A stretch of 64,000 nucleotides of DNA from an uncultured Clostridia bacterium (GTDB taxonomy: Bacteria > Bacillota > Clostridia > Lachnospirales > CAG-274), in NCBI GenBank assembly GCA_947585865.1, contig CANPXH010000003.1:1-64000 (forward strand), written 5' to 3'. The notes beneath the pieces are model-generated. The model did not search any database. It saw only the letters and a list, made by a program, of their open reading frames with translations, and was not told where the DNA came from. Both the position numbers and the translations under genes were made by a program. Positions 1 to 64,000 of this stretch are shown piece after piece (position 1 is the first letter of the stretch; every line of letters starts with the position of its first letter).

Positions 1-1
1 A

Positions 2-379
2 CACGACAACATAGATATAACTACTGTTACACCTGCTCTCGATAATAACGGCGAAACAATGGGCTATGCTGTAGCCATTACGGCAAAGGGCTTCAGCGCC
101 GGCCTTCAGCTTATGTTCGGCGTTGATACGGATGGCGTTTTGACAGGCCTTTCCGTAGTAAACTGCTCCAACGAGACTCCCGGCTTAGGTGCAAATGCGG
201 CAAAGGAAAGCTTCTATGGTCAGTTTGCAGGCATGAGCGGCGAAATAGCAGTTGCCAAGGACGGCGGTCAGGTAGAGGCGCTCACAGGCGCTACGATCAC
301 CTCAAGGGCAGTTTCCAACTCAGCAACAAGAGCTATTGAATATATAAGCGAAAATTATCCGGAAGGAGGGGCAAATTAA
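2..379 (+). CDS. rnfG: Rnf complex subunit G, 5' truncated
   Basis: This is the C-terminal about 125 residues of the RnfG subunit of the ferredoxin:NAD+ oxidoreductase (Rnf) complex; the frame is open from the window edge, so the start lies outside. RnfG carries a covalently bound FMN on the outer face of the membrane and passes electrons between complex subunits. The visible evidence is the flavinylation motif LTGATITS near the C-terminus, where the second Thr of the TGAT-x-T/S motif takes the FMN, plus the preceding NETPGLG stretch typical of FMN-binding domains. The stop overlaps the rnfE start by one base (TAATG), in the usual rnfCDGEAB order. Confidence is high although only part of the gene is present. 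Confidence 0.92.
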   Translation, partial: HDNIDITTVTPALDNNGETMGYAVAITAKGFSAGLQLMFGVDTDGVLTGLSVVNCSNETPGLGANAAKESFYGQFAGMSGEIAVAKDGGQVEALTGATITSRAVSNSATRAIEYISENYPEGGAN

Positions 380-966
380 TGAATCCTGTTAAAATAATCA
401 AAAACGGTATTATTGATGAAAACCCTACTTTTGTACAGGTCATAGGCATGTGTCCCACACTTGCCGTAACATCATCGGCTATAAACGGCGTAGGCATGGG
501 TCTTTCCACAACAGCCGTTCTTATATGCTCCAACTTTGTTATTTCCCTTATAAGGAAGATAATACCCGACAGCGTAAGGATACCCTGCTACATCGTAGTT
601 ATAGCATCCTTCGTTACAATAGTGCAGATGGTATTGAAGGGCTTTGTTCCCGCCCTCGATGCAGCGCTTGGCGTATACATCCCTCTTATTGTTGTTAACT
701 GTCTTATACTGGCAAGAGCCGAGGCATACGCAGGCAAGAACGGTCCTGTGGCTTCTCTCTTTGACGGCATAGGCATGGGCTTAGGCTTTACACTTGCCCT
801 TACGGTTTTAGGCGCAGTAAGAGAATTCTTAGGCAACGGCAGTTTATTCGGTATAACAATACTTCCCGAAATGTGCAAGACTTTACTTATGATACTTCCT
901 CCGGGAGCATTCATCACTCTTGCCTTCCTCATGGTATTGGTTAACCTTGTAAGAAACAGAAAGTAG
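379..966 (+). CDS. rnfE: Rnf complex subunit E
   Basis: Integral membrane subunit of the Rnf ion-pumping complex, which couples reduced ferredoxin oxidation by NAD+ to Na+ or H+ export. The 195-residue protein is almost entirely hydrophobic with about six membrane segments. It has the RnfE/RsxE signatures NPTFVQVIGMCP near the N-terminus and IPLIVVNCLILARAEA in the middle; the conserved Cys residues in those two segments belong to the family pattern that binds an intramembrane Fe-S cluster shared with RnfA. It starts inside the rnfG stop codon and is followed 14 bp later by rnfA with a GGAGGTG ribosome site. RnfE and RnfA are paralogues; gene order and the ARAEA motif favour E here. Confidence 0.95.
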   Translation: MNPVKIIKNGIIDENPTFVQVIGMCPTLAVTSSAINGVGMGLSTTAVLICSNFVISLIRKIIPDSVRIPCYIVVIASFVTIVQMVLKGFVPALDAALGVYIPLIVVNCLILARAEAYAGKNGPVASLFDGIGMGLGFTLALTVLGAVREFLGNGSLFGITILPEMCKTLLMILPPGAFITLAFLMVLVNLVRNRK

Positions 967-980
967 GAGGTGGATAGGTA

Positions 981-1553
981 ATGGATTTATTTGTAACATT
1001 AATGGCAGCCATATTTGTCAATAACTTTATATTCAGTAAATTCTTGGGTATCTGTCCATTCCTCGGTGTGTCCAAGAAGGTAGAGACGGCAGCGGGCATG
1101 GGCGTTGCGGTAATATTCGTCATAGCTCTTGCTTCTGCGGCTACATGGCTCGTATATAACTTTGTATTGGTTCCTCTGAACCTTTCATATTTATACAACA
1201 TAGCATTTATACTTATAATCGCTTCACTGGTGCAGTTTGTTGAAATGTTCATAAAGAAGAGCTCACCCTCTCTCTATCAGGCATTGGGTGTATATCTTCC
1301 CCTTATTACCACCAACTGTGCGGTGCTCGGCGTTACAGTAACCAATATGGAAAGCAATTACGGCTTTATTAAGTCACTTGTAAACGGCGTAGGCGCCGCT
1401 GTAGGCTTTGCTCTTGCCATCATACTTTTTGCAGGCGTAAGAGAAAGGCTCGAAAAGTGTCCTATACCCAAGCCGTTCCAAGGCTTCCCGATCACACTCA
1501 TAACTGCCGGTCTTATGTCTATTGCCTTTTTGGGCTTCTCAGGCATGCTTTGA
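981..1553 (+). CDS. rnfA: Rnf complex subunit A
   Basis: Integral membrane subunit of the Rnf complex and paralogue of RnfE, with opposite membrane topology in characterised complexes. The 190-residue product has about six hydrophobic segments. It shows the RnfA signatures NNFIFSKFLGICPFLGVS at residues 13-30 and LGVYLPLITTNCAVLGV near residues 100-115, each with the cysteine expected to hold the shared intramembrane cluster. A GGAGGTGGATAGGTA stretch precedes the ATG. The gene lies between rnfE and rnfB in the standard order, with only 18 bp before rnfB, so one polycistronic message is expected. Confidence 0.95.
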   Translation: MDLFVTLMAAIFVNNFIFSKFLGICPFLGVSKKVETAAGMGVAVIFVIALASAATWLVYNFVLVPLNLSYLYNIAFILIIASLVQFVEMFIKKSSPSLYQALGVYLPLITTNCAVLGVTVTNMESNYGFIKSLVNGVGAAVGFALAIILFAGVRERLEKCPIPKPFQGFPITLITAGLMSIAFLGFSGML

Positions 1554-1571
1554 TAAGGAGGGTTTAAAATT

Positions 1572-2390
1572 ATGGATATCAATGCGATTTTATTTCCCGT
1601 ACTTGTTTTAGGCTGTATGGGTGTTGTATTCGGTGCAGTGCTTGGCTTTGCATCAATTATATTTAAGGTAGAGCAGGATCCCAAGGTTCCTCTTGTAAGA
1701 GAATGCCTTCCCGGCGCTAACTGCGGCGGCTGCGGCTTTGCAGGCTGCGATGCTCTTGCCGAGGCTATCGCCAAGGGCGAAGCTCCCGTCAACGCCTGTC
1801 CTGTAGGCGGTGCTGCCGTTTCCGAAAAGGTAGCTGCCGTTATGGGCGTAGAAGCAGGCTCCGCCGAAAAGATGACCGCCTTTGTAAAATGTCAGGGCGA
1901 CTGTAACAAGGCCAAGACCAAATTTGAGTATTACGGCTCCGACAACTGTGCCTTTGAGGCGACCGTGAGCGGCGGCCGCAAGACCTGTAACTACGGCTGC
2001 TTAGGCGATGGCAACTGTGTTGCTGCCTGTGCATTTGACGCTATACATATAGTTGACGGCATTGCAGTTGTGGACAAGGAAAAATGTGTTGCCTGCGGCG
2101 CTTGTATAAAGGCTTGTCCAAAGAACCTTATAGAGCTTGTGCCTTATGCCAAGAAGGTAAGAGTCACCTGTAATTCACTTGACCCCGCAGCTGTGGCTAT
2201 GAAGGCCTGCGATACGGCTTGCATAGGCTGCGGAAAGTGTTCAAGAGCTTGTCCTGTTGAGGCTATAGAGATGATCGCTACCAAGGCCGTTCCGCCTGCA
2301 AAGCTTGCCAAAATAGATTACAGCAAGTGTGTTGGCTGCGGCAAATGCGTAAGCGAATGTCCTAAGGGCGCAATAGTAAAATATAATTAA
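1572..2390 (+). CDS. rnfB: Rnf complex subunit B, polyferredoxin
   Basis: Peripheral iron-sulfur subunit that accepts electrons from ferredoxin for the Rnf complex. One N-terminal membrane anchor (about residues 5-27) is followed by the Fe-S domain with the RnfB-type motif GANCGGCGFAGC and a downstream NACPVGG (about residues 47-78). The C-terminal part holds several ferredoxin-type CxxCxxCxxxCP motifs (about residues 135-270), including VACGACIKACP, IGCGKCSRACP and VGCGKCVSECP. The count of cluster motifs agrees with the multi-cluster clostridial RnfB rather than the shorter proteobacterial form. It is the last gene of the operon; a strong terminator follows 27 bp after the stop. Confidence 0.96.
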   Translation: MDINAILFPVLVLGCMGVVFGAVLGFASIIFKVEQDPKVPLVRECLPGANCGGCGFAGCDALAEAIAKGEAPVNACPVGGAAVSEKVAAVMGVEAGSAEKMTAFVKCQGDCNKAKTKFEYYGSDNCAFEATVSGGRKTCNYGCLGDGNCVAACAFDAIHIVDGIAVVDKEKCVACGACIKACPKNLIELVPYAKKVRVTCNSLDPAAVAMKACDTACIGCGKCSRACPVEAIEMIATKAVPPAKLAKIDYSKCVGCGKCVSECPKGAIVKYN

Positions 2391-2416
2391 GTTTACAAAA
2401 TAAGTAAATGATGATA

Positions 2417-2454
2417 AAATAAGAGATGTATCAATATACATCTCTTATTTTTTT
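2417..2454 (+). terminator. Rho-independent terminator of the rnf operon
   Basis: A 15-bp perfect stem (AAATAAGAGATGTAT with its complement, loop of about 4 nt) ends in a run of T residues. It sits 27 bp after the rnfB stop and closes the rnf operon. The following stretch to 2655 shows no gene that I can support. Confidence 0.88.
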
Positions 2455-2655
2455 GGTATTTTCCAAGGGGATGACTACAAAAATGCAGGCATACATGCCT
2501 TGCAAAGGGCTTATATTACAGGCCGCTCTGCCTTTGATATGAGCAAGGGCTTGCAGGGCTGTTATAATCGCCTGTTTAGAGATCGTCAAAATTTTTAAAT
2601 ACCGACGATATTGCAAACAGATATCTGCCTTTTTAAACATACAAAGGTGAACATA

Positions 2656-4908
2656 ATGAAAACACTGACATTTGAAGGCGTTGTGGAGAAGGTCACATTC
2701 TACAATGCGGAAAACGGATATGCCGTATTTACAATTACAGATGATGCAAATGCAGAAAATGAGATCACCTGTGTCGGCTACGTTCCCAACGTAAATCAAG
2801 GGGAAAGCGTCAAGATAACGGGCACGGTGGTGAATCATCATTTTTACGGCGAACAAATAAATATAGAAATATTCGAAAAGACAATGCCAAAGACGGAACG
2901 AGCAATAGAGCTGTATCTGGCAAGCGGCATAATAAAAGGCATAGGCCCCAAGATAGCCAAAAAAATAATAACACGCTTTGGCAAAAGCACCCTTGACATA
3001 ATGGACAACGAACCGGAACGTCTTGCGGAAATAAGGGGCATAAGCCGTGAAAAAGCCATGTCCATAGGGGAGCTGTATAAGGAAAAGGCAGAAGAAAGAC
3101 GTGCCATGCTTTTCCTGGGAGAGTACGGCATTTCGCCGACCTATGCTCTTAAGATATACAAAAGATACAAGGAAAGAACAATAGAGATAGTGACCAAAAA
3201 TCCCTATGCCCTTGCGGAGGACATATTCGGCATAGGCTTCAAGATAGCCGACAAGATAGCGGCAAATGTAGGCATAGCATCGGATTCCCCATACAGGATA
3301 AGGGCGGGAGTCAAATATATGCTGGATCAGGCGGCTTCCGACGGTCACGTATATCTTCCCTATGACACTCTTGTAGACAGCACGGCGGAGCTTTTATCCA
3401 TACCGGCAATAATCATAGACAGGGAAATGACATCACTTCATATAGAAAATCACATATGGATAGAGCGAAACGACAGCGAAACAAATGTGTATCTCAATTT
3501 CTTTTTTTATGCCGAGAGCTACACGGCACGAAAGTTATATGAGCTAAGTGATGTTGACACAGGGGATATTTACAATTATAATAATGAGATAGATGCTCTT
3601 GAGGCTGCGGAGGGTATAACCTTCGTACCCCAGCAAAGAGCCGCCATAACGGAAGCTATGGAAAACGGCGTGCTTGTCATAACGGGAGGGCCGGGCACAG
3701 GCAAAACGACTATAATCAACGCCATTATAAAGCTGTGCGAGGCCAAGGGCCTTGACATAGAGCTTGCGGCGCCTACAGGCCGTGCCGCCAAGAGGATGGA
3801 GGAAGCAACAGGCCACAAAGCGCAGACGATACATAGGCTATTGGGCATAAGCTTTCTGAATGAGGATTCCCACCGTCAGACATTTGAGCATGACGAAGAC
3901 GACCCCCTTGAGGCGGATGTTGTGATAATAGACGAAAGCTCTATGGTGGATATAATGCTCATGCACTCTCTGCTCAAGGCGATACCCCTAGGCACGAAGC
4001 TCATACTTGTAGGCGACAGCGATCAGCTTCCTTCCGTAGGGCCGGGAAATGTGCTGAAGGATATTATAAATTCAGGCGTAATAAAGACGACAAGGCTCAC
4101 AAGCATATTCAGACAGGCTCGTGAAAGCGCCATAATTACAAATGCCCACAAGATAAATGCAGGAGAATATCCCGACCTCAAGGAAAAGAACAAGGATTTC
4201 TTCTTTATGAAAAGATACAATATGACGGAGCTGCAGTCGCTTATAGTAAGCCTTGTTTCCACAAGGCTGCCGAAGTATCTCAGCTGCGATCCTTTAAGGG
4301 ATATACAGGTGCTTACGCCTATGCGCAAGTCTCCTCTCGGCGTAACTGCCCTCAATTATGTATTGCAAAACGCTCTCAACCCGCCTTCTCCCAACAAGAG
4401 AGAAAAGGAGCTCAGAAAGACGATCTTTCGGGAGGGCGACAAAGTAATGCAGGTGAAGAACAACTACAACATAGAATGGAAGAGCGTTGAGCACGGTGCA
4501 GTCACAAACGAAGGAATAGGTGTGTTCAACGGAGACGAAGGTATCATAACATATATAGACACCGTAAATGAATATGTGGAGGTCGTCTTTGATGAAAACA
4601 AGGTAGTGCACTATGAGTTTTCTCAAATGGATGAGATAGAGCTCAGCTATGCCGTGACGATACACAAAAGCCAAGGCAGCGAATACAAAGCCATAGTAAT
4701 GCCCCTGTTGAGCGGCCCCGAAATGCTCATGAGCAGGAATCTGCTGTACACAGGGCTTACCAGAGCAATGGAGCTGGCGGTAATAGCAGGCTCTCCCGAA
4801 ACGGTATTCAAAATGGTGGACAACAACAGAGAGATAAGCAGATACACTGCCTTATCCCGAAAATTAAAGGAATTTGCAAAATTTGCGGAGGAAGGAAACG
4901 ATGAATAA
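2656..4908 (+). CDS. recD2: RecD2-type ATP-dependent DNA helicase
   Basis: 5'-3' superfamily 1 helicase of the RecD2/YrrC group, found without RecBC in Firmicutes and implicated in replication-fork and mismatch repair. The 750-residue product (from ATG 2656, chosen because AAAGGTGA lies 5-12 bp upstream and the protein then begins MKTLTFEGVVEKV as in relatives) has the long RecD2 N-terminal region. That region includes tandem helix-hairpin-helix-like repeats (about 85-190, GIIKGIGPKIAKKI). Walker A GGPGTGKTT is near residue 343, Walker B VVIIDESSM near 424, and the C-terminal helicase motif VTIHKSQGSE is also present. An in-frame upstream ATG at 2611 lacks a ribosome site. The stop overlaps the next gene by 8 bp. 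Confidence 0.95.
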   Translation: MKTLTFEGVVEKVTFYNAENGYAVFTITDDANAENEITCVGYVPNVNQGESVKITGTVVNHHFYGEQINIEIFEKTMPKTERAIELYLASGIIKGIGPKIAKKIITRFGKSTLDIMDNEPERLAEIRGISREKAMSIGELYKEKAEERRAMLFLGEYGISPTYALKIYKRYKERTIEIVTKNPYALAEDIFGIGFKIADKIAANVGIASDSPYRIRAGVKYMLDQAASDGHVYLPYDTLVDSTAELLSIPAIIIDREMTSLHIENHIWIERNDSETNVYLNFFFYAESYTARKLYELSDVDTGDIYNYNNEIDALEAAEGITFVPQQRAAITEAMENGVLVITGGPGTGKTTIINAIIKLCEAKGLDIELAAPTGRAAKRMEEATGHKAQTIHRLLGISFLNEDSHRQTFEHDEDDPLEADVVIIDESSMVDIMLMHSLLKAIPLGTKLILVGDSDQLPSVGPGNVLKDIINSGVIKTTRLTSIFRQARESAIITNAHKINAGEYPDLKEKNKDFFFMKRYNMTELQSLIVSLVSTRLPKYLSCDPLRDIQVLTPMRKSPLGVTALNYVLQNALNPPSPNKREKELRKTIFREGDKVMQVKNNYNIEWKSVEHGAVTNEGIGVFNGDEGIITYIDTVNEYVEVVFDENKVVHYEFSQMDEIELSYAVTIHKSQGSEYKAIVMPLLSGPEMLMSRNLLYTGLTRAMELAVIAGSPETVFKMVDNNREISRYTALSRKLKEFAKFAEEGNDE

Positions 4909-5365
4909 GATTTATGTAGACATAACAAAACCAAAATACAATAACATTGCGGCAGGCTTTTATGTAAGGGATCATGAGGTAATACCCTGCGGCACGGTGA
5001 TACAGCATATGGATGCGGATAAAAACAGTGATAAATATGTGGATTTCAAGCAGTACGACATTCGCTTTATAATGGACGACTATATGCCCGAGGTACCGTT
5101 CTATACCGTACCCTATTCAGAGCTTATAGCAAAGGACAGCAAGGGCGGCTGGTTCGGCATTATCGGTGAAAATGTATGCTATTTCAGCTCTAAGCTGGAG
5201 TGCTTTCAGGTAGCCGAAAACACCGATAAGTTCATTGCAGATGCGGAAAACTGGCGAAAGCATCTTACATTCCGCAGTGATGTTAAGGTATTTCAGAATA
5301 AGGCCGAGGCGGAAAAGACAATAGGATTTACAGATCTTGATATTGATCCTCCTATGGATAAATGA
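4901..5365 (+). CDS. Conserved-looking hypothetical protein downstream of recD2
   Basis: I do not recognise this 154-residue, soluble, acidic protein. It starts at ATG 4901, inside the last codons of recD2, with GGAGGAAGGA directly upstream, so it is very probably translated from the same message and translationally coupled. It has no signal peptide, membrane segment or metal motif that I can see. The sequence is rich in aromatic residues (MNKIYVDITKPKYNN at the start, GGWFGIIGENVCYFSS near the middle), which suggests a compact alpha/beta fold. A function cannot be assigned from context: RecD2 neighbours in other Firmicutes vary. A hairpin terminator follows immediately. Confidence 0.8.
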   Translation: MNKIYVDITKPKYNNIAAGFYVRDHEVIPCGTVIQHMDADKNSDKYVDFKQYDIRFIMDDYMPEVPFYTVPYSELIAKDSKGGWFGIIGENVCYFSSKLECFQVAENTDKFIADAENWRKHLTFRSDVKVFQNKAEAEKTIGFTDLDIDPPMDK

Positions 5366-5366
5366 T

Positions 5367-5405
5367 AAAAAGGCAGATGAAAAATAGTTCTTTCATCTGC
5401 CTTTT
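5367..5405. terminator. Bidirectional hairpin terminator
   Basis: An AAAAGGCAGATGAAA arm pairs with TTTCATCTGCCTTTT across an 8-nt loop. A and T tracts on both sides let it serve the recD2 pair from the left and the SASP-like gene from the right. Confidence 0.85.
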
Positions 5406-5415
5406 CTGCGGGCTG

Positions 5416-5604
5416 CTATCTGCTGTTGCAGTTGTTGTTTGAGTTGTTATTGCTTGAGTTTTTGCTTGAGTTTCTGTTTGACTGATTGCTCTTCTTGTCC
5501 ATCTCGTTGCTTATCTCGTTGGCAAATTCAACTCTGTTTGACTGGTTGTTTGACTGATTGTTTGAGCTGTTGTAGCTTGAGTTTCTTTCGCTTCTGTTAT
5601 TCAT
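5416..5604 (-). CDS. Small Asn/Ser-rich protein, resembles gamma-type small acid-soluble spore protein
   Basis: The 62-residue product is almost wholly Asn, Ser, Gln and charged residues, with a central VEFANEISNEMDKK segment flanked by Asn/Ser/Gln repeats (NSSNNQSNNQSN, NSSKNSSNNNSNNNCN). Low complexity with Asn/Gln/Ser and an EFA(S/N)E core is the layout of gamma-type SASP, the storage proteins of Bacillus spores. That match is by composition and short motif only, so the call is tentative. The start at 5604 was chosen because AGGAGG lies 8 bp upstream; the ATG at 5622 overlaps that ribosome site. The gene stands alone between a terminator and an AT-rich region. Confidence 0.6.
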   Translation of the reverse strand: MNNRSERNSSYNSSNNQSNNQSNRVEFANEISNEMDKKSNQSNRNSSKNSSNNNSNNNCNSR

Positions 5605-5745
5605 AACAAATAACCTCCTCATTACTTTAAGCTGATTAATTTTGCTTACAGGATTATTGTTTGCAAAAGGGAAAGGAATATACTGTAAAATTTTTCCTTA
5701 AAAACATATCCAATTTTTATATGCAATATTTGTATATTTACACTA

Positions 5746-5774
5746 TTGAAAACAAAGCCAAAAAGGTGTATCAT
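5746..5774 (+). promoter_or_regulatory. SigmaA-type promoter for the peptide-GH105 operon
   Basis: TTGAAA, a 17-bp spacer and TATCAT lie about 97 bp before the 44-aa peptide gene. No other promoter of similar quality is seen before 5871. Confidence 0.6.
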
Positions 5775-5870
5775 TGATTTGATATTTTTTGGGGGCAGGG
5801 TAATACGATCCGAATTTATTTTATGTGTTACCATTGTCTTTTTTATTTAAAATGAAAAGGAGTTTTAAAA

Positions 5871-6005
5871 ATGAAAAAATCTTATTCAAAGCCGATGGCA
5901 GAGGTTGAAAATTTTTCAGTGGAAAATATGATCTCCGTATCTGCTATCTCTATTGACAAAAAACCTACAGGAGTAAAATACACTAAAGGCAAGCTTAATT
6001 TCTAG
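5871..6005 (+). CDS. 44-residue peptide, possible peptide precursor or leader gene
   Basis: A 45-codon frame begins MKKSYSKPMAEVENFSVENM and ends KYTKGKLNF. It is preceded by AAAAGGAG seven bases before the ATG and ends 15 bp before the signal-peptide start of the GH105 gene, so both are probably on one message. It has no signal peptide or membrane segment. The KKxYxKPxxEVxxF opening resembles many short unannotated clostridial peptides that I remember with a K-x-Y-x-x-P-x-x-E-V pattern; whether these are RiPP precursors, regulators or leader peptides is not known to me. No peptide-modifying enzyme is nearby. Confidence that it is translated rests on the ribosome site and tight spacing. Confidence 0.65.
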   Translation: MKKSYSKPMAEVENFSVENMISVSAISIDKKPTGVKYTKGKLNF

Positions 6006-6020
6006 GGAGGGTAAAAGAAC

Positions 6021-8714
6021 ATGAAGAAATACTTACTTAAAACTATATCCGCCCTTCTCACAGGAGTTATGCTTGTGGGTATGGCAGTTCCCGCTATGGC
6101 GGACATTGCCGATATACAGGTCATAGACTTGGCTTCTGCACCTATGGTAATATCTGCAGGTACTCCAGAGAATTATCCTACACCTACAGGAACAGATATT
6201 TCAATTAATATAGTAGGCGCCGGAAAAACTGAAAGCGTAAATACAAGTAGCCTTGAAGCGGGAAAATTTGCTAAAATCAAGGCTGAAAAAACTCTTAATA
6301 GCTACAATTTCTCTCACTATGAATATGTGACCACCGCAAGAAATTATGTTGCAAGCTATGACAATGAATTTACATTCTATGTAGACCCGCCTATGACAAT
6401 AAATGTAGTTTATGCAACTGATCCTATTACTTCAGCTAACGGCATTGTAGCAGGTATGTACAAAAATCCCGAAGTAAAGTCTGACGGAAATACATATTTC
6501 TACTGTTCTGTAGCAGGGGCAAAAGGTAACAATACAACAGCAGAAATAACATTTGGTCGTTCACAAAAAGATGAAAGAGATACGGACAATAATTCCGAAA
6601 CCATTACAACTGCTACAGAGCAAAACATATATGATGAGGAAGATACTAACGAACACAATACTTTCCAGTACATAGTATCAAGCGGCATTCAAACAGGCGG
6701 TCCTATTGACTTTGAAGCAAAGGTCAATGCTAATTCAACAGCCCTTATAAAGACTTGGGATTTACATTCAGGTGCTTTTTATGGCAAAACTAATGGTACA
6801 GTAAATGATCTTAAAATAGATGGAAATACATATAGTTTTAATGCCAATATAGGCGACAAGGTAAGGGTTGAAGCAATCAGTGAACCTACATCTGTATCAG
6901 GTATTGAAAAAACAAAAAGTGTAGAAGGCATATATGAATACAAAGTTACAGGCGACTTAGTAACTATTCAAAAAGACGGCATTAATAAGATAATGGTCAA
7001 TCCTATGGATGTTGCTATTACAGAAGGCGGTCAGCCTAGTACTCCAAGTCCTGACAAAAACACTACAGGTACTATAATCGTTAATGTTCAGGCAATAGAA
7101 ACCGGTACTAATCTCTCAGGCGCAAATGTTACAGCTAAAAAGAGTGATAATAAACAGTTTACTTTCACTATTCCGGAAACAGATGAAGGTATATATTCTA
7201 TAAGTGCACCTGAAGGCACTTATGATATAACTGTTGAACTTAACGGTCAGACTGCATCAGGCAGTATAGTTGTTGAAAACGACAAAGAAAAATCTGTAAC
7301 CATTTCTATTAAGGATATTGAGGCTGAGAGACAGAAAAAAATTGATACCATGATTGAAAGGTATCTTACAGAACAAGACCCAACAGATTCCGATGGTTCT
7401 CTTTGGAATTCAGAAAGTAGTGAATTCAAATGGTCTTATATAAATGGCTGTATGATTACTGCATTTATGGATTTATATGATATAACAAAAGAGGAAAGGT
7501 ATCTTAACACATCAGATATCTATCAAAGTAAATTTATAGACAATGACGGAAAAGTGATATCTACTAAAAATAAGGATGCAGATATTAGGAAAAATTTTGC
7601 CTTGGATGATGTAAATCCCGGTAAATCTCTTTTGGATTTAATGGAAGCTATGCCGCAAGGAGCTAATTACAATAAGTATAATAACTGTGTTGAGGGTACA
7701 TTAAAATATGTTATCGAAAACACCTCAAAAACTAAAGCCGGTAATTTCTGGCATAAAGATTCTTATCCTCATCAGGTATGGCTTGACGGCACATATATGG
7801 CACTTCCTTATATGATACAGTATAGCAGAGTGACAGGAAAAGGGTTTAAAGGTTTAAACGATATAACTGCTGTTGCTGACAATGTTGTTTTACAATTTAA
7901 TAATGTGTACAATAAAATGAGAAATGTAAAAACAGGACTTTATTATCATGGCTATGATGCACAGGCAGACCCAAATGGAGATAACGATACCAGTAAGGCT
8001 ATGAGTTGGGCAAAGGGTACAACATATTCCAATAGCACTTATAAGGTAGGAGATGGTAAACCATCTACATCTGAAAATGTTGGCTGTTCATCAAACTACT
8101 GGACAAGAGCTATGGGATGGTATGCTATGGCGCTTGTAGACAGTTATGAAGAATTAGATAAGGCAGAAAAAGAAAATAAAGGAACATTTACTACCCAAAA
8201 GCAAACAATCGCAAAAATATTTACCGATTTAATGGATCATGTTATCAACTATCAGGATGAAAAAACAGGATTGTGGTGGCAAGTAACTGATAAACAAGAT
8301 GAAAAAGGCAATTATCTTGAAACAAGCGGTTCCGCTACATTTGCAGCTGCGCTTATGAAAGGCTATAATATTAATATCTATAATGATGCCAAAGATTATA
8401 ACTCAAACCATACTCCTGAACAGTTCTATGCTTTAGGATTAAAGGCATTTAATGGAATTACAGATAATAAACTTGATAATGGTGTGATTTCCGATATATG
8501 CGGCACTGCTGGTCTTGCCGGTCCAGATGGTTCGGGAACGACATCAAAAACAGCTACAAGAGGTGATAGTCCTTATAAATACAGGGATGGTACATATGAT
8601 TACTATGTATCAGAAAAAGTTGCAAATGATGATGCTAAGGGATCTGCTCCTTACCTTATGGCTTATGCTCAGAAGTTAAAGCACGATAAGGATTTACAAA
8701 GTGCAAACAGTTGA
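6021..8714 (+). CDS. Secreted GH105-type unsaturated rhamnogalacturonyl hydrolase
   Basis: An exported 897-residue enzyme, expected to remove the unsaturated uronic acid from pectin (rhamnogalacturonan) oligosaccharides left by lyases. A classical signal peptide covers residues 1-27 (KK then a hydrophobic core, AMA cleavage). Residues about 30-340 match nothing I recognise. Residues about 350-432 look like a carboxypeptidase-regulatory-like beta-sandwich. From about residue 440 comes an alpha/alpha barrel with GH105 (YteR/YesR) signatures: PHQVWLDGTYMALP (about 583-596, with the candidate catalytic Asp), GLYYHGYD (about 640), NYWTRAMGWYAMALVD (about 692) and GLWWQVTD (about 750). It is AT-richer and uses more A/T-ending codons than flanking housekeeping genes, suggesting transfer or relaxed codon use. 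There is no dockerin or anchor. Confidence 0.87.
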   Translation: MKKYLLKTISALLTGVMLVGMAVPAMADIADIQVIDLASAPMVISAGTPENYPTPTGTDISINIVGAGKTESVNTSSLEAGKFAKIKAEKTLNSYNFSHYEYVTTARNYVASYDNEFTFYVDPPMTINVVYATDPITSANGIVAGMYKNPEVKSDGNTYFYCSVAGAKGNNTTAEITFGRSQKDERDTDNNSETITTATEQNIYDEEDTNEHNTFQYIVSSGIQTGGPIDFEAKVNANSTALIKTWDLHSGAFYGKTNGTVNDLKIDGNTYSFNANIGDKVRVEAISEPTSVSGIEKTKSVEGIYEYKVTGDLVTIQKDGINKIMVNPMDVAITEGGQPSTPSPDKNTTGTIIVNVQAIETGTNLSGANVTAKKSDNKQFTFTIPETDEGIYSISAPEGTYDITVELNGQTASGSIVVENDKEKSVTISIKDIEAERQKKIDTMIERYLTEQDPTDSDGSLWNSESSEFKWSYINGCMITAFMDLYDITKEERYLNTSDIYQSKFIDNDGKVISTKNKDADIRKNFALDDVNPGKSLLDLMEAMPQGANYNKYNNCVEGTLKYVIENTSKTKAGNFWHKDSYPHQVWLDGTYMALPYMIQYSRVTGKGFKGLNDITAVADNVVLQFNNVYNKMRNVKTGLYYHGYDAQADPNGDNDTSKAMSWAKGTTYSNSTYKVGDGKPSTSENVGCSSNYWTRAMGWYAMALVDSYEELDKAEKENKGTFTTQKQTIAKIFTDLMDHVINYQDEKTGLWWQVTDKQDEKGNYLETSGSATFAAALMKGYNINIYNDAKDYNSNHTPEQFYALGLKAFNGITDNKLDNGVISDICGTAGLAGPDGSGTTSKTATRGDSPYKYRDGTYDYYVSEKVANDDAKGSAPYLMAYAQKLKHDKDLQSANS

Positions 8715-8730
8715 TTTGAATAAGATTTTA

Positions 8731-8762
8731 AAAAATGGTCGGTTTAAACCGACCATTTTTTT
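8731..8762. terminator. Bidirectional hairpin terminator
   Basis: AAATGGTCGGTTT pairs with AAACCGACCATTT with almost no loop and T/A tracts on both sides. It separates the converging GH105 and antiporter genes; the antiporter stop codon lies inside the hairpin. Confidence 0.88.
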
Positions 8763-9916
8763 GATAATGTTATTTTAAGCAGAACAGGAGTTATAAGAGT
8801 AGTTACTATGACCATAAACACAACGGCAGGGAATAACGAAGTGTCGAGCAAGCCGCTGTCAAGTCCCTTTTGCGCCACTATAAGCGCCACCTCGCCCCTA
8901 GATACCATACCAAGCCCTATTGAGACAGCCTCTCTTTTATTAAAGCCGCAAAGATATGCGCTTGCTCCGCAGCCTATGATCTTAGTGGCAACGGCAACAG
9001 CAAGCAGAATAAGGGCAAAAGCTATAACAGACGGCTCGTTCCCAAGCGCTCGCAGATCGGTCCTTATGCCTATGCAGGCAAAAAATATAGGCGTGAAAAA
9101 AAGATATCCAAGGCTGTCAATGCTGTCATCTATGTAGCTGCTTATGCCAAAGCTGCAAAGCACTATACCGGCAAAATAAGCTCCCGTAATATCGGCAACG
9201 CCGAAAAATTCTTCTGCACAAAAGCTCATGGCAAAACAAAAGGCCAGCGCATACACGGCTATTCTCCTTCTGCGCCGCACTCTTTCCGCTATCATCTTCC
9301 CTATGATAGCCATAAGCCCTATTATAAAAACAAATATGAAAAACAGCAGTATCTTGATGAGCACCATAACAACGGATACACTTTCTTCTCCGCTCATGCC
9401 TGTGATCGCCGTAAGCACAACTATGCCTATGATGTCATCTATTATGGCGGCGCCAAGTATGGCAGTGCCGACAGGCGTCTTGAGCTTTCCCGCTTCTCTC
9501 AATGTTTCCGCCGTTATGCTTACCGATGTGGCAGTAAGCGTGACACCTGTGAACAACGCCTTTATAAAAGCTTCTTCGGGCTTTGCCGCCAGGCACAAAA
9601 GCGTGCCTCCCGCCAAGGGCATGATCACTCCCATTACCGCCGTGACAAGCGCCGCTTTTCCGTTTGCCCTGAGTTGGCCTATGTCCGTTTCAAGCCCTGA
9701 ACGGAACATTAGTATTATAACGCCTATCTCTCCCGTCTTTATGAGAAAATCCGTTTCATTTACCACACCCATAACTGACGGCCCAAGTATTATCCCTGCC
9801 CCCAGAGAACCTACTGCCGTGGGCAGACTTATCCGTCTTGAGGCTGTGCCGAATACGTTTGTGGATAACAGTATCACCGCAAGGGCAAAGAGATAAAAAT
9901 AATTTGATGTGTGCAT
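8744..9916 (-). CDS. Cation:proton antiporter, CPA2/KefB-like
   Basis: A 390-residue polytopic membrane protein with about 12 hydrophobic segments, expected to exchange Na+ or K+ for protons. Family features are the N-terminal LPTAVGSLGAGIILGPSVMG, the DD pair in AAIIDDIIGIVVL (about residue 155, the ion-binding aspartates of electrogenic members) and the C-terminal GLGMVSRGEVALIVAQKG. It ends after the membrane domain and lacks the Rossmann-type RCK/TrkA-N domain of KefB/KefC, as do many short NapA/GerN-type antiporters. GerN-type proteins act in spore germination in Bacillus, but nothing here proves that role. A repeat element starts 30 bp upstream of the start codon, so its promoter region is unusually short or lies in the repeat. 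Confidence 0.88.
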   Translation of the reverse strand: MHTSNYFYLFALAVILLSTNVFGTASRRISLPTAVGSLGAGIILGPSVMGVVNETDFLIKTGEIGVIILMFRSGLETDIGQLRANGKAALVTAVMGVIMPLAGGTLLCLAAKPEEAFIKALFTGVTLTATSVSITAETLREAGKLKTPVGTAILGAAIIDDIIGIVVLTAITGMSGEESVSVVMVLIKILLFFIFVFIIGLMAIIGKMIAERVRRRRRIAVYALAFCFAMSFCAEEFFGVADITGAYFAGIVLCSFGISSYIDDSIDSLGYLFFTPIFFACIGIRTDLRALGNEPSVIAFALILLAVAVATKIIGCGASAYLCGFNKREAVSIGLGMVSRGEVALIVAQKGLDSGLLDTSLFPAVVFMVIVTTLITPVLLKITLSKKWSV

Positions 9917-10027
9917 ATTGACCTCTTTTAAATTTTTTGGGGTATCTTACTTTAAAAAGTAAATTATATGTACTTCTTTTGAAAAAAGTACCAAAAACGT
10001 GGGAACCTTCCGATGGTTCCCACACCC

Positions 10028-10072
10028 TGGCTGCTTGGGCGAGCAGTATCACGAAGTGATACGACCAGCCCC
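10028..10072. repeat. Mini-insert W in copy A
   Basis: A 45-bp stretch with a GTATCAC-gaa-GTGATAC hairpin and outer GGCTG/CAGCC pairing. It interrupts arm X exactly between CACACCC and TCCGAACGG; copy C reads straight through this point, so it provides the empty site. Confidence 0.82.
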
Positions 10073-10502
10073 TCCGAACGGCTTTTGGGGCTCAAAGGTA
10101 ATCTATTTTTATACCTTTTGACCCCAAAAGAATCGGGCTCCCACTTAGCCACGCTGCGGCTGTGGGAGGTGAGGCTTCACATAAATATTAGCTTTTCAAA
10201 TTGAAAAGCCTTAAGACTTGGACAAATAATATCATGTAGTAACACAACTAATTTTTATACTTCTCTTAGTTGTGTTACAGCTATGGGATTTAAAATTTCA
10301 AATAAATATTGAATTTTTCGTTTGTACGTGTTCACATCAGTAGTCTATTTTATAAGTAACTTTATTGAGAGGTTTATCCTTCTGCCGACCGCAAGGTGGT
10401 CAGGCAGAAGCCCTGCTTCTTTTGAGGTCAGGAGCTATAAAAATAGAATACCTTTGTGCCTCAAAAGCCGTTTAAGGGGTGTGGGGAGAATCGGAACTCC
10501 CC

Positions 10503-10564
10503 ATTGCACGGAAAGACTTATCCGACGGCCGCAGGCCGGCTTTCGGCGAAGCCGAAAGTGCTGA
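10503..10564. repeat. Mini-insert Z in copy A
   Basis: A 62-bp, three-hairpin module from ATTGCAC to GTGCTGA, inserted between CTCCCC and ACGTTTTTGG. Copies B and C have the uninterrupted junction. Three further copies are at 37048, 37370 and 40461. Confidence 0.85.
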
Positions 10565-10683
10565 ACGTTTTTGGTACTTTTTTCGCAAAAAAGTACAAAT
10601 AAATTTACTTACTTTTTAAAGTAAGGCAAAAAAGCTTGACAAATAAAAAATTTGTGCTGCTTTTTAAAGCAGCTAAATAAAAT

Positions 10684-11493
10684 TTACTGCACCTTCACCC
10701 TAATATTTATAAAATACTCATCTTCATTTTTTTCCATTTCGTAATTGGTATCCATACCCGATTCGTTCATAATACCCACAGCCTGCTTTATTGTGCTGGT
10801 AAAAAGCCGCATTTCATTAAACTGCTTTCTTGCCTCATTATTGTTTTTTTCGCTGTTTCCCGCAAGCCTGTGGGTCCTCATGGCGCTGTTCACCACTACC
10901 TCAGTTTTGTCCTTATTAAGCCCGAGCTTATTAATTTTGTCTATAATGCTCTTTTGCATCGCACTGTCATCTGTTCTCAAAAGCAGCCTGGCATTTTCCA
11001 TAGGTATGTCCTTATCCATAAGCATTGCCCTTACATCCCTGTCAAAGCGGCAAAATTCCAAAAGCTCTTTTACTCTGTTTTCGGATACGGAAAGCAAGTG
11101 AGATATTTCATTTGTGCTGTATTTAAAGCCCTCGTACAGTATCCTCATCCCCTCTGCCGCTTCCAAATAATGAAGGTCTGTCCTCTGCATATTTTCCGCC
11201 ATAGTAACTGCCGCCGCATCCCTGTCGCTCAGCTCTATCATAACGGAGGGTATGCTTTCAAGGCCTGCGAGCCTTGTTGCTCTCAAGCGCCTTTCCCCAA
11301 ACACAAGCTCATAAAGCCTGTTGTTTATAAGCCTTACGCTTATGGGCTGCAGTATGCCGTATTTTTTTACCGAATCCACAAGCTCCTTCATATTCCCCTC
11401 TCTGAATATGCTTCTGGTCTGATACGGATTGGGAAGTATTTTGTCTACAGGCAGGTATATTATTTCATTTCCTTTGTACACATTAGTTGTCAT
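10684..11493 (-). CDS. ParB/Noc-family DNA-binding protein
   Basis: A 269-residue chromosome-partition type protein (ParB/Spo0J or the Noc nucleoid-occlusion paralogue). The ParB N-terminal nuclease-like domain is clear: LPNPYQTR, GILQPISVRLI, the CTP-binding GERRLRATRLAG and TMAENMQRTDLHYLEAAEGM. A helix-turn-helix region follows (about residues 115-150, YSTNEISHLLSVSENRVKELLEFCRF). There is no parA beside it, and no canonical 16-bp parS palindrome was spotted in the window, so it may be a Noc-like or orphan copy. Start ATG 11493 has AAAGGGGTG six bases upstream; a TTG at 11511 is less likely. Repeat copy A begins 59 bp after the stop. Confidence 0.87.
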   Translation of the reverse strand: MTTNVYKGNEIIYLPVDKILPNPYQTRSIFREGNMKELVDSVKKYGILQPISVRLINNRLYELVFGERRLRATRLAGLESIPSVMIELSDRDAAAVTMAENMQRTDLHYLEAAEGMRILYEGFKYSTNEISHLLSVSENRVKELLEFCRFDRDVRAMLMDKDIPMENARLLLRTDDSAMQKSIIDKINKLGLNKDKTEVVVNSAMRTHRLAGNSEKNNNEARKQFNEMRLFTSTIKQAVGIMNESGMDTNYEMEKNEDEYFINIRVKVQ

Positions 11494-11650
11494 AGGTAAC
11501 ACCCCTTTCAATGTATATAGTAATTATACCATATTTACCAATTTTTTCCATTTATTGCGGCGGTGAAATTTTTCCACACTGCGACAAAAAATTACAGACA
11601 CACATTTTGCATTTACTGCATATAAATAAATATATGTCAGGAGTGATGCT

Positions 11651-12064
11651 ATGTACCCGAATAAATATTTGACGGAGCTTATAAAAGATGCTCTCGATGA
11701 GGAAGCAAAAAGCAGCGCTTTCTATGAAACGCTTGCGGGCAGGCTAAACGATATAGACGATAAAAACAGACTCAAACAAATGAGCCTGGATGAAAAAAAA
11801 CATTATAATATGCTTAATGAAATGTATGAAAAGCTTACGGGAAAACCCTTTGCGGCCGGGGAAAATACAGATGAGGACAAGGATGAAAATATTGTAAAAT
11901 GTATTGAAAAGTCTATCGACAAGGAGCTGGAGGCAGTGGAGCTGTATCGCCCTATCCTCTTTGCCCTTGAAGATACCACCTTCAAAAATCATCTTCAGGA
12001 GATCATAACCGATGAGCAAAATCACGCCGCAAGGCTGAACTATATGTACAGCAAATATAAATAA
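11651..12064 (+). CDS. Ferritin-like (rubrerythrin-fold) protein
   Basis: A 137-residue predicted four-helix bundle. The pattern of paired metal ligands typical of the ferritin-like superfamily is visible: DEEAKSSAFYE (about 16-26), SLDEKKHYNML (about 46-56), KELEAVELY (about 96-104) and TDEQNHAARL (about 121-130). It lacks the C-terminal rubredoxin CxxC domain of true rubrerythrins. Such short proteins bind diiron and act in oxidative stress or iron handling, and several sit in spore coats; the exact role here is unknown. AGGAGTG precedes the ATG, and a hairpin terminator follows directly. Confidence 0.82.
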   Translation: MYPNKYLTELIKDALDEEAKSSAFYETLAGRLNDIDDKNRLKQMSLDEKKHYNMLNEMYEKLTGKPFAAGENTDEDKDENIVKCIEKSIDKELEAVELYRPILFALEDTTFKNHLQEIITDEQNHAARLNYMYSKYK

Positions 12065-12068
12065 TAAA

Positions 12069-12105
12069 AAACACGTTCTTCGGCAAGTCCTTGAAGAACG
12101 TGTTT
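12069..12105. terminator. Hairpin terminator shared by converging genes
   Basis: AAACACGTTCTTC pairs with GAAGAACGTGTTT around an 11-nt loop, with A and T tracts at the outer edges, between the ferritin-like gene and the gene ending at 12114. Confidence 0.82.
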
Positions 12106-12113
12106 AGTGGCTT

Positions 12114-13271
12114 TTATTCAAATTTCAGTATAAACACAGGGGGATCTTCATCAAGAGTGAGCATATAGCTTATGGATGACTGAGTGTCCGCCGTCTTGTT
12201 GAACTGCAGCTTTCCGTCATCTCCTATATAGCCCAGCAGCTCCTTATCCGTGGCAAGGCATTCTATGAAAGCAAATCTTCCGCAGCCGCAGGCATAAAAG
12301 CCTTCACTGCTGTCCTTATCCGTTATTTCCCCCAGATCTGTAAGATCGTCTATTATGCCGCCCATATCCTCCGTGTCTATTTCGCCAAAGTCGGCTATAT
12401 TGTACACCGGCATTAGCCCCGGCTCCATATCGGGGCATTTTGCATTTGCTGTCATTACCGCATCTTTTTCTTGGGCAAGGCTGCTGTCTACAACCTCCCA
12501 ATCGCCTTTTTCATTTACTCTGAGCAATACTTCTTTTATATCGGCGGGATCGGCTACGAGATTTCCCACAACAACGGCATACTTGTCATCGCAGGCAATA
12601 TGCTTTATATCGTGATTTTCCATATTGCAGGCCTTTAATATAGCGGTATTTTCTTCTTCGCCCCTTTTGGGAGAACGCACATCGCCATGGGCAAATGAAT
12701 AACGAAGAACAAGATCTTTATACTGCCCGCCGCTCAGCAATATCGGTTCCGCAAAGTCGGATACACAATAATAACCGTCTTTTGTATTTAGCACCGTTAC
12801 TATGGCAAGATCCTGACCCTTTATTTCCTGACCGCTGATGCTCCCTATGTCCGCAGGACTTATATATAGAATATCCACAAGCTTGTTTATCTCTTCCTCT
12901 GTAAGGCCTGTGTCCTTATCTGCAAGCACCGCTGCGGGAGAGACCGTGTCCTTATTTTTGTAGCTGTATAAAAATCCGTATTCGGATATGAGCCTTTGTT
13001 CCTTTTTGTTGGCATCAAGGTATTCGTTTGCTGCCGCAGCCGCCCTTTCCATAGCGGCCTTGTTTGTGTCTGTAAGGGCTATGTCCGAAGCGCCAACCTG
13101 TACATCTACGGTATCGCCGCTGCTTTCGGGCAGCATATCCGCTGCTTTGTCATTATTTTTGTGATTTATATAATATACCGATGCGAGTATGGCTGCCACG
13201 ACTGCAAAGCCTATTATTACAGGGAGCACCGTATGCCTGCTGCTCTGCTGCTCTTCTGTCTTATTCTCCAT
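12114..13271 (-). CDS. Membrane-anchored hypothetical protein
   Basis: A 385-residue protein that I do not recognise. One membrane segment lies near the N-terminus (about residues 14-36, VLPVIIGFAVVAAILASVYY), preceded by a short polar tail, so the roughly 340-residue acidic C-terminal region should lie outside the membrane. That region has an Ala-rich helix (about 72-90) and a CGCGRF motif near residue 328, but no catalytic pattern I can name. Start ATG 13271 lies inside the upstream gene's end (11-bp overlap). A GTG at 13283 would be only two bases from the AGGAG. It is the last gene of a three-gene operon with trmL. Confidence 0.75.
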   Translation of the reverse strand: MENKTEEQQSSRHTVLPVIIGFAVVAAILASVYYINHKNNDKAADMLPESSGDTVDVQVGASDIALTDTNKAAMERAAAAANEYLDANKKEQRLISEYGFLYSYKNKDTVSPAAVLADKDTGLTEEEINKLVDILYISPADIGSISGQEIKGQDLAIVTVLNTKDGYYCVSDFAEPILLSGGQYKDLVLRYSFAHGDVRSPKRGEEENTAILKACNMENHDIKHIACDDKYAVVVGNLVADPADIKEVLLRVNEKGDWEVVDSSLAQEKDAVMTANAKCPDMEPGLMPVYNIADFGEIDTEDMGGIIDDLTDLGEITDKDSSEGFYACGCGRFAFIECLATDKELLGYIGDDGKLQFNKTADTQSSISYMLTLDEDPPVFILKFE

Positions 13272-13671
13272 CAGAATATTCACTCTCCTTATCCTTTATG
13301 GTATCAAATACATCCTCTATTTCATTTTTGTGTATCTCAAGTATCTCGGCGACCCTTTCTTCAAGATCGGCCTCGCTGTAATCGATGACCGCTTCCCACA
13401 CGGGATCATAGTCGTCATCCGCCTCCGTTATTTCCGCCTTGCCTTTAAAGCATTCCATATCATAGTAGTCATATATGGCGCTGTATTCCCAGTCCTCAAC
13501 ATCCTTGGCGGTAGACAGCTTTATGTGGAGCTTCATGCCCTCCTCTTCCTCTGTGGCAAATATATTTACTATATAGTCTGCATTCTCCGTAATGTCAAGC
13601 GTTGCAAGCTCTTTTTCCAAAAAGCCCGTAGCCTTGTTTTTGAGCATTATTACTATCACTGTTTCTTCCAT
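13261..13671 (-). CDS. Small acidic protein, resembles clostridial DUF6762
   Basis: A 136-residue, strongly acidic soluble protein. Its layout (METVIVIMLKNKATGFLEKEL opening, a central VEDWEYSAIYDYYD segment and a C-terminal EIEDVFDTIKDKE helix) matches my memory of the clostridial family DUF6762, whose function is unknown; this was not checked by search. It overlaps trmL by 16 bp upstream and the membrane protein gene downstream by 11 bp, so the three genes are translationally coupled. No localisation signal is seen. Confidence 0.72.
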   Translation of the reverse strand: MEETVIVIMLKNKATGFLEKELATLDITENADYIVNIFATEEEEGMKLHIKLSTAKDVEDWEYSAIYDYYDMECFKGKAEITEADDDYDPVWEAVIDYSEADLEERVAEILEIHKNEIEDVFDTIKDKESEYSDGE

Positions 13672-14180
13672 ACTGAACTTACCCCCGCTTCATCCCAACT
13701 GTGTCTGTGCAAGTGTCCTTCAAAAAGCATTCCTCTGAAATTATTCTGCCTAAGCGCTTCATATAATATTATTGCCACCGAATTGGCAAGATTAAGGCTT
13801 CTGTACTGCTCAAGCATAGGTATCCTTATGGCGGAGGATCTGTATTGCAGCAGTATCTCCTCGGGTATTCCCGAACCCTCGCTGCCGAACATTATGAAAT
13901 CATCGTCGGCATACTCCACATCGGTATAGCATTTTTCCGCCTTTGTGGTGGCCATATATATATTGGCGCCTGTATTCCTGCTTAAGAAATCTTCAAAGGA
14001 GTCATAATATGTCACATCTATATCCTTCCAATAGTCCATACCCGCTCTTTTGAGCGTCTTGTCGTTTATGACAAAACCAAAGGGGCGTATGAGATGGAGC
14101 TTCGTACCCGTAGCAACACAGGTTCTGCCTATATTTCCTGTATTCATGGGTATTTCAGGCTGATGCAGCACTATATTCAT
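13656..14180 (-). CDS. trmL: tRNA (cytidine/uridine-2'-O-)-methyltransferase TrmL
   Basis: SPOUT-fold methyltransferase that 2'-O-methylates the wobble nucleotide 34 of tRNA-Leu isoacceptors using S-adenosylmethionine. The 174-residue length is normal. All three SPOUT motifs are present: NTGNIGRTC near residue 13, the knot motif FGSEGSGIPEEIL near 107 and the C-terminal IPMLEQYRSLNLANSVAIILYEAL. GGAGTGACG lies upstream of ATG 14180. It is the first gene of a coupled operon and is divergent from perR, with a 177-bp intergenic region between them. Confidence 0.95.
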   Translation of the reverse strand: MNIVLHQPEIPMNTGNIGRTCVATGTKLHLIRPFGFVINDKTLKRAGMDYWKDIDVTYYDSFEDFLSRNTGANIYMATTKAEKCYTDVEYADDDFIMFGSEGSGIPEEILLQYRSSAIRIPMLEQYRSLNLANSVAIILYEALRQNNFRGMLFEGHLHRHSWDEAGVSSVWKKQ

Positions 14181-14324
14181 ATAACGTCACTCCGTTCTGT
14201 CTGCAAATAGCTGACCCTTACTTTTTATTAATCTTAGCATAAAAGCTAAAATTTTACAACTAAATTAAAGCTTTTTTTGCAAAAAAAATATTGACAATGA
14301 TTTTAAATTATATTAAGCTTTAAT

Positions 14325-14339
14325 TAATAATAATTATCA
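14325..14339 (+). promoter_or_regulatory. PerR/Fur-type 7-1-7 operator
   Basis: TAATAAT-a-ATTATCA matches the 7-1-7 inverted repeat recognised by Fur-family regulators with one mismatch between arms. It lies directly upstream of the perR ribosome site (GGAGGAGA), so autoregulation is likely. A TTGACA at 14291 may be the -35 element, but no clear -10 was found at the right distance. Confidence 0.65.
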
Positions 14340-14357
14340 TTGGGAGGAGATGAGCCT

Positions 14358-14780
14358 ATGAATAAACTGGCGGAAAACCTTAAGGCAAACAAGCTTAAGG
14401 TCACACCTCAGCGCCTTGCAATATACAGCTATCTTGCCAACACGAACGAACATCCCACCGTAGAAACTATATACAACAGCCTTAAAGACGACTATCCCGC
14501 TATGAGCCTTGCCACCGTTTACAAGACCGTAGCATCTCTTCGTGACAGCCATCTTATAAAGGAATTCAATTTGGGCGAGGACAGCAATCGCTATGACGCA
14601 CATATGGAAAATCACTGTCATCTCCTCTGCACTAAGTGCCATAGGGTGTTCGACTACTACGGCGACATAGACCTTAAGCACGTTATGTATGAGCTTAAAA
14701 GCACCTTCGGCTTCGATACCGAGAGCTTCGATATGAATTTCTACGGCATATGCGAAGAATGCTCAAGGGAGCAAAGCTGA
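14358..14780 (+). CDS. perR: PerR-type peroxide-sensing repressor (Fur family)
   Basis: A 140-residue Fur-family metalloregulator. The winged-helix N-terminus has KVTPQRLAIYSYL and LATVYKTVASL. The regulatory ligands align with those of Bacillus PerR as I remember them: His in NEHPT, Asp in SNRYD, the two His in ENHCH and Asp in VFDYY; the two Asp positions are what separates PerR from Fur. Two CxxC pairs (CTKC and CEEC) form the structural zinc site. Start ATG 14358 has GGAGGAGA nine bases upstream. The adjacent 7-1-7 palindrome suggests autoregulation. Targets are expected to be peroxide and oxygen defence genes. Confidence 0.9.
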   Translation: MNKLAENLKANKLKVTPQRLAIYSYLANTNEHPTVETIYNSLKDDYPAMSLATVYKTVASLRDSHLIKEFNLGEDSNRYDAHMENHCHLLCTKCHRVFDYYGDIDLKHVMYELKSTFGFDTESFDMNFYGICEECSREQS

Positions 14781-14847
14781 ATGCCCAAATCAAAATAAAT
14801 TGCTGATACAGCAAAAATAAAGGGCTGCTGCGCCATGCTCTAAAAAA

Positions 14848-14923
14848 AGCTATCTTTTGATAAGATAGCTCAGCGTGTCGACAAAGTCGACACGCTTGAA
14901 AGAAATGTTTGCATTTCTTTCAG
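14848..14923. repeat. Three-hairpin repeat module, copy 1
   Basis: Three consecutive perfect hairpins: AGCTATCTT..AAGATAGCT, GCGTGTCGA..TCGACACGC and TGAAAGAAATG..CATTTCTTTCA. The same three in the same order occur at 26137-26222 with different loops. It lies after perR and before the converging LysR gene. Confidence 0.8.
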
Positions 14924-14934
14924 ATTAATTAAGG

Positions 14935-15040
14935 TAGGAACCAGCCGTGTTTTCCGCAATTTTGGTGTTTAACACCAAAATTACAGAAAAGTTCCTGTCC
15001 TCGGAGGAAATGAATTCCTCCTGCGGATTAAAGTCTGCGA
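14935..15040. other. Further hairpin-rich intergenic segment
   Basis: A long interrupted stem AGGAAC..GTTCCT encloses TTTTC/GAAAA and the perfect AATTTTGGTGTT..AACACCAAAATT hairpin. It is followed by a GGAGGAA-atgaa-TTCCTCC hairpin. No coding frame or known RNA family was recognised. Confidence 0.5.
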
Positions 15041-15109
15041 CGCTTTTTTTCAAGCTGTTTGCTTTGATAATTCATATTTTGGGTCAAATTTTACTTTTTT
15101 GACAGTCTG

Positions 15110-15137
15110 AGCTATCTTTTGATAAGATAGCTTTTTT
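15110..15137 (+). terminator. Hairpin terminator repeating the first hairpin of the module
   Basis: The same AGCTATCTT..AAGATAGCT palindrome as at 14848 recurs here, followed by six T residues, 262 bp downstream. It reads as a rightward terminator for perR transcription. Confidence 0.7.
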
Positions 15138-15163
15138 ATATGTTCTCTAAAGCTTTCAAAACG

Positions 15164-16033
15164 TCAGTCCTTATATCTGATATATTCCAAAAATTTCTTA
15201 ACGGCTACAGATGTACTTCTGCTATCCTTTATGGCAAGCCCTATTTGCCTGTAGGCCGGCACATCCAGCTCCTTTGTAACGATATTGTAGGGTATCCTTT
15301 TAAGTATGAGCTGAGGCAATATGCTTATGCCGAGTCCGCTTTCCACCATAGACATTATGGCATAGTCGTCAAGAGTGGTAAAGTGGATGTTAGGCTTTAT
15401 ATTATGCTTTTCAAATATCTCGGATATTTCCGCCTTTGCACTTTTTTCAAGAAGCATAAAGGGATAATCGCAAAGAGCCTTTACGGGAAAACGATCGCAG
15501 TCCGCAAGAGGGTGATCCTTTGGCAGCACTGCAAGGAGCTTGTCCTCCTCCAAAAATATCGCCTCTATTTCTTCCGAAACTGGAAGTATCGTAAAGCCGC
15601 AGTCCACCCTTCCCTCGGCTACCCATTCCTCTATTTCCTTATATTCTCCTACAAGAAGTTCATAGTCTATATTGGGATAGTCCTTTTGGAATTCCTTTAT
15701 TATATTGGGCAGCCAATGAGTTGCAACGCTTGAAAATGTTCCTATCCTTATAAGACCCGACTGCAGTCCGTTTATCTCTTTTATCTGTGATTGAAGCTTT
15801 TCATAGTCCACACATACATTCTGCGCATAGGGCAAAAGCCTCAGTCCGTCTGAGGTAAGGCGTACTCCCGCTCTGCTTCTCTCCAAAAGGGATACTCCCC
15901 ATTCCTTTTCAAGATCGTTTATCATTCGGCTTATGGCTGACTGAGAATATTTCAGCTTTTCCCCTGCCTTTGTAAAGCTGCCGTATTCCACAGTCTTTAC
16001 AAAAGCCATAAATTTTTGTATGTTCATATCCAT
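15164..16033 (-). CDS. LysR-family transcriptional regulator
   Basis: A 289-residue LysR-type regulator. The N-terminal winged helix-turn-helix is typical (residues 5-65: FVKTVEYGSFTKAGEKLKYSQSAISRMINDLEKEWGVSLLERS). The C-terminal half has the periplasmic-binding-protein-like effector domain (about 90-289). Start ATG 16033 was chosen because GGAAGG lies seven bases upstream and the protein then begins MDMNIQKFMAFV; longer in-frame starts to 16090 lack a ribosome site. The neighbour upstream is rbgA, co-oriented with a short gap; no obvious target gene lies divergently. The ligand cannot be predicted. Confidence 0.9.
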   Translation of the reverse strand: MDMNIQKFMAFVKTVEYGSFTKAGEKLKYSQSAISRMINDLEKEWGVSLLERSRAGVRLTSDGLRLLPYAQNVCVDYEKLQSQIKEINGLQSGLIRIGTFSSVATHWLPNIIKEFQKDYPNIDYELLVGEYKEIEEWVAEGRVDCGFTILPVSEEIEAIFLEEDKLLAVLPKDHPLADCDRFPVKALCDYPFMLLEKSAKAEISEIFEKHNIKPNIHFTTLDDYAIMSMVESGLGISILPQLILKRIPYNIVTKELDVPAYRQIGLAIKDSRSTSVAVKKFLEYIRYKD

Positions 16034-16073
16034 AACGATACCTTCCTTCGCCCTATTTTGCAATAATATTGCA

Positions 16074-16922
16074 TCACAAACATCGATCAAGCGTTATCCT
16101 GCCCAGCTTCGCTCCTCTGAATTCGTCAATCAGTATATCCGCCGTTCTCTTATAGTCGATCTCTCCGCCTTTTTTAATAAATCCTCTCTTCTCTCCTATG
16201 AGCCTTAGAACCTCATGAGACGGAGCGCCCTCTTCATATTCAGTGCCGTATCTGTCCTTTATTGCCTGTGGGTAAAGCCTGTCAAGATATTCTATGAGCC
16301 TGCACGCAAGCTCGGTGCTGTCCAGTATATCGTCATTTACCGCACCTGTAAAGGCAAGCTTGAGCCCCACGGACTCATCGTCGAACTTAGGCCAAAGTAT
16401 ACCCGGCGTATCCAAAAGCTCAAAGTCCTTTTTCACTCTTATCCATTGCTTTCCCCTTGTGACGCCGGCCTTGTCTCCCGTCTTGGCCATATTCCTGCCT
16501 ACGAATTTATTTATGAGAGTGGACTTTCCTACATTGGGTATGCCCACTATCATTGCTCTTGTAGGCACAAATATCCTGCCTCTTTTTTTGAGCCTTTCTA
16601 TTTTCTCAGCCATGAGCGAACGTGCTATGGGAGCGATCTCTTTTATGCCCTTTCCGCTTACGGAATCCGCTTGTATCACTTCAAAGCCCTGTTCCTTAAA
16701 ATATTTTTCCCACTCCGCTGTTCTCTTCTCGTCTGCAAGATCAGACTTATTGAGTATTATTATCCTTTTTTTGTTCCTTGCCAGATTATCTATTTCCGGA
16801 TTTTTGCTGCTCAGCGGGAGCCTTGCATCTAACAGTTCTATTACTATATCCACAAGGGATATGTTTTCCTCCATCATCCTGCGGGTCTTAGTCATATGAC
16901 CCGGATACCACTGTATGTTCAT
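16074..16922 (-). CDS. rbgA: Ribosome biogenesis GTPase RbgA (YlqF)
   Basis: Circularly permuted GTPase needed for late 50S subunit assembly. The 282-residue product opens with MNIQWYPGHMTKTRR, the family start, and shows the permuted motif order: G4 LNKSDL (about residue 62), then G1 GIPNVGKSTLIN (about 128), then G3 DTPGIL (about 176). The C-terminal RNA-binding helical domain follows. AGGAGG precedes ATG 16922; the longer frame to 16955 is not needed. It follows rplS as in many Firmicutes, which fits its role with the large subunit. Confidence 0.95.
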   Translation of the reverse strand: MNIQWYPGHMTKTRRMMEENISLVDIVIELLDARLPLSSKNPEIDNLARNKKRIIILNKSDLADEKRTAEWEKYFKEQGFEVIQADSVSGKGIKEIAPIARSLMAEKIERLKKRGRIFVPTRAMIVGIPNVGKSTLINKFVGRNMAKTGDKAGVTRGKQWIRVKKDFELLDTPGILWPKFDDESVGLKLAFTGAVNDDILDSTELACRLIEYLDRLYPQAIKDRYGTEYEEGAPSHEVLRLIGEKRGFIKKGGEIDYKRTADILIDEFRGAKLGRITLDRCL

Positions 16923-16942
16923 GGTATGCCTCCTGTATGAAA

Positions 16943-16966
16943 ATACCCCTGACAAGAGCCAGGGGA
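16943..16966 (-). terminator. Weak hairpin between rplS and rbgA
   Basis: CCCCTG pairs with CAGGGG around eight bases, followed on the minus strand by TATTTTC. The stem is short, so it may attenuate rather than stop transcription into rbgA. Confidence 0.45.
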
Positions 16967-16976
16967 TATAGTGAAA

Positions 16977-17342
16977 TTATTTTGAAGTTCTTCTTGTAAT
17001 GTCTTCCTTGACCTTAGCAGCCTTACCTACTCTGTCTCTGAGGTAGTTGAGCTTAGCTCTTCTTACAATACCGTATCTTACCACATCGATGTGGTCGATC
17101 CTGGGAGAATGAAGAGGCCATGTCTTCTCAACGCCTACGCCGTAAGATATTCTTCTTACGGTAAAGGTCTCTCTTGAGCTGCCGCCCTGTCTCTTTAAAA
17201 CAATACCTTCAAACATCTGGATTCTTTCCTTGGAGCCTTCTACAACTTTGGCATATACTCTTACGGTATCGCCTACATTAAAGTTTGGGATGTTGTCCTT
17301 AAGCTGCTCCTTTTCGATCTCTCTTATAATTTCGTTATTCAT
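16977..17342 (-). CDS. rplS: 50S ribosomal protein L19
   Basis: L19 lies at the 30S-50S interface. The 121-residue protein has the family hallmarks [48 protein letters not shown] and the basic C-terminus [20 protein letters not shown]. It is the first gene of its transcript here, with its own promoter and a roughly 88-nt leader, and is followed by rbgA. The usual upstream genes rpsP, rimM and trmD are not in this window. Confidence 0.97.
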
Positions 17343-17430
17343 GAGGTGATCCTCCCTTTCATCATAAATGTTCTTAATGCAATTTGATCCCTACAGGGAA
17401 GCACCAGCGGACCATTCGTTTTCACTACAA
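17343..17430 (-). ncRNA. rplS 5' leader, possible L19 autoregulatory RNA
   Basis: About 88 nt of untranslated leader with a TCCCTGTAGGGA hairpin and GC-rich GGTCCGCTGGTG core between the promoter and the GGGAGG ribosome site. L19 leaders in low-GC Gram-positives are known regulatory RNAs; whether this one fits that family needs a covariance-model search. Confidence 0.45.
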
Positions 17431-17436
17431 TTCAGT

Positions 17437-17465
17437 ATTATAACATATTGATACATTAATTGCAA
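17437..17465 (-). promoter_or_regulatory. SigmaA promoter of rplS
   Basis: On the minus strand TTGCAA, 17-bp spacer and a perfect TATAAT. Confidence 0.8.
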
Positions 17466-17488
17466 GCATAATTTTTCAATATATGAAA

Positions 17489-18223
17489 TTAAGCCGCAGC
17501 CTTGTAAAAAAGCCACAGTGCTCCGTATATCACAGGCTGATGCACAAGATATATCAAAAGCGTGTGCCTTCCCATTGCGCTGAAGGGAGCTATGCCCTTT
17601 TTGGCATATTTGAGCATATCCCTATCCCTTATTATCCTAAAAAGAAAACAGCCTGCAAGGAATATGAATATCCACGGTATAAGCGGGAAATAGTCCGCAC
17701 CCTTATATCTCATTTCTCCAAAGCCTATGTAGCTCATTACAGGACCCTTGTACAGCGAGCGGGGCAATATGAAGGATAATATATATCCCTTATCCATATT
17801 TCCAAGGAGCAGGAACAATGCCAAGGATACGATAATACCCGCATAGCTGTTTACATTGCTTATAAGCTTATCAAGAGGAACAGATATGAGCATACATGAG
17901 CCTATCAACACCAGCACGCCGAAATATATAGGCTCATCGGGCATAAATACATTTGTGACCACAGACACAAGCACGCCGCCAAGGAGCACTGTAATGCCTC
18001 TTTTGATCCTGCTGCTGCTCATGGCGGAGCAAAAGCCTGATATAAGTATGAAGCTTATGCATATGCTCCTCTGCCATATATGGGCGTATACGGAGCTGTA
18101 CCAAGGCCACTGCTCATTGAAAATATATACCATATCCCACACTGTGTGATATATGATCATGCTCACAAGAGCAATGCCCCTGAGAGTGTCCACAAGACCA
18201 TATCTCACATTGATCTCTTCCAT
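17489..18223 (-). CDS. DUF1624/HGSNAT-like membrane acyltransferase family protein
   Basis: A 244-residue polytopic membrane protein with about seven hydrophobic segments. The N-terminal RYGLVDTLRGIALVSMIIYHTVWDM is the signature of the DUF1624 (heparan-alpha-glucosaminide N-acetyltransferase catalytic-like) family, in which the conserved His of the first membrane segment is thought to take part in acyl transfer. The C-terminal MGRHTLLIYLVHQPVIYG is also typical. The substrate is unknown in bacteria. It lies 24 bp downstream of deoB and so is probably in the pdp-deoB transcript, but no functional link is evident. Confidence 0.83.
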   Translation of the reverse strand: MEEINVRYGLVDTLRGIALVSMIIYHTVWDMVYIFNEQWPWYSSVYAHIWQRSICISFILISGFCSAMSSSRIKRGITVLLGGVLVSVVTNVFMPDEPIYFGVLVLIGSCMLISVPLDKLISNVNSYAGIIVSLALFLLLGNMDKGYILSFILPRSLYKGPVMSYIGFGEMRYKGADYFPLIPWIFIFLAGCFLFRIIRDRDMLKYAKKGIAPFSAMGRHTLLIYLVHQPVIYGALWLFYKAAA

Positions 18224-18247
18224 CGTATTACCTCTTTCGTACTGCCT

Positions 18248-19387
18248 CTATAAAAAGCTTTCTCCCTTTATATCGCAATCGAGACCCAAATATTCCGCCA
18301 CACTTTTTCCTATATCCGAAAAGCTCCTTCTTGTGCCGATGCCGCAAGGCGCAATATCCTTGCCCAGCCCCAGAAGAAATACATATTCCCTTGAATGATC
18401 TGTGGAAGGCGTAGTGGGATCACAGCCGTGGTCTCCCGTTATAAAAAGGATATCCTCATCTTTCATAGCCGAAATGATATCGGGCAGGGCATCGTCAAAG
18501 CTCTGCAGTGCCTTGGCAAAGCCGTTCACATCATTTCTGTGACCGTACAGCATATCCGTATCTACAAGGTTTGTAAATATTATGCCCTCAAAGTCCTCGT
18601 TCATATATTTTATGGTCTGTTCTATGCCCTCGGCATTTGTATGGGTATGCACCGATGCGGTTATGCCACGCATTGAAAATATATCCTCTATCTTGCCTAC
18701 GGCAGCTACCTTCATGCCCTTTTCCGCTGCATAGTCCAACAGGGTCTTTCTCACAGGCGGAAGAGAAAAGTCCCTTCTCCTCTCCGTTCTTGTATAATTT
18801 CCCGATACTCCCGTAAACGGCCTTGCTATCACACGCCCTACGCTCAGCATATTTCTTGCTATGCCGCAAAATTCGTATAGCTTATCCACAGGTATTATAT
18901 CCTCGTGAGCCGCTATCTGAAACACGCTGTCTGCCGAAGTATACACTATAGGGCAGCCTGTTTTTATATGCTCGTCGCCAAGCTCATTTATTATAACGGT
19001 ACCCGAAGCCACACAGTTTCCCAGCACCTTTCTTCCTATTGCCTTTTCAAATCTGTCTATTATTTCCTTATCGAAGCCGTTGGGATATGTGGGAAAAGGC
19101 TCTTGCAGCTGTATCCCCGCTATTTCCCAATGCCCCGTAGTGGTGTCCTTGCCTGCGGACACCTCCGCCAGCCTGCCGTATATGCCCTTTGGAGACTTGG
19201 TTTTTTCATATATGTTATATCCGTCTATGAGACCCAGTCCAAGGCTGCACATATTCTTAAGATCCAATTGGGGTACCTTCTCTTTTATATGCATAAGCGT
19301 ATTGCTGCCCTCATCTCCGTATTTCCAGGCATCGGGCATCTCGCCTATGCCCACGGCATCAAGTACAATTATTATCGCTCTTTTCAT
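18248..19387 (-). CDS. deoB: Phosphopentomutase
   Basis: Interconverts (deoxy)ribose-1-phosphate and (deoxy)ribose-5-phosphate in nucleoside catabolism. The 379-residue protein belongs to the alkaline phosphatase superfamily with the metal ligands in [18 protein letters not shown] (start), [11 protein letters not shown] (about 88, with the phosphorylated Thr) and [24 protein letters not shown] (about 320-343). Start ATG 19387 overlaps the pdp stop (ATGA) and has GAGGTG upstream; the frame extends to 19477 inside pdp but without support. With pdp it converts pyrimidine nucleosides to pentose phosphates. Confidence 0.96.
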
Positions 19388-20688
19388 CTCAGCACCTCGT
19401 ATATGAGCCCGGGCTCTTTTGGTTTTTCGGAAGAAACGGTGACAGCCTTCTTTATCATATCGGCGGATGAAAGGCATTTATCTGTGTCCGCCGCAAATAT
19501 CTCTGCGATCACATCTCCTCTTTTTATAATATCTCCCACTTTTTTGTGCATTATTATCCCTGCCGAAAGATCTATGGAGCTTTCCTTTGTGGCTCTGCCC
19601 GCTCCCGTGTTCAGGGAGGCCTTGCCTATGCTGTAGCAGTCTATAGAATATATGTATCCTTCCTCCTCTGCAATCAGCTCATATTTTGCCAAGGGCTGAG
19701 GGAAAAGCAGGTAATCATCCGTCACGCCCGGATTACCGCCTTGGAGCGCAATAAGCTCTCTCAGCTTTTCAAGGCCTTTTCCGTTTGTTATGTTTTGCTC
19801 CATCAAGGTTATACCCTCTTTTGTATTCTCGGCTATGCCGCCCAGCACAAGCATTTCCGCACCGAGAGCAAGAGAAACATCCTTGAGCCTGCCTTCTCTT
19901 TTGCCCTTAAGTATCTCTATGGCTTCAATCACCTCAAGGCTGTTGCCTATGTGCATACCCAAAGGCTCATTCATATCCGTAACAAGTGCGGTGACTTTCC
20001 TGTTCATCGCCTTGGCAGCCCTTATCATTGTATCGGCAAGCTTTATGGCGTCTGCCTTATTTTTCATAAAGGCGCCGCTGCCCGTCTTTACATCCAACAC
20101 TATGGCATCGGCTCCCGCTGCCAGCTTCTTGCTCATTATACTTGAGGCTATCAGCGGTATGCTTTCCACAGTGCCTGTAACGTCTCTAAGGGCATACAGA
20201 TATTTGTCGGCAGGATCCAGATCCTCTGTCTGACCCATTATGACTATGCCGTTTTGGTTCACCTGTCTCACGGCTTTACTTATGGGAATATCCACATTGA
20301 ATCCCGGTATGGAGTCCAGCTTGTCAAGAGTGCCGCCTGTGTGACCCAAGCCTCTGCCGCTCATTTTTATAACAGGCAGGCCAAGGGAAGCCGTAAGAGG
20401 CGCAAGCACAAGAGTAGTTGTATCTCCCACTCCGCCTGTGCTGTGCTTATCCGTTTTTATGCCCTTTATTCCCGACAGGTCAATTACGTTTCCCGAATAG
20501 GTCATAGCCCGTGTGATATCCGCCGTCTCCCTGTCGCTCATGGAATTTATGGCTATTGCCATAAGCAGCGCCGATATTTGATAATCGGGTACGGTTCTGT
20601 CCGCAACACTGTCTATAAAATACTGTATCTCCTTTGTCGTAAGCTCTTCTCCGTTTTTCTTTTTTATTATTATGTCGATAAAATTCAT
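19384..20688 (-). CDS. pdp: Pyrimidine-nucleoside phosphorylase
   Basis: Cleaves uridine and thymidine type nucleosides to base and (deoxy)ribose-1-phosphate, which DeoB then isomerises. The 434-residue length is normal. The phosphate-binding glycine-rich motif [14 protein letters not shown] (about residue 81), the [21 protein letters not shown] signature (about 110-130) and the [10 protein letters not shown] motif (about 199) are all present, followed by the C-terminal biotinyl-like domain. GAAGGTG lies upstream of ATG 20688. It overlaps deoB by 4 bp. Pdp rather than strict thymidine phosphorylase is the usual form in Firmicutes; the sequence alone does not settle specificity. Confidence 0.94.
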
Positions 20689-20826
20689 TAAAACACCTTC
20701 TTCCCATAGGACCTTATATTTTGCCTTGCTTTATGGAACGACCGTATCTTTTTTGTGCTTTTCAACAACAAGCCAAAGCATTATATACTTTCGGCTCTCG
20801 TATATGTAAGCCGTTCTCACCAATAT

Positions 20827-21336
20827 TTACAGATCCAGCGCCTTATATATCTCCTTGAGAGTTCCCTCCAGATTCAATTCGGAAACATCTATGGTAATAT
20901 CGGCACAGCTCTTGTAAAGTCCTTCTCTTTCAGCCATGAGCCGCGCTATTTTTTCTTCCTTATTGTCTCCTGCAAGCAACGGCCTTGTAGTGTCATATCT
21001 CAGATTGTAGGCAATTTTTTTGGGCGTAGAGCTGAGGTATATGATAACGCCGCCTTTTTTCAGGTTTTCCACATTTTCTTTGCTTTTTATGACTCCGCCG
21101 CCCGTAGCGATTATCTTGCCCTTGGGCAGGGCAAAGCGCTGGCAAAGCTCTCTCTCCATTTCACGAAAGGCAGCTTCGCCCTTTTTTTCAAATATCTCGG
21201 TAACCGTCATACCCTCTCTCTTCTCTATGAAATCATCCATATCTATGAATTCTCTTTTAAGGTTCATAGACAGCCTTTTGCCCACGCTTGTTTTGCCGCT
21301 GCCCATAAATCCTATAAGCACTATATTTTTATTCAT
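20827..21336 (-). CDS. aroK: Shikimate kinase
   Basis: Phosphorylates shikimate at O3 in aromatic amino acid synthesis. The 169-residue protein has Walker A GFMGSGKTSVG (residues 8-18), the shikimate-binding DMDDFIE (about 32), FREMERELC (about 57) and the glycine-rich ATGGGVIK (about 79). Start ATG 21336 overlaps the aroE stop (ATGA) and has GGGAG upstream; the longer frame to 21375 runs into aroE. It is the last gene of yqeG-aroE-aroK. Confidence 0.94.
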   Translation of the reverse strand: MNKNIVLIGFMGSGKTSVGKRLSMNLKREFIDMDDFIEKREGMTVTEIFEKKGEAAFREMERELCQRFALPKGKIIATGGGVIKSKENVENLKKGGVIIYLSSTPKKIAYNLRYDTTRPLLAGDNKEEKIARLMAEREGLYKSCADITIDVSELNLEGTLKEIYKALDL

Positions 21337-22223
21337 GACATATTCTCCCTGTAATAGTTTCTCAATTCGCTGCACAGTCTCTCCCTGAGAGCCGCTTCAA
21401 AGCTTGTGTCAAACCATATTTCTTCTGCCGCCGCCGCCTGATACACAAGCATATCAAAGCCGTTTACGGCACATATGCCGCACTCCTCGGCATCTTTTAA
21501 AAGCTTGGTCTGCCATGGCGTGTATATGGCATCGAACACAAGCTCTACTCCTTTGCTCACAAAAAAGGCCTTGTCCTTTACAGGGCTTATGCCTGCGTTA
21601 TTTCCAAAGCCCATGACGGTGGAATTTATAACTATGTCCGCCTTGTCAATGAAATATATGTCATCCAAGGCCATAGCTTCCGCATTGCAGTCAAAGGCGT
21701 CTTTTACATTGTCTGCAAGCTTCTGTGCTTTTTCCGCAGTCCTGTTGGCTATGTAAAGCTTTTTGCAGCCCTTATCCGCCGCCATTACGGCACAGGCGTT
21801 TCCCGCACCTCCTGCGCCAAGCAGCAGCACGTTTTTGCCCTTTACGTCAAAGCCCTTATTTTTAATGGCGTAATAAACTCCTATAACGTCGGTGTTGTAT
21901 CCTTCATATCCTTTATCCGTGTATTTAAGCGTGTTTACTGCGCCTATCACCTTTGCCCTTTTGTCTATGCGGCAAAGCTCGGACATAACCGCCACCTTAT
22001 GAGGCACGGTCACATTTATTCCCTTTATGCCAAGGGCATGAGCTCCCTTTATTGCAGAGCTTATTTCATCGGGCTGCACCTCGAAAGCAGTGTATATAAA
22101 ATCTCTGCCGGTAATATCCGCAATGGTATTATGTATAACAGGGCTGAAGCTGTGGCGTACGGGACAGCCTATCACCGCAAAAACATCTGTACTGCCCTTT
22201 ACTCTGTTATTTATGCTGTTCAT
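21333..22223 (-). CDS. aroE: Shikimate dehydrogenase (NADP+)
   Basis: Reduces 3-dehydroshikimate to shikimate. The 296-residue protein has the substrate site VIGCPVRHSFSPVIHN (about 17-32), the catalytic Lys in NVTVPHKVAV (about 70) and the nucleotide-binding LLLGAGGAGNACAV (about 134). NRTAEKA follows and the C-terminal FDMLVYQAA motif is also present. It overlaps yqeG by 17 bp upstream and aroK by 4 bp downstream, so one coupled operon supplies two successive steps of the shikimate path. Confidence 0.95.
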   Translation of the reverse strand: MNSINNRVKGSTDVFAVIGCPVRHSFSPVIHNTIADITGRDFIYTAFEVQPDEISSAIKGAHALGIKGINVTVPHKVAVMSELCRIDKRAKVIGAVNTLKYTDKGYEGYNTDVIGVYYAIKNKGFDVKGKNVLLLGAGGAGNACAVMAADKGCKKLYIANRTAEKAQKLADNVKDAFDCNAEAMALDDIYFIDKADIVINSTVMGFGNNAGISPVKDKAFFVSKGVELVFDAIYTPWQTKLLKDAEECGICAVNGFDMLVYQAAAAEEIWFDTSFEAALRERLCSELRNYYRENMS

Positions 22224-22737
22224 TATTGCCTCCGTTTTTACTTATATGTCTTAAATACATTTTCACGATTATTTTCTCAAAGGGTCTCTTAGGCGCCGTG
22301 ATAAGCTCATCCTTTGGGCTCACCTGCTTTACGAGCACGGAATATGCGCCTGCCCTGTTGCCGCACCATACATCGGTGAATATCTGATCCCCCATTATCA
22401 CCGTCTTTTCCGGCACGGAGCCTATTTTTGCCATAAGGGCGTTAAACCCCTTCCTGCCCGGCTTGCCTGCCCTGTATACATATGGCATGGATGTGACGGC
22501 GCAAAAAACCTTGCTCCTTTCCTCCCTGCTGTTGGAAAGCACTGCTGTTTTTATGCCCGCCTTTTCCAAGGAACGGAAGTATCCCGTCAGCTTTTCATCG
22601 GGCGTTTTTATCCAGTAGGGCACAAGTGTATTGTCTATGTCGAAGACCACCGTATCCATACCAAGTCGTTTTATTTTTTCGGCACTCATTTCATATACCG
22701 AGGAAATATATTCCTTAGGATAAAGAAATTTGAACAC
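22207..22737 (-). CDS. yqeG: YqeG-family HAD phosphatase
   Basis: A 176-residue class IIIA HAD-superfamily hydrolase. Motif I is FDIDNTLVPYW (about residues 32-42, nucleophile and acid/base Asp), motif II LSNS (about 68) and motif IV MGDQIFTDVWCGNRAG (about 116). This matches the YqeG group, which in Bacillus precedes yqeH and aroE and acts as a phosphatase of incompletely known substrate. Here yqeH is absent and aroE follows directly with a 17-bp overlap, so part of that conserved neighbourhood is kept. Confidence 0.9.
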   Translation of the reverse strand: MFKFLYPKEYISSVYEMSAEKIKRLGMDTVVFDIDNTLVPYWIKTPDEKLTGYFRSLEKAGIKTAVLSNSREERSKVFCAVTSMPYVYRAGKPGRKGFNALMAKIGSVPEKTVIMGDQIFTDVWCGNRAGAYSVLVKQVSPKDELITAPKRPFEKIIVKMYLRHISKNGGNNEQHK

Positions 22738-22838
22738 GTTATCACCTCTTTATACAATACTACACCAAAATTAAAATTTTGTAAATATTTTTATACTCTC
22801 ATACAAATTTACCCTGTACCCCTTGTTTATTCAATGGA

Positions 22839-22887
22839 TTGACAAAATCCTGTCAAAGTTGACAACACTGCGTATTTTTAGTATAAT
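22839..22887 (+). promoter_or_regulatory. SigmaA promoter with inverted-repeat operator
   Basis: TTGACA (22859-22864), 17-bp spacer and TATAAT (22882-22887) form a consensus promoter. Just upstream TTGACA-6-TGTCAA (22839-22856) is a perfect inverted repeat that abuts the -35 hexamer, and TGTCAA-2-TTGACA (22851-22864) is a second one. This looks like a binding site for a dimeric regulator. Confidence 0.75.
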
Positions 22888-22893
22888 AGGAGA

Positions 22894-23027
22894 AATAGAC
22901 TTAAAGAGAAGTACATGACCGACAGGCGATCCTCAGCGGGGATCGGGAGTTTCGTCAAAGGATATCGGTCACGAGTACCCGGCCCAGGCTCGGTACTAAT
23001 GTCATTAAAATTGGAAGGGGTTTTTAT
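22894..23027 (+). ncRNA. Structured 5' leader, candidate cis-regulatory RNA
   Basis: About 134 nt between the promoter and the decarboxylase start. Visible helices: GACCGA (22918-22923) with UCGGUC enclosing CGAUCC/GGAUCG; AGUACC with GGUACU (about 22973-22996). A competing AUGAC/GUCAU pair would use part of the first helix. Alternative mutually exclusive pairings ahead of the GGAAGGGG ribosome site suggest a switch. I compared it from memory with common riboswitches and the SRP RNA and found no match. Confidence 0.5.
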
Positions 23028-24428
23028 ATGGCAGCATATATATTTGACAGGCTGCGGGAGCTTGGGGAGAAAAATACATATCCTCTCCATATGCCCGGTC
23101 ACAAAAGAAATTTAAGGTTTATGCCTTATGACTTTAGGGTCTACGATATTACAGAAACAGGCAAAACGGATAATCTGCACGAGCCTACCGACATCATAGC
23201 CGATGCCCAAAAGGCAATGGCGGAGCTTTTAGGCGCCGATGAATCTTACTTTACAGTAAACGGCGGTTCGGGAGGCATGGTCGCATCTGTGCTTGCCTGC
23301 TGCGATCCCGGAGACAACGTGCTTGTGGCAAGCAATTGTCACAAAAGCGTATACAGCGGTCTTGTTATGGCAGGGGTAAATCCAATATACATATCTCCGC
23401 AGATAACGGAAGAAGGACTTTGCGGCGGCATAAGCATAAGAGACATATTCAGAGCCTTTGACGACTATGATATAAAGGCGATGATAATAACCAGCCCTAC
23501 CTATGAGGGCTTTACCTGTGATGTCAAGACCATTGCGGATATAGTTCACAAGCATAATTCCATACTGATAGTTGACGAGTGCCACGGTGCTCACTTCATA
23601 TTCTCCGACAAATTCCCGAAATGTGCTTTGTCACAGGGAGCGGATGTTGTTGTGAACAGTTGGCACAAGACTCTTCCCTGTCTCAATCAGGCGGCGGTGA
23701 TCAGCTCAAAAGGCGGCAGGGTAGACTCATACAGGCTCAGGGAAGCCGTTTCCATGGTGAATACCACAAGTCCTTCATATCCAATAATGGCATCTCTTGA
23801 CTATGCAAGGGATCTGCTCTCAAAGGATAAGAATCTTTTTGTGGAATATTTGGAAACACTTACGGATGCAAGGCATGAGCTTGCTCACTGCAAGACCCTC
23901 AAGCTTGTAAACGACAGCATAAAAGGCCAGCACGATATAGCCGATGTGGATATAAGCAAATTTACAATAATGGTGAGAACAGACATTACAGGCATAAAAT
24001 TGGGTAAAATACTTCTTGATAAGTATAATATACAAGTAGAGCTTGCAGGGCTCCACCACATAGTAGCTCTAACTACGGTAGCCGATGATCCCAAAGGCAT
24101 AAAGAAATTTGTAAAAACCATAACCGAGCTTGACAAAAAGCTTGAAAGAAAATATATAGAAAAAATACCTATGACGTCAGGCGCCGTAGCCGTGCCTGCC
24201 ATGTCACCCAGGGATGTATATTTCAGCAGCAAGGAAACAGTAGGCATAGAAAATGCTGCGGGCAGGATAGCGGCCGCATCGATAGTTCCCTATCCTCCGG
24301 GCATACCTCTTGTGCCTATGGGTCAGATCATAACACAAGAGCATATAGACACATTGGGCAGGCTTAAGGCAGCAGGCGTTTCGGTCATGGGCATGGATAG
24401 CAATAATATCATCACAGTCAGGAAGTAA
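23028..24428 (+). CDS. Orn/Lys/Arg decarboxylase-family PLP enzyme (YaaO-like)
   Basis: Fold-type I PLP enzyme of the short Gram-positive Orn/Lys/Arg decarboxylase group; expected to decarboxylate a basic amino acid to a polyamine or diamine. The 466-residue protein opens with the family LHMPGHKRN (about residues 20-28). It has the GGSGGMVAS region (about 84), the PLP-contacting DECHGAHF (about 184) and the Schiff-base lysine in NSWHKTLPC (about 213). A smaller C-terminal domain follows. GGAAGGGG precedes the ATG. Specificity (arginine, lysine or other) cannot be read. It sits behind a structured leader and is followed 4 bp later by a DUF815 ATPase gene. Confidence 0.88.
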   Translation: MAAYIFDRLRELGEKNTYPLHMPGHKRNLRFMPYDFRVYDITETGKTDNLHEPTDIIADAQKAMAELLGADESYFTVNGGSGGMVASVLACCDPGDNVLVASNCHKSVYSGLVMAGVNPIYISPQITEEGLCGGISIRDIFRAFDDYDIKAMIITSPTYEGFTCDVKTIADIVHKHNSILIVDECHGAHFIFSDKFPKCALSQGADVVVNSWHKTLPCLNQAAVISSKGGRVDSYRLREAVSMVNTTSPSYPIMASLDYARDLLSKDKNLFVEYLETLTDARHELAHCKTLKLVNDSIKGQHDIADVDISKFTIMVRTDITGIKLGKILLDKYNIQVELAGLHHIVALTTVADDPKGIKKFVKTITELDKKLERKYIEKIPMTSGAVAVPAMSPRDVYFSSKETVGIENAAGRIAAASIVPYPPGIPLVPMGQIITQEHIDTLGRLKAAGVSVMGMDSNNIITVRK

Positions 24429-24432
24429 TGAA

Positions 24433-25674
24433 ATGAAGCATATTTTAGAGAGTATAGATTCTCTTACTGTATACAGTAATATTAAAAACGACGGTATAGT
24501 AGATATATTAAAGGATGTGCTCAGTGCTGAGCACAAGCTTTCCTCATTGTCTCTGCTCGCCTCAAGGCTTATAGAAATGGCTGAGAAAAGCGGATTTTCC
24601 GGCAACCTTTTCAAAAGCTATATACTTCACCTTATGCTCAGAGATGAAAATACATTTACGCTTTTCTGCGAAAACAACACGGATGTCAGAAATACATCTA
24701 TATACAAGCTGGCTAAGGCTGACATAGATACAATAAACGCCATAGCCGAGACCGACCTTACTTCGCTGCCGGAGGCTGAATGTATAAAAGGCGTGTTGGA
24801 AGAGATATCCGACTACACCCCTGTAAATAAAGGCAGCGGTACCGACTTTAACAAAAGCCGTGATATTGAAGACGTTATAGCCTTCCACAACAAATACGGC
24901 TGCGGGGATATATCCATATATCGCTCATTCAGGTATAACGACAGGAAGAAAGCGCTCACAGGCGTTTCGTATCCGGATCCCATTACATTCAAGCAGCTTA
25001 TAGGCTATGAGGCTCAGACAAAGCAGCTTATAGACAATACCCTTGCTTTCCTAAAGGGCTACAAGGCAAACAATGTGCTTCTTGTGGGAGCAAGAGGCAC
25101 CGGCAAGTCTTCATCGGTAAAAGCTCTTGTCAATGAATACTTTGATATGGGATTGAGAATAGTAGAGATCACAAAGGAACAGATAGCAAAGCTTCCCGAC
25201 ATACTTAAGCTCATACGCCATAGGGGAAGAAAATTCATAATATTCATAGACGATCTTTCATTTGACGAAAACGAAATACAGTACAAGTATATGAAATCCC
25301 TGCTGGAAGGCGGCTCAGAGGGTCAGCCGGACAATGTTCTTTTCTATGCCACAAGCAACAGACGCCATCTCATACAGGAGAAATGGGCGGATCGTTCCTC
25401 AGGCAGCGAGGATGCGGAGATACACACTCAGGATACATTGAACGAAAAGCTTTCTCTTTCCGATCGCTTTGGCATAACCATATCCTATCCCAAGCCTACT
25501 CCTAAGGAATATATAAGCATAGTGGAGGGTATTGCCAAGGAACAAGGTCTTGAAATGGATGCAGAACAGCTCAGATCTGCCGCTATGACATGGGAGCTCA
25601 AGCAAAAGGGTATGTCAGGCCGTACCGCAAGACAGTTTGTAAACAATATGCTTTGGAAAAAATCACAGGAGTAA
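24433..25674 (+). CDS. DUF815-family AAA+ ATPase
   Basis: A 413-residue protein with an N-terminal helical region (about 1-150) and a C-terminal AAA+ ATPase domain. Walker A is NVLLVGARGTGKSS (about 212-225), Walker B is KFIIFIDDLSF (about 267-277) and there is a sensor-like FYATSNRRHLI (about 301). This pattern is the DUF815 family, which has no settled function that I know. AGGAAG lies 7-12 bp upstream of ATG 24433; it follows the decarboxylase gene by 4 bp, so the two are co-transcribed. Nothing in the sequence shows a direct link to polyamine metabolism. Confidence 0.9.
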   Translation: MKHILESIDSLTVYSNIKNDGIVDILKDVLSAEHKLSSLSLLASRLIEMAEKSGFSGNLFKSYILHLMLRDENTFTLFCENNTDVRNTSIYKLAKADIDTINAIAETDLTSLPEAECIKGVLEEISDYTPVNKGSGTDFNKSRDIEDVIAFHNKYGCGDISIYRSFRYNDRKKALTGVSYPDPITFKQLIGYEAQTKQLIDNTLAFLKGYKANNVLLVGARGTGKSSSVKALVNEYFDMGLRIVEITKEQIAKLPDILKLIRHRGRKFIIFIDDLSFDENEIQYKYMKSLLEGGSEGQPDNVLFYATSNRRHLIQEKWADRSSGSEDAEIHTQDTLNEKLSLSDRFGITISYPKPTPKEYISIVEGIAKEQGLEMDAEQLRSAAMTWELKQKGMSGRTARQFVNNMLWKKSQE

Positions 25675-25684
25675 AAAATATCTG

Positions 25685-25712
25685 TTGCAATTTTTGAATT
25701 TTGTGTTATACT
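25685..25712 (+). promoter_or_regulatory. SigmaA promoter
   Basis: TTGCAA, 16-bp spacer and TATACT just after the DUF815 stop, 25 bp before the start of the small membrane protein gene. Confidence 0.65.
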
Positions 25713-25736
25713 TTATATACTTGGGAGGTGTATATT

Positions 25737-26105
25737 ATGACGAGTTTGGGAATATCTTTTGAAGAAATATTATATGCCGCTTTATTGGCATTTTGCATAA
25801 CCTGGTTTATAAATAACGTTATCAAAATACGTGCTCTTATGAAAGGACTTTCTGCCGCAAACAAGGATATAGCAAGCGTAATGAACAGATGCTATACCCT
25901 CTTCCCTATGGACAAAATGGAATTCCATGGGATAACATTTATAAGAGGTATGAAAATAAAGGTAACGACTACCGCCAACACTTTTTTTGAAGGCGAATTC
26001 ATAGGCAAAAATGCCAGAAATATGGTATGTATCAAAACAAAGAAATATATTATCGCTCACGAGCTCAATAATATTGCGAACATTGAGGTCTGTGAACAAA
26101 ACTGA
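25737..26105 (+). CDS. Small membrane-anchored hypothetical protein
   Basis: A 122-residue protein that I do not recognise. Residues about 7-28 form one hydrophobic segment (EEILYAALLAFCITWFINNVI); the remaining roughly 90 residues are basic and mixed alpha/beta, ending in KKYIIAHELNNIANIEV. The N-in or N-out topology cannot be fixed. ATG 25737 has GGGAGGTG six bases upstream, which fixes the start over upstream in-frame codons. It has its own promoter, so it need not be part of the decarboxylase operon. Confidence 0.75.
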   Translation: MTSLGISFEEILYAALLAFCITWFINNVIKIRALMKGLSAANKDIASVMNRCYTLFPMDKMEFHGITFIRGMKIKVTTTANTFFEGEFIGKNARNMVCIKTKKYIIAHELNNIANIEVCEQN

Positions 26106-26136
26106 TAAATTACCGATTCGGCGATATAAAGACTGT

Positions 26137-26222
26137 AAAAAAAGCTATCTTACGATAGCTTTTTTTAGCGTGTCGATTTTATCGACACGTTTGAAAGAAA
26201 TGCCTTTTGGCATTTCTTTCAG
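26137..26222. repeat. Three-hairpin repeat module, copy 2
   Basis: AAAAAAAGCTATC..GATAGCTTTTTTT (a good bidirectional terminator), then GTGTCGA..TCGACAC and TTGAAAGAAATG..CATTTCTTTCAG. Order, spacing and arm sequences match copy 1 at 14848; loops differ. It lies between converging genes. Confidence 0.85.
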
Positions 26223-26247
26223 TTTAGTATAGAATATAAAAATATCT

Positions 26248-26607
26248 TTATCCTATGATATCATCCTTCTTTTCAAGTATTGCGGCAACGGCAGCACAAG
26301 CCGGGCAGTCGCAGTACGCTGCGCCCTTCGCCTTTATTTCCTTGCCGTGAGCATTAAGCGCCGCTGCCTTTTCTTCTCCGAATATCTTTATGCCAAGCTC
26401 AGATCCCGTAAGCTCTATAAGCTGATCCACAGAAGTTATATCCTGCTCTATCTCGGCTATGAGAGCCTTTGATGCTTCGGCTTCCTTATCCGTTCCCACC
26501 GCCGCAAGCCACTGCTGAGCCGCTTCCTTGGCTTCCGCACAGCATGAAGGCGCCGCAATAAGGTCATTTACCTTTTCTGTTACATAGCTTAAATTTTCCT
26601 TTGTCAT
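26248..26607 (-). CDS. Conserved hypothetical protein with Cys-rich motifs
   Basis: A 119-residue mostly helical, Ala/Glu-rich protein. Two cysteine pairs stand out: PSCCAEAKEAAQQWL near residue 21 and YCDCPACAAVAAILEKKD near the C-terminus; the CDCPAC pattern could bind metal. I remember similar clostridial proteins carried in databases under the doubtful name 'heat-shock protein Hsp90', but it has no Hsp90 features. TAGGAGGT precedes ATG 26607. It is monocistronic as far as can be seen, facing a terminator module downstream. Confidence 0.75.
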   Translation of the reverse strand: MTKENLSYVTEKVNDLIAAPSCCAEAKEAAQQWLAAVGTDKEAEASKALIAEIEQDITSVDQLIELTGSELGIKIFGEEKAAALNAHGKEIKAKGAAYCDCPACAAVAAILEKKDDIIG

Positions 26608-26731
26608 TTTACATACCTCCTAATATATTTTATGATCATATTTTAACATATCCGCCTGTTTACTTCAATCGGTATATTTCATAAAAACTTTGGCGTCAAA
26701 TGACTTATACCGCCTTATCACCCCGGCATTA

Positions 26732-26757
26732 CAAAAGCTGCCGCAAATGCGGCAGCT
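26732..26757 (-). terminator. Hairpin terminator of the kinase-like gene
   Basis: AGCTGCCGC-attt-GCGGCAGCT followed by TTTTG on the minus strand, just after the stop at 26766. Confidence 0.85.
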
Positions 26758-26765
26758 CTATTTGT

Positions 26766-27374
26766 TCACCGATCTATTTTTTCTATGTAATCCATTATCA
26801 TATCTACGGCATTGTCTATACCCACCTTGGCTGTATTTATGCAAAGGTCGTAGTTCACAAGACAATCCCATGTCCTGCCGGTATAGAACTTATAATATGA
26901 AGCACGTTTTTTATCCTTCTTTTGGAGTATGGATGGTATGTCTTTGGCATCGCCGTAAAGTGCCTTATGTCTTTCCACTCTCCAGTCATTGTCGGAACGA
27001 ATAAATACCTTTACAAGTCTTTTCTCGTTTCTGAGCACATAATCGGAGCATCTGCCCATTACCACACAGGAATGTTCCGCCGCCGCTTTTCTTATTATCT
27101 CAGACTGTATGTTGAAAAGCCTGTCGTTATCAGGCACAACATTGCTGTGGCTGCTGCCGTTTACACCCATTACAAGAGAATACAAAAAACTGTTTGTAGC
27201 CGTTTCGTCAACTTTTTCAAAGGAAGACTCTGCATAGCCTATTTCCTTGGCTGCCATGCTCACCAGCTGCTCCTTATCATAAAAATCGGCATCCAATCTT
27301 TCAGCCAGCTTTTTACCTACTTCAAGACCCCCGCTACAGAATTGTCTGCATATAGTAACTGCAATTTTCTCCAT
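26766..27374 (-). CDS. Cytidylate kinase-like family protein
   Basis: A 202-residue P-loop NTPase-fold protein of the cytidylate kinase-like family common in Firmicutes and anaerobes. The start MEKIAVTICRQFCSGGLEVGKKLAERL resembles a nucleotide-binding loop but lacks a strict GxxGxGKS, as is usual in this family. SCVVMGRCSDYVL and the DWRVERH region (about residues 130-136) follow. The true substrate is unknown; it should not be taken as the main CMP kinase. ATG 27374 has GGGAGGCAGG upstream and a clear terminator follows the stop. Confidence 0.85.
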   Translation of the reverse strand: MEKIAVTICRQFCSGGLEVGKKLAERLDADFYDKEQLVSMAAKEIGYAESSFEKVDETATNSFLYSLVMGVNGSSHSNVVPDNDRLFNIQSEIIRKAAAEHSCVVMGRCSDYVLRNEKRLVKVFIRSDNDWRVERHKALYGDAKDIPSILQKKDKKRASYYKFYTGRTWDCLVNYDLCINTAKVGIDNAVDMIMDYIEKIDR

Positions 27375-27439
27375 AAATCCTGCCTCCCGTAAATATTCTT
27401 AAATATATTTTATTACAAAAAGGGGGATTTGTCAAAATA

Positions 27440-28087
27440 TTATTTGTTGTAATAGCCTTCCAATCTGTATATGGGCATACCCATGGCAGCAAATTTTTCT
27501 TCATATTCCGTCATAACATTGCCTTCAAAGCCGCTGTTGTGCAGGTCGAGAGTTATATTGTGGAGTCTCCAGCCCTTATCGGCTATTTCATTCAAGCTGA
27601 ATTCAAAGAATATTTTATTATCCGTCTTTAAGAAAAGCTCTCCGCCCTCCTTGCCGAAAAGGGTTTCATATAAATTCAGAAAATTTCTGTGAGTAAGCCT
27701 TCTCTTTGCCCATTTCTTTTTTCTGTGCCATGGATCAGAAAAATTACTGTATATCCTCTTTACCTCTCCCGTATCGAATACATCCAATATATTGGCAACA
27801 TCCTCCACAAAAAAGCGTATGTTGCTTCCCGTCTCTTTCTCACGGCTCTTTTTAAGAGCGGATACTATTATCTGCTCTTCTCTTTCTATGCCGATATAGT
27901 TTATATCGGGATAAAGCTTGCTCATGCTGCTGAGGAACTGTCCTTTGCCGCAGCCTATTTCAATATGGATTGGATTATCGTTGCCGAAAACCTCTCTCCA
28001 CCTGCCCTTGTATTGTGATGGTTCTGTAATTATTGCCTTGTTTGAAGACATCTCCGCTTCCGCCCAAGGCTTTTTTCTTATGCGCAT
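27440..28087 (-). CDS. trmB: tRNA (guanine-N7-)-methyltransferase
   Basis: Methylates N7 of G46 in the variable loop of tRNAs with S-adenosylmethionine. The 215-residue length is normal. The SAM-binding motif HIEIGCGKGQFL (about 41-52), YIGIEREEQ (about 65) and the TrmB-specific SNFSDPWHRKKKWAKRRL (about 114-131) are present. AAAGGAAATATT precedes ATG 28087. It lies 12 bp after the next upstream gene (28100-28963) and is probably co-transcribed with it. Confidence 0.95.
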   Translation of the reverse strand: MRIRKKPWAEAEMSSNKAIITEPSQYKGRWREVFGNDNPIHIEIGCGKGQFLSSMSKLYPDINYIGIEREEQIIVSALKKSREKETGSNIRFFVEDVANILDVFDTGEVKRIYSNFSDPWHRKKKWAKRRLTHRNFLNLYETLFGKEGGELFLKTDNKIFFEFSLNEIADKGWRLHNITLDLHNSGFEGNVMTEYEEKFAAMGMPIYRLEGYYNK

Positions 28088-28099
28088 AATATTTCCTTT

Positions 28100-28963
28100 C
28101 TAGCATTTTAAAATGCAATAGCAAAATCCACCGTTACGAATAGGGGCGTTGTCCTCTGTCTTAAACTGTGTAAAGCCTTGTACCATTGCTTCAAGCTTGT
28201 AATCACTGTCATATTTACAGGGCACGCCCAAATAGTAATTACCCTCATCATCCCTGCCCAAAAGCAGGTGTCTGTAATCTCTGCATCCCTTTATTACAAA
28301 GGGATTGTTTATGTAATGCCAAAGCTGCCTTATTAGCGATAGCTCCTTTAAGGAACCTCTGACCCACTTTATGCCGTCATCGCCAAACGGCTTCACGGCA
28401 TTCTTGCCAAACAAGGCATCTATGCTGCTTTCACAACCTATACGGGAATATTCCTTCATCTCCTGTATATCATCGTCAAGCTCATTTATAATGCATATCA
28501 GCTTTTCCTTGTTGGGAGAAACGGTCATATCCTCTTCCTTTGAAGGCTCCGCTATTGCCTTGGTCACCTCAGCCGCCTTTATCTCTTCCTTTGCCATAAG
28601 GCATTTTTGCCAATTATATTCGCCCTCTGTAAATCCTATGAGCGGCGATCTGTCTCCCGAAAGCACGACACAGGCTCTTATATCTGATATAGGCATACCT
28701 ATTGCTTCGGGTATGAATTCCCATTTGATCTCGCCTCTGCCGCCGCTGTCTATGTAAAGATGTGAAGTGACTTCCGCATAGTCATCCTCCGAAAGTATAC
28801 ATACCCTGTAGTCATACTCGTTCCTGATCCCCTGCACCTGCAGCAGCAGCCTGCCTATGCCGTTTCTGCACTCTATTACACATCTGCCTACTGCACCTCG
28901 TATATCCTTCGCATATCCGTCACAACCCTGCTTGAGAGCAATAAATAACCTTGAATAAGCCAT
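28100..28963 (-). CDS. Clostridial conserved protein, possible DUF7922/DUF6128-like
   Basis: A 287-residue soluble protein. The N-terminal about 110 residues (RLFIALKQGCDGYAKDIRG, RLLLQVQGIRNEY) and the C-terminal about 95 residues (LWHYINNPFVIKGCRDYRH, YYLGVPCKYDSDY) remind me of the N- and C-terminal domains of a clostridial protein family filed under DUF7922 and DUF6128. That recall is uncertain and the function is unknown. A charged linker joins the two parts. GGAGGGAAAAC precedes ATG 28963. Repeat cluster B ends up 79 bp upstream of the start. Confidence 0.7.
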   Translation of the reverse strand: MAYSRLFIALKQGCDGYAKDIRGAVGRCVIECRNGIGRLLLQVQGIRNEYDYRVCILSEDDYAEVTSHLYIDSGGRGEIKWEFIPEAIGMPISDIRACVVLSGDRSPLIGFTEGEYNWQKCLMAKEEIKAAEVTKAIAEPSKEEDMTVSPNKEKLICIINELDDDIQEMKEYSRIGCESSIDALFGKNAVKPFGDDGIKWVRGSLKELSLIRQLWHYINNPFVIKGCRDYRHLLLGRDDEGNYYLGVPCKYDSDYKLEAMVQGFTQFKTEDNAPIRNGGFCYCILKC

Positions 28964-29041
28964 GTTTTCCCTCCGAATAAAGTTTATACCTTATTCAGTA
29001 TATGTGGTCGGAAATGTAAATATGTGGGGGTTTTTATTTAT

Positions 29042-29951
29042 CTTACTTTAAAAAGTAAGCAAATTTATTTGTACTTTTTTGCGAAAAAAGTACCAAAAAC
29101 ATTCAGTGTTTTTTGATTTGGAGATTTCATATTTTTTATATAAGCTTCATTTATCTTACTTTAAAAAGTAAGTAAATCTTATGTACTTTTTTGCGAAAAA
29201 AGTACCAAAAACATTCAGTGTTTTTTGATTTGGAGATTTCATATTTTTTATATAAGCTTCATTTATCTTACTTTAAAAAGTAAGTAAATTTATTTGTACT
29301 TTTTTTGAAAAAAGTACCAAAAACGTGGGGAGTTCCGATTCTCCCCACACCCCTTAAACGGCTTTTGGGGCTCGAAAGTAATTTTATTTCATAACTTCTG
29401 ACCCCAAAAGAAGCAAGGCTTCTGCCTGACCACCTTGCGGTCGGCAGAAGGAGAAATTTCTCAAAAAAATTACTGATGAAATGGATTACATATGGTCATC
29501 CCACTTACAGTAAAAAAATTCTATATTTTTTGAAATCTCTTTTTTAACAGCCACAATAAACTAAAGAGAGATTAATAATCAATCACATTACTATATGATA
29601 CAATTTGTCCAAGTCTTAAGGTTTTCCGATTTGAAAAGCTAACATTTATGTGAAGCCTCACCTCCCACAGCCGCAACGTGGCTAAGTGGGAGCCCGATTC
29701 TTTTGGGGTCAAAAGTTATGCGGTAAGATGATTTCGTACCCCAAAAGCCGTTCGGAGGGGGTGGGAACCATCGGAAGGTTCCCACGTTTTTGGTACTTTT
29801 TTCGCAAAAAAGTACATAAAGTTTGCTTACTTTTTAAAGTAAGATAAATGAAGTTTATATAAAAAATACAGAAACAACAAAGAAAAAACACCGAATGTTT
29901 TGGTACTTTTTCAAAAAAGTACATAAAATTTGCTTACTTTTATAAAGTAAG
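29042..29951. repeat. Modular hairpin repeat cluster, copy B
   Basis: A 910-bp cluster. Three tandem end units with 112-113 bp period start at 29042, 29155 and 29267 (each CTTACTTTAAAAAGTAAG plus a GTAC palindrome). The last unit leads into arm Y (about 29325-29450), a divergent centre, arm X in inverse orientation (about 29650-29785) and the right end (29826-29843). A further solo end unit lies at 29900-29951. Arms X and Y here lack inserts W and Z, giving empty sites for comparison. No gene is seen. The cluster ends 12 bp from the rsmA stop. Confidence 0.88.
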
Positions 29952-29962
29952 CTAAACAAAAC

Positions 29963-30811
29963 TTACAACTCATTGCATATCCTTGCATAATCCCAAAGAG
30001 TAAGGCTTTCTCCCCGTATCCTTTCATCATAACCCAAAGACACAAGGAGCCTGCCTATTTCTTCCTTGGTCATATCGAGTATGCCGCTGTTGAATATACA
30101 GTTGACAAGAGTTTTTCTTCTCTGTGAAAAGGCAGCTTTTATAAACGCAAACATAAACGCCTCATCCTTAACGCATACGGGAGGCTTATCCAATATTGTC
30201 AGCTTTATAACGGCGGAATCCACATTTGGCCTTGGCATAAAGCAATTTTGAGGCACATTGGCCACAAGATAGGGCTCGCAGTAATATTGGGTCACAAGAG
30301 AAAGGGAGCCGTAGTCCTTTGCAGACGGCTTGGCATTCATTCTGTAGGCGACCTCTTTTTGTATCATTACTGTAAGGCTTTCCATGGGAATATGCTTTTC
30401 AAGTATGGTCATTATAATAGGCGTCGTAATATTGTACGGAAGGTTTGCCACCATTTTGACCTTCATGCCCTCATACTTTTCTATAAGGGCATTTAGGTCT
30501 ACCTTCAATATATCCTCGTTTATGATCTCTATATTGTCATAATCTTCCAAAAGCTCCTCCAGTATAGGCACAAGGGTCTTATCTATCTCTACGGACACTA
30601 TCTTGCCTGCCCTTTTGGCCATAGCCTGAGTAAGCGTACCTATACCCGGACCCACCTCTATTATAAGATCATTTTCGTTTATATCGGCTGCATTAACGAT
30701 CTTGTCCAAAACTCTTTCGTCTACAAGAAAATTCTGGCCAAAATTTTTTTTGAAATTAAATTCGTATTTTTTTATTATCTGCTTTGTCTTGTATGCTAAA
30801 CTTGCTTCCAT
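29963..30811 (-). CDS. rsmA: 16S rRNA (adenine1518/1519-N6)-dimethyltransferase
   Basis: KsgA/RsmA dimethylates two adjacent adenosines near the 3' end of 16S rRNA. The 282-residue protein has KKNFGQNFLVD (about 21-31), the SAM motif IIEVGPGIGTLTQ (about 50-62), DILKVDL (about 100) and the catalytic NLPYNITTPII (about 122-132). It starts 2 bp after the alaS stop, with only weak Shine-Dalgarno, so coupling to alaS is likely and it may share the T-box control. A repeat cluster abuts its 3' end. Confidence 0.95.
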   Translation of the reverse strand: MEASLAYKTKQIIKKYEFNFKKNFGQNFLVDERVLDKIVNAADINENDLIIEVGPGIGTLTQAMAKRAGKIVSVEIDKTLVPILEELLEDYDNIEIINEDILKVDLNALIEKYEGMKVKMVANLPYNITTPIIMTILEKHIPMESLTVMIQKEVAYRMNAKPSAKDYGSLSLVTQYYCEPYLVANVPQNCFMPRPNVDSAVIKLTILDKPPVCVKDEAFMFAFIKAAFSQRRKTLVNCIFNSGILDMTKEEIGRLLVSLGYDERIRGESLTLWDYARICNEL

Positions 30812-30813
30812 AC

Positions 30814-33453
30814 TTATTTTATCATACCCTCAATAGTCTTCTTGGCAGTTTCCAAAGCGTCGGGTATCTTGGATGTGTCCTTGCCGCCTGCCTGTGCCAT
30901 ATTTGCACGGCCGCCGCCGCCACCGCCGCATACCGTTGCGGCATCCTTTACTATCTTGCCCGCATTGGCTCCCGCCTTAACGGCATCGTCACTGCACATT
31001 ACCACAAAGCTGCACTTGCCGCCTTCTCCGCTTGCAAGAACGATGATGCCGTTCATCTTTTCCTTTATCTGATCGCCCATGGTTCTTAAGGCATTCATAT
31101 CAAGGCCCTTTACCTCAGCGGCAACAATGTCTATGCCCTTTATACTTACCTTTGAATTGATAATATCATCCACAAGTGAGCCGCTCATTTTAGCCTTAAG
31201 GCTTTCTGCTTCTTTTGAAAGTCTCTTGTTTTCTTCCAAAATATGCTCTATTTTCTTAGGCAGCTCGCCTGCGGTTGTTTTTAATACATCTGCAACTGTC
31301 TTTAAAATATAGCCTACCTCGTCAAGATAATTGAGAGCGCCCGCACCCGTAATGGCTTCTATCCTTCTTACGCCTGCTGCCACGCCGCTTTCGGACAAAA
31401 GCTTGAACACACCGCAGTAGGCAGAATTAGTAAGATGTGTGCCGCCGCAGAATTCTATAGAGTAGCCGCCTATGTTTACGACTCTTACGACCTCGCCGTA
31501 CTTCTCGCCGAAAAGCGCAACGGCTCCTGTCTTTTTAGCCTCTTCAAGGCTCATTTCCTTTACTTCTACGGGAAGAGCCTCAAGTATCTTTTCATTTACC
31601 TTTTTCTCAATGGTGTCAAGAGTTTCCTTGTCTATAGCTTCAAAATGAGTAAAGTCAAACCTCAGTCTCTTATCGCTTACATAAGATCCCGCCTGCTCAA
31701 CATGAGAGCCAAGCACCTCTCTGAGCACCGCCTGTAATATATGGGTAGCCGTGTGATTCCTTGCCGTTGCAAGTCTCTTTTCGCTGTCCACAGCAAGTGT
31801 TACCGTATCTCCCGTATGGATCGTGCCCGTAGTCACCTTGCCTGTGTGTATGAACTTGTTGCCGCCGAACTTTGTGCAATCCTCTATTTCTATGCCCAGA
31901 TCACCGGCGCCTACGATAACGCCCTTGTCGCCTGTCTGACCGCCCATTTCTGCATAGAACGGAGTTTTGTCCACTATTACCGCAACATTATCTCCCGCCT
32001 TGGCCTCGTTTACTATTTCGTCATTCACCACAAGAGCAAGTACGGTACCCTTTCCCATGAGCTCGTCATATCCGTTAAATTCCGTGGACATAGCGGGATC
32101 AAGGCGGTGGAACACCGTTTCCTCGGCTCCCATATAGGTATCCGTAGCTCTGGCATTTCTGGCTCTTGTCCTCTGCTTTTCCATTTCCGCCTTAAAGGCT
32201 TCCATATCAAATGTAAAGCCGTCTTCGGCAAGTATCTCTTCCATAAGATCTACGGGGAAGCCATAAGTATCATACATTCTGAACGAATCGGCACCGCCCA
32301 GTACATTCTTGCCCTGAGCCTTCAATTCCTTGAGCTTATCCGCAAGCATAGCCATACCTGTGTCAAGAGTATTGTAAAATCTCTCTTCCTCGGTGGAAAG
32401 TACCTTAAGTATCATATCCTGTTTTTCCACAAGCTCGGGATATGCCTTGCCTGAATTTTCTATAACTATCCTGCTGAGCTCCGCAAGGAATTTTCTGTCG
32501 ATGCCCAAAAGCTTGCCATGCCTTGCCGCCCTTCTCAGAAGACGTCTTAAAACATAGCCTCTGCCTTCGTTTGAAGGAAGCACGCCGTCAGCCGTCATAA
32601 ATGTGACTGAACGCATATGGTCTGTTATGACTCTTATTGAAACATCCTTCTTTTCGTCTTCGCCATACTTTGCCCCGCATATATCGCATACAGCATCTCT
32701 TATGGCCTTTACGGTATCTACGTCAAATATGGAATTGACGCCCTGCATAACTGTTGCGATCCTTTCAAGACCCATTCCCGTATCGATATTGGGATGATCC
32801 AGATCGGAATATGTGCCGTCTTCTTCCTTGTTGAACTGAGTAAACACAAGGTTCCATATTTCCATATATCTGTCGCAGTCGCAGCCTACGGTACAATCGG
32901 GCTTGCCGCAGCCGTATTCCTCGCCCTTGTCATAGTATATCTCTGAGCAAGGACCGCAGGGGCCTACGCCATGTTCCCAAAAGTTATCCTCCTTGCCCAT
33001 TCTGAATATCCTCTCCGGGGCAAGGCCTATTTCCTTGTTCCATATATCATAGGCCTCATCGTCATCCTGATATACGGATACATAAAGCCTGTCCTCAGGC
33101 AGCTCCACTACCTTTGTAAAAAATTCCCATGCCCATGCAATAGCCTCATGCTTAAAGTAATCGCCAAATGAGAAATTGCCCAGCATCTCAAAGAATGTGC
33201 CGTGCCTTGCAGTCTTTCCCACGTTTTCTATATCCCCTGTTCTTATACACTTTTGGCAGGTAGTCACTCTCTTGCGGGGAGGTATCTGCTGACCTGTAAA
33301 GAACGGCTTTAACGGAGCCATACCCGAATTGATGAGCAAAAGGCTCTTGTCATTATGAGGCACAAGAGAAGCGCTTGCCATTCTCAAATGACCCTTTGAC
33401 TCAAAAAACTCCAAAAATTTTTCTCTTAATTCGTTTACACCCATGAATTTCAT
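30814..33453 (-). CDS. alaS: Alanyl-tRNA synthetase
   Basis: Class II synthetase charging tRNA-Ala. The 879-residue protein is full length: N-terminal catalytic core (about 1-240: LRMASASLVPHNDKSLLLINSGMAPLKPFF, HGTFFEMLGNFSFGDYFK), a tRNA-recognition helical part, and the editing domain with the zinc-binding HTATH (about 563-567) and EFCGGTHL (about 668). The C-terminal DHHA1 domain ends with CGGGGGGRANMAQAGG. A T-box leader precedes it, which indicates control by uncharged tRNA-Ala, and rsmA follows with a 2-bp gap. Confidence 0.97.
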   Translation of the reverse strand: MKFMGVNELREKFLEFFESKGHLRMASASLVPHNDKSLLLINSGMAPLKPFFTGQQIPPRKRVTTCQKCIRTGDIENVGKTARHGTFFEMLGNFSFGDYFKHEAIAWAWEFFTKVVELPEDRLYVSVYQDDDEAYDIWNKEIGLAPERIFRMGKEDNFWEHGVGPCGPCSEIYYDKGEEYGCGKPDCTVGCDCDRYMEIWNLVFTQFNKEEDGTYSDLDHPNIDTGMGLERIATVMQGVNSIFDVDTVKAIRDAVCDICGAKYGEDEKKDVSIRVITDHMRSVTFMTADGVLPSNEGRGYVLRRLLRRAARHGKLLGIDRKFLAELSRIVIENSGKAYPELVEKQDMILKVLSTEEERFYNTLDTGMAMLADKLKELKAQGKNVLGGADSFRMYDTYGFPVDLMEEILAEDGFTFDMEAFKAEMEKQRTRARNARATDTYMGAEETVFHRLDPAMSTEFNGYDELMGKGTVLALVVNDEIVNEAKAGDNVAVIVDKTPFYAEMGGQTGDKGVIVGAGDLGIEIEDCTKFGGNKFIHTGKVTTGTIHTGDTVTLAVDSEKRLATARNHTATHILQAVLREVLGSHVEQAGSYVSDKRLRFDFTHFEAIDKETLDTIEKKVNEKILEALPVEVKEMSLEEAKKTGAVALFGEKYGEVVRVVNIGGYSIEFCGGTHLTNSAYCGVFKLLSESGVAAGVRRIEAITGAGALNYLDEVGYILKTVADVLKTTAGELPKKIEHILEENKRLSKEAESLKAKMSGSLVDDIINSKVSIKGIDIVAAEVKGLDMNALRTMGDQIKEKMNGIIVLASGEGGKCSFVVMCSDDAVKAGANAGKIVKDAATVCGGGGGGRANMAQAGGKDTSKIPDALETAKKTIEGMIK

Positions 33454-33473
33454 TTTGCTTTTCCTCCATAAAT

Positions 33474-33724
33474 AAATATCCCCCGAAGCCCATAGGCCTC
33501 AGGGGCGTAATAAATTACACGGTACCACCCTGCTTATACGTCAAGCGTATATCTCGGATATCCTTTAACGCAGACACAGCGGCGGAGTATTGATCCGCAC
33601 GGGAGATTTCTCTCATAAGGGAGCTTCACTTTATACATTGCAGATGCTCTCACCTTCCGCATCCTCTCTGAAGCCTTTGCATAAAGCTACTTATCCTGCC
33701 GTTTTCACATCATTTTCACATCAG
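33474..33724 (-). ncRNA. T-box leader of alaS
   Basis: The conserved T-box AGGGTGGTACCGTG lies at 33518-33531 (minus strand), followed by a terminator hairpin (GCCCCTGAGGCC..GGGCTTCGGGGG then ATATTT) at about 33478-33506. Upstream, the roughly 200-nt Stem I region has an AGTA motif and a GAAGCTC segment whose GCU would be the alanine specifier codon. Uncharged tRNA-Ala would stabilise the antiterminator. Confidence 0.92.
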
Positions 33725-33729
33725 CTATT

Positions 33730-33758
33730 ATTATATATAAACCAATGGGATTTGTCAA
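33730..33758 (-). promoter_or_regulatory. SigmaA promoter of alaS
   Basis: Minus strand TTGACA, 17-bp spacer, TATAAT; transcription would start at about 33724, directly at the T-box leader. Confidence 0.85.
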
Positions 33759-33766
33759 GCACAGCT

Positions 33767-36448
33767 TTATTCACTTGCCGTATTATTTTGCTCCTTTCCC
33801 ATATCGCTGCTTTTTGTTATTTTGTCTTTGATAAGCTTTGATATCTTTTCTTTGTAATTAAGGTAAATAAGTATGCACCAGCATATCAAGGCTATAATGA
33901 TACCGAGCCTGTAGCCTCTGACGGTATATACCATTTTGATATTGTGCTGCCCGGCAGGAGTCCTGAAAGCAACAAGAGCATCGGCTATTTTTTCTCTCTT
34001 GAGCTTTTTGCCGTCACAGTATACGCTCCAGCCGCCGTCATCGGCAATGGATGTGTAGTATAGCTGATCGTCCTTTGCCGCATTCACAGTGCCTTCTATT
34101 GTCGTATCTGTAAATTTTTCCACCTGCAGGCCGCCCTGGCGGAGTGTCTCTGCCATTTGTCCGAAGTCATCCATATTGAATCTGAAAAGCTCTATGTTGT
34201 AAAGAGCGTAATCATAGCCTTCGGGAGCAACTCTGACATTGACCGTATCTCCCTTTTTAAGCTTGCCCAGATATTTTACAGGCTCGTTTATGTTTATTGT
34301 ATACTCCTTGCCTGCTGCATTTATGACAACATCTCCTGCTTTGAAGTAATGCTGAAGATAATATGCTCCGTCACGATCGCATACAAAACTGTAATCAAAC
34401 ACTACGTTTCGCCCGCCGTCTATTCTTGTATAGTGTCTTTCGTGCCAATCGCCCCCTGTTTCCAGCGTGGCATTTTCAACATCGGCGATATATGGCTGTA
34501 TCTGAGTGTATACCTCCTTGTCCGTACCCAAAGCTCTCTTTGCATAATCGTTTTGGAGCTGCAAGGGGCCTATATCCTCCTTTGCCCAGTCTGTAAGTTC
34601 ATCATTGACCCCAAAGACAAAGGGAAGACAGTTCCTGTTTTCGTCCACATAATAGCCGTTCTTTACATCTATAAGATCGTAGCAGCTGAGATCTATGCTC
34701 TTATCTCTGTCCAGTATATATTTCACGCCGAATATACTGTTGGTAAAATTGTTTTGAGCGTTATATATGCTGCTTACATTAAGGGCATATACTCTGTTGC
34801 CCAGCGCTTCCATAAGGTTGTAAACGCCGCCGTTCATAGTGGAGGAATAATAGGATATACCTTTGTAATCATAGAGCAGACCGGGGTCGAAAGTCCAGCC
34901 CGAATTCATTTCCGTTCTGTAGAGACCATCGTCTTTATCAAGTATATTTTCCCTTATCTCCTCCATATGTCCGTCAAAGAAATAGTTGTTTGCAAGCTCG
35001 CCTGCCCTTAAGCCTATCTTTGCACAGTAGCCTGTGTTTACTCCCATCTCCGCCATTATTACTATGGCAGTGACTATACACAATGTGCTGCCGACTTTGT
35101 TAAATACCTCCTTGCCAAGCTTTGCTTCGGAGGCGGCAGTCGAGATCACGCTTTTAAAGTCATTGAGTATGCAAAAGAAAATAATCATAAGTATATAGCC
35201 TATGCCAAAGCATATGGTAACTATTTTGGATACGGCTATCTCATCGCCCTGGGCAGACGTGAACATACCCAATACATATACTAGCATCATACATATGACA
35301 GCGCCTATGAGCTGAATGATATTAACGCTGCCAAGGCTTTGTATGCCTTCATATGCCATTATGAGGACTAAAAATGATATAAGGAATGTCCATCTTCCCG
35401 GAAGCTGATTGGGGAAATGGAATCCATGCCAAACATAGTCCAGTACATTGAAATCAAATGAGAGCAAAAGGAATATGAAAAATACGCCATAGCTTATTTT
35501 TTTCTTAAGGCTTATATCTCTGCTGCTGAGGAATATCCCCATAAACGGTATCACAAAAAATCCTGAATATATGTTGGGAACAAAGAATTCATATGAAGGC
35601 TTTGTAAACATAAACATACTCTTGGCAATGTCAAAAAGAGAATGATAGAGCTTGAGCTCCTCTATCGTGGAATGATCCGGGTTCCTCGTCTTTATGGTCA
35701 TATATACGGAAAATACGCTGAAGGCCGTAATGCCTCCCGCCAAAAGAGAATATATTATAAATCTCTTTACAACGCCGTTTTTTATACTTTCCTTAAGCGG
35801 TGTATCCGAGCTTATGAGAAGCACCGCAAAATAAAGCAGCAGGAAAATACATATGCTGAATGATATATAAAAGCTCGTGTATATTGTAAAAGCAAGAACC
35901 AGCGTATACATAACCGGCTTATTTTCATTTATGAGCCTTTCCAGACCTATCATTATAAGAGGGAAAAGAATTATACAGTCTGTCCACATAGGCTGATTTA
36001 TAAATGCAAGAGCATATGAACTGAGGGCATAAGCTATTGAAAACGCTACGGTCATCACATCTGTTTTTTTATACTTGTATTTGAGAAATCCCAAAAACGA
36101 AACGGAATAAAAGCCGTATTTGATCAGCAGCACCACATCCAAGGCCTCTATCAGCTTGCTGCCCGGCACAAAAGCCAATATTTTATAAAACAAGCTGTTG
36201 CAATAATACAGAGTCTGTGCATACAAATTAAATCCAAGGCCGCCATCCCATGAATATTTATCCGATATGAAGGAACGCATATCGTACCAGTTTGCCTTTA
36301 TCATAGGGTAATACTGCCCCCACATATCCATTGACAGTATAGACTTGTTTCCAAACGGATACATGCCGACAAGAGCATATGCAATGCTCATTATTATTAT
36401 AGGCATTATAAATGCCAAGCCGAATAACGCTATATCCTTTCTCTTCAT
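33767..36448 (-). CDS. YfhO-family polytopic membrane protein
   Basis: An 893-residue membrane protein with about 12-13 N-terminal hydrophobic segments and a large extracellular region (about 480-850), then a final membrane segment near residue 860. The opening MSMDMWGQYYPM-like pattern (SILSMDMWGQYYPMIKANWYD, about 36-56) is the YfhO signature. YfhO proteins are GT-C type enzymes linked to glycosylation of lipoteichoic acid in Bacillus, so a cell-envelope sugar-transfer role is reasonable. The C-terminal VYTVRGYRLGIIIALICWCILIYLNYK is the last anchor. It has its own promoter and faces repeat cluster C upstream. Confidence 0.88.
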   Translation of the reverse strand: MKRKDIALFGLAFIMPIIIMSIAYALVGMYPFGNKSILSMDMWGQYYPMIKANWYDMRSFISDKYSWDGGLGFNLYAQTLYYCNSLFYKILAFVPGSKLIEALDVVLLIKYGFYSVSFLGFLKYKYKKTDVMTVAFSIAYALSSYALAFINQPMWTDCIILFPLIMIGLERLINENKPVMYTLVLAFTIYTSFYISFSICIFLLLYFAVLLISSDTPLKESIKNGVVKRFIIYSLLAGGITAFSVFSVYMTIKTRNPDHSTIEELKLYHSLFDIAKSMFMFTKPSYEFFVPNIYSGFFVIPFMGIFLSSRDISLKKKISYGVFFIFLLLSFDFNVLDYVWHGFHFPNQLPGRWTFLISFLVLIMAYEGIQSLGSVNIIQLIGAVICMMLVYVLGMFTSAQGDEIAVSKIVTICFGIGYILMIIFFCILNDFKSVISTAASEAKLGKEVFNKVGSTLCIVTAIVIMAEMGVNTGYCAKIGLRAGELANNYFFDGHMEEIRENILDKDDGLYRTEMNSGWTFDPGLLYDYKGISYYSSTMNGGVYNLMEALGNRVYALNVSSIYNAQNNFTNSIFGVKYILDRDKSIDLSCYDLIDVKNGYYVDENRNCLPFVFGVNDELTDWAKEDIGPLQLQNDYAKRALGTDKEVYTQIQPYIADVENATLETGGDWHERHYTRIDGGRNVVFDYSFVCDRDGAYYLQHYFKAGDVVINAAGKEYTININEPVKYLGKLKKGDTVNVRVAPEGYDYALYNIELFRFNMDDFGQMAETLRQGGLQVEKFTDTTIEGTVNAAKDDQLYYTSIADDGGWSVYCDGKKLKREKIADALVAFRTPAGQHNIKMVYTVRGYRLGIIIALICWCILIYLNYKEKISKLIKDKITKSSDMGKEQNNTASE

Positions 36449-36485
36449 TAGAGTACACCCTCTTTATATTTATTAATATTCAATA

Positions 36486-36514
36486 ATTATAACACGCCCC
36501 CGTTTTTTTGTAAA
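36486..36514 (-). promoter_or_regulatory. SigmaA promoter of the yfhO-like gene
   Basis: Minus strand TTTACA, 17-bp spacer, TATAAT about 40 bp before the start codon. Confidence 0.7.
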
Positions 36515-36521
36515 GTAATTG

Positions 36522-36600
36522 TTGGCAGGCTGTATGTTGGCAGGCTGTATGCCTCGGAATCAAAATAAGCGGATGCGCCGCACTTGTTGAGGTGCGGCGC
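36522..36600. repeat. 15-bp tandem duplication and GC-rich hairpin
   Basis: TTGGCAGGCTGTATG occurs twice in tandem (36522-36551). It is followed by a perfect GCGCCGCAC..GTGCGGCGC hairpin (36575-36600). Neither is part of the repeat family at 36691. Confidence 0.7.
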
Positions 36601-37047
36601 TCCCGCTCGTTGCAAAATATGTTTTGCGTTAAGGGCTGTTTGGTTGGTTTGAAAGGAAGTTCGAACTTTTATTTGTAATTTGAGGTTTATCTTACTTTAG
36701 AAAGTAAGCAAATTTTATGTACTTTTTTACGAAAAAAGTACCAAAAACATTTAGTGATTTTTTATTTGTTGTTTCTATGTTTTTATATAAACTTTATTTT
36801 TTCTTACTTTAAAAAGTAAGCAAATTTTATGTACTTTTTTGCGAAAAAAGTACCAAAAACGTGGGAACCTTCCGATGGTTCCCACACCCTCCGAACGGCT
36901 TTTGGGGCTCAAAAGTAATTTTATTCCATAGCCTTCGACCCCAAAAGAATCGGGCTCCCACTTAGCCACGTTGCGGCTGTGGGAGGTGAGACTTCACATA
37001 AATATTTGTTGCCTGTATCAAACCTCCCCTTCGTAAGGGGAGGTGTC

Positions 37048-37109
37048 ATTGCACCGAAAGACATATCGGGTGACCGCAGGTCGACTTTCGGCGAAGCCGA
37101 AATTGCTGA
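37048..37109. repeat. Mini-insert Z, first copy in cluster C
   Basis: A 62-bp module ATTGCACC..TTGCTGA between a CCTCCCCTT-cgt-AAGGGGAGG hairpin and an AGTCC-gta-GGACT hairpin. Its first two helices differ from copy A by paired changes (CCGA/TCGG, GACC/GGTC). Confidence 0.83.
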
Positions 37110-37369
37110 AGTCCGTAGGACTGACGGTAGGGTCGCTACCAACGAAAACGAAAATTTAAATCTTTATTTGTCTTACTTTAATTTGTAATATAAACTTTAT
37201 CTTACTTTAAAAAGTAAGCAAATTTATTTGTACTTTTTTGCGAAAAAAGTACCAAAAACGTGGGGAGTTCCGATTCTCCCCACACCCCTTAAACGGCTTT
37301 TGAGACACAAGGATATTCTATTTTTTTAGCTTTTGACCTCAAAAGAGGCAAGGCTTCTGCCTGACCACT

Positions 37370-37432
37370 ATTGCACCGAAAGATTTATCGGCCACTCGCT
37401 AGAGTGGCTTTTGCCAAAGGCAAAAGTGCTGA
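37370..37432. repeat. Mini-insert Z, second copy in cluster C
   Basis: A 63-bp module inserted inside the third hairpin of arm Y: GACCACT before and TTGCGGTC after. Copies A and B have the uninterrupted GACCACCTTGCGGTC. Its third helix is CTTTTGCC/GGCAAAAG instead of CTTTCGGC/GCCGAAAG. Confidence 0.85.
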
Positions 37433-37661
37433 TTGCGGTCGGCAGAAGGAGAAACTTCTCAAAAAAGTTACTAATAAAATGTACTACGGATGTATTCTCT
37501 TACAATATGGGAAGTTCAATATTTATATGGAAGTTTTCCCCGCAGTCGCAACGTAGTTAAATAGGTACCCTATTTTTTATGAACAATTATGAAAATAAAG
37601 CACTTTTGTTAAGGGATTGGGTTTAAAATATCTAATAAATTGATTAACAAATTGTTAGCTA

Positions 37662-38669
37662 CTATTCTGTCTTTATCATATTAAATAGACGGGAATCCAA
37701 TGTTTTATTGATTTTATTATTGGCATTGCATATTGAATTAAGTCTCAGCAGTGCAATTAAACGATCTATGGTTTCCTGGGTGAGATTATAATCCCTCATA
37801 AGTGTATTGCATATAAAGCTTTCGTCGATTGAATAATATTCGTTTTTTACAAATGCATTTTTAAGTCTATTCTCTATTTTCTCTGCAATATCAAAAGGCA
37901 AATCATGTCTTATAATTTCTGTAACTTTTTTAATAGCATTTGGAGAAATATTTATATATTTAGTGTTTAATGATAAATTTGCACGTATATAGTCAAGTTT
38001 ATCTTCATTAACTTCATTTCTTGTCATGATAAATCTCGACATGACCGGCGCTCTTTTCATATCCCCGCTGGATATTGACAGCATTCCACCGATTATAAGC
38101 TGGATTGATATTTGGTTTAAGGGTGGATGATAAAAAGCCAATGATACGATTTCTCCAAAGTCTTTACTTTTTAATGTTATGAAACCATTAGGAGTATTCT
38201 TGGATAAAATAAGCTTTCCAAAATATTCTTTGTTCAGATAATCTGTTGGTATTGTAAGGGATACTTGTATATATTGTTTATAATAAATTTTGACATATGC
38301 TTTTAATAAAGTGCCAGGTTCATTATTTTGTGTTGGAAAGAAATAAAAAAAATACTCACCAATATATTTATTGTAATCTGATGAACTATAATCATATTCG
38401 AAATTGTTGTAAGATATTTCTTTATCATCATTTCCCAACAGAAAATCCGTTGATATATTTAGTGCTTTGCTAAGTGCTATCAGGAAATTAACATTAGGTA
38501 TCCTGTTTGTTACATATATTTTTAAATTGCTTTTTGTAATAATATAGCCTACTTCATTGTTTAATATATAGCATAATTTGTCGTAATTTAAGCCTTTGCA
38601 ACGCATTATATATTCGACTCTAGAGAAAAATACATTATTCTCAAAAAATTCCTTATTCTCGGTTTTCAT
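37662..38669 (-). CDS. XRE-type regulator with unknown C-terminal domain
   Basis: A 335-residue protein whose N-terminus (about 13-80) reads as a Cro/C1-type helix-turn-helix: FFSRVEYIMRCKGLNYDKL, then SNLKIYVTNRIPNVNFLIALSKALNISTDFLLG, where the last 17 residues are highly typical. The remaining 255 residues match nothing I know; a PMSRFIMTR segment and a helical C-terminus are visible. The gene is very AT-rich compared with neighbours, Asn/Ile/Tyr-rich, and lies between repeat clusters C and D, which suggests acquired DNA. It is divergent from the SLH-like gene across a roughly 210-bp AT-rich region. Confidence 0.78.
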   Translation of the reverse strand: MKTENKEFFENNVFFSRVEYIMRCKGLNYDKLCYILNNEVGYIITKSNLKIYVTNRIPNVNFLIALSKALNISTDFLLGNDDKEISYNNFEYDYSSSDYNKYIGEYFFYFFPTQNNEPGTLLKAYVKIYYKQYIQVSLTIPTDYLNKEYFGKLILSKNTPNGFITLKSKDFGEIVSLAFYHPPLNQISIQLIIGGMLSISSGDMKRAPVMSRFIMTRNEVNEDKLDYIRANLSLNTKYINISPNAIKKVTEIIRHDLPFDIAEKIENRLKNAFVKNEYYSIDESFICNTLMRDYNLTQETIDRLIALLRLNSICNANNKINKTLDSRLFNMIKTE

Positions 38670-38705
38670 ATACTATCCTCCATGATTTAATCTTGACGAT
38701 TTAAT

Positions 38706-38758
38706 ATTATACCATGAACAGGTAATCTAATCAAGTAATTTTTCATCAAAATAGATTA
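38706..38758 (-). promoter_or_regulatory. Promoter of the XRE gene with possible operator
   Basis: Minus strand TTGATT (38729-38734), 17-bp spacer and TATAAT (38706-38711). TAATCTA (38723-38729) and TAGATTA (38752-38758) form an inverted repeat spanning the -35 region, a candidate autoregulatory operator for the XRE protein. Confidence 0.6.
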
Positions 38759-38880
38759 TTCATTAATAATATACAAAAAAATATCGTCATATATATTAAA
38801 AATTCATATAGTAGTATTTTAAAAATATGATATAATAAAAATAAACCTTTTAGAGTATGAAAAAAGGAGATGAAATATGT

Positions 38881-39783
38881 ATGAAAATTTTTTTTAAAGA
38901 ATGCGTGGCTACATTTGCTGTTTTAACTGTTTTATGCTTCAGTGCTCAAAACACGTTTCCTAGCTTGAGAAGTAAAAGCGAAAGCAGATATGCGTTTAAT
39001 ATAGCGACAAATCCGTCACTGATACATGAAATTTCGCCAAATGTTGCGAAAGATGAATATTTTACGTCTAAAATGTCAGAATATTACGACCAATCTACAG
39101 GCAATAATGCAATAAGCTACATAAGTTTTCGGAATAGAGGACATGAGATGGATTTTTCAAAGAACATGTCTATTATAAGTGTTGCTAGACTCTGCAGCTA
39201 TTACAGAATAATTTCAAATATTAGCGAAAACAATGCTATTTTTGATGAAGTAATTGATTCATATGCAAACGATACCGTTCAGAAACTTATGTACAAGGAA
39301 ATGGCTACTGTTGATAATGAGGACTTTATGAATAAAGTTGCAACACGTGAGGAAGCTTTATATATAATTTATAATATTTTATTAATGCCTATTGATGATG
39401 TATTGGCAGAACCAAGGGATAAGAATTTCGATCTGATACATATATATACTGATGCAAATGAGCTTTCTGAATGGGGCCTTGAATGTTTAAAGTTGTTGCA
39501 TATAAATGACTATGTATATGGCAAGGGTTCAAAAATAAGGCCTAAAGAACAAGCGGATATTGAGTTTTGCAATGTAATTGCAAGCAGATTTGATCCAAAT
39601 GACTACGCCGACTTTAGTATGGCTTTAAAATATCAGGCTTTAGGACTTAGAAGAAAACTTAATGATTTCGGCATGAAAAACATGGGCATTTTGACACTCA
39701 CAGGAGTGTTTACACCCATAGTTGTAGCTATAAAAAATATTATTTCAGAATATAATAAACGAAAAAAATTTTTTTACCAATAA
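38881..39783 (+). CDS. Exported protein with SLH-like repeats and C-terminal anchor
   Basis: A 300-residue protein. A signal-type hydrophobic segment is at residues about 5-25 (ECVATFAVLTVLCFSAQ) and a second one near the C-terminus (about 270-290, MGILTLTGVFTPIVVAIKNII) before a KRKK tail. Residues about 145-245 read like divergent S-layer homology repeats: ATREEALYIIYNIL, then YTDANELSEWGLECLKLLHINDYVYGKG and IRPKEQADIEFCNVIASRF. These track the SLH pattern TREEA / WA..AV..L...G / F.P...ITRAEF. Start ATG 38881 has AAGGAGA ten bases upstream. AT-rich like its divergent XRE neighbour. The function is unknown; cell-wall association is inferred. Confidence 0.7.
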   Translation: MKIFFKECVATFAVLTVLCFSAQNTFPSLRSKSESRYAFNIATNPSLIHEISPNVAKDEYFTSKMSEYYDQSTGNNAISYISFRNRGHEMDFSKNMSIISVARLCSYYRIISNISENNAIFDEVIDSYANDTVQKLMYKEMATVDNEDFMNKVATREEALYIIYNILLMPIDDVLAEPRDKNFDLIHIYTDANELSEWGLECLKLLHINDYVYGKGSKIRPKEQADIEFCNVIASRFDPNDYADFSMALKYQALGLRRKLNDFGMKNMGILTLTGVFTPIVVAIKNIISEYNKRKKFFYQ

Positions 39784-39890
39784 TATAGCATCTAGGTTTT
39801 AACGGATATTTGGCTATTTTAATATAAAGGTATTGCTACTTGTTATCAGATTTTTGACTGGCGCATGGAAGTTGGTACAAAATAATATGT

Positions 39891-39920
39891 AAAACGACTA
39901 AGATTTATCTTAGTCGTTTT
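39891..39920. terminator. Hairpin terminator after the SLH-like gene
   Basis: AAAACGACTAAGAT and ATCTTAGTCGTTTT form a 14-bp stem with a TT loop and flanking A/T tracts. Confidence 0.8.
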
Positions 39921-40353
39921 GTTATGCAGTTTAATCTGTATTCAAGGAAGTATATAATCCGTCAAGTTTAAGTTTGATCTATTTTGCATAATATTACTCT
40001 ATATTAGATTATAACTCTGATTATTATTTCCAATGCATCTTGGTTGAGTTTCAACCTTATTGAGCTGTTTAACGACAGGATTTTTGAGCGTAAAGTTTTA
40101 TCATTGCTTTCCATTAGCAGACACATATCTTAAAAAGTTCATCGCAAGAACAAAACACTATACCTATCAGTATGAAGATATCAAGATAATAGATAATGCA
40201 AACCGGCTTTTGGATAATCGATTTGCATTATCCAAAACAGACATAATCTTGCTTTTAGGAAATAAGTTATAAAAATATTTTATGTCAATGAAAAGCATGA
40301 AATTTTATGCAAAAGTATTGTTAAAGTGTCAATGATTGGTAACATTTTTTTGA
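39921..40353. other. AT-rich stretch without a supported gene
   Basis: A 70-codon frame at 40060-40272 has a charged second half (LKKFIARTKHYTYQYEDIKII) but no ribosome site and no recognised family, so it may be a gene remnant. GATAATGCAAA..TTTGCATTATC (about 40193-40231) forms an inverted repeat within it. Nothing else was seen. Confidence 0.35.
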
Positions 40354-40393
40354 AAGGCAGGTTGCTTTCGTGCCTCAAAAGCCGTTTGGAGGG

Positions 40394-40436
40394 CTGGTCG
40401 TATCACTTCGTGATACTGCTCGCCCAAGCAACCGGG
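40394..40436. repeat. Mini-insert W in copy D
   Basis: About 43 bp with GTATCAC-ttc-GTGATAC, at the same arm position as in copy A, between GGAGGG and GGTGGGAACC; copy B has these joined. Confidence 0.8.
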
Positions 40437-40460
40437 GGTGGGAACCATCGGAAGGTTCCC

Positions 40461-40522
40461 ATTGCACGGAAAGACTTATCCGGCGGCCAAAGGCCGACTT
40501 TCGGCGAAGCCGAAAGTGCTGA
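40461..40522. repeat. Mini-insert Z in copy D
   Basis: A 62-bp module next to the first hairpin of arm X, at the position homologous to that in arm Y of copy A. The loop of helix 2 is AAA instead of GCA. Confidence 0.85.
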
Positions 40523-40559
40523 ACGTTTTTGGTACTTTTTTCAAAAAAGTACATAAACT

Positions 40560-40760
40560 TTAAATAACTTTATATCCCTGTTCTTCAACAGCCTTTGTTA
40601 TAACATCGCCGCTTATCTCTGCATTAAGTGTAATAACGGCGGTACCCTTTTCGTGGCTCACCTCAGCCTTATCCACCTGAGGAAGAGCCTCCAAGCACTT
40701 CTTTACAGCTGCCTCGCAATGGGGGCACATCATACCTTCGATCCTGATAGTTTTTTCCAT
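40560..40760 (-). other. Possible internal translation start yielding a CopZ-like 66-residue chaperone
   Basis: Within copA, Met763 is preceded at 9 bases by AAAAAGGAGAT on the minus strand, a strong ribosome site in the right frame. Starting here gives a free 66-residue HMA protein with MxCxxC, the size of a CopZ copper chaperone. The fused gene may derive from copA and copZ joined by loss of the copA stop. Confidence 0.5.
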
Positions 40761-43046
40761 AGTTTTTATCTCCTTTTTATATTTTATTTTTCGGTCCTTT
40801 TTAGGACTGAATATATCGATAAGATTAAGTCTTAAAGCATTTGAGACCACGCAGAAGCTGGACAAACTCATTGCCGCAGCGGCAAACATAGGGTCAAGCC
40901 TTAAGTTGAATATGGGTATAAGAAGTCCTGCGGCGATAGGGATGCCTATCACGTTATAGAAAAATGCCCAAAACAAATTCTCATGTATATTTTTAAGCGT
41001 TGCCCTGCTCAGCCTTATGGCAGCGGGAACATCGCTGAGTTTACTGTTCATAAGGACTATATCCGCAGCATCTATGGCAATATCGGTGCCTGCGCCTATG
41101 GCGATGCCTATATCGGCGCCTGTAAGTGCAGGCGCATCGTTTATACCATCGCCGACCATGGCAGCTTTGCCTTTGCTTTTAAGTGAGGAAATAGCCTTTT
41201 CCTTGCCATTTGGCAATACTCCGGCTATCACTTGATCCACTCCCGCCTGTTTGCCCACTGCGGCAGCGGTCCTTTCATTGTCGCCTGTTATCATTACAAC
41301 GTTTATGCCCATATTTTTAAGCTCTGAAACGGCTCTTGCGCTGTCTTCCTTTATTACATCGGCAACGGCTATTATGCCTATAGCATCCTTTTCCCTTCCG
41401 AAGAACAAAGGAGTCTTGCCTTCTTCCGAAAGTCTTTCGTATGTCTTTACGGCATCTTCGGATAACTTTACCTCTGAGCTTATAAATTTGAAATTTCCGC
41501 CTATCAGCTTTTTGCCGTCAAGCATAGCTGTAAGTCCGTTGCCCGGCAGCACCTTGAAATCGGTGACTTCGTGATACGGTATATTTTCTTCGCTGCCCTT
41601 TTCCATAACGGCTCTCGCAAGGGGATGCTCGCTTTTTCTCTCCAAGGAATAAGCCAGTGTGAGCAGCTCATTTTCACTTATGCCTTTGCTGGGTATCACA
41701 TCCGTAACGACAGGCTCGCCCTTTGTGATGGTTCCTGTCTTATCCAATGCCACAACATTTACTCTGCCCGTTTCTTCAAGAGAAACGGCGGTCTTGAAAA
41801 GTATACCGTGCTTTGCGCCTACGCCGTTGCCGACCATTATTGCAACGGGTGTCGCCAATCCCAGTGCACAAGGGCAGCTTATTACCAGCACGGATATCCC
41901 TCTTGCCAAAGCAAAGCCGAAGCTTTGACCCGCTATGAGCCAAATTGCTATTGTGATCAAGGCTATGGTAATTACTGTGGGAACGAACACGCCCGATACC
42001 TTATCGGCTATTTTTGCAATAGGCGCCTTTGTGGCGGCAGCATCGCTCACCATTTTTATTATTTGCGAAAGAGTAGTATCTTCTCCCACATTAGTGGCCT
42101 CGCAGCGTATATAGCCGGATCTGTTTGATGTGGCGGCGGATACCCTGTCTCCCACAGATTTGTCAACGGGAATGCTTTCTCCTGTGAGCGCAGATTCGTC
42201 AACGGCACTTATACCCTCCGTTACGATACCGTCTACGGGTATATTTTCCCCGGGGCGTACTGCAAATATATCGCCTTTTTTGACCTGCTCCACGGGAACT
42301 GTCACTTCAATGCCGTCTTGTATTACAACGGCTGTTTTGGGAGCAAGCTTCATAAGGGATCTTATGGCATCTGTGGTTTTGCCCTTTGATCGTGCCTCCA
42401 GCATTTTGCCTACGGTTATAAGGGTAAGTATCATGGCGGCGGACTCAAAATAGAACTCATGCATATATGCCATTTCCGCCGACATATCCCCCTTCATCAC
42501 GGCATCCGTCATTGCAAAAAGAGCATACAAGCTGTATACAAAAGAAGCCGTGGAGCCAAGAGCCACAAGAGTATCCATATTAGGCGCTCTGTGCCAAAGG
42601 CTCTTGAAGCCGCTTATGAAAAACTTTTGATTTATGACCATTATGATGCCGGAAAGAAGCAATTGTATGATACCCTGAGCAATATGATTTTTCTCCAAAA
42701 TTTCAGGCAAAGGCCAACCCCACATCATATGACCCATTGATATATACATAAGAGCCGCCAAAAAGCCTAAGGATAATATGAGCCTTCTTTTGAGCACAGG
42801 CGTTTCCCTGTCTGCCAAGGCGTCTTCGCTCTCGGCTTTATTTTCGGCGCCCTTCAATGATGCGCCGTAGCCTGCAGCCGTTACTGCAAAAATAATGTCT
42901 TTTGGGCTTGCCGTTCCTTCAACCGCCATAGAGTTCGTGAGAAGACTGACCGAGCAGGAGCTCACTCCCTCCACTGCCATGACAGCCTTTTCGACTCTTG
43001 CGCTGCAAGCCGCACAACTCATTCCCGTTACATTATACTGCTCCAT
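40560..43046 (-). CDS. copA: Copper-exporting P1B-type ATPase with N- and C-terminal metal-binding domains
   Basis: An 828-residue copper efflux pump. An N-terminal HMA domain has GMSCAAC (Cys 11 and 14). The transmembrane metal site is VISCPCALG (about residue 386), the phosphorylated Asp is in DKTGT (about 435) and SEHPLA is the HP motif. [10 protein letters not shown] lies near 636. A second HMA domain with GMMCPHCEA is fused at the C-terminus (residues 763-828) through a basic linker. Such C-terminal fusions occur in related clostridia as I remember. An internal ribosome site precedes Met763 (separate entry). The gene follows csoR and a Cys-rich membrane peptide gene whose stop overlaps its start, so copper-dependent derepression is expected. 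Confidence 0.96.
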
Positions 43047-43195
43047 TATTTTTCCTCCTCATTCGCCTTATGCTTTTGGCCGCATCTGCAGCAGTCGCCG
43101 CAGCAGCCGCCTTGCCCTCTGAAATGCTTGAGAGATGACTTAACGGCAAAAAAGGCGATCAATCCAATTATAAGTATCACGATTATATTTCCCAT
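43046..43195 (-). CDS. Small Cys-rich membrane peptide (FeoB-associated-like)
   Basis: A 49-residue protein too short for ordinary gene calling. Residues 3-18 form one membrane segment ([16 protein letters not shown]). The tail has five cysteines in CCGDCCRC (31-38) followed by HK and EEEK. The layout matches the FeoB-associated Cys-rich membrane protein group, small metal-linked peptides next to metal transporters. It lies between csoR (12-bp gap) and copA (stop overlaps the copA ATG by one base as TAATG), so a role in copper handling is inferred. GGAGAGCC precedes the ATG. Confidence 0.82.
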
Positions 43196-43206
43196 AACGG
43201 CTCTCC

Positions 43207-43500
43207 TTATTTCATTATCCTTTGCAGAATATCTACCAATTCGTCAACAGTCTCCGTGCGCCCGCCTTTTATATCGTTAACGACACAAGACCTGATGTGC
43301 TCTGCAAGCAGTTCTTTATTAAAGGACTTAAGGGCAGCGTTTACGGCGGCCACCTGTATGAGTATATCGGCACAGTATATATTTTTTTCCACCATACCTC
43401 TTATCCCTCTTATCTGTCCTTCTATTCTGTTGAGCCTGTTTATAAGGCTTTTATATTCCTCTGCCGAGCGTTCCTTCGTTCTGTGGCAGCAATTGTCCAT
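43207..43500 (-). CDS. csoR: Copper-sensing repressor CsoR
   Basis: A 97-residue all-helical DUF156 regulator. The Cu(I) ligand pattern is complete: Cys in NIYCADIL (about 43), then EHIRSC giving His and Cys four residues apart (about 68 and 72). RLNRIEGQIRGIRGMVE is the family N-terminal helix. Cu(I) binding releases it from DNA. It heads the csoR - Cys-rich peptide - copA operon, and two GC-rich inverted repeats overlap its promoter, so autoregulation is expected. Confidence 0.94.
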   Translation of the reverse strand: MDNCCHRTKERSAEEYKSLINRLNRIEGQIRGIRGMVEKNIYCADILIQVAAVNAALKSFNKELLAEHIRSCVVNDIKGGRTETVDELVDILQRIMK

Positions 43501-43520
43501 AATATCACCTCAATATCAAA

Positions 43521-43570
43521 ATACCCCCTACAGGTATACTGATTATATACCTATGGGGGGTATTTGTCAA
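43521..43570 (-). promoter_or_regulatory. csoR promoter with two CsoR boxes
   Basis: Minus strand TTGACA (43565-43570), 17-bp spacer and TATAAT (43542-43547). ATACCCCCTACAGGTAT (43521-43537) and ATACCTATGGGGGGTAT (43547-43563) are near mirror copies of the CsoR operator. One box fills the spacer and the other covers the start site, an ideal arrangement for repression. Confidence 0.88.
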
Positions 43571-43626
43571 TACTTATTTTTATATATTTCTTAAAAGACC
43601 GTACTTAATATGAATATAGCCGTTGT

Positions 43627-44019
43627 CTAAAATTTTATCTCTGTTGAAGGCTCTGTAAATGAACATATCATTGCTGTTACATCCTTAAGATAAAACACCT
43701 CCGTGTTGCCGTCTCCCGGCTTATATTTTGCCTGAAGCGTAGGATAGCTTTCCAGCAGATGAGCCTGTGCCGCCGTATTGTCGTCATATATGGCCTTGCC
43801 TGTAAGTCTTATCCATTTGTCATTGTACATGGCGCTTATCTCTATATTCGGATTCATCTTCATCTGCTTTGAAACAGCCTTTGTTTTACCTGTTTGTATA
43901 TACAGCCTGCCGTCAAAAATATCTATGGTGCCAAAGGGCCTTACCCTAGGCTGATCCTTGTCCGTTGTGGCAAGATAATATATACCCACGCTTTTTAAAA
44001 ACTCGTAGACTTCGTTCAT
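43627..44019 (-). CDS. Pyridoxamine 5'-phosphate oxidase-family protein
   Basis: A 130-residue split-barrel flavin-binding family protein. The opening MNEVYEFLKSVGIYYLATTDKDQPRVRPFGTIDIFDGRLYIQTGK is typical of short FMN-binding members, and CS near the C-terminus is not catalytic. These proteins bind FMN or F420-like cofactors; the substrate is unknown and it should not be called PdxH. Start ATG 44019 has GGAGG ten bases upstream; the longer frame to 44055 overlaps ftsW. It lies 16 bp after ftsW but is probably an accidental neighbour of the dcw cluster. Confidence 0.85.
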   Translation of the reverse strand: MNEVYEFLKSVGIYYLATTDKDQPRVRPFGTIDIFDGRLYIQTGKTKAVSKQMKMNPNIEISAMYNDKWIRLTGKAIYDDNTAAQAHLLESYPTLQAKYKPGDGNTEVFYLKDVTAMICSFTEPSTEIKF

Positions 44020-44035
44020 TTTTATTTCCTCCGTT

Positions 44036-45223
44036 TTATCTGCTGTTTCTTCCATGATATCTGGATATATTCATAAGCACGCCCATAGAACCGAGCATCA
44101 TTACAAGAGATGTGCCGCCGTAGCTTATAAACGGCAGCGGTATTCCCGTATTGGGAATGGTATTTGTAACAACGGCTATATTTATTATCACCTGCACCGC
44201 TATCATTGTGGTGATGCCTATGGCCAAGAGCATTGAAAACGGCTCCTTTGCCTGTCTTATGGCTATGTATACTCCACGCCATATGAGCACTATGAATATA
44301 GTTATTATGATAGCCGCTCCGAACCAACCCAATTCCTCGCATATAATGGCAAATATAATGTCATTATGTGCCTCCGGCATATAGCCGAGCTTCTGTCTCG
44401 AACCGCCTATGCCCAGTCCGAACATACCTCCGCTGGCTATGGAATACAGAGACTGAAGCACCTGATAGCCCTTTTCATTGGCAACGCTTTCGGGATGCCG
44501 CCATGCCTGTACTCTGTCGCTTCGCCACGAACCGAATATCATAAATATAACGCCTGCTATACCTGCGGCCGTAGGCGCAAGGAAATATTGAAGCTTCGTG
44601 GTATATACAAAAAGCATAACCATACTTATGGCGCCCATTACTATAGCCGTACTGAGGTTCTCTACGGCTACAAGTCCGCAAGGCAAGGCAACTATGACCA
44701 AATACCTTGCAAAATCCCTCCACGAGCGGAAAATAGTCTTATCCTCTGTAAGGAGAGTAGCAAGAGTGATTATGAGCACTATCTTGGCCACCTCCGACGG
44801 CTGGAATTCAAATGCGCCTATACCGAGCCACCTTTTTGCACCGTTGTGCTCTATGCCGAGAGGCGTTATTACAAGTATGAGAAGTATGCAGGAAAGTATG
44901 TAGCCCGGGCGCACAAGTCTTTTCAAAAGCTCATGAGGAAACTTGCTTGCCAAAAACATTGCCACAAAGCCTACGGCAGAGAAAAACAATTCCTTTTTGA
45001 GATAAGAATACATATCTCCGTTTCCTCTTCCTGCTGTGTAATAGCTTGAACTGAATACCATAACTATGCCAAAGCCCACAAGGAGTATCACGCACAGAAG
45101 TATTATATAGTCTATTTCGCCTATAAATATTTTCTTTTTTTTCTTAGGCGGTCTTTCATTGTATTGATAATTGCCGCCTCTGTTTCTGTTTAGGGTGGGC
45201 AAATCGTAGCCTCTGCCTGCCAT
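44036..45223 (-). CDS. ftsW: SEDS peptidoglycan polymerase FtsW/SpoVE
   Basis: A polytopic (about 10 segments) glycosyltransferase that polymerises lipid II at the septum or spore cortex with a partner class B PBP. The 395-residue protein has a basic N-terminal tail (PPKKKKKIF) and the SEDS motifs AKRWLGIGAFEFQPSEVAKI (about 128-147), GSRQKLGYMPEAHNDIIFAIICEELG and the C-terminal NTGIPLPFISYGGTSLV. The start at 45223 is supported by CAGGTG; a GTG at 45232 is possible. Two PBPs in the same cluster mean that either the FtsW or the SpoVE role is possible. Confidence 0.92.
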   Translation of the reverse strand: MAGRGYDLPTLNRNRGGNYQYNERPPKKKKKIFIGEIDYIILLCVILLVGFGIVMVFSSSYYTAGRGNGDMYSYLKKELFFSAVGFVAMFLASKFPHELLKRLVRPGYILSCILLILVITPLGIEHNGAKRWLGIGAFEFQPSEVAKIVLIITLATLLTEDKTIFRSWRDFARYLVIVALPCGLVAVENLSTAIVMGAISMVMLFVYTTKLQYFLAPTAAGIAGVIFMIFGSWRSDRVQAWRHPESVANEKGYQVLQSLYSIASGGMFGLGIGGSRQKLGYMPEAHNDIIFAIICEELGWFGAAIIITIFIVLIWRGVYIAIRQAKEPFSMLLAIGITTMIAVQVIINIAVVTNTIPNTGIPLPFISYGGTSLVMMLGSMGVLMNISRYHGRNSR

Positions 45224-45235
45224 AATGATCACCTG

Positions 45236-46594
45236 CTACTTAAGTCTTTTTACATAGTCCTTGAATATTGCTCCTCTTTGCTCATAAGAATCAAACATAT
45301 CCCAGCTTGCGCAGGCAGGTGAAAGCAGTACACAGTCTCCCGCCTCTGCATTTTCATAGCAGAGATCTATCGCTTGGGTAAATGTATCGGCCGTTTTGTA
45401 ATTTGTGAAGCCGGCCTCATCAAGAGTACAGGTCACTATCTTCTTGACAGCGCCTATCACCGCAGCAAATTTTACCCTGCCCTCAAATGCCGCAACAAAG
45501 TCACTGTAGTCCGAACCCTTGTCATAGCCTCCTATTATAAGGCATATGGGTCTCTTCATTGCCTCCAATGCCTTTATTGAAGCGTCGGGGTTAGTGCCCT
45601 TTGAATCGTTGTAAAATTCTATGTCGTTTATTGTAGTCACATATTCTATCCTGTGCTCCACCGCCTTGAATTCCCTGAGCACCCTCCTTGTTATATCCAA
45701 GGGTACGCCAAAGGCCGTGGCGCAGCCTATGGCCGCCATAGCATTTTCCACATTATGGCCGCCCAATATATTGAGCTCGTCTATGTCCAATACCTTTTCG
45801 TCATAGCCCAATGTTCTTATATATATGCTGTTTTCATCGGAATATATTCCCTCGGCGATCTCATTATCCAAAGAAAAATATATTACCTTTGCCTTTGTCT
45901 TGCCTGCCATTGCCGCAGTAACAGTGTCGTTGCGGTTAAGTATGCAAAAGTCTTGGGGAGTCTGATTTTCAAATATTCTTTCCTTTGCCGCAATATAGTT
46001 TTCTATGCTGTGATGTCTGTTCAAATGATCCGGGGTAATGTTCAGCACCGCACTTATCTTTGGCCTGAATGTATCTATGGTCTCAAGCTGGAAGCTGGAA
46101 AGCTCCGCAACAACGGCACCGTCATTTGTCGTATTAAGCACCTCCTTGGCAAAGGGTTCGCCTATATTCCCCACCACATAGGTATTTTCCTTGTAGGCCT
46201 TTAAAATATCTCCTACAATGGTGGTGGTCGTAGTTTTGCCGTTTGTGCCTGTAATGGCTATGACAGGTGACTTACAGTATCTGTAAGCAAGCTCTATCTC
46301 TCCTATCACCTCTATGCCCAGCTTTCTTGCCTTATTTACAAAGGGAAGATCCGTAGGCACTCCGGGGCTCATTACGAGCATATCCATATCTGCTATTATA
46401 TCATCGGGATTTGTGCCAAGGTAAAGCTCTATGCCTTCTGCTTCAAGCCCGTTCAAGGTTTCTCTGTCCAGCTTATCCTCGGTCTTGGCATCTTGTATTA
46501 TTACGTCTGCTCCGAATTTTCTCAAAAGATGTGCGGCAGCTATACCGCTTTTGGCAATGCCGCTTACCAATACCTTTTTATTTTTTACATCCAT
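45236..46594 (-). CDS. murD: UDP-N-acetylmuramoyl-L-alanine:D-glutamate ligase
   Basis: Adds D-glutamate to UDP-MurNAc-L-Ala in the cytoplasm. The 452-residue ligase has an N-terminal substrate domain (VLVSGIAKSGIAAAHLLRKFG), the ATP loop AITGTNGKTTTTT (about 114-126), NITPDHLNRHHS (about 187) and the C-terminal FYNDSKGTNPDASIKALEAM (about 330) motif. It lies between mraY and ftsW, the standard dcw order. Gaps are 12-18 bp, so it is in the same transcript. Confidence 0.97.
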   Translation of the reverse strand: MDVKNKKVLVSGIAKSGIAAAHLLRKFGADVIIQDAKTEDKLDRETLNGLEAEGIELYLGTNPDDIIADMDMLVMSPGVPTDLPFVNKARKLGIEVIGEIELAYRYCKSPVIAITGTNGKTTTTTIVGDILKAYKENTYVVGNIGEPFAKEVLNTTNDGAVVAELSSFQLETIDTFRPKISAVLNITPDHLNRHHSIENYIAAKERIFENQTPQDFCILNRNDTVTAAMAGKTKAKVIYFSLDNEIAEGIYSDENSIYIRTLGYDEKVLDIDELNILGGHNVENAMAAIGCATAFGVPLDITRRVLREFKAVEHRIEYVTTINDIEFYNDSKGTNPDASIKALEAMKRPICLIIGGYDKGSDYSDFVAAFEGRVKFAAVIGAVKKIVTCTLDEAGFTNYKTADTFTQAIDLCYENAEAGDCVLLSPACASWDMFDSYEQRGAIFKDYVKRLK

Positions 46595-46612
46595 AATATC
46601 CTACCTCTCTTG

Positions 46613-47590
46613 TTAAAACAAATTTCTTGACGCCATAAAGCCTATAAGACACATTACGGCAGTAACGATCCAAAAAAGCTGTACTACCTTTATGCCGGGC
46701 ATACCGCTGAGTTCAAAATGGTGGTGAATAGGCGCCATTTTAAATATTCTTTTGCCATGAGTCGCCTTGAAATATGCGACCTGTATTATAACGGAAAGGC
46801 TTTCGCATACGTATATGAAGCCCACTATCACAAGTATAACGGGCATCTTTGTTATGACCGCAACGCTTGCCACAAAGCCGCCTAAGGCAAGAGAGCCTGT
46901 ATCTCCCATAAACACCTTGGCAGGATGTGAATTGAAAACAAGAAAGCCCAAAAGAGAGCCTGCCGCCGCACCGCATATAGGCACAAGGCCATAGTGACCG
47001 GATGCCGCCGCTATGAACAGGAAGAACACGGCTACAAGCACAGTTACGCCGCTTGCCAGTCCGTCAAGCCCGTCTGTAAGATTAACGCTGTTTACAGTGC
47101 CTACCATTACAAAGAAAAGAAACGGAGCATAAAGTATGCCCAGATCTATCGTCATACCATGGGTAAAGGGAACGTATATATCCGTACCCAAATTTCCCAG
47201 CTTTATATAAAGGTAAAAAAGAACAGTGACCACAAGCTGAAAAATTATTTTCTGAAGAGGTTTGAGCCCCTCGTTATGCTTTCTTACCACCTTTATGTAA
47301 TCATCTATAAAGCCTACCGTGCCATAGCATACGGTAATAAGAAGAACGACCACTGCCTCTGTATATCCCCATACAAAGAAGAGAGAAGCAATGACTAGGC
47401 TTATAAGTATCATAACGCCGCCCATTGTGGGAGTACCCTGTTTTTTCATATGGCTCTTAGGGCCTTCTTCTCTTATGGGCTGGCCGAACTTCATTTTGTG
47501 GAGCACAGGTATAATAACAGGGCAAAGTATTACATTTACTATAAATGCAATGAGCATTGCGTATACTGCCTGCATCAATTCATTGTTCAT
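46613..47590 (-). CDS. mraY: Phospho-N-acetylmuramoyl-pentapeptide transferase
   Basis: Integral membrane enzyme making lipid I from UDP-MurNAc-pentapeptide and undecaprenyl phosphate. The 325-residue protein has about ten membrane segments with the catalytic motifs GTPTMGG (about 52), FIDDYIKVVRKHNEGL (about 93), NLTDGLDGLASG (about 170), GDTGSLALGG (about 231) and APIHHHFEL (about 287). Its ATG overlaps the murF stop by one base (TAATG). Confidence 0.97.
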   Translation of the reverse strand: MNNELMQAVYAMLIAFIVNVILCPVIIPVLHKMKFGQPIREEGPKSHMKKQGTPTMGGVMILISLVIASLFFVWGYTEAVVVLLITVCYGTVGFIDDYIKVVRKHNEGLKPLQKIIFQLVVTVLFYLYIKLGNLGTDIYVPFTHGMTIDLGILYAPFLFFVMVGTVNSVNLTDGLDGLASGVTVLVAVFFLFIAAASGHYGLVPICGAAAGSLLGFLVFNSHPAKVFMGDTGSLALGGFVASVAVITKMPVILVIVGFIYVCESLSVIIQVAYFKATHGKRIFKMAPIHHHFELSGMPGIKVVQLFWIVTAVMCLIGFMASRNLF

Positions 47591-48936
47591 TATTTCTCAC
47601 CTCTCAGCTTTTCGGTAGTTTTTTCAAAATGCATACCCCTTGACGCCTTCACCAGCACGACTGCGCCCTTGGGTATCAGTCTTTCAATATTTTCGTGGAA
47701 TTCCTCCTGGGTATTGAAATAATAGGCATTGCCGCCTTTATCGGCTGCGCCTCTGTACATATTTTCCGAAATGGGGCCTATGCACACTATTATGTCTATA
47801 TTTTTTTCTGCGGCGTACTCGCCCGTTTCATAGTGGAGCTGAGCCGCCATATCTCCAAGCTCAAGCATATCCCCTAATATGCAGCATCTGACTCCCTTTT
47901 CGGAAGCGATCACATCTATACCCGCTTTTACAGACTGGGGATTTGCATTATATGTATCATCGGCTATAGTATATTTATCCGTTTTTATTATATCCATCCT
48001 CTTGCCTGTGGGCACAAAGGTCTCAATGCCCGTTTTTATCTCCTTGGGCGTAAGACCCAGCTTAAAGGCAACGGCTGCCGCCGCAAGGGCGTTTGCCGCC
48101 ATATGTCTGCCCGGCACGGGAATGCTTACATCAAGGGATATATCTCCCCAATGTATTGTACAGTCTATGCCCTCAATGCCCTTTGGCACTATGTTGTCGG
48201 CATATATATCCGCTTTCCTCTCCGTGCTGTAATAGCATATGTTCTTATATTTATCCCTTACCGTTATGAGTTTGTCGTCATCGCCGTTGAGCACCTTGAA
48301 GCTGTCCTCGGACATTGACTCGAATATTTCGCACTTAGCCTTAAGTATGCCGTCTCTTGAGCCAAGATTTTCTATATGAGATACGCCTACGTTTGTTATA
48401 ACGGCTATATCCGGTTCGGCTATCGATGTGAGATAGCTTATTTCGTTGAAATGGTTCATACCCATTTCGATAACTGCACACCTTGTATTGTCCTCAAGTC
48501 TGAAAAGGGTAAGGGGAACGCCTATGTCGTTATTGAAATTCCCCTCTGTCTTAAGGGTATTGTATTTTTGTGAAAGCACTGATGCTATCATATCCTTTGT
48601 GGTAGTCTTGCCTACGCTGCCGGTTATCGCCACAAAGGGTATGTCGTGCTTCCTTCTGTAATATCTTGCTATATCGCCTAAAGCAAGCCTTGTATCCTCT
48701 ACCCTTACATAAGGGCATGGGCATTGTATATCTCTGCTTATCACAACGGCAGCAGCGCCTTTTTGCACCACTTCGTTTATAAAGCTATGGCCGTCGAATC
48801 TCTCGCCGCTCAAAGCCACGAAAAGGCAGCCCTTTTCTATTTTTCTGCTGTCTGTGGATATACCTGTTATTTCAACGCTGTCTCCTGCCAAGCTGCCGCC
48901 TGCGGCAGCGGCGATCTCTTCAAGTGTAAGCTTCAT
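47590..48936 (-). CDS. murF: UDP-MurNAc-tripeptide:D-Ala-D-Ala ligase
   Basis: Adds D-Ala-D-Ala to finish the muramyl pentapeptide. From ATG 48936 (GGGAG upstream; frame to 49020 overlaps murE) the protein has 448 residues. The ATP loop is AITGSVGKTTTKDM (about 108-121), followed by NNDIGVPLTLF, and ADDTYNANPQSVKAGID (about 322) is the MurF signature. It starts 1 bp downstream of the murE stop region and overlaps mraY by 1 bp, so it is tightly coupled within the dcw operon. Confidence 0.96.
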   Translation of the reverse strand: MKLTLEEIAAAAGGSLAGDSVEITGISTDSRKIEKGCLFVALSGERFDGHSFINEVVQKGAAAVVISRDIQCPCPYVRVEDTRLALGDIARYYRRKHDIPFVAITGSVGKTTTKDMIASVLSQKYNTLKTEGNFNNDIGVPLTLFRLEDNTRCAVIEMGMNHFNEISYLTSIAEPDIAVITNVGVSHIENLGSRDGILKAKCEIFESMSEDSFKVLNGDDDKLITVRDKYKNICYYSTERKADIYADNIVPKGIEGIDCTIHWGDISLDVSIPVPGRHMAANALAAAAVAFKLGLTPKEIKTGIETFVPTGKRMDIIKTDKYTIADDTYNANPQSVKAGIDVIASEKGVRCCILGDMLELGDMAAQLHYETGEYAAEKNIDIIVCIGPISENMYRGAADKGGNAYYFNTQEEFHENIERLIPKGAVVLVKASRGMHFEKTTEKLRGEK

Positions 48937-48937
48937 A

Positions 48938-50392
48938 CTATATTTCTCCCAGTGCTTCCTTTGCGACCTCCGTGTCGTCAAAGTGTATCGTCTTGTCCTT
49001 AAGTATCTGATAGTCTTCATGACCCTTGCCCGCTATTATGACGCTGTCGCCTCTTTGCGCCATGGCAACGGCTCTTTTAATAGCCTCTTTCCTGTCAACT
49101 ATCATTTCGTATTTATCGGTAACAGGCTTTACGCCTGCCTCTATCTCATCAAGTATCGCAGCGGGTTCTTCCGAACGTGGGTTGTCTGATGTAACTATGG
49201 CATAGTCGCTCAGTCGTGCCACCGTCTCGCCCATAATGGGTCTCTTTGTACGGTCTCTGTCTCCGCCGCAGCCGAATACCGTTATCACTCTCTTTTCGGT
49301 AAACTCTCTTACGCTTTTTATTATATTCTCCAGTCCGTCGGGAGTGTGGGCATAGTCTACTATCACATTGAAGCCCTTATCGTTTTTGATATTCTGTATC
49401 CTGCCCGGCACACCGTGTATATCCCGTATTCCCGCAGCTATATCCTCTGTGGGTATACCCATGACCAATGCGGTGCCTATGGCGCAAAGCGCATTATATA
49501 CGCTGAACCGACCGGGAACCATGAGCTCGAAGCTTACGTCTTTGCCCTTTATGTTTACCGTAAACAAAACTCTGTCCATTTTGTATACTATATTTTTCGC
49601 CTGCAGGTCGCTTGGCTTATCTATGCTGTATGTCATAATGTCGCAAAGGGCATTTTCTCTTATCTTATCCGCCCACTTGTCATCGGCATTTATGATACCG
49701 TGTTCGCACATGGTAAAGAGCCTTGCCTTGGCCTGACAGTAATTTTCCATTGTCTTGTGAAAATCAAGATGATCCTGAGTAAGATTTGTAAACACACCGA
49801 CCTTAAATGTTATGCCGTCTGTTTTCTTAAGAGCAAGCCCGTGGGATGATACCTCCATAACAGCACTGTCGCAGCCCTCGTCTGCCATAAGCTTTATTAT
49901 GGAATTGAGCTCAAGGGTATCCGGAGTCGTGCTTGTGGTCATGTGTATATCCTGCTTCACGCCGTTCACGGTAATGCCCACAGTGCCTATGACCCCTGTC
50001 TTTCTGCCGCAGTGTCTTAGTATGGAATCTATAAAATATGTGGAACTGGTCTTTCCGTTGGTTCCTGTTACGCCTATCATATCAAGCCTTTTGCTTGGAT
50101 GTGAATAAAAATTCGCCGCCATTATTGCAATAGCGTCTCTTGCAGATGCAACTCTGAACACCGTCATATCGTCGGGGCAGTCCGCCTCGTGCTCCGTAAC
50201 TACGGCTCTGCACCCCCGGTCATAGGCTGAAGGTATAAATTTATGGGCGTCTGTACTGAAGCCTACCATTGCCACAAAAAGGACATTTTCCTTTGCAAGC
50301 CTTGAATCTATGACTATATCCGAAATATCCGTATCGAGACTTCCCTGTACAAGCGTGCCTTCCGTATTTTCAAGTATATCTCTCAGTGTCAT
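48938..50392 (-). CDS. murE: UDP-MurNAc-L-Ala-D-Glu ligase, meso-diaminopimelate type
   Basis: Adds the third amino acid of the stem peptide. The 484-residue protein has the ATP loop VTGTNGKTSSTYF (about 105-117), LTQDHLDFHKTMENY (about 204) and the DNPRSEEP motif (about 403). The Arg in DNPR contacts the second carboxylate of meso-diaminopimelate, so the cell wall should be of the mDAP type rather than lysine type. It follows the spoVD-type gene by 39 bp. Confidence 0.96.
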   Translation of the reverse strand: MTLRDILENTEGTLVQGSLDTDISDIVIDSRLAKENVLFVAMVGFSTDAHKFIPSAYDRGCRAVVTEHEADCPDDMTVFRVASARDAIAIMAANFYSHPSKRLDMIGVTGTNGKTSSTYFIDSILRHCGRKTGVIGTVGITVNGVKQDIHMTTSTTPDTLELNSIIKLMADEGCDSAVMEVSSHGLALKKTDGITFKVGVFTNLTQDHLDFHKTMENYCQAKARLFTMCEHGIINADDKWADKIRENALCDIMTYSIDKPSDLQAKNIVYKMDRVLFTVNIKGKDVSFELMVPGRFSVYNALCAIGTALVMGIPTEDIAAGIRDIHGVPGRIQNIKNDKGFNVIVDYAHTPDGLENIIKSVREFTEKRVITVFGCGGDRDRTKRPIMGETVARLSDYAIVTSDNPRSEEPAAILDEIEAGVKPVTDKYEMIVDRKEAIKRAVAMAQRGDSVIIAGKGHEDYQILKDKTIHFDDTEVAKEALGEI

Positions 50393-50431
50393 CCATACCC
50401 ATCCTTTCTCTTTATATAGTATACACCCTTT

Positions 50432-52381
50432 TTATCGATCCGTATATACTATTATTTTACTGTTTTGATTAATTAGTGTGTTTTCTTTGGGAAACTGCGA
50501 TATGACCGTGTCGCCTTGGCCTATTACCTGCAGGCTCACATTCAGCTTTGCAAGCTCCAATCTGAGAGAGGATATCTTCTGCCCAGTATAATTTCCCACC
50601 GTTACGGGAGCAACGCCGTCTATCTCAAGCTCCTCCTCTGTGTATTTAGGCTCTATATTAAGATAGGGCAGCGCATTTGAAAGTATCTCCTTCATAACAG
50701 GCCCCGCTACCTGACCGCCATAATATACGCCCTTAGGTTCATCTATAAGCACAAGGGCTATGATCTGAGGCTTATCGGCAGGAGCAAAGGCACAAAAGCT
50801 GGCTATGTATTTGCCCGATTTCCTCGGCAGCTTCTCGCTTGTGGCAGTCTTGCCGCCTATCTTGTAGCCCGGTATATATGTCTTGTTGCCTGTTCCCACA
50901 GCCACAACACTTTCAAGTATCGTCTTGACCCTTTCGGAGGTCTGAGAGGATATGGGGCAGCCTGCATCCTTATAGCTGAATACGCCTGCATCGTTGCCCT
51001 CACTGTCCTTCAATGCCTTTGCAAAATGGGGAGTTACAAGCCTGCCTCCGTTTATTGCGGCGGATATTGCCCTTATAAGCTGCAATGGAGTTATTTGAAA
51101 GCTTTGTCCAAAGCTCATGGTAGCAAGCTCCACAGGCCCTATTTTTTCTTTCTTGTGCATAATGCCCACGGCTTCTCCCGGCAGATCTATACCCGTCTTT
51201 TTGTCAAAGCCGAACCTGAGCATATATTTATAAAACCTGTCTGTGCCCAGCCTTGCGGCAACATCCATAAACACAGGGTTGCAGCTGTTTTGCACGCCCT
51301 GCACAAAGCTTTCGCTGCCATGGGAGCGAGGGCTCCTCCAGCATTTTATATATCTGCCTCCAACGGTTCTTCCCCCGTTGCAGTTAAAGCTGTCATTTTC
51401 ACTTACCGCACCCTCTTCAAGGCCTGCGGATGTTGTTATTACCTTAAATGTGGAACCCGGCTCATATGTGTCGTTTATACAAAAATTTCTCCACATCTGA
51501 TTAAGTGCATTGTCTTTATCCTTGCGGTCCATGGTATCCCATACCGCCGCCAGTTCGCTGTTATTTATTTTAAAAGGCTCGTTAAGATCAAAGTCGGGCT
51601 TGCTTGCCATAGCAAGTATCTCACCGTTTTGAGGATCCATCATTATGACCGAGCCTCTCTTTGCATTCTTTGCCTTTACTGCCTTTTCTATTGTCTGCTC
51701 AGCATACTGCTGCAGATTTACGTCTATACTGGTAACAAGGTCGCAGCCCGATTCCGGAGCAACTCTGTCCTGCTCGCTGTTTTCAAGCTCTATACCTCTG
51801 CCGTCTGTCTGTGTCAGTATCTTTCCCTTTTTGCCCTTTAAATAATCGTCATATTTGGATTCCAAGCCGATTATGCCCTGATTGTCCTTTCCCACAAAGC
51901 CTATTACATGAGCAGCAAGGCTGTTGAAGGGATATATTCTTTCTATGTCCTCATCTACCATTACGCCCTTCAGCTTAAGAGCCGATATCTCCTCGGCCGT
52001 TTTTTTGTCCACCTTAGTCTTTATACGCATAAGGGCAACTCTTTTATTTATATTCTGCAATACCGTATCATAGTCCAGCTCCAGCCTGTCGGCAAGTATC
52101 TTGGCCACCTTCTCCGGCTCCTCTATCTGTGCGTGTATCACGCTTACGGAGGCGACCGTTCTCGAAGTGGCTATGGGAATGCCGTTCCTGTCCAGTATAT
52201 CGCCTCTTTCGGGAGCAATAAGTCTATCCCTTGTCTGTTGCTCAAAGGCTGCCTTTTGCAGCTGTGGGGCTCTGAACATCTGTATGTAAAAGACTCTCCC
52301 TATAAGCCCAAGCAGCACCGTCTCACAGACCGCAAGACAGAATATGATACGTCTCTTGGCAAACAAAGGTATCCTCTTCAC
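50432..52381 (-). CDS. spoVD: SpoVD-type class B penicillin-binding protein
   Basis: A transpeptidase anchored by one N-terminal segment (about 9-30), with a dimerisation domain, the transpeptidase domain and one C-terminal PASTA domain (about 585-649). The active-site SxxK is GSTFKV (about 310) and SxN is SCNP (about 366). The third motif reads KTAT (about 510) where nearly all class B PBPs have KTGT. The codon is clear (GCC). The PASTA tail and second position in the cluster favour SpoVD (spore cortex) over a vegetative enzyme. It lies between ftsI and murE; a 96-bp gap separates it from ftsI. Confidence 0.9.
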   Translation of the reverse strand: MKRIPLFAKRRIIFCLAVCETVLLGLIGRVFYIQMFRAPQLQKAAFEQQTRDRLIAPERGDILDRNGIPIATSRTVASVSVIHAQIEEPEKVAKILADRLELDYDTVLQNINKRVALMRIKTKVDKKTAEEISALKLKGVMVDEDIERIYPFNSLAAHVIGFVGKDNQGIIGLESKYDDYLKGKKGKILTQTDGRGIELENSEQDRVAPESGCDLVTSIDVNLQQYAEQTIEKAVKAKNAKRGSVIMMDPQNGEILAMASKPDFDLNEPFKINNSELAAVWDTMDRKDKDNALNQMWRNFCINDTYEPGSTFKVITTSAGLEEGAVSENDSFNCNGGRTVGGRYIKCWRSPRSHGSESFVQGVQNSCNPVFMDVAARLGTDRFYKYMLRFGFDKKTGIDLPGEAVGIMHKKEKIGPVELATMSFGQSFQITPLQLIRAISAAINGGRLVTPHFAKALKDSEGNDAGVFSYKDAGCPISSQTSERVKTILESVVAVGTGNKTYIPGYKIGGKTATSEKLPRKSGKYIASFCAFAPADKPQIIALVLIDEPKGVYYGGQVAGPVMKEILSNALPYLNIEPKYTEEELEIDGVAPVTVGNYTGQKISSLRLELAKLNVSLQVIGQGDTVISQFPKENTLINQNSKIIVYTDR

Positions 52382-52477
52382 TTAAACCATCTCCAATGCC
52401 TAAAAAAAAGATATTGCAGCAGAATGTCCACTACAATATCTTATTTTTACGATGGCTCAAGTATACCTTAAAAATAA

Positions 52478-54931
52478 TCACCTTGCCCTTATTTTCACGG
52501 TAAGACCACTTTCTACCTTTACGCCCGCAGACGGCATCTGTATATATACTGTCGTATCGGGCTTCTTTGCCGCATCATCCTTTTCTGTTTTCGTTGTATT
52601 CTCTGTATGCTCATTATCCTTTTGGTCACTTTGGGAGAAGAGTCCTTTCCTTGTGGTCTCCTCTTCTTTTTTCTCCGCCTCGGTCGTTACTTCAATATCC
52701 TCTTCATAGGTGTCCTCATCGGATCTTTCTTCGCTCACATCCGCCTTGAAGCCCGAGGATTCCAGCATCCTGATGGCATCCTCCGTTTCAAGCCCCGTCA
52801 CATCGGGAACGGGCACAAGAGCCTTCTTGCCCTTATCGGATATATTCAAAAGTATCTTGGCAGGCTTTTGTTCAAGCTTTGTGCCGCCTGCGGGAGACTG
52901 CTTTGTAACAGTGTCGCCTGAGCCTATTACCTCAAAGTCTATGCCCAAGCCTATAAGCTCTGATATAGTTGACTTAAGGCTTGTATTTGTGTAGTCCTTT
53001 ACGGTATATGTAGTCTCCGCTGTTGCCGCCGGAGCTTCACCCTCCTCCGTATCGGGAGGTATTGCCTCGTAATCTATTATCTTTTCAAACAATTCCTTTA
53101 TAACGGGAACGGGTGTTGCGGCGCCGCCTGCATCGCTGTAGCCTTCCGGCTTATGTATAGTGGTGGCAACCAATATATCCGGGTTTTCAACATTGTGATA
53201 AGCTATAAAGCTCAGATTATACTTTTGGGCGCTTCTCGGTGACTGCTGAGCAGTACCTGTCTTTCCGCCGAAACGATAGCCCGAAATAACGGCCTTCTTG
53301 CCTGTACCCTCTGTAAACACGCTTTCAAGAGCTGTTCTTACCCAGTCGGAGGTCTCCTTGGAAATGACCTCTCTCACAAGCTGAGGCTCGTTTTCTTCTA
53401 TAACATTTCCGTCATTGTCTATTATCTGCGCCATTATATACGGCTTCATAAGTTTTCCGCCGTTTATAACTGCGGCAAAGGCATTTATCATCTGTATGGT
53501 AGTGACATTAAAGCCCTGTCCGAAGGAGCTCGTTGCCATCTCGGCAGAATGAAGATCGTCAAGTGTATATATAAGGGGAGGACCTGCCGCCACCTCGCCG
53601 GGAAGGTCTATTCCCGTCTTTTCGCCAAAGCCGAAGTCATGCTGATATTTAAGATATGTTTCGGGAGACATCTTGGCAATAATATCCATCATGCCTACGT
53701 TACAGGACTGAGCAAGTATGCCCTTGATATCCAAAGTGCCGTGACCCGACTTGACGTGACAGCTTATCTCCCTGTCGGCAACTCTCTTGTAGCCGCCGCA
53801 TACAAAGCTGTCCGTAGGCTTTATTATGCCTTCCTCAAGAGCCATTGCCACAACAATAGGCTTATATACTGAGCCGGGCTCATAGGTCTCAGAAAGCACA
53901 AAGTTCTTCCATGCCCTGTTTGTTTCTTTGGTCTGCTCCTCTTCCGTAAGAGCATCAAAATCCTTTTGGTCCTGCTCCGTCACTATATCCGTGAGCTTCA
54001 TGGGAGAATTGGGATCAAATGACGGATACTGTGCCATTGCATATATCTCTGCGGTGTTGGGATTCATTATGACCGTTGCCGTATACTCCGGAGAGTAGGC
54101 GTCATATGCTTCCTTGCTCACCTGGTCCGCAAACTTCTGTAAATTAACATCAAGCGTAGTGACCACCTTGTTGCCCTTTACGGGAGTCTCTCTTTGAGTA
54201 ACTATGGAGCCGTCTGCCTCATAGGTCCTGAATGTTCTGCCGGGTATGCCGAGCATTTCGCTGTTGTAATAGCTTTCAAGCCCCCATGTTGTATTGAATC
54301 CTATTACTTGGGCTGCAAGGGTGCCGAGAGGATAGCTCCTTTTCGTATCCTGCTCACCGTAAAGCCAGTTGTAGCCCAAATCGTTTATTTTCTTTCCCTT
54401 TTCGTAATCCACCTTTTTTGCAAGTATAAAGTAATTTGTATCCTTTACCAAAGTGCCGTCGGCATTTGTGGCTACATATCCCTTAAGGGTCTCCATAGGT
54501 ATGCCCAATATTGCATTGATTTGGTTCAGTGTATCCTCTATGGGGAACTTTCTTTTATCCGCATCTCTTTTCAGATTTTTCTTCTGCTCTTCCTTGTCCT
54601 GTTCCGCCAAAAGTCTTACATCCAATATAATATTGTAGACAGTCTCGCCTACGGCAAGGCTTTCACCGTTTCTGTCCACTATATCTCCCCTGTTTGGACT
54701 TATTACCTTATCCTGCACCTTATTCATCTGATTTGTAATGGCGGCTGTCTCCCATTTGGAGCCGTTTGCCTTTATTCTGTACACACGAAAATATCCCACA
54801 TAGCAAAGCACGATCACGCTTGCCAGAAGGAAAAGTACAAGTCTGGAAATGTACATATTTACATTAATGCCCCTGTTGACAGGGGCTTGCGGTTTGTTAT
54901 TGGATCTATTTGTTTTTTTCTTACCGGCCAT
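52478..54931 (-). CDS. ftsI: Division-type class B penicillin-binding protein with two PASTA domains
   Basis: An 817-residue septal transpeptidase (FtsI/PBP2B/PBP2x type). A polar N-terminal tail and membrane anchor (about 28-50) are followed by the dimerisation domain with NRGDIVDRNGE, then the transpeptidase with SVYK (about 354), SCN (about 409) and KTGTAQ (about 556). Two PASTA regions (about 655-725 and 730-817) follow, the second split by a roughly 60-residue acidic low-complexity insert rich in Glu, Asp, Thr and Lys. Start ATG 54931 overlaps the ftsL-like stop region with AAGGA upstream; the TTG at 54940 is less likely. It would partner FtsW and FtsL at the septum. Confidence 0.92.
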   Translation of the reverse strand: MAGKKKTNRSNNKPQAPVNRGINVNMYISRLVLFLLASVIVLCYVGYFRVYRIKANGSKWETAAITNQMNKVQDKVISPNRGDIVDRNGESLAVGETVYNIILDVRLLAEQDKEEQKKNLKRDADKRKFPIEDTLNQINAILGIPMETLKGYVATNADGTLVKDTNYFILAKKVDYEKGKKINDLGYNWLYGEQDTKRSYPLGTLAAQVIGFNTTWGLESYYNSEMLGIPGRTFRTYEADGSIVTQRETPVKGNKVVTTLDVNLQKFADQVSKEAYDAYSPEYTATVIMNPNTAEIYAMAQYPSFDPNSPMKLTDIVTEQDQKDFDALTEEEQTKETNRAWKNFVLSETYEPGSVYKPIVVAMALEEGIIKPTDSFVCGGYKRVADREISCHVKSGHGTLDIKGILAQSCNVGMMDIIAKMSPETYLKYQHDFGFGEKTGIDLPGEVAAGPPLIYTLDDLHSAEMATSSFGQGFNVTTIQMINAFAAVINGGKLMKPYIMAQIIDNDGNVIEENEPQLVREVISKETSDWVRTALESVFTEGTGKKAVISGYRFGGKTGTAQQSPRSAQKYNLSFIAYHNVENPDILVATTIHKPEGYSDAGGAATPVPVIKELFEKIIDYEAIPPDTEEGEAPAATAETTYTVKDYTNTSLKSTISELIGLGIDFEVIGSGDTVTKQSPAGGTKLEQKPAKILLNISDKGKKALVPVPDVTGLETEDAIRMLESSGFKADVSEERSDEDTYEEDIEVTTEAEKKEEETTRKGLFSQSDQKDNEHTENTTKTEKDDAAKKPDTTVYIQMPSAGVKVESGLTVKIRAR

Positions 54932-54936
54932 TAAAA

Positions 54937-55584
54937 TCAATCCTTAAATAAGCTCTTTATGTATTCCCAAAAGCTTTGCTCCTCTACGTTGGGCTGAGTA
55001 TCATACTGCACCGTATAGCTTTCCTTCGGTACATTTATCTTGGTTATCTGATATTCGGCAGGCTTTTGTAAGCCCAGCTTAAGAGCCTCCTGCTCTATAG
55101 TCTTGAGATCCAAATTGTCCTCTATGGATGTTCTGAGATACTCATTGTCCTCTTGTATGGACTCCAGCTCTGCCTTCATAGCGGCAATATTTTCCCTTCT
55201 GCTGCTGTTGGATGCATATGTGCAAAGCAGCGAAAGAGTAAATATGAATAATATAGCTATCGTTGCAAATGTTTTAGGCAGGCTCAAAGCAATACTCTCC
55301 TTTTGTTTGTGCTGTCTTACGGCTTTACGCCTTACAGCTTTATTGTAGGAACGGTAGGAGTAATCATGAGCAACCGATGTATTGTTATAGCTTGAATATC
55401 CGCTGTAGCCCCTTGTATAAACACGACTGCCTCCCCCCGATGACTGTTGTGTGTTACGGCTTCTGTATCCATTATAGGCCGTTGTGCTGTAATAGCTTCT
55501 CGGCGGAGAACTGTATGTTCTGCTGCTTGTATTATATCTGCCCGTTCTGTTATAGGCTTTCCTGTAATTGTTTCCGCTTTTCAC
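54937..55584 (-). CDS. ftsL: FtsL-like division protein with Tyr/Ser-rich N-terminus
   Basis: A 215-residue bitopic membrane protein. Membrane segment about 105-125 (FATIAILFIFTLSLLCTYA) is followed by a leucine-zipper-like coiled coil (about 128-170: AAMKAELESIQEDNEYLRTSIEDNLDLKTIEQEALKLGL), the FtsL/DivIC layout. The position between rsmH and ftsI supports ftsL. The N-terminal 90 residues are unusual, dominated by Tyr, Ser, Arg and Gly in short repeats. FtsL proteins are normally about 100-120 residues. GTG start at 55584 with GGGAT upstream; no in-frame ATG is nearer. Confidence 0.82.
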   Translation of the reverse strand: MKSGNNYRKAYNRTGRYNTSSRTYSSPPRSYYSTTAYNGYRSRNTQQSSGGGSRVYTRGYSGYSSYNNTSVAHDYSYRSYNKAVRRKAVRQHKQKESIALSLPKTFATIAILFIFTLSLLCTYASNSSRRENIAAMKAELESIQEDNEYLRTSIEDNLDLKTIEQEALKLGLQKPAEYQITKINVPKESYTVQYDTQPNVEEQSFWEYIKSLFKD

Positions 55585-55619
55585 AACATCACATCCCTTT
55601 CATTTATCCCTTGTGTTTG

Positions 55620-56555
55620 TTAAAGCTTTTCCGCAATTCTCAGCTTTGCACTCCTGGCTCTGTGATTATATTTAAGCTCCTCTTCACAAGGAATAATGGG
55701 CTTTCTTGTAACTATCCTTATCTTCGGCTTTTTCCCGCATACGCATATGGGAAAATCCTTAGGACAGGTACACGGATCTTCCAGCCTTCTGAACGTATTC
55801 TTTACTATCCTGTCCTCAAGAGAGTGGAATGTAATTATACATATCCTGCCGCCCGGCTTTAAAATATCCGTCATATCATTTATTGCGCCTTCCAATATGC
55901 CCAATTCATTGTTTACCTCTATCCTTATTGCTTGGAATGTTCTCTTCGCCGGATGAGGTCCTCCTGCTCTGGCGCCTTTGGGAACGGCCTTTTTTATTAC
56001 AGAAACCAACTCGTATGTCGTTTCTATAGGCTTTATCTTTCTTTCATTGACTATAAATTCGGCAATTCTTTTTGCCCATCTTTCCTCACCGTATTCCCAT
56101 ATGACTCTTGCAAGCTCTTCACGGGAATACTCGTTGACCACCACGTAAGCAGACAGAGTGGAACGCACATCCATACGCATATCAAGAGGTGCGTCGTAAT
56201 TGTAGGAGAAACCTCTGTCTGCTTCATCTAATTGGTGGGAGGATACACCGATATCGAGTAAAAATCCATCTACGCTGTCTTGCCCTAAGCCAAGACCTTC
56301 AACTATATTTTTAATATTTGAGAAATTGTCATGAACATATTTTATATTGCCGTAGGCTCTGAGCCTTTCCTTGGCTGCGTTTATGGCATTTATATCTTGG
56401 TCTATACCTATTAAAGTGCCTGTCGTCAGTCTTTTTGCTATTTCAAAAGAGTGGCCTCCGCCGCCCAAGGTACAATCTGCATATGTGCCGTTGGGAACAA
56501 TATCAAGTCCTTCAATACATTCGTTAAGAAGTACAGGAATATGTTCAAAATTCAT
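55620..56555 (-). CDS. rsmH: 16S rRNA (cytosine1402-N4)-methyltransferase
   Basis: MraW/RsmH methylates N4 of C1402 in the 16S rRNA P-site. The 311-residue protein has [13 protein letters not shown], the SAM motif [12 protein letters not shown] (about 25), [20 protein letters not shown] (about 95) and the C-terminal [20 protein letters not shown] (about 235). It lies between mraZ and ftsL as in most bacteria. Confidence 0.97.
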
Positions 56556-56567
56556 ATTCTCAGATCC

Positions 56568-56993
56568 TTATATACCATATTCCACAAGCATACCGAATTC
56601 ATCATCGCTAAGCTTGCCTGACTGCTCCTTATCCCATCTTGCCTTATCCCATATCTCTACCTTATCGCCATTGCCGGTGCTTACTATTTCTTTAGTAATA
56701 CCTGCGTATTCTCTGAGAGAAGGCGGGAGCATTATTCTTCCGTTGCTGTCAGGCTCGCATTCGCATGCGCCTGCCAGTATGAAGCGTTTAAATTTTCTTG
56801 CAATGGCATTTGAAGTCGGTAATTTATTAAGCTTGTCTACATATTCTTCCCAAAGCTCTTTTTTATACACACCCAAGCAGCCGTCCTGCTCCTTGGCAAT
56901 ATAAAAGAGAGAACCGAGTTCTTCCCTGTATTTGGCGGGAATGATAACTCTGCCCTTGGCATCAATATTATGTTCAAATTGACCTGTAAACAT
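56568..56993 (-). CDS. mraZ: Transcriptional regulator MraZ
   Basis: A 141-residue AbrB-like double-barrel protein, the first gene of the dcw cluster, which represses its own operon. Two copies of the DXXXR motif are visible: NIDAKGRVIIPAKYRE (about 8-23) and EPDSNGRIMLPPSLRE (about 81-96). The start at 56993 (MFTGQFEHNID) is chosen over the longer frame to 57050 because it matches family starts and GCGGTG lies upstream. A 10-bp-periodic GTGG array precedes it, the expected MraZ operator. Confidence 0.95.
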   Translation of the reverse strand: MFTGQFEHNIDAKGRVIIPAKYREELGSLFYIAKEQDGCLGVYKKELWEEYVDKLNKLPTSNAIARKFKRFILAGACECEPDSNGRIMLPPSLREYAGITKEIVSTGNGDKVEIWDKARWDKEQSGKLSDDEFGMLVEYGI

Positions 56994-57046
56994 AAAAATC
57001 ACCGCTTTTGCTTTCGGCAAACGATAGGCGGAGCGGATGTTTGTCT

Positions 57047-57091
57047 CCACTCAGTCACCATTTCATTCCACCGATAACCACTTTCAACCAC
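57047..57091 (-). promoter_or_regulatory. MraZ box array
   Basis: On the minus strand, GTGG-like cores recur at 57088, 57078, 57068 and 57058 with exactly 10-bp period, plus one at 57047 after 11 bp. The spacing puts all cores on one DNA face and matches the direct-repeat operators known for MraZ. They lie just downstream of the predicted transcription start. Confidence 0.8.
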
Positions 57092-57101
57092 TTCATACAC
57101 T

Positions 57102-57130
57102 ATGATATACTATTTTGATCAAAAATACAA
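57102..57130 (-). promoter_or_regulatory. Candidate promoter of mraZ and the dcw cluster
   Basis: Minus strand TTGTAT, 17-bp spacer, TATCAT; start expected at about 57095 next to the MraZ boxes. Confidence 0.6.
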
Positions 57131-57629
57131 GTGAAATTTTTAATAAAATTAAGCCAATTTTCATAATATACCGTTTTTGATGTTCACAAATCAACTCAGG
57201 GCAAACAAACCCTAGATATAGTATACCACAAAATGTCCATACTAGATATAGTTAATTTAACATTTTGTAATATTTTTTGATATTTACCCATTATACAATA
57301 TCCCTTTGTTTTTATGTATAAGTTTTGAACAAAAACATACCTTTTCGGAGTACGGATTATTGTTGCATTTATATATCAAACATTACATTTATGTTGCTTT
57401 TGTATGTCATTTTTTTAATGGCTGGTAAACTTCTACAACATTTTGACTCGTTTTTTGAGTAAAATTATCAATCGGTATGTTTTTTTGGCGGTTATTTGTA
57501 GGTTTTGTACAAAGTCGCTTGTTTTTATTGTTTTTTCCGCAACAACACCTTCGATCGGTAACTTCCATTTTGTCACATAGCTGCATCACCTCCGAGCGTG
57601 GGTACACTTTATCCTTTCAAAAAAATATG
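57131..57629. other. AT-rich intergenic stretch
   Basis: About 500 bp with no supported gene. CTAGATATAGT occurs twice (57213 and 57242), and ACAAAATGT and ACATTTTGT form an inverted repeat around the second. A 66-codon minus-strand frame (57407-57607) lacks a good ribosome site. Confidence 0.5.
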
Positions 57630-57658
57630 TTGACAAATCTCCTGCTTTCTAGTATATT
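57630..57658 (+). promoter_or_regulatory. Promoter of tRNA-Thr
   Basis: TTGACA, 17-bp spacer and TATATT, with about 10 bp to the likely start and 17 bp to the mature tRNA end. Confidence 0.8.
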
Positions 57659-57674
57659 AATATTGTTGTTATTT

Positions 57675-57747
57675 GCTGCTATAGCTCAGGAGGTAGAGCG
57701 CAGCATTGGTAGTGCTGAGGTCACGGGTCCGACTCCCGTTAGCAGCT
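57675..57747 (+). tRNA. tRNA-Thr (anticodon GGT)
   Basis: A 73-nt cloverleaf: acceptor GCTGCTA with TAGCAGC, D stem GCTC/GAGC, anticodon stem CAGCA/TGCTG with loop TTGGTAG (anticodon GGT), 5-nt variable loop, and T stem ACGGG/CCCGT with loop TCCGACT. The discriminator is T and CCA is not encoded. The gene stands alone. Confidence 0.95.
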
Positions 57748-57858
57748 TTCTTTACATCTTTGATATTCACCTATTTTAGGCAAATACACAACGCTTTATT
57801 ATATCTGCCGACAGATATGGCAAATGTGATATGCACCATTTACCCCTTTTGCGGCAGA

Positions 57859-57907
57859 GCAAACTAAAAGAGGCTCTTACAGTGCAAACTAAAAGAGGCT
57901 CTTACAG
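57859..57907 (+). repeat. 25-bp tandem direct repeat
   Basis: GCAAACTAAAAGAGGCTCTT and five more bases occur twice in tandem (57859 and 57884), directly upstream of the small-RNA promoter. The last copy runs into GAGGC-tcttaca-GCCTC, a short hairpin. Confidence 0.8.
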
Positions 57908-57911
57908 CCTC

Positions 57912-57940
57912 TTGACAATAATATGTATTTATGCTATTAT
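57912..57940 (+). promoter_or_regulatory. SigmaA promoter of a short transcript
   Basis: TTGACA, 17-bp spacer and TATTAT, followed within 100 bp by a strong terminator and no plausible coding frame. Confidence 0.75.
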
Positions 57941-57945
57941 TAAAG

Positions 57946-58040
57946 CACAAGAGGAAGCGGCTTCGGGTTGTCCCTCTTATCAACTTATAAAACGGTTAAA
58001 TTATAACCGCCCTATGTAGCAGATAGGGCGGTTATTTCTT
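57946..58040 (+). ncRNA. Candidate small RNA, possibly antisense to the peptide gene
   Basis: About 95 nt from the promoter start to a 13-bp terminator stem (ATAACCGCCCTAT..ATAGGGCGGTTAT, 58003-58035) and TTCTTT. AAGAGG near its 5' end can pair with CCCUCUU further on. No open frame with a ribosome site exists inside. Its terminator overlaps the 3' end of the convergent peptide gene, so the two transcripts share complementary ends. Confidence 0.55.
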
Positions 58041-58094
58041 TATGTAAATTATTATTAACAGTATCAATATCAAAATGATCTGAACATCTGTCAT
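58032..58094 (-). CDS. 20-residue hydrophobic peptide, candidate type I toxin
   Basis: A 21-codon frame begins MTDVQIILILI and ends in IYIKK: a short polar head, a continuous Ile/Leu core of about 14 residues and a basic tail, the composition of small membrane peptides of type I toxin-antitoxin systems. GGGGG lies seven bases before ATG 58094; the ATG at 58100 is too close. The stop codon lies inside the hairpin that terminates the opposing small RNA. I do not recognise the exact family, and random AT-rich sequence can also give such a peptide, so confidence is moderate. Confidence 0.55.
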   Translation of the reverse strand: MTDVQIILILILLIIIYIKK

Positions 58095-58130
58095 ATACAT
58101 TCCCCCTTTCTTTTCAGATGAAAAGAAGTC

Positions 58131-58244
58131 TGTTTTCAAACTGCACTCAAGCAGACCCTGATTTTGTGCGTCGGTTTGCTTCACAAACCTTTGGCACAAA
58201 GCAGGGAGTTTGAAAACATAACGTAAAATCATAAATGATTTTAC
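58131..58244 (-). other. Strongly structured 5' region upstream of the peptide gene
   Basis: TGTTTTCAAACT (58131-58142) pairs with AGTTTGAAAACA (58207-58218), with further CCCTG/CAGGG and TTTGTGC/GCACAAA pairs inside: 24 bp in three blocks. Next to it is a perfect GTAAAATCAT-aa-ATGATTTTAC palindrome (58223-58244). A CTTTTC/GAAAAG hairpin lies just before the ribosome site. TTGATG-18-TATACT at about 58343-58372 on the minus strand could be the promoter. Confidence 0.55.
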
Positions 58245-58385
58245 AAGGGAGGAACAACCGCCCGCCGCTCCATTGTGCAAGCCTCGGACAATGCCTAAAG
58301 CTCACAATCAGTACAGCATAATACGGCAACTGCTTGCAATACACATTTTCAGTATAAATACCTTTACGAAAATGCATCAAACTTA

Positions 58386-58428
58386 AAAAGGGCTTATTCC
58401 ATTTGAGTAAATGGAACAGACCCTTTTT
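58386..58428 (-). terminator. Terminator of ychF
   Basis: AAAAAGGG and CCCTTTTT enclose TTCCATTT-4-AAATGGAA with small internal loops, 46 bp after the ychF stop. Confidence 0.8.
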
Positions 58429-58473
58429 CACCGATCCGCACCCCTGCGTAAGCATAGGGAGGATCCATATAAA

Positions 58474-59571
58474 CTACACATTAAATCTAAAGAGTATGAC
58501 ATCGCCGTCTTTTACAACATAGTCTTTACCCTCGCTTCTGTAAAGCCCCGCCTCCTTAGCGGCGGCAATAGAACCAAGGCGCACAAGATCATCATATGTA
58601 ACGACCTCGGCACGAATGAAGCCTCTTTCAAAATCGGAATGTATTTTCCCTGCAGCCTGAGGTGCCTTTGTGCCATTCTTTATTGTCCACGCCCTTACCT
58701 CTGTAACGCCTGCCGTAAGATAGCTGATAAGACCCAAAAGCGAATAGCTGGCCTTTATCAGTCTGTCCAAGCCGCTTGATTCACAGCCAAGATCTGCAAG
58801 AAATTCCTGCTTTTCATCGGGCTCCAGTTCGGCGATCTCCTCTTCTATTTTGGCACATACCACAAACACGCCTGAGTTTTCTTCCTCGGCAAGCTCACGC
58901 ACAGCCTTAACGCAGGCATTGCTTTCGCCGTCATCGGCAAGGTCCTCTTCGGCCACATTGGCAGCGTAGAGCACAGGCTTCCTTGTGAGGAGAGTAAGGC
59001 TGTCGGCAAAGGCAGTGTCTTCTTCGCTTGAAAATTCTATCTGTCTGGCATTTTTGCCCTCTTCCAGCACGGCCTTTATTTTCTTCAATACCTCCAGCTC
59101 CTTGGCAAGCCCTTTGTCGTTCATGGCCTGCTTCTGAGTTTTGGCTATTCTCTTGTCCACAACCTCCAGATCGGCAAGCATAAGCTCCAAATTAATGGTC
59201 TCTATATCCCTTACAGGATCCACCTTTGCATCCACGTGTACGATATTGCTGTCCTCAAAGCAGCGAACAACGTGAACTATAGCGTCTACCTCTCTTATAT
59301 GAGAAAGAAATTTGTTGCCCAAGCCTTCGCCTTTGCTTGCGCCCTTTACAAGACCCGCTATATCCACAAATTCTATAACGGCAGGGGTCACCTTCTGAGT
59401 GGTATACATATCCGCCAGCACATCCAGCCTTTTATCGGGAACAGGCACTATGCCCACATTGGGGTCTATGGTGCAGAAGGGGTAGTTGGCGGACTCGGCT
59501 CCGCCTCCCGTCAATGAGTTGAAAAGTGTACTCTTGCCCACATTGGGCAAGCCAACAATGCCTAGTTTCAT
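58474..59571 (-). CDS. ychF: YchF/Obg-like ATPase
   Basis: A 365-residue member of the Obg-related TRAFAC group that prefers ATP and binds ribosomes; linked to redox and stress responses. Motifs: G1 GLPNVGKSTLFN (about 6-17), G3 DIAGLVKGAS (about 70) and NVAE at about 199 in place of NKxD, the change that gives ATP preference. The C-terminal TGS-like domain includes IHSDFERGFIRAEV. It stands alone on its strand with hairpins on both sides. Confidence 0.96.
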   Translation of the reverse strand: MKLGIVGLPNVGKSTLFNSLTGGGAESANYPFCTIDPNVGIVPVPDKRLDVLADMYTTQKVTPAVIEFVDIAGLVKGASKGEGLGNKFLSHIREVDAIVHVVRCFEDSNIVHVDAKVDPVRDIETINLELMLADLEVVDKRIAKTQKQAMNDKGLAKELEVLKKIKAVLEEGKNARQIEFSSEEDTAFADSLTLLTRKPVLYAANVAEEDLADDGESNACVKAVRELAEEENSGVFVVCAKIEEEIAELEPDEKQEFLADLGCESSGLDRLIKASYSLLGLISYLTAGVTEVRAWTIKNGTKAPQAAGKIHSDFERGFIRAEVVTYDDLVRLGSIAAAKEAGLYRSEGKDYVVKDGDVILFRFNV

Positions 59572-59589
59572 AAATATAACTCCTTACGT

Positions 59590-59614
59590 CAAAAGAGGCG
59601 GTAGCTCCGCCTCT
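59590..59614 (-). terminator. Terminator of the small membrane protein gene
   Basis: AGAGGCGG-agcta-CCGCCTCT followed by TTTTG on the minus strand, just after the stop at 59624. Confidence 0.82.
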
Positions 59615-59623
59615 GCAATAATA

Positions 59624-59806
59624 TTAATCTCTGCCTGCAACTGCGCCTATAAGCAGCCCCAAAAGGAATACAAGCAATGAAAGAGCCGCTGCGCATACAG
59701 CCAGCTTCGGTTTTTCTTCATCGGGCACGAACACACCGTTCAGAGAATGTGCTCTTGCTTCCTGCTCTGCCGCACGATAGTGCTTTGTTGGTCTTGCGTA
59801 TCTCAT
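59624..59806 (-). CDS. 60-residue single-span membrane protein
   Basis: I do not recognise this protein, but AAAGGAGG lies seven bases upstream of ATG 59806 and a terminator follows, so it is a real gene. The N-terminal half is polar and basic (MRYARPTKHYRAAEQEARAHS) and the C-terminal half is one membrane segment (LAVCAAALSLLVFLLGLLIGAVAG). It is divergent from the Nudix gene. Confidence 0.75.
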   Translation of the reverse strand: MRYARPTKHYRAAEQEARAHSLNGVFVPDEEKPKLAVCAAALSLLVFLLGLLIGAVAGRD

Positions 59807-59952
59807 AGATTATCCTCCTTTACAATATTCGTATCTGTATTTATAAATAGTATACCACATTTATACAGAATATAAAAGAGGAAATTTCACAAAATTTGGA
59901 TTGAAGTCCTGCCTGAAAAGAAGTATACTGATATAAAAAAGGAGGCTCAAAA

Positions 59953-60510
59953 ATGGATGATTACAATGTATTAAAAAGTGAAAAGGTATATAAGGGCAAA
60001 GTTTTTACAATAGAAAAGGATATCATAAGTCTGCCCGACGGCACAACTGCCGAAAGAGAGACCGTAAGGCACGGCGGGGCTGCCGCAATGATACCTATAG
60101 ACAAAGACGGAAATATTATATTTGTTCGGCAATACAGGCATTCCGCAGGCAGTATGACTCTTGAGATTCCCGCAGGCACTCTTGAGCAAGGCGAGGATCC
60201 TCTTGATTGCGCAATAAGAGAGCTTGAGGAGGAGACTTCCTACAAGGCGGACAAAATGACTTTCCTGTTTAAGATGTATTCCGCCATAGGCTTTTGCAGT
60301 GAAATACTTTATGTCTATTTGGCCGAGGGGCTTTCAAAAGGACACTTCAATATGGATGAAGATGAATTCATAACCCTTGAGCGCCACAATGTCAAAGATG
60401 CCGTGGATATGATATTCAGGGGCGAAATATGTGACAGCAAAACGATAGCCGCTGTGCTTGCCTATGATAATATGTGCAAAAAAGCCGGCAGGAACGGACA
60501 TATGCAATAA
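59953..60510 (+). CDS. Nudix hydrolase, ADP-ribose pyrophosphatase type
   Basis: A 185-residue Nudix enzyme expected to cleave ADP-ribose or related nucleoside diphosphate sugars. The upstream IIFVRQYRHSAGSMTLEIPAG segment is typical of the ADP-ribose pyrophosphatase group. The Nudix box GTLEQGEDPLDCAIRELEEE (about 75-94) has the catalytic Glu residues, with Ser replacing the usual Gly near its end (REUxEExGU). AAAGGAGG precedes the ATG. Monocistronic, closed by a terminator. Confidence 0.92.
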   Translation: MDDYNVLKSEKVYKGKVFTIEKDIISLPDGTTAERETVRHGGAAAMIPIDKDGNIIFVRQYRHSAGSMTLEIPAGTLEQGEDPLDCAIRELEEETSYKADKMTFLFKMYSAIGFCSEILYVYLAEGLSKGHFNMDEDEFITLERHNVKDAVDMIFRGEICDSKTIAAVLAYDNMCKKAGRNGHMQ

Positions 60511-60572
60511 ATTTTGCCGAAGCGGAGTGCGTAAAAGGCTCTATGACCTGTGATATACAAACTAAACCTTCC

Positions 60573-60608
60573 ATAAAAATAAGACTGCAAAAGCAGTCTT
60601 ATTTTTAT
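60573..60608. terminator. Bidirectional hairpin terminator
   Basis: ATAAAAATAAGACTGC-aaaa-GCAGTCTTATTTTTAT, a 16-bp stem with A/T tracts on both sides between the converging Nudix and pectate lyase genes. Confidence 0.92.
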
Positions 60609-60614
60609 AGGCCA

Positions 60615-63347
60615 TTAATTACTTTTTTTCAAAGGTAAAGTATAATTGCTGTCTAAAATATGCTGAAGAAGTATAGCAACGTCCGCTGAATCGATAGAAC
60701 CGTTCTGGTCAAGATCGATCTTATCCTTAAACGCCTCAGTCATATTTGCAATGCCCTTGGATACATACTCAAAAAGCTTTGGAACATCGTTTATATCAAC
60801 TGTTCCGTCAGCATTTGCATCGCCGTAAACATCTGTGGTGGTAGGCTCTGTTGAAGGCTTTGTGGTTTCTTCTGAAGGCTTGGTAGTTTCTTCAGCAGGC
60901 TTTGTAGTCGGTGCAGATGTCGTAGGCTGAGTAGATGTCTCAGTTGTTACAGGATCGTCTGATTCAATACCAATGTAAGGTGTTGAAGCAACTATACCTC
61001 TGTCTGTAGCAGACTTTGCTGTAATAGTAGCCCAGCCGCCGATCTCTGTTAAAGTAAGAGGTACTTTATTTTCAATTGTAGTGCCGTCTACAGTAAGTGT
61101 AACTGTCTTAGCATCAAGATCAAATAAGAATTCATAGCTGTATTCCTTATTCGGTTCAAATGTTATTGTCTTTGAAGAAAGACCGTTATCTTTATCATTA
61201 TTTACCCTGAGTGTAAGAGCCTTGTCGCCATTAGATGCAAAGGCTGCTATTTCGGGATATGTTCCGTCTGCTGCCTTAGGACCTGTAACACTTACAAGCG
61301 CCCATGAGCCTGCCGGCTTCGAAACAGCAGGAGTAACCGTACCTTTTACAACTACCTTACCGCTCTTTATAGTTTCCTTTGTAGGAATATTAAGAGTCGC
61401 TGCAAGTGTTGAAGATGAATCCTTAAGTGTATATTTGTCTGTAGCTGCATCATAGGTTACTGATATCTTGCCGCTGTCTTCGCCGCTGTTGTCCTCAGCA
61501 GCTCCTTTATCAACAGGCTTTGTATTAACAGAAGGAGCAGCCTGAGTTGTAGCCTGAGTTGAAGTTTCAACAGTCTGAGTTGTAGACTGAGTTGAAGTTT
61601 CAACAGTAGTTCTTTCCTCTACTTCACCGCTTACGTTAGTACCGCCTACGTTATTTGGATCAAGAGGAGACTGATAATTAACCACTGCGCTCTTAAGTGC
61701 CTGGTCTACATCATATGACTTTGCATCTGTAAGGCCGGGGAAGTCGCTTCTGTTCTTTCCTGTAGTGGCAAAGAAGTCACCGCCGTTTACACGGCCTGCA
61801 TACTTCATTACCTTAGCAGGAACGTCTACGGCTTCATCAAGATCTAAAGCGTGAAGATCAAAAGCGGAATCTGTATCAAAATTGTTATATGAGCCTCCCT
61901 TTGCTGAAACGGAGGAAGGTATCTTCTCACCTGCGGAAGAAGCTTCATAAGCATCGAAATTTTTTGGATCCTGCTGATATGTAGTATATCCTTCGGCGCC
62001 GGTTATGAAGTTGCCGAACATCTTTATAACTCCGCCATTTTCACCTGAAAGAGTAGAGTGGTCACTTGAATCCACGTCATGGCCCTGATTACCTGTAATA
62101 GCAGGATATCTGCAGTTATTGAAGTAGTTGTTCTGTACAAATATAGAAGAACCGTCTGCAGAACCTACGCCATACTTTGATATGCCGTCAAAGTAGTTAT
62201 TGTAAACATGGATAGACATTTCTCTTACTCTCGGCATTCTTGAGTCTGAGTGATCAAACCAGTTGTGATGATATGTATTTGTTATACTGGGGCCGTCTCC
62301 GCCCATACCGCAAAGAGAAGCCTTGCCGCTGTCATAGAAGTGGTTATATGATATAGTTGTATATCTTGTTCCACCCTTTAAATCAACTGTACCGTCACCC
62401 TTTGCCTGGTCAGCGTCACCGCCGGGACCGCCGTAGAAAAATTCCATATTGTGGACCCATATGTTTTCATTACCTGTATCCAATGAAATACCGTCATCCA
62501 TAAAGTCCATTATTGCAAAGTTTCTGAACTCAACATTCTTACAGTTTCTTGCAAGGAAGCCAAAACCGCTTACAACAGCGTCTTCACCAACGCCTTCGAC
62601 AGTAACATCCATATGATAATAGCTGTCATCGCCCTTTATCTGGAGACCTTCCTCTGAAGAAGAGATCTTATCTAAGTCACTCTTTGTGACCTTGCCCAAA
62701 ATACGGATAATAAGAGGCTCATGCTTGTCAAGCTTACTGTTCTTCTGCTTACGGTCAAGTATAGTCTGAAGACCCTTGTACTCTGTCTTTGCCGTACCTT
62801 TGTCGTTGTAAAGCATTGCTGTTACAGTCTTAGCTGTCTTAGCTGTTACATAAAGTATCTGCGCATCCGCCTTAGGCGTACCGTCGTTATTGTATGCGCC
62901 TACGCCCTCCGAATTGGTTGACTTAGATGAAAAAGCAGCGCCTGAACGGTCATGTGGCAAAACTTCAAGCGTATCCGTTACAAATGCCTTGCTTTCATCA
63001 AATTTACTTCCTACAACAGGAACTACCTTTATAACATAGCTTCCTGCCTTTAAGCCCAAAGCGTCTGCTCTGAAGCAATCGGAATACTTTCTTATAAGTT
63101 CATTGTCAAGTCTTTCATAAGCTGAATCAGCTGCGCTTGCTTCCTTTATATAAGCCGCATAGCCTTCTGCACCGGGAACAGACGTCCACTCCACATATGC
63201 AGATTCAAGCCAGCCGTCCTGCTTAAGAATATACGGACTTGTTGCCGCTGATACGGTAGTTGTAGCAACGTTTACCGCTATAAAGCTTGTCATAAGCATT
63301 ACAGCAGAGAGAACTAAGCTTAAAAGTCTTTTTAAACTTTTACTCAT
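60615..63347 (-). CDS. Secreted PL1-type pectate lyase with C-terminal dockerin
   Basis: A 910-residue exported enzyme cleaving polygalacturonate by beta-elimination. Signal peptide 1-34 (KSLKRLLSLVLSAVMLMTS). An N-terminal Fn3-like region (about 40-130) precedes the parallel beta-helix domain (about 150-570). That domain has IWVHNMEFFYGG (about 295), the Ca-binding GDADQAKGDGTVDLKGG (about 308), TNTYHHNWFDHSDSRMPRVR (about 352, with the catalytic Arg) and HVYNNYFDG. After a Thr/Gln linker comes an unassigned, perhaps carbohydrate-binding, domain (about 630-800). A Thr/Pro linker and a two-repeat type I dockerin follow (GDANADGTVDINDV about 840; DLDQNGSIDSADV about 878). The dockerin implies attachment to a cohesin partner encoded elsewhere. 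Confidence 0.93.
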   Translation of the reverse strand: MSKSLKRLLSLVLSAVMLMTSFIAVNVATTTVSAATSPYILKQDGWLESAYVEWTSVPGAEGYAAYIKEASAADSAYERLDNELIRKYSDCFRADALGLKAGSYVIKVVPVVGSKFDESKAFVTDTLEVLPHDRSGAAFSSKSTNSEGVGAYNNDGTPKADAQILYVTAKTAKTVTAMLYNDKGTAKTEYKGLQTILDRKQKNSKLDKHEPLIIRILGKVTKSDLDKISSSEEGLQIKGDDSYYHMDVTVEGVGEDAVVSGFGFLARNCKNVEFRNFAIMDFMDDGISLDTGNENIWVHNMEFFYGGPGGDADQAKGDGTVDLKGGTRYTTISYNHFYDSGKASLCGMGGDGPSITNTYHHNWFDHSDSRMPRVREMSIHVYNNYFDGISKYGVGSADGSSIFVQNNYFNNCRYPAITGNQGHDVDSSDHSTLSGENGGVIKMFGNFITGAEGYTTYQQDPKNFDAYEASSAGEKIPSSVSAKGGSYNNFDTDSAFDLHALDLDEAVDVPAKVMKYAGRVNGGDFFATTGKNRSDFPGLTDAKSYDVDQALKSAVVNYQSPLDPNNVGGTNVSGEVEERTTVETSTQSTTQTVETSTQATTQAAPSVNTKPVDKGAAEDNSGEDSGKISVTYDAATDKYTLKDSSSTLAATLNIPTKETIKSGKVVVKGTVTPAVSKPAGSWALVSVTGPKAADGTYPEIAAFASNGDKALTLRVNNDKDNGLSSKTITFEPNKEYSYEFLFDLDAKTVTLTVDGTTIENKVPLTLTEIGGWATITAKSATDRGIVASTPYIGIESDDPVTTETSTQPTTSAPTTKPAEETTKPSEETTKPSTEPTTTDVYGDANADGTVDINDVPKLFEYVSKGIANMTEAFKDKIDLDQNGSIDSADVAILLQHILDSNYTLPLKKSN

Positions 63348-63386
63348 CAGTTAATTCCTCCTTAAAAAATATGTAATCTGATTTTC

Positions 63387-63438
63387 CGTCAAATTGACGA
63401 TATAAATTCATTATACACCCTTTTTCATACAAAAACAA
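63387..63438 (-). promoter_or_regulatory. Promoter of the pectate lyase with downstream palindrome
   Basis: Minus strand TTGTTT (63433-63438), 17-bp spacer and TATAAT with an extended TG (63410-63415). CGTCAA-a-TTGACG (63387-63399) lies a few bases after the expected start, a candidate operator. Confidence 0.7.
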
Positions 63439-63495
63439 TTAAATTAATGTGAACATCTCTCTATAATTTTCACAATATTTCACCTGTTTTTTTGT

Positions 63496-64000
63496 CTATT
63501 TTTTATAGCCGTTTGGATGTGTGCTGTGCCATTTCCATGCTGTTTCTATTATGCGGGAAAGAGTATTGAAGCGAGGCTTCCAGCCCAATTCGCTTATTGC
63601 CTTTTCGCTTGAAGCTATAAGCGTTGAAGGATCGCCTGCACGCCTGCCCTCTGTAACTGCCTTTATCTCCTTTCCCGTTACCCTTCTTGCTTCTTCCACA
63701 ACCTCCCTTACGCTGAAGCCCTTGCCGTTGCCGAGATTGTAAACGGCGCTTGTGTTGTCTTTAAAAAGCTTCTCTATTGCCTTTATATGAGCATCGGCCA
63801 GATCGGTAACATGAATATAATCTCTTACGCAGGTACCGTCGGGGGTGGGGTAGTCGTCACCGAACATAGCTATCTGCTCTCTCTTTCCCAAAGCCACTTG
63901 TAATATAATAGGTATGAGATGGCTTTCGGGGGAATGATCCTCTCCTATATTTCCCGAAATATGCGCTCCTGCCGCATTGAAATATCTCAAGGCAACATAC
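63496..64000 (-). CDS. galE: UDP-glucose 4-epimerase, 5' truncated
   Basis: The C-terminal about 167 residues of GalE, which interconverts UDP-glucose and UDP-galactose; the start lies beyond the window edge. The frame is open to 64000 and reads [14 protein letters not shown], then [25 protein letters not shown] (the GalE signature), [16 protein letters not shown] and the C-terminal [17 protein letters not shown] and LGWKP. It is the classic bacterial epimerase, which would serve galactose released from pectin side chains or envelope sugar synthesis. Confidence 0.94.

Follow-up and report, generated by a model that had tools for sequence, protein, structure and literature searches.

A short non-coding sequence of about 60-66 bp, here called Z, is repeated in a 64,000-nucleotide stretch of DNA from an uncultured Clostridia bacterium (contig CANPXH010000003.1, positions 1 to 64,000; the window) and is probably a non-autonomous mini-element defined by its structure, copied and inserted by an activity working on folded single strands and partly multiplied together with larger modules. 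In the proposed mechanism, an activity acting in trans would copy and insert Z as a unit, would recognise the folded single-stranded nucleic acid and would insert it into unpaired points of folded targets. Many copies, those of the window included, would later have been multiplied passively as their carrier palindromic modules spread.

The four copies located by the first-pass annotation were confirmed, all on the + strand (Table 1). Its termini ATTGCAC..GTGCTGA were found exactly at three window sites, for a chance expectation of 0, but the copy at 37048 ends in TTGCTGA. The covariance model recovered 4/4 window copies and revealed no further full copy in the window. Since the copies at 10503 and 40461 share one site of one host repeat, the window offers three contexts rather than four. 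As a single strand, Z is predicted to fold into a cloverleaf in which a short stem closes off three hairpins and the ATTG...CTGA ends stay unpaired, and the window copies folded as ssDNA are more stable than their own shuffles (z -2.3 to -4.9). The closing stem GCA/TGC is a fourth helix, additional to H1-H3, and becomes GAA/TTC in the ATTGAAT...GTTCTGA subfamily of the wider set of sequences described below.

Table 1. Copies of Z, unfilled sites and host modules in the window (hyphens around Z mark junctions)
Feature	Position	Strand	Evidence or remarks
Z type II, 63 nt	37370-37432	+	end match, covariance model, covariation, fold z-score -4.93
Closing helix of the 37370 copy	37373-37375/37427-37429		
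H1 of the 37370 copy	37376-37379/37388-37391		
H2 of the 37370 copy	37393-37397/37402-37406		
H3 of the 37370 copy	37408-37415/37419-37426		
Z type I, 62 nt	10503-10564	+	flanked by CTCCCC and ACGTTTTTGG; end match, covariance model
Z type I, 62 nt	40461-40522	+	TTCCC-Z-ACGTTTTTGG; host site is that of 10503
Z type III, 62 nt	37048-37109	+	within CCTCCCC...GGGGAGG repeat; end degenerated to TTGCTGA
Unfilled counterpart of the 37370 site, GACCACCTTGCGG	29428-29440	+	second at 10389 (-)
Unfilled counterpart of the 10503 site, CTCCCCACGTTTTTGG	37252-37267	-	another at 29317 (-)
Host-repeat cluster without Z	29004-29973		absent in G001, G002, G003, G004
Host module carrying Z 10503	9942-10648		G003: different palindromic repeat there; G001: almost nothing
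Segment with three Zs	33762-40559		G003: flanking sequences only a few bp apart

The compensatory changes that had been reported for three helices are real and extend to all four. In a first alignment, 99.5% of the pair cells held standard pairs and double-sided changes numbered 25 against 7.5 in shuffles, falling to about zero when the partners were slid. A wider set of 83 distinct sequences from relatives showed double-sided changes at 18 of 20 pairs, with 313 double-change cells against 80.5 in shuffles; this alignment was fitted to the model and is thereby biased toward structure, its slid versions being only 34-49% paired. The H2 stems were exchanged whole (GACC/GGTC, GCAC/GTGC, AGCC/GGCT) with pairing always kept, and such exchanges were seen among near-identical Zs at one host site (L299-L310 in G026, types I-III in the own genome, G000). 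These H2 exchanges look like quasi-palindrome correction or stem exchange and not like point mutation.

The genome-wide search for further copies proposed in the first-pass annotation yielded 42 covariance-model matches in G000 (2.58 Mb, 81 contigs), with 30 exact-end copies. Among the 61 genomes searched (own and relatives), 34 contained Z matches, with a maximum of 85 copies (G019 85, G026 79, G004 76, G014 72 and G013 65). Genomes of the own family such as G009, G011 and G012 gave zero matches by covariance model; within one genus, G012 is Z-free and G019 and G026 are Z-rich. Genus g6 is likewise without Z. In an even class-wide sample of 391 genomes, Z matches at a cut-off of 1e-5 were limited to 6: the own genome, one belonging to a different family of the order, and four members of family f35. 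Several of these matches also sit within long hairpins. The Z-like elements of f35 (L357, L358, L360, L361, L362, L365) are distant and lie at or near the tips of large hairpins, which have no Rfam match and the basal stems of which vary among copies with complementarity kept; at one of ten loci scanned (L361), a T-box leader adjoins the Z-like copy, an observation that was set aside. A 14-base pattern scan of genome contigs returned chance matches apart from L092. No Z copy was detected in the viral contigs, phages and plasmids searched, and thus no vehicle was seen. A literature search, thin on subscription papers, yielded no description of the Z family in Clostridia.

In G000, most copies occupy three fixed sites in larger palindromic repeats, with one Z subfamily per site: CTCCCC-Z-ACGTTTTTGG, GACCACT-Z-TTGCGG, and GGTGGC or GGTGTC-Z-AGTCC. 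More generally, copies sharing a host site usually belong to one Z subfamily. The intact sites described for the 37370 and 10503 copies were found as stated (Table 1). The filled site at 37370 differs from the intact one by a single base (CCACT-Z-TTGCGG vs CCACCTTGCGG), the T being common to the filled copies of type II. Clustering by flanks of 142 full-length copies from several genomes gave 59 contexts, the flanks coming from the top-scoring copies in a few genomes and one broad host class accounting for 34 of these contexts. For 45 of the 59, a Z-free sequence spanning the junction was present in the sampled DNA, an upper figure because some matches are modest in identity or derive from tandem Zs. 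The best unfilled match of each of these 45 contexts showed no indel near the junction in 29 cases, one extra base in the filled form in 12 and another outcome in 4. The unfilled form was 100% identical across 61 bases for the type I site and across 46 bases for the G003 site GGGGGAC-CGCCG (CCTCCCCTATCAGGGGAGGGGGAC-Z-CGCCGTTAGGCGGTGGAGAGGT). Direct repeats at the 59 junctions had a mean length of 2.5, compared with 2.3 for permuted flanks. As this is not clearly above chance, no target duplication was seen; the earlier statement to that effect is borne out at these junctions and at the unfilled sites.

The CCTCCCC...GGGGAGG host family carries Z at at least 6 different positions, and one host+Z composite is common to G000 and G003. 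Over the 59 contexts, a mild preference was noted for C before Z and for A (rarely G) after it; CTGA-AC is accordingly a frequent right junction, likewise in tandem Z arrays. Another two-hairpin repeat family, with GAAAGAAATG... and CGTGTCGA...TCGACACG, is present in the window at 14838-14907 and 26133-26202 and also at L185 in G004; several palindromic families, this one included, occur in these genomes. The 20 kb from 28001 to 48000 gave 245 matches in the own genome, chiefly to palindromic host repeats. Many contigs end at or beside such repeats, by which the draft assembly seems to have been broken.

The position of Z relative to the host fold was analyzed by joining and folding the left and right flanks of each context and scoring the stack across the junction. 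The stacked-pair probability across the junction was 0.28 against 0.49 at control offsets (59 contexts, p<1e-4), and the dip did not extend beyond the junction and the boundaries next to it. The contexts are not independent; grouped as 18 host classes, they gave 0.27 against 0.49 (p=0.004). Of the 59 junctions, 15 lie in predicted hairpin loops, 19 in interior loops or bulges, 7 in multiloops and 2 outside; a predicted stem is still interrupted at 16 (27%), compared with 51% at control positions. Moreover, the complementarity between left and right flanks exceeds that of permuted flank pairs (p=0.0003). In these predicted folds, fold-compatible junctions can reflect either a choice of target or the subsequent disappearance of copies that had disrupted the host fold.

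The description of Z as a discrete repeated element nesting in other repeats was confirmed and extends to Zs within other Zs. An inner Z was found at the H1-H2 junction of an outer one in G000 (L009), G026 (L192:6228), G004 (L182:960 and L183:479) and G002 (L198:336 and 6280, L313, L314, L318), and in the H3 loop in G019 (L283, L287, L288, L291, L293, L295, L296). After removal of the inner Z (L192, L198, L183), the outer one is a 95-99% match to intact Zs. The H2 loop of Z also holds other palindromic repeats (L181, L198:534, L280), and three near-identical Zs follow each other in tandem with AC spacers in G004:C6.

The comparison of occupied and empty orthologous sites suggested in the first-pass annotation was carried out in sister species: it revealed whole modules present or absent (Table 1), but among the loci compared no site differed by Z alone. 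Between the genes flanking the 29004-29973 cluster, G003 has 83 bp, and G001 has about 17 bp at that place; at the L014 locus, the module is absent in G004. This variation of whole modules between sister species indicates that part of the spread of Z is hitch-hiking. The earlier claim that Z moves therefore holds in part: we infer independent movement from the 59 contexts and from the nested copies in relatives, but the window copies alone do not show it, because they occupy fixed module sites and, at the loci that could be compared, the sisters lack the entire module or have another in its place. Two window genes lying between repeat clusters, 37662-38669 and 38857-39783, have no Pfam match; the former encodes a helix-turn-helix-like regulator without a relative in four sister species. 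Both were considered as mobility genes and rejected, the one as HTH-like and the other for want of any match, neither being transposase-like.

No recognisable transposase accounts for Z, and no tested known enzyme class tracks it. Y1_Tnp and Z counts were uncorrelated over the 61 genomes (rho 0.04, p=0.75), of the 17 genomes carrying 20 Z or more, 7 had no Y1 (G019, with 85 Z, among them), and none of 29 Y1 loci contained Z in flanks of up to 1.5 kb. The own genome has one IS200-like Y1 transposase gene (G000:C63:3107-3436) with Z-free surroundings. IS110 transposases were detected neither in G000 nor in 16 of the 17 Z-rich genomes. A retro-element (group II intron, retron, DGR) was rejected, as a search for RVT_1 gave no match in the six genomes searched (G000, G001, G002, G003, G026, G022). 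An IS91 element was likewise rejected: the Y2 transposase is confined to 2 of the 61 genomes, neither of them Z-rich, and the own genome has no IS91. These gene absences rest on draft genomes, which can miss genes, and recur across many of them. An autonomous partner with Z-like ends around a gene was not found among the matches listed in 360 kb of G026, where the approximate-motif scan was noisy. Finally, the orientation of Z relative to the local coding strand was 29:29, and therefore no lagging-strand transposition bias was seen.

These results can be read in other ways. Z could be mostly a passenger, having got into a few of the larger palindromic repeats at an early date and been multiplied only with them since, the modules spreading by transposition or recombination. 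The three fixed sites of the own genome with their site-specific subfamilies, the whole-module differences between sister species and the composite shared by G000 and G003 are all in agreement with this, but many separate insertions are needed for 59 contexts, for several positions in one host family and for the Zs lying within differing outer Zs in several species; we regard it as rather unlikely, though as an alternative to be taken seriously. Alternatively, no dedicated enzyme would be involved: replication stalled at hairpins would switch template and copy in another hairpin repeat. Breakpoints would then be set by structure and quasi-palindrome correction would also produce paired stem changes. 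Insertion at helix boundaries with neither duplication nor strand bias, H2 stems that change whole yet stay paired in near-identical copies and the failure of Z to track any enzyme class tested are compatible with such a process. It is nevertheless improbable, since ATTG and CTGA are exact in dozens of contexts and no host flank is carried along, which points to recognition of the ends.

The mover suggested in the first-pass annotation was a Y1 HUH transposase; on this reading, Z would be a REPIN-like or IS200/IS605-derived element moved in trans. The foldback structure, the lack of target duplication, the nesting and the tandem arrays are REPIN-like (PMC3116915) and a Y1 gene is present in the own genome, but the uncorrelated counts, the Z-rich genomes without Y1, the Z-free Y1 loci, the lack of a fixed tetranucleotide in the left flank and the unbiased orientation have turned against this proposal, which we now hold to be quite improbable. 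Z could also be a structured RNA that serves the cell and has spread and persisted on account of this role, which would explain the strong covariation; this is hardly credible, since Z occurs in both orientations at every kind of intergenic position and neither the window Z nor ten Z-bearing loci matched an Rfam family, a result that also led to the rejection of Z as a known structured RNA. Exact ends across many contexts speak for a putative enzyme that recognises folded ends, and a structure-defined mini-element inserted by an activity on folded single strands is the reading that we retain. In a bolder version, put forward as a doubtful suggestion, Z would be a small cloverleaf mobile DNA with ends and targets both defined by single-strand folding, inserting where other folded repeats are unpaired and building nested palindromic mosaics; at the same low level of confidence, it would be moved by a kind of enzyme, or by a host process, belonging to none of the Y1, Y2, IS110, DDE and reverse-transcriptase routes.

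Small palindromic repeats are packed densely between the genes of these Clostridia. By what means repeats of this kind multiply when no transposase is dedicated to them has been stated as an open question for the CGTC repeats (PMC3733652). Because Z has clear ends, unfilled sites, tens of copies and Z-free sister genomes, the mover can be sought by comparison of gene contents. Z also allows a direct test of insertion guided by folded targets, and is a warning that paired changes within a repeat need not imply a functional RNA.

Among known systems, MITEs moved by DDE transposases end in inverted repeats and duplicate their target over a fixed length. Z, in which pairing near the ends is only short, was rejected as a MITE of this type since no duplication of fixed length was present at the 59 junctions or at the unfilled sites. 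MITEs and small mobile repeats such as RU/ERIC and bcr1 are, like Z, non-coding, mobile, structured and intergenic (PMC2229807, PMC2759123, PMC2267715). IS1397 and IS621/IS110 insert into REP palindromes and thus share with Z a palindromic-repeat target, but they are far longer and encode their own transposases (PMC1525189). The CGTC-tagged palindromic repeats, reported in Proteobacteria, Bacteroidetes and others, are short and palindromic and share with Z the lack of a known dedicated transposase; each consists of one palindrome bearing a CGTC tag, whereas Z is a cloverleaf without this tag, in Clostridia (PMC3733652). A derivative of IS200/IS605 was rejected for lack of a fixed short target in the left flank, which varies over the 59 contexts with a mild preference for C. 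Z is also similar to REP and REPIN sequences, which also form tens to hundreds of short foldback intergenic copies with paired stem changes, lie in clusters or tandem arrays and are non-autonomous (PMC2817692, PMC3116915). RAYT/REPIN systems are defined by a GTAG (or GTGG) head beside the palindrome and by a RAYT flanked by the repeats (PMC2817692, PMC3116915). Unlike them, Z combines three hairpins with a closing stem in place of one or two REPs, its ends are ATTG and CTGA without a GTAG head, and it flanks none of the 29 Y1 loci examined. Z behaves like a REPIN or a MITE, yet by test it belongs to neither.
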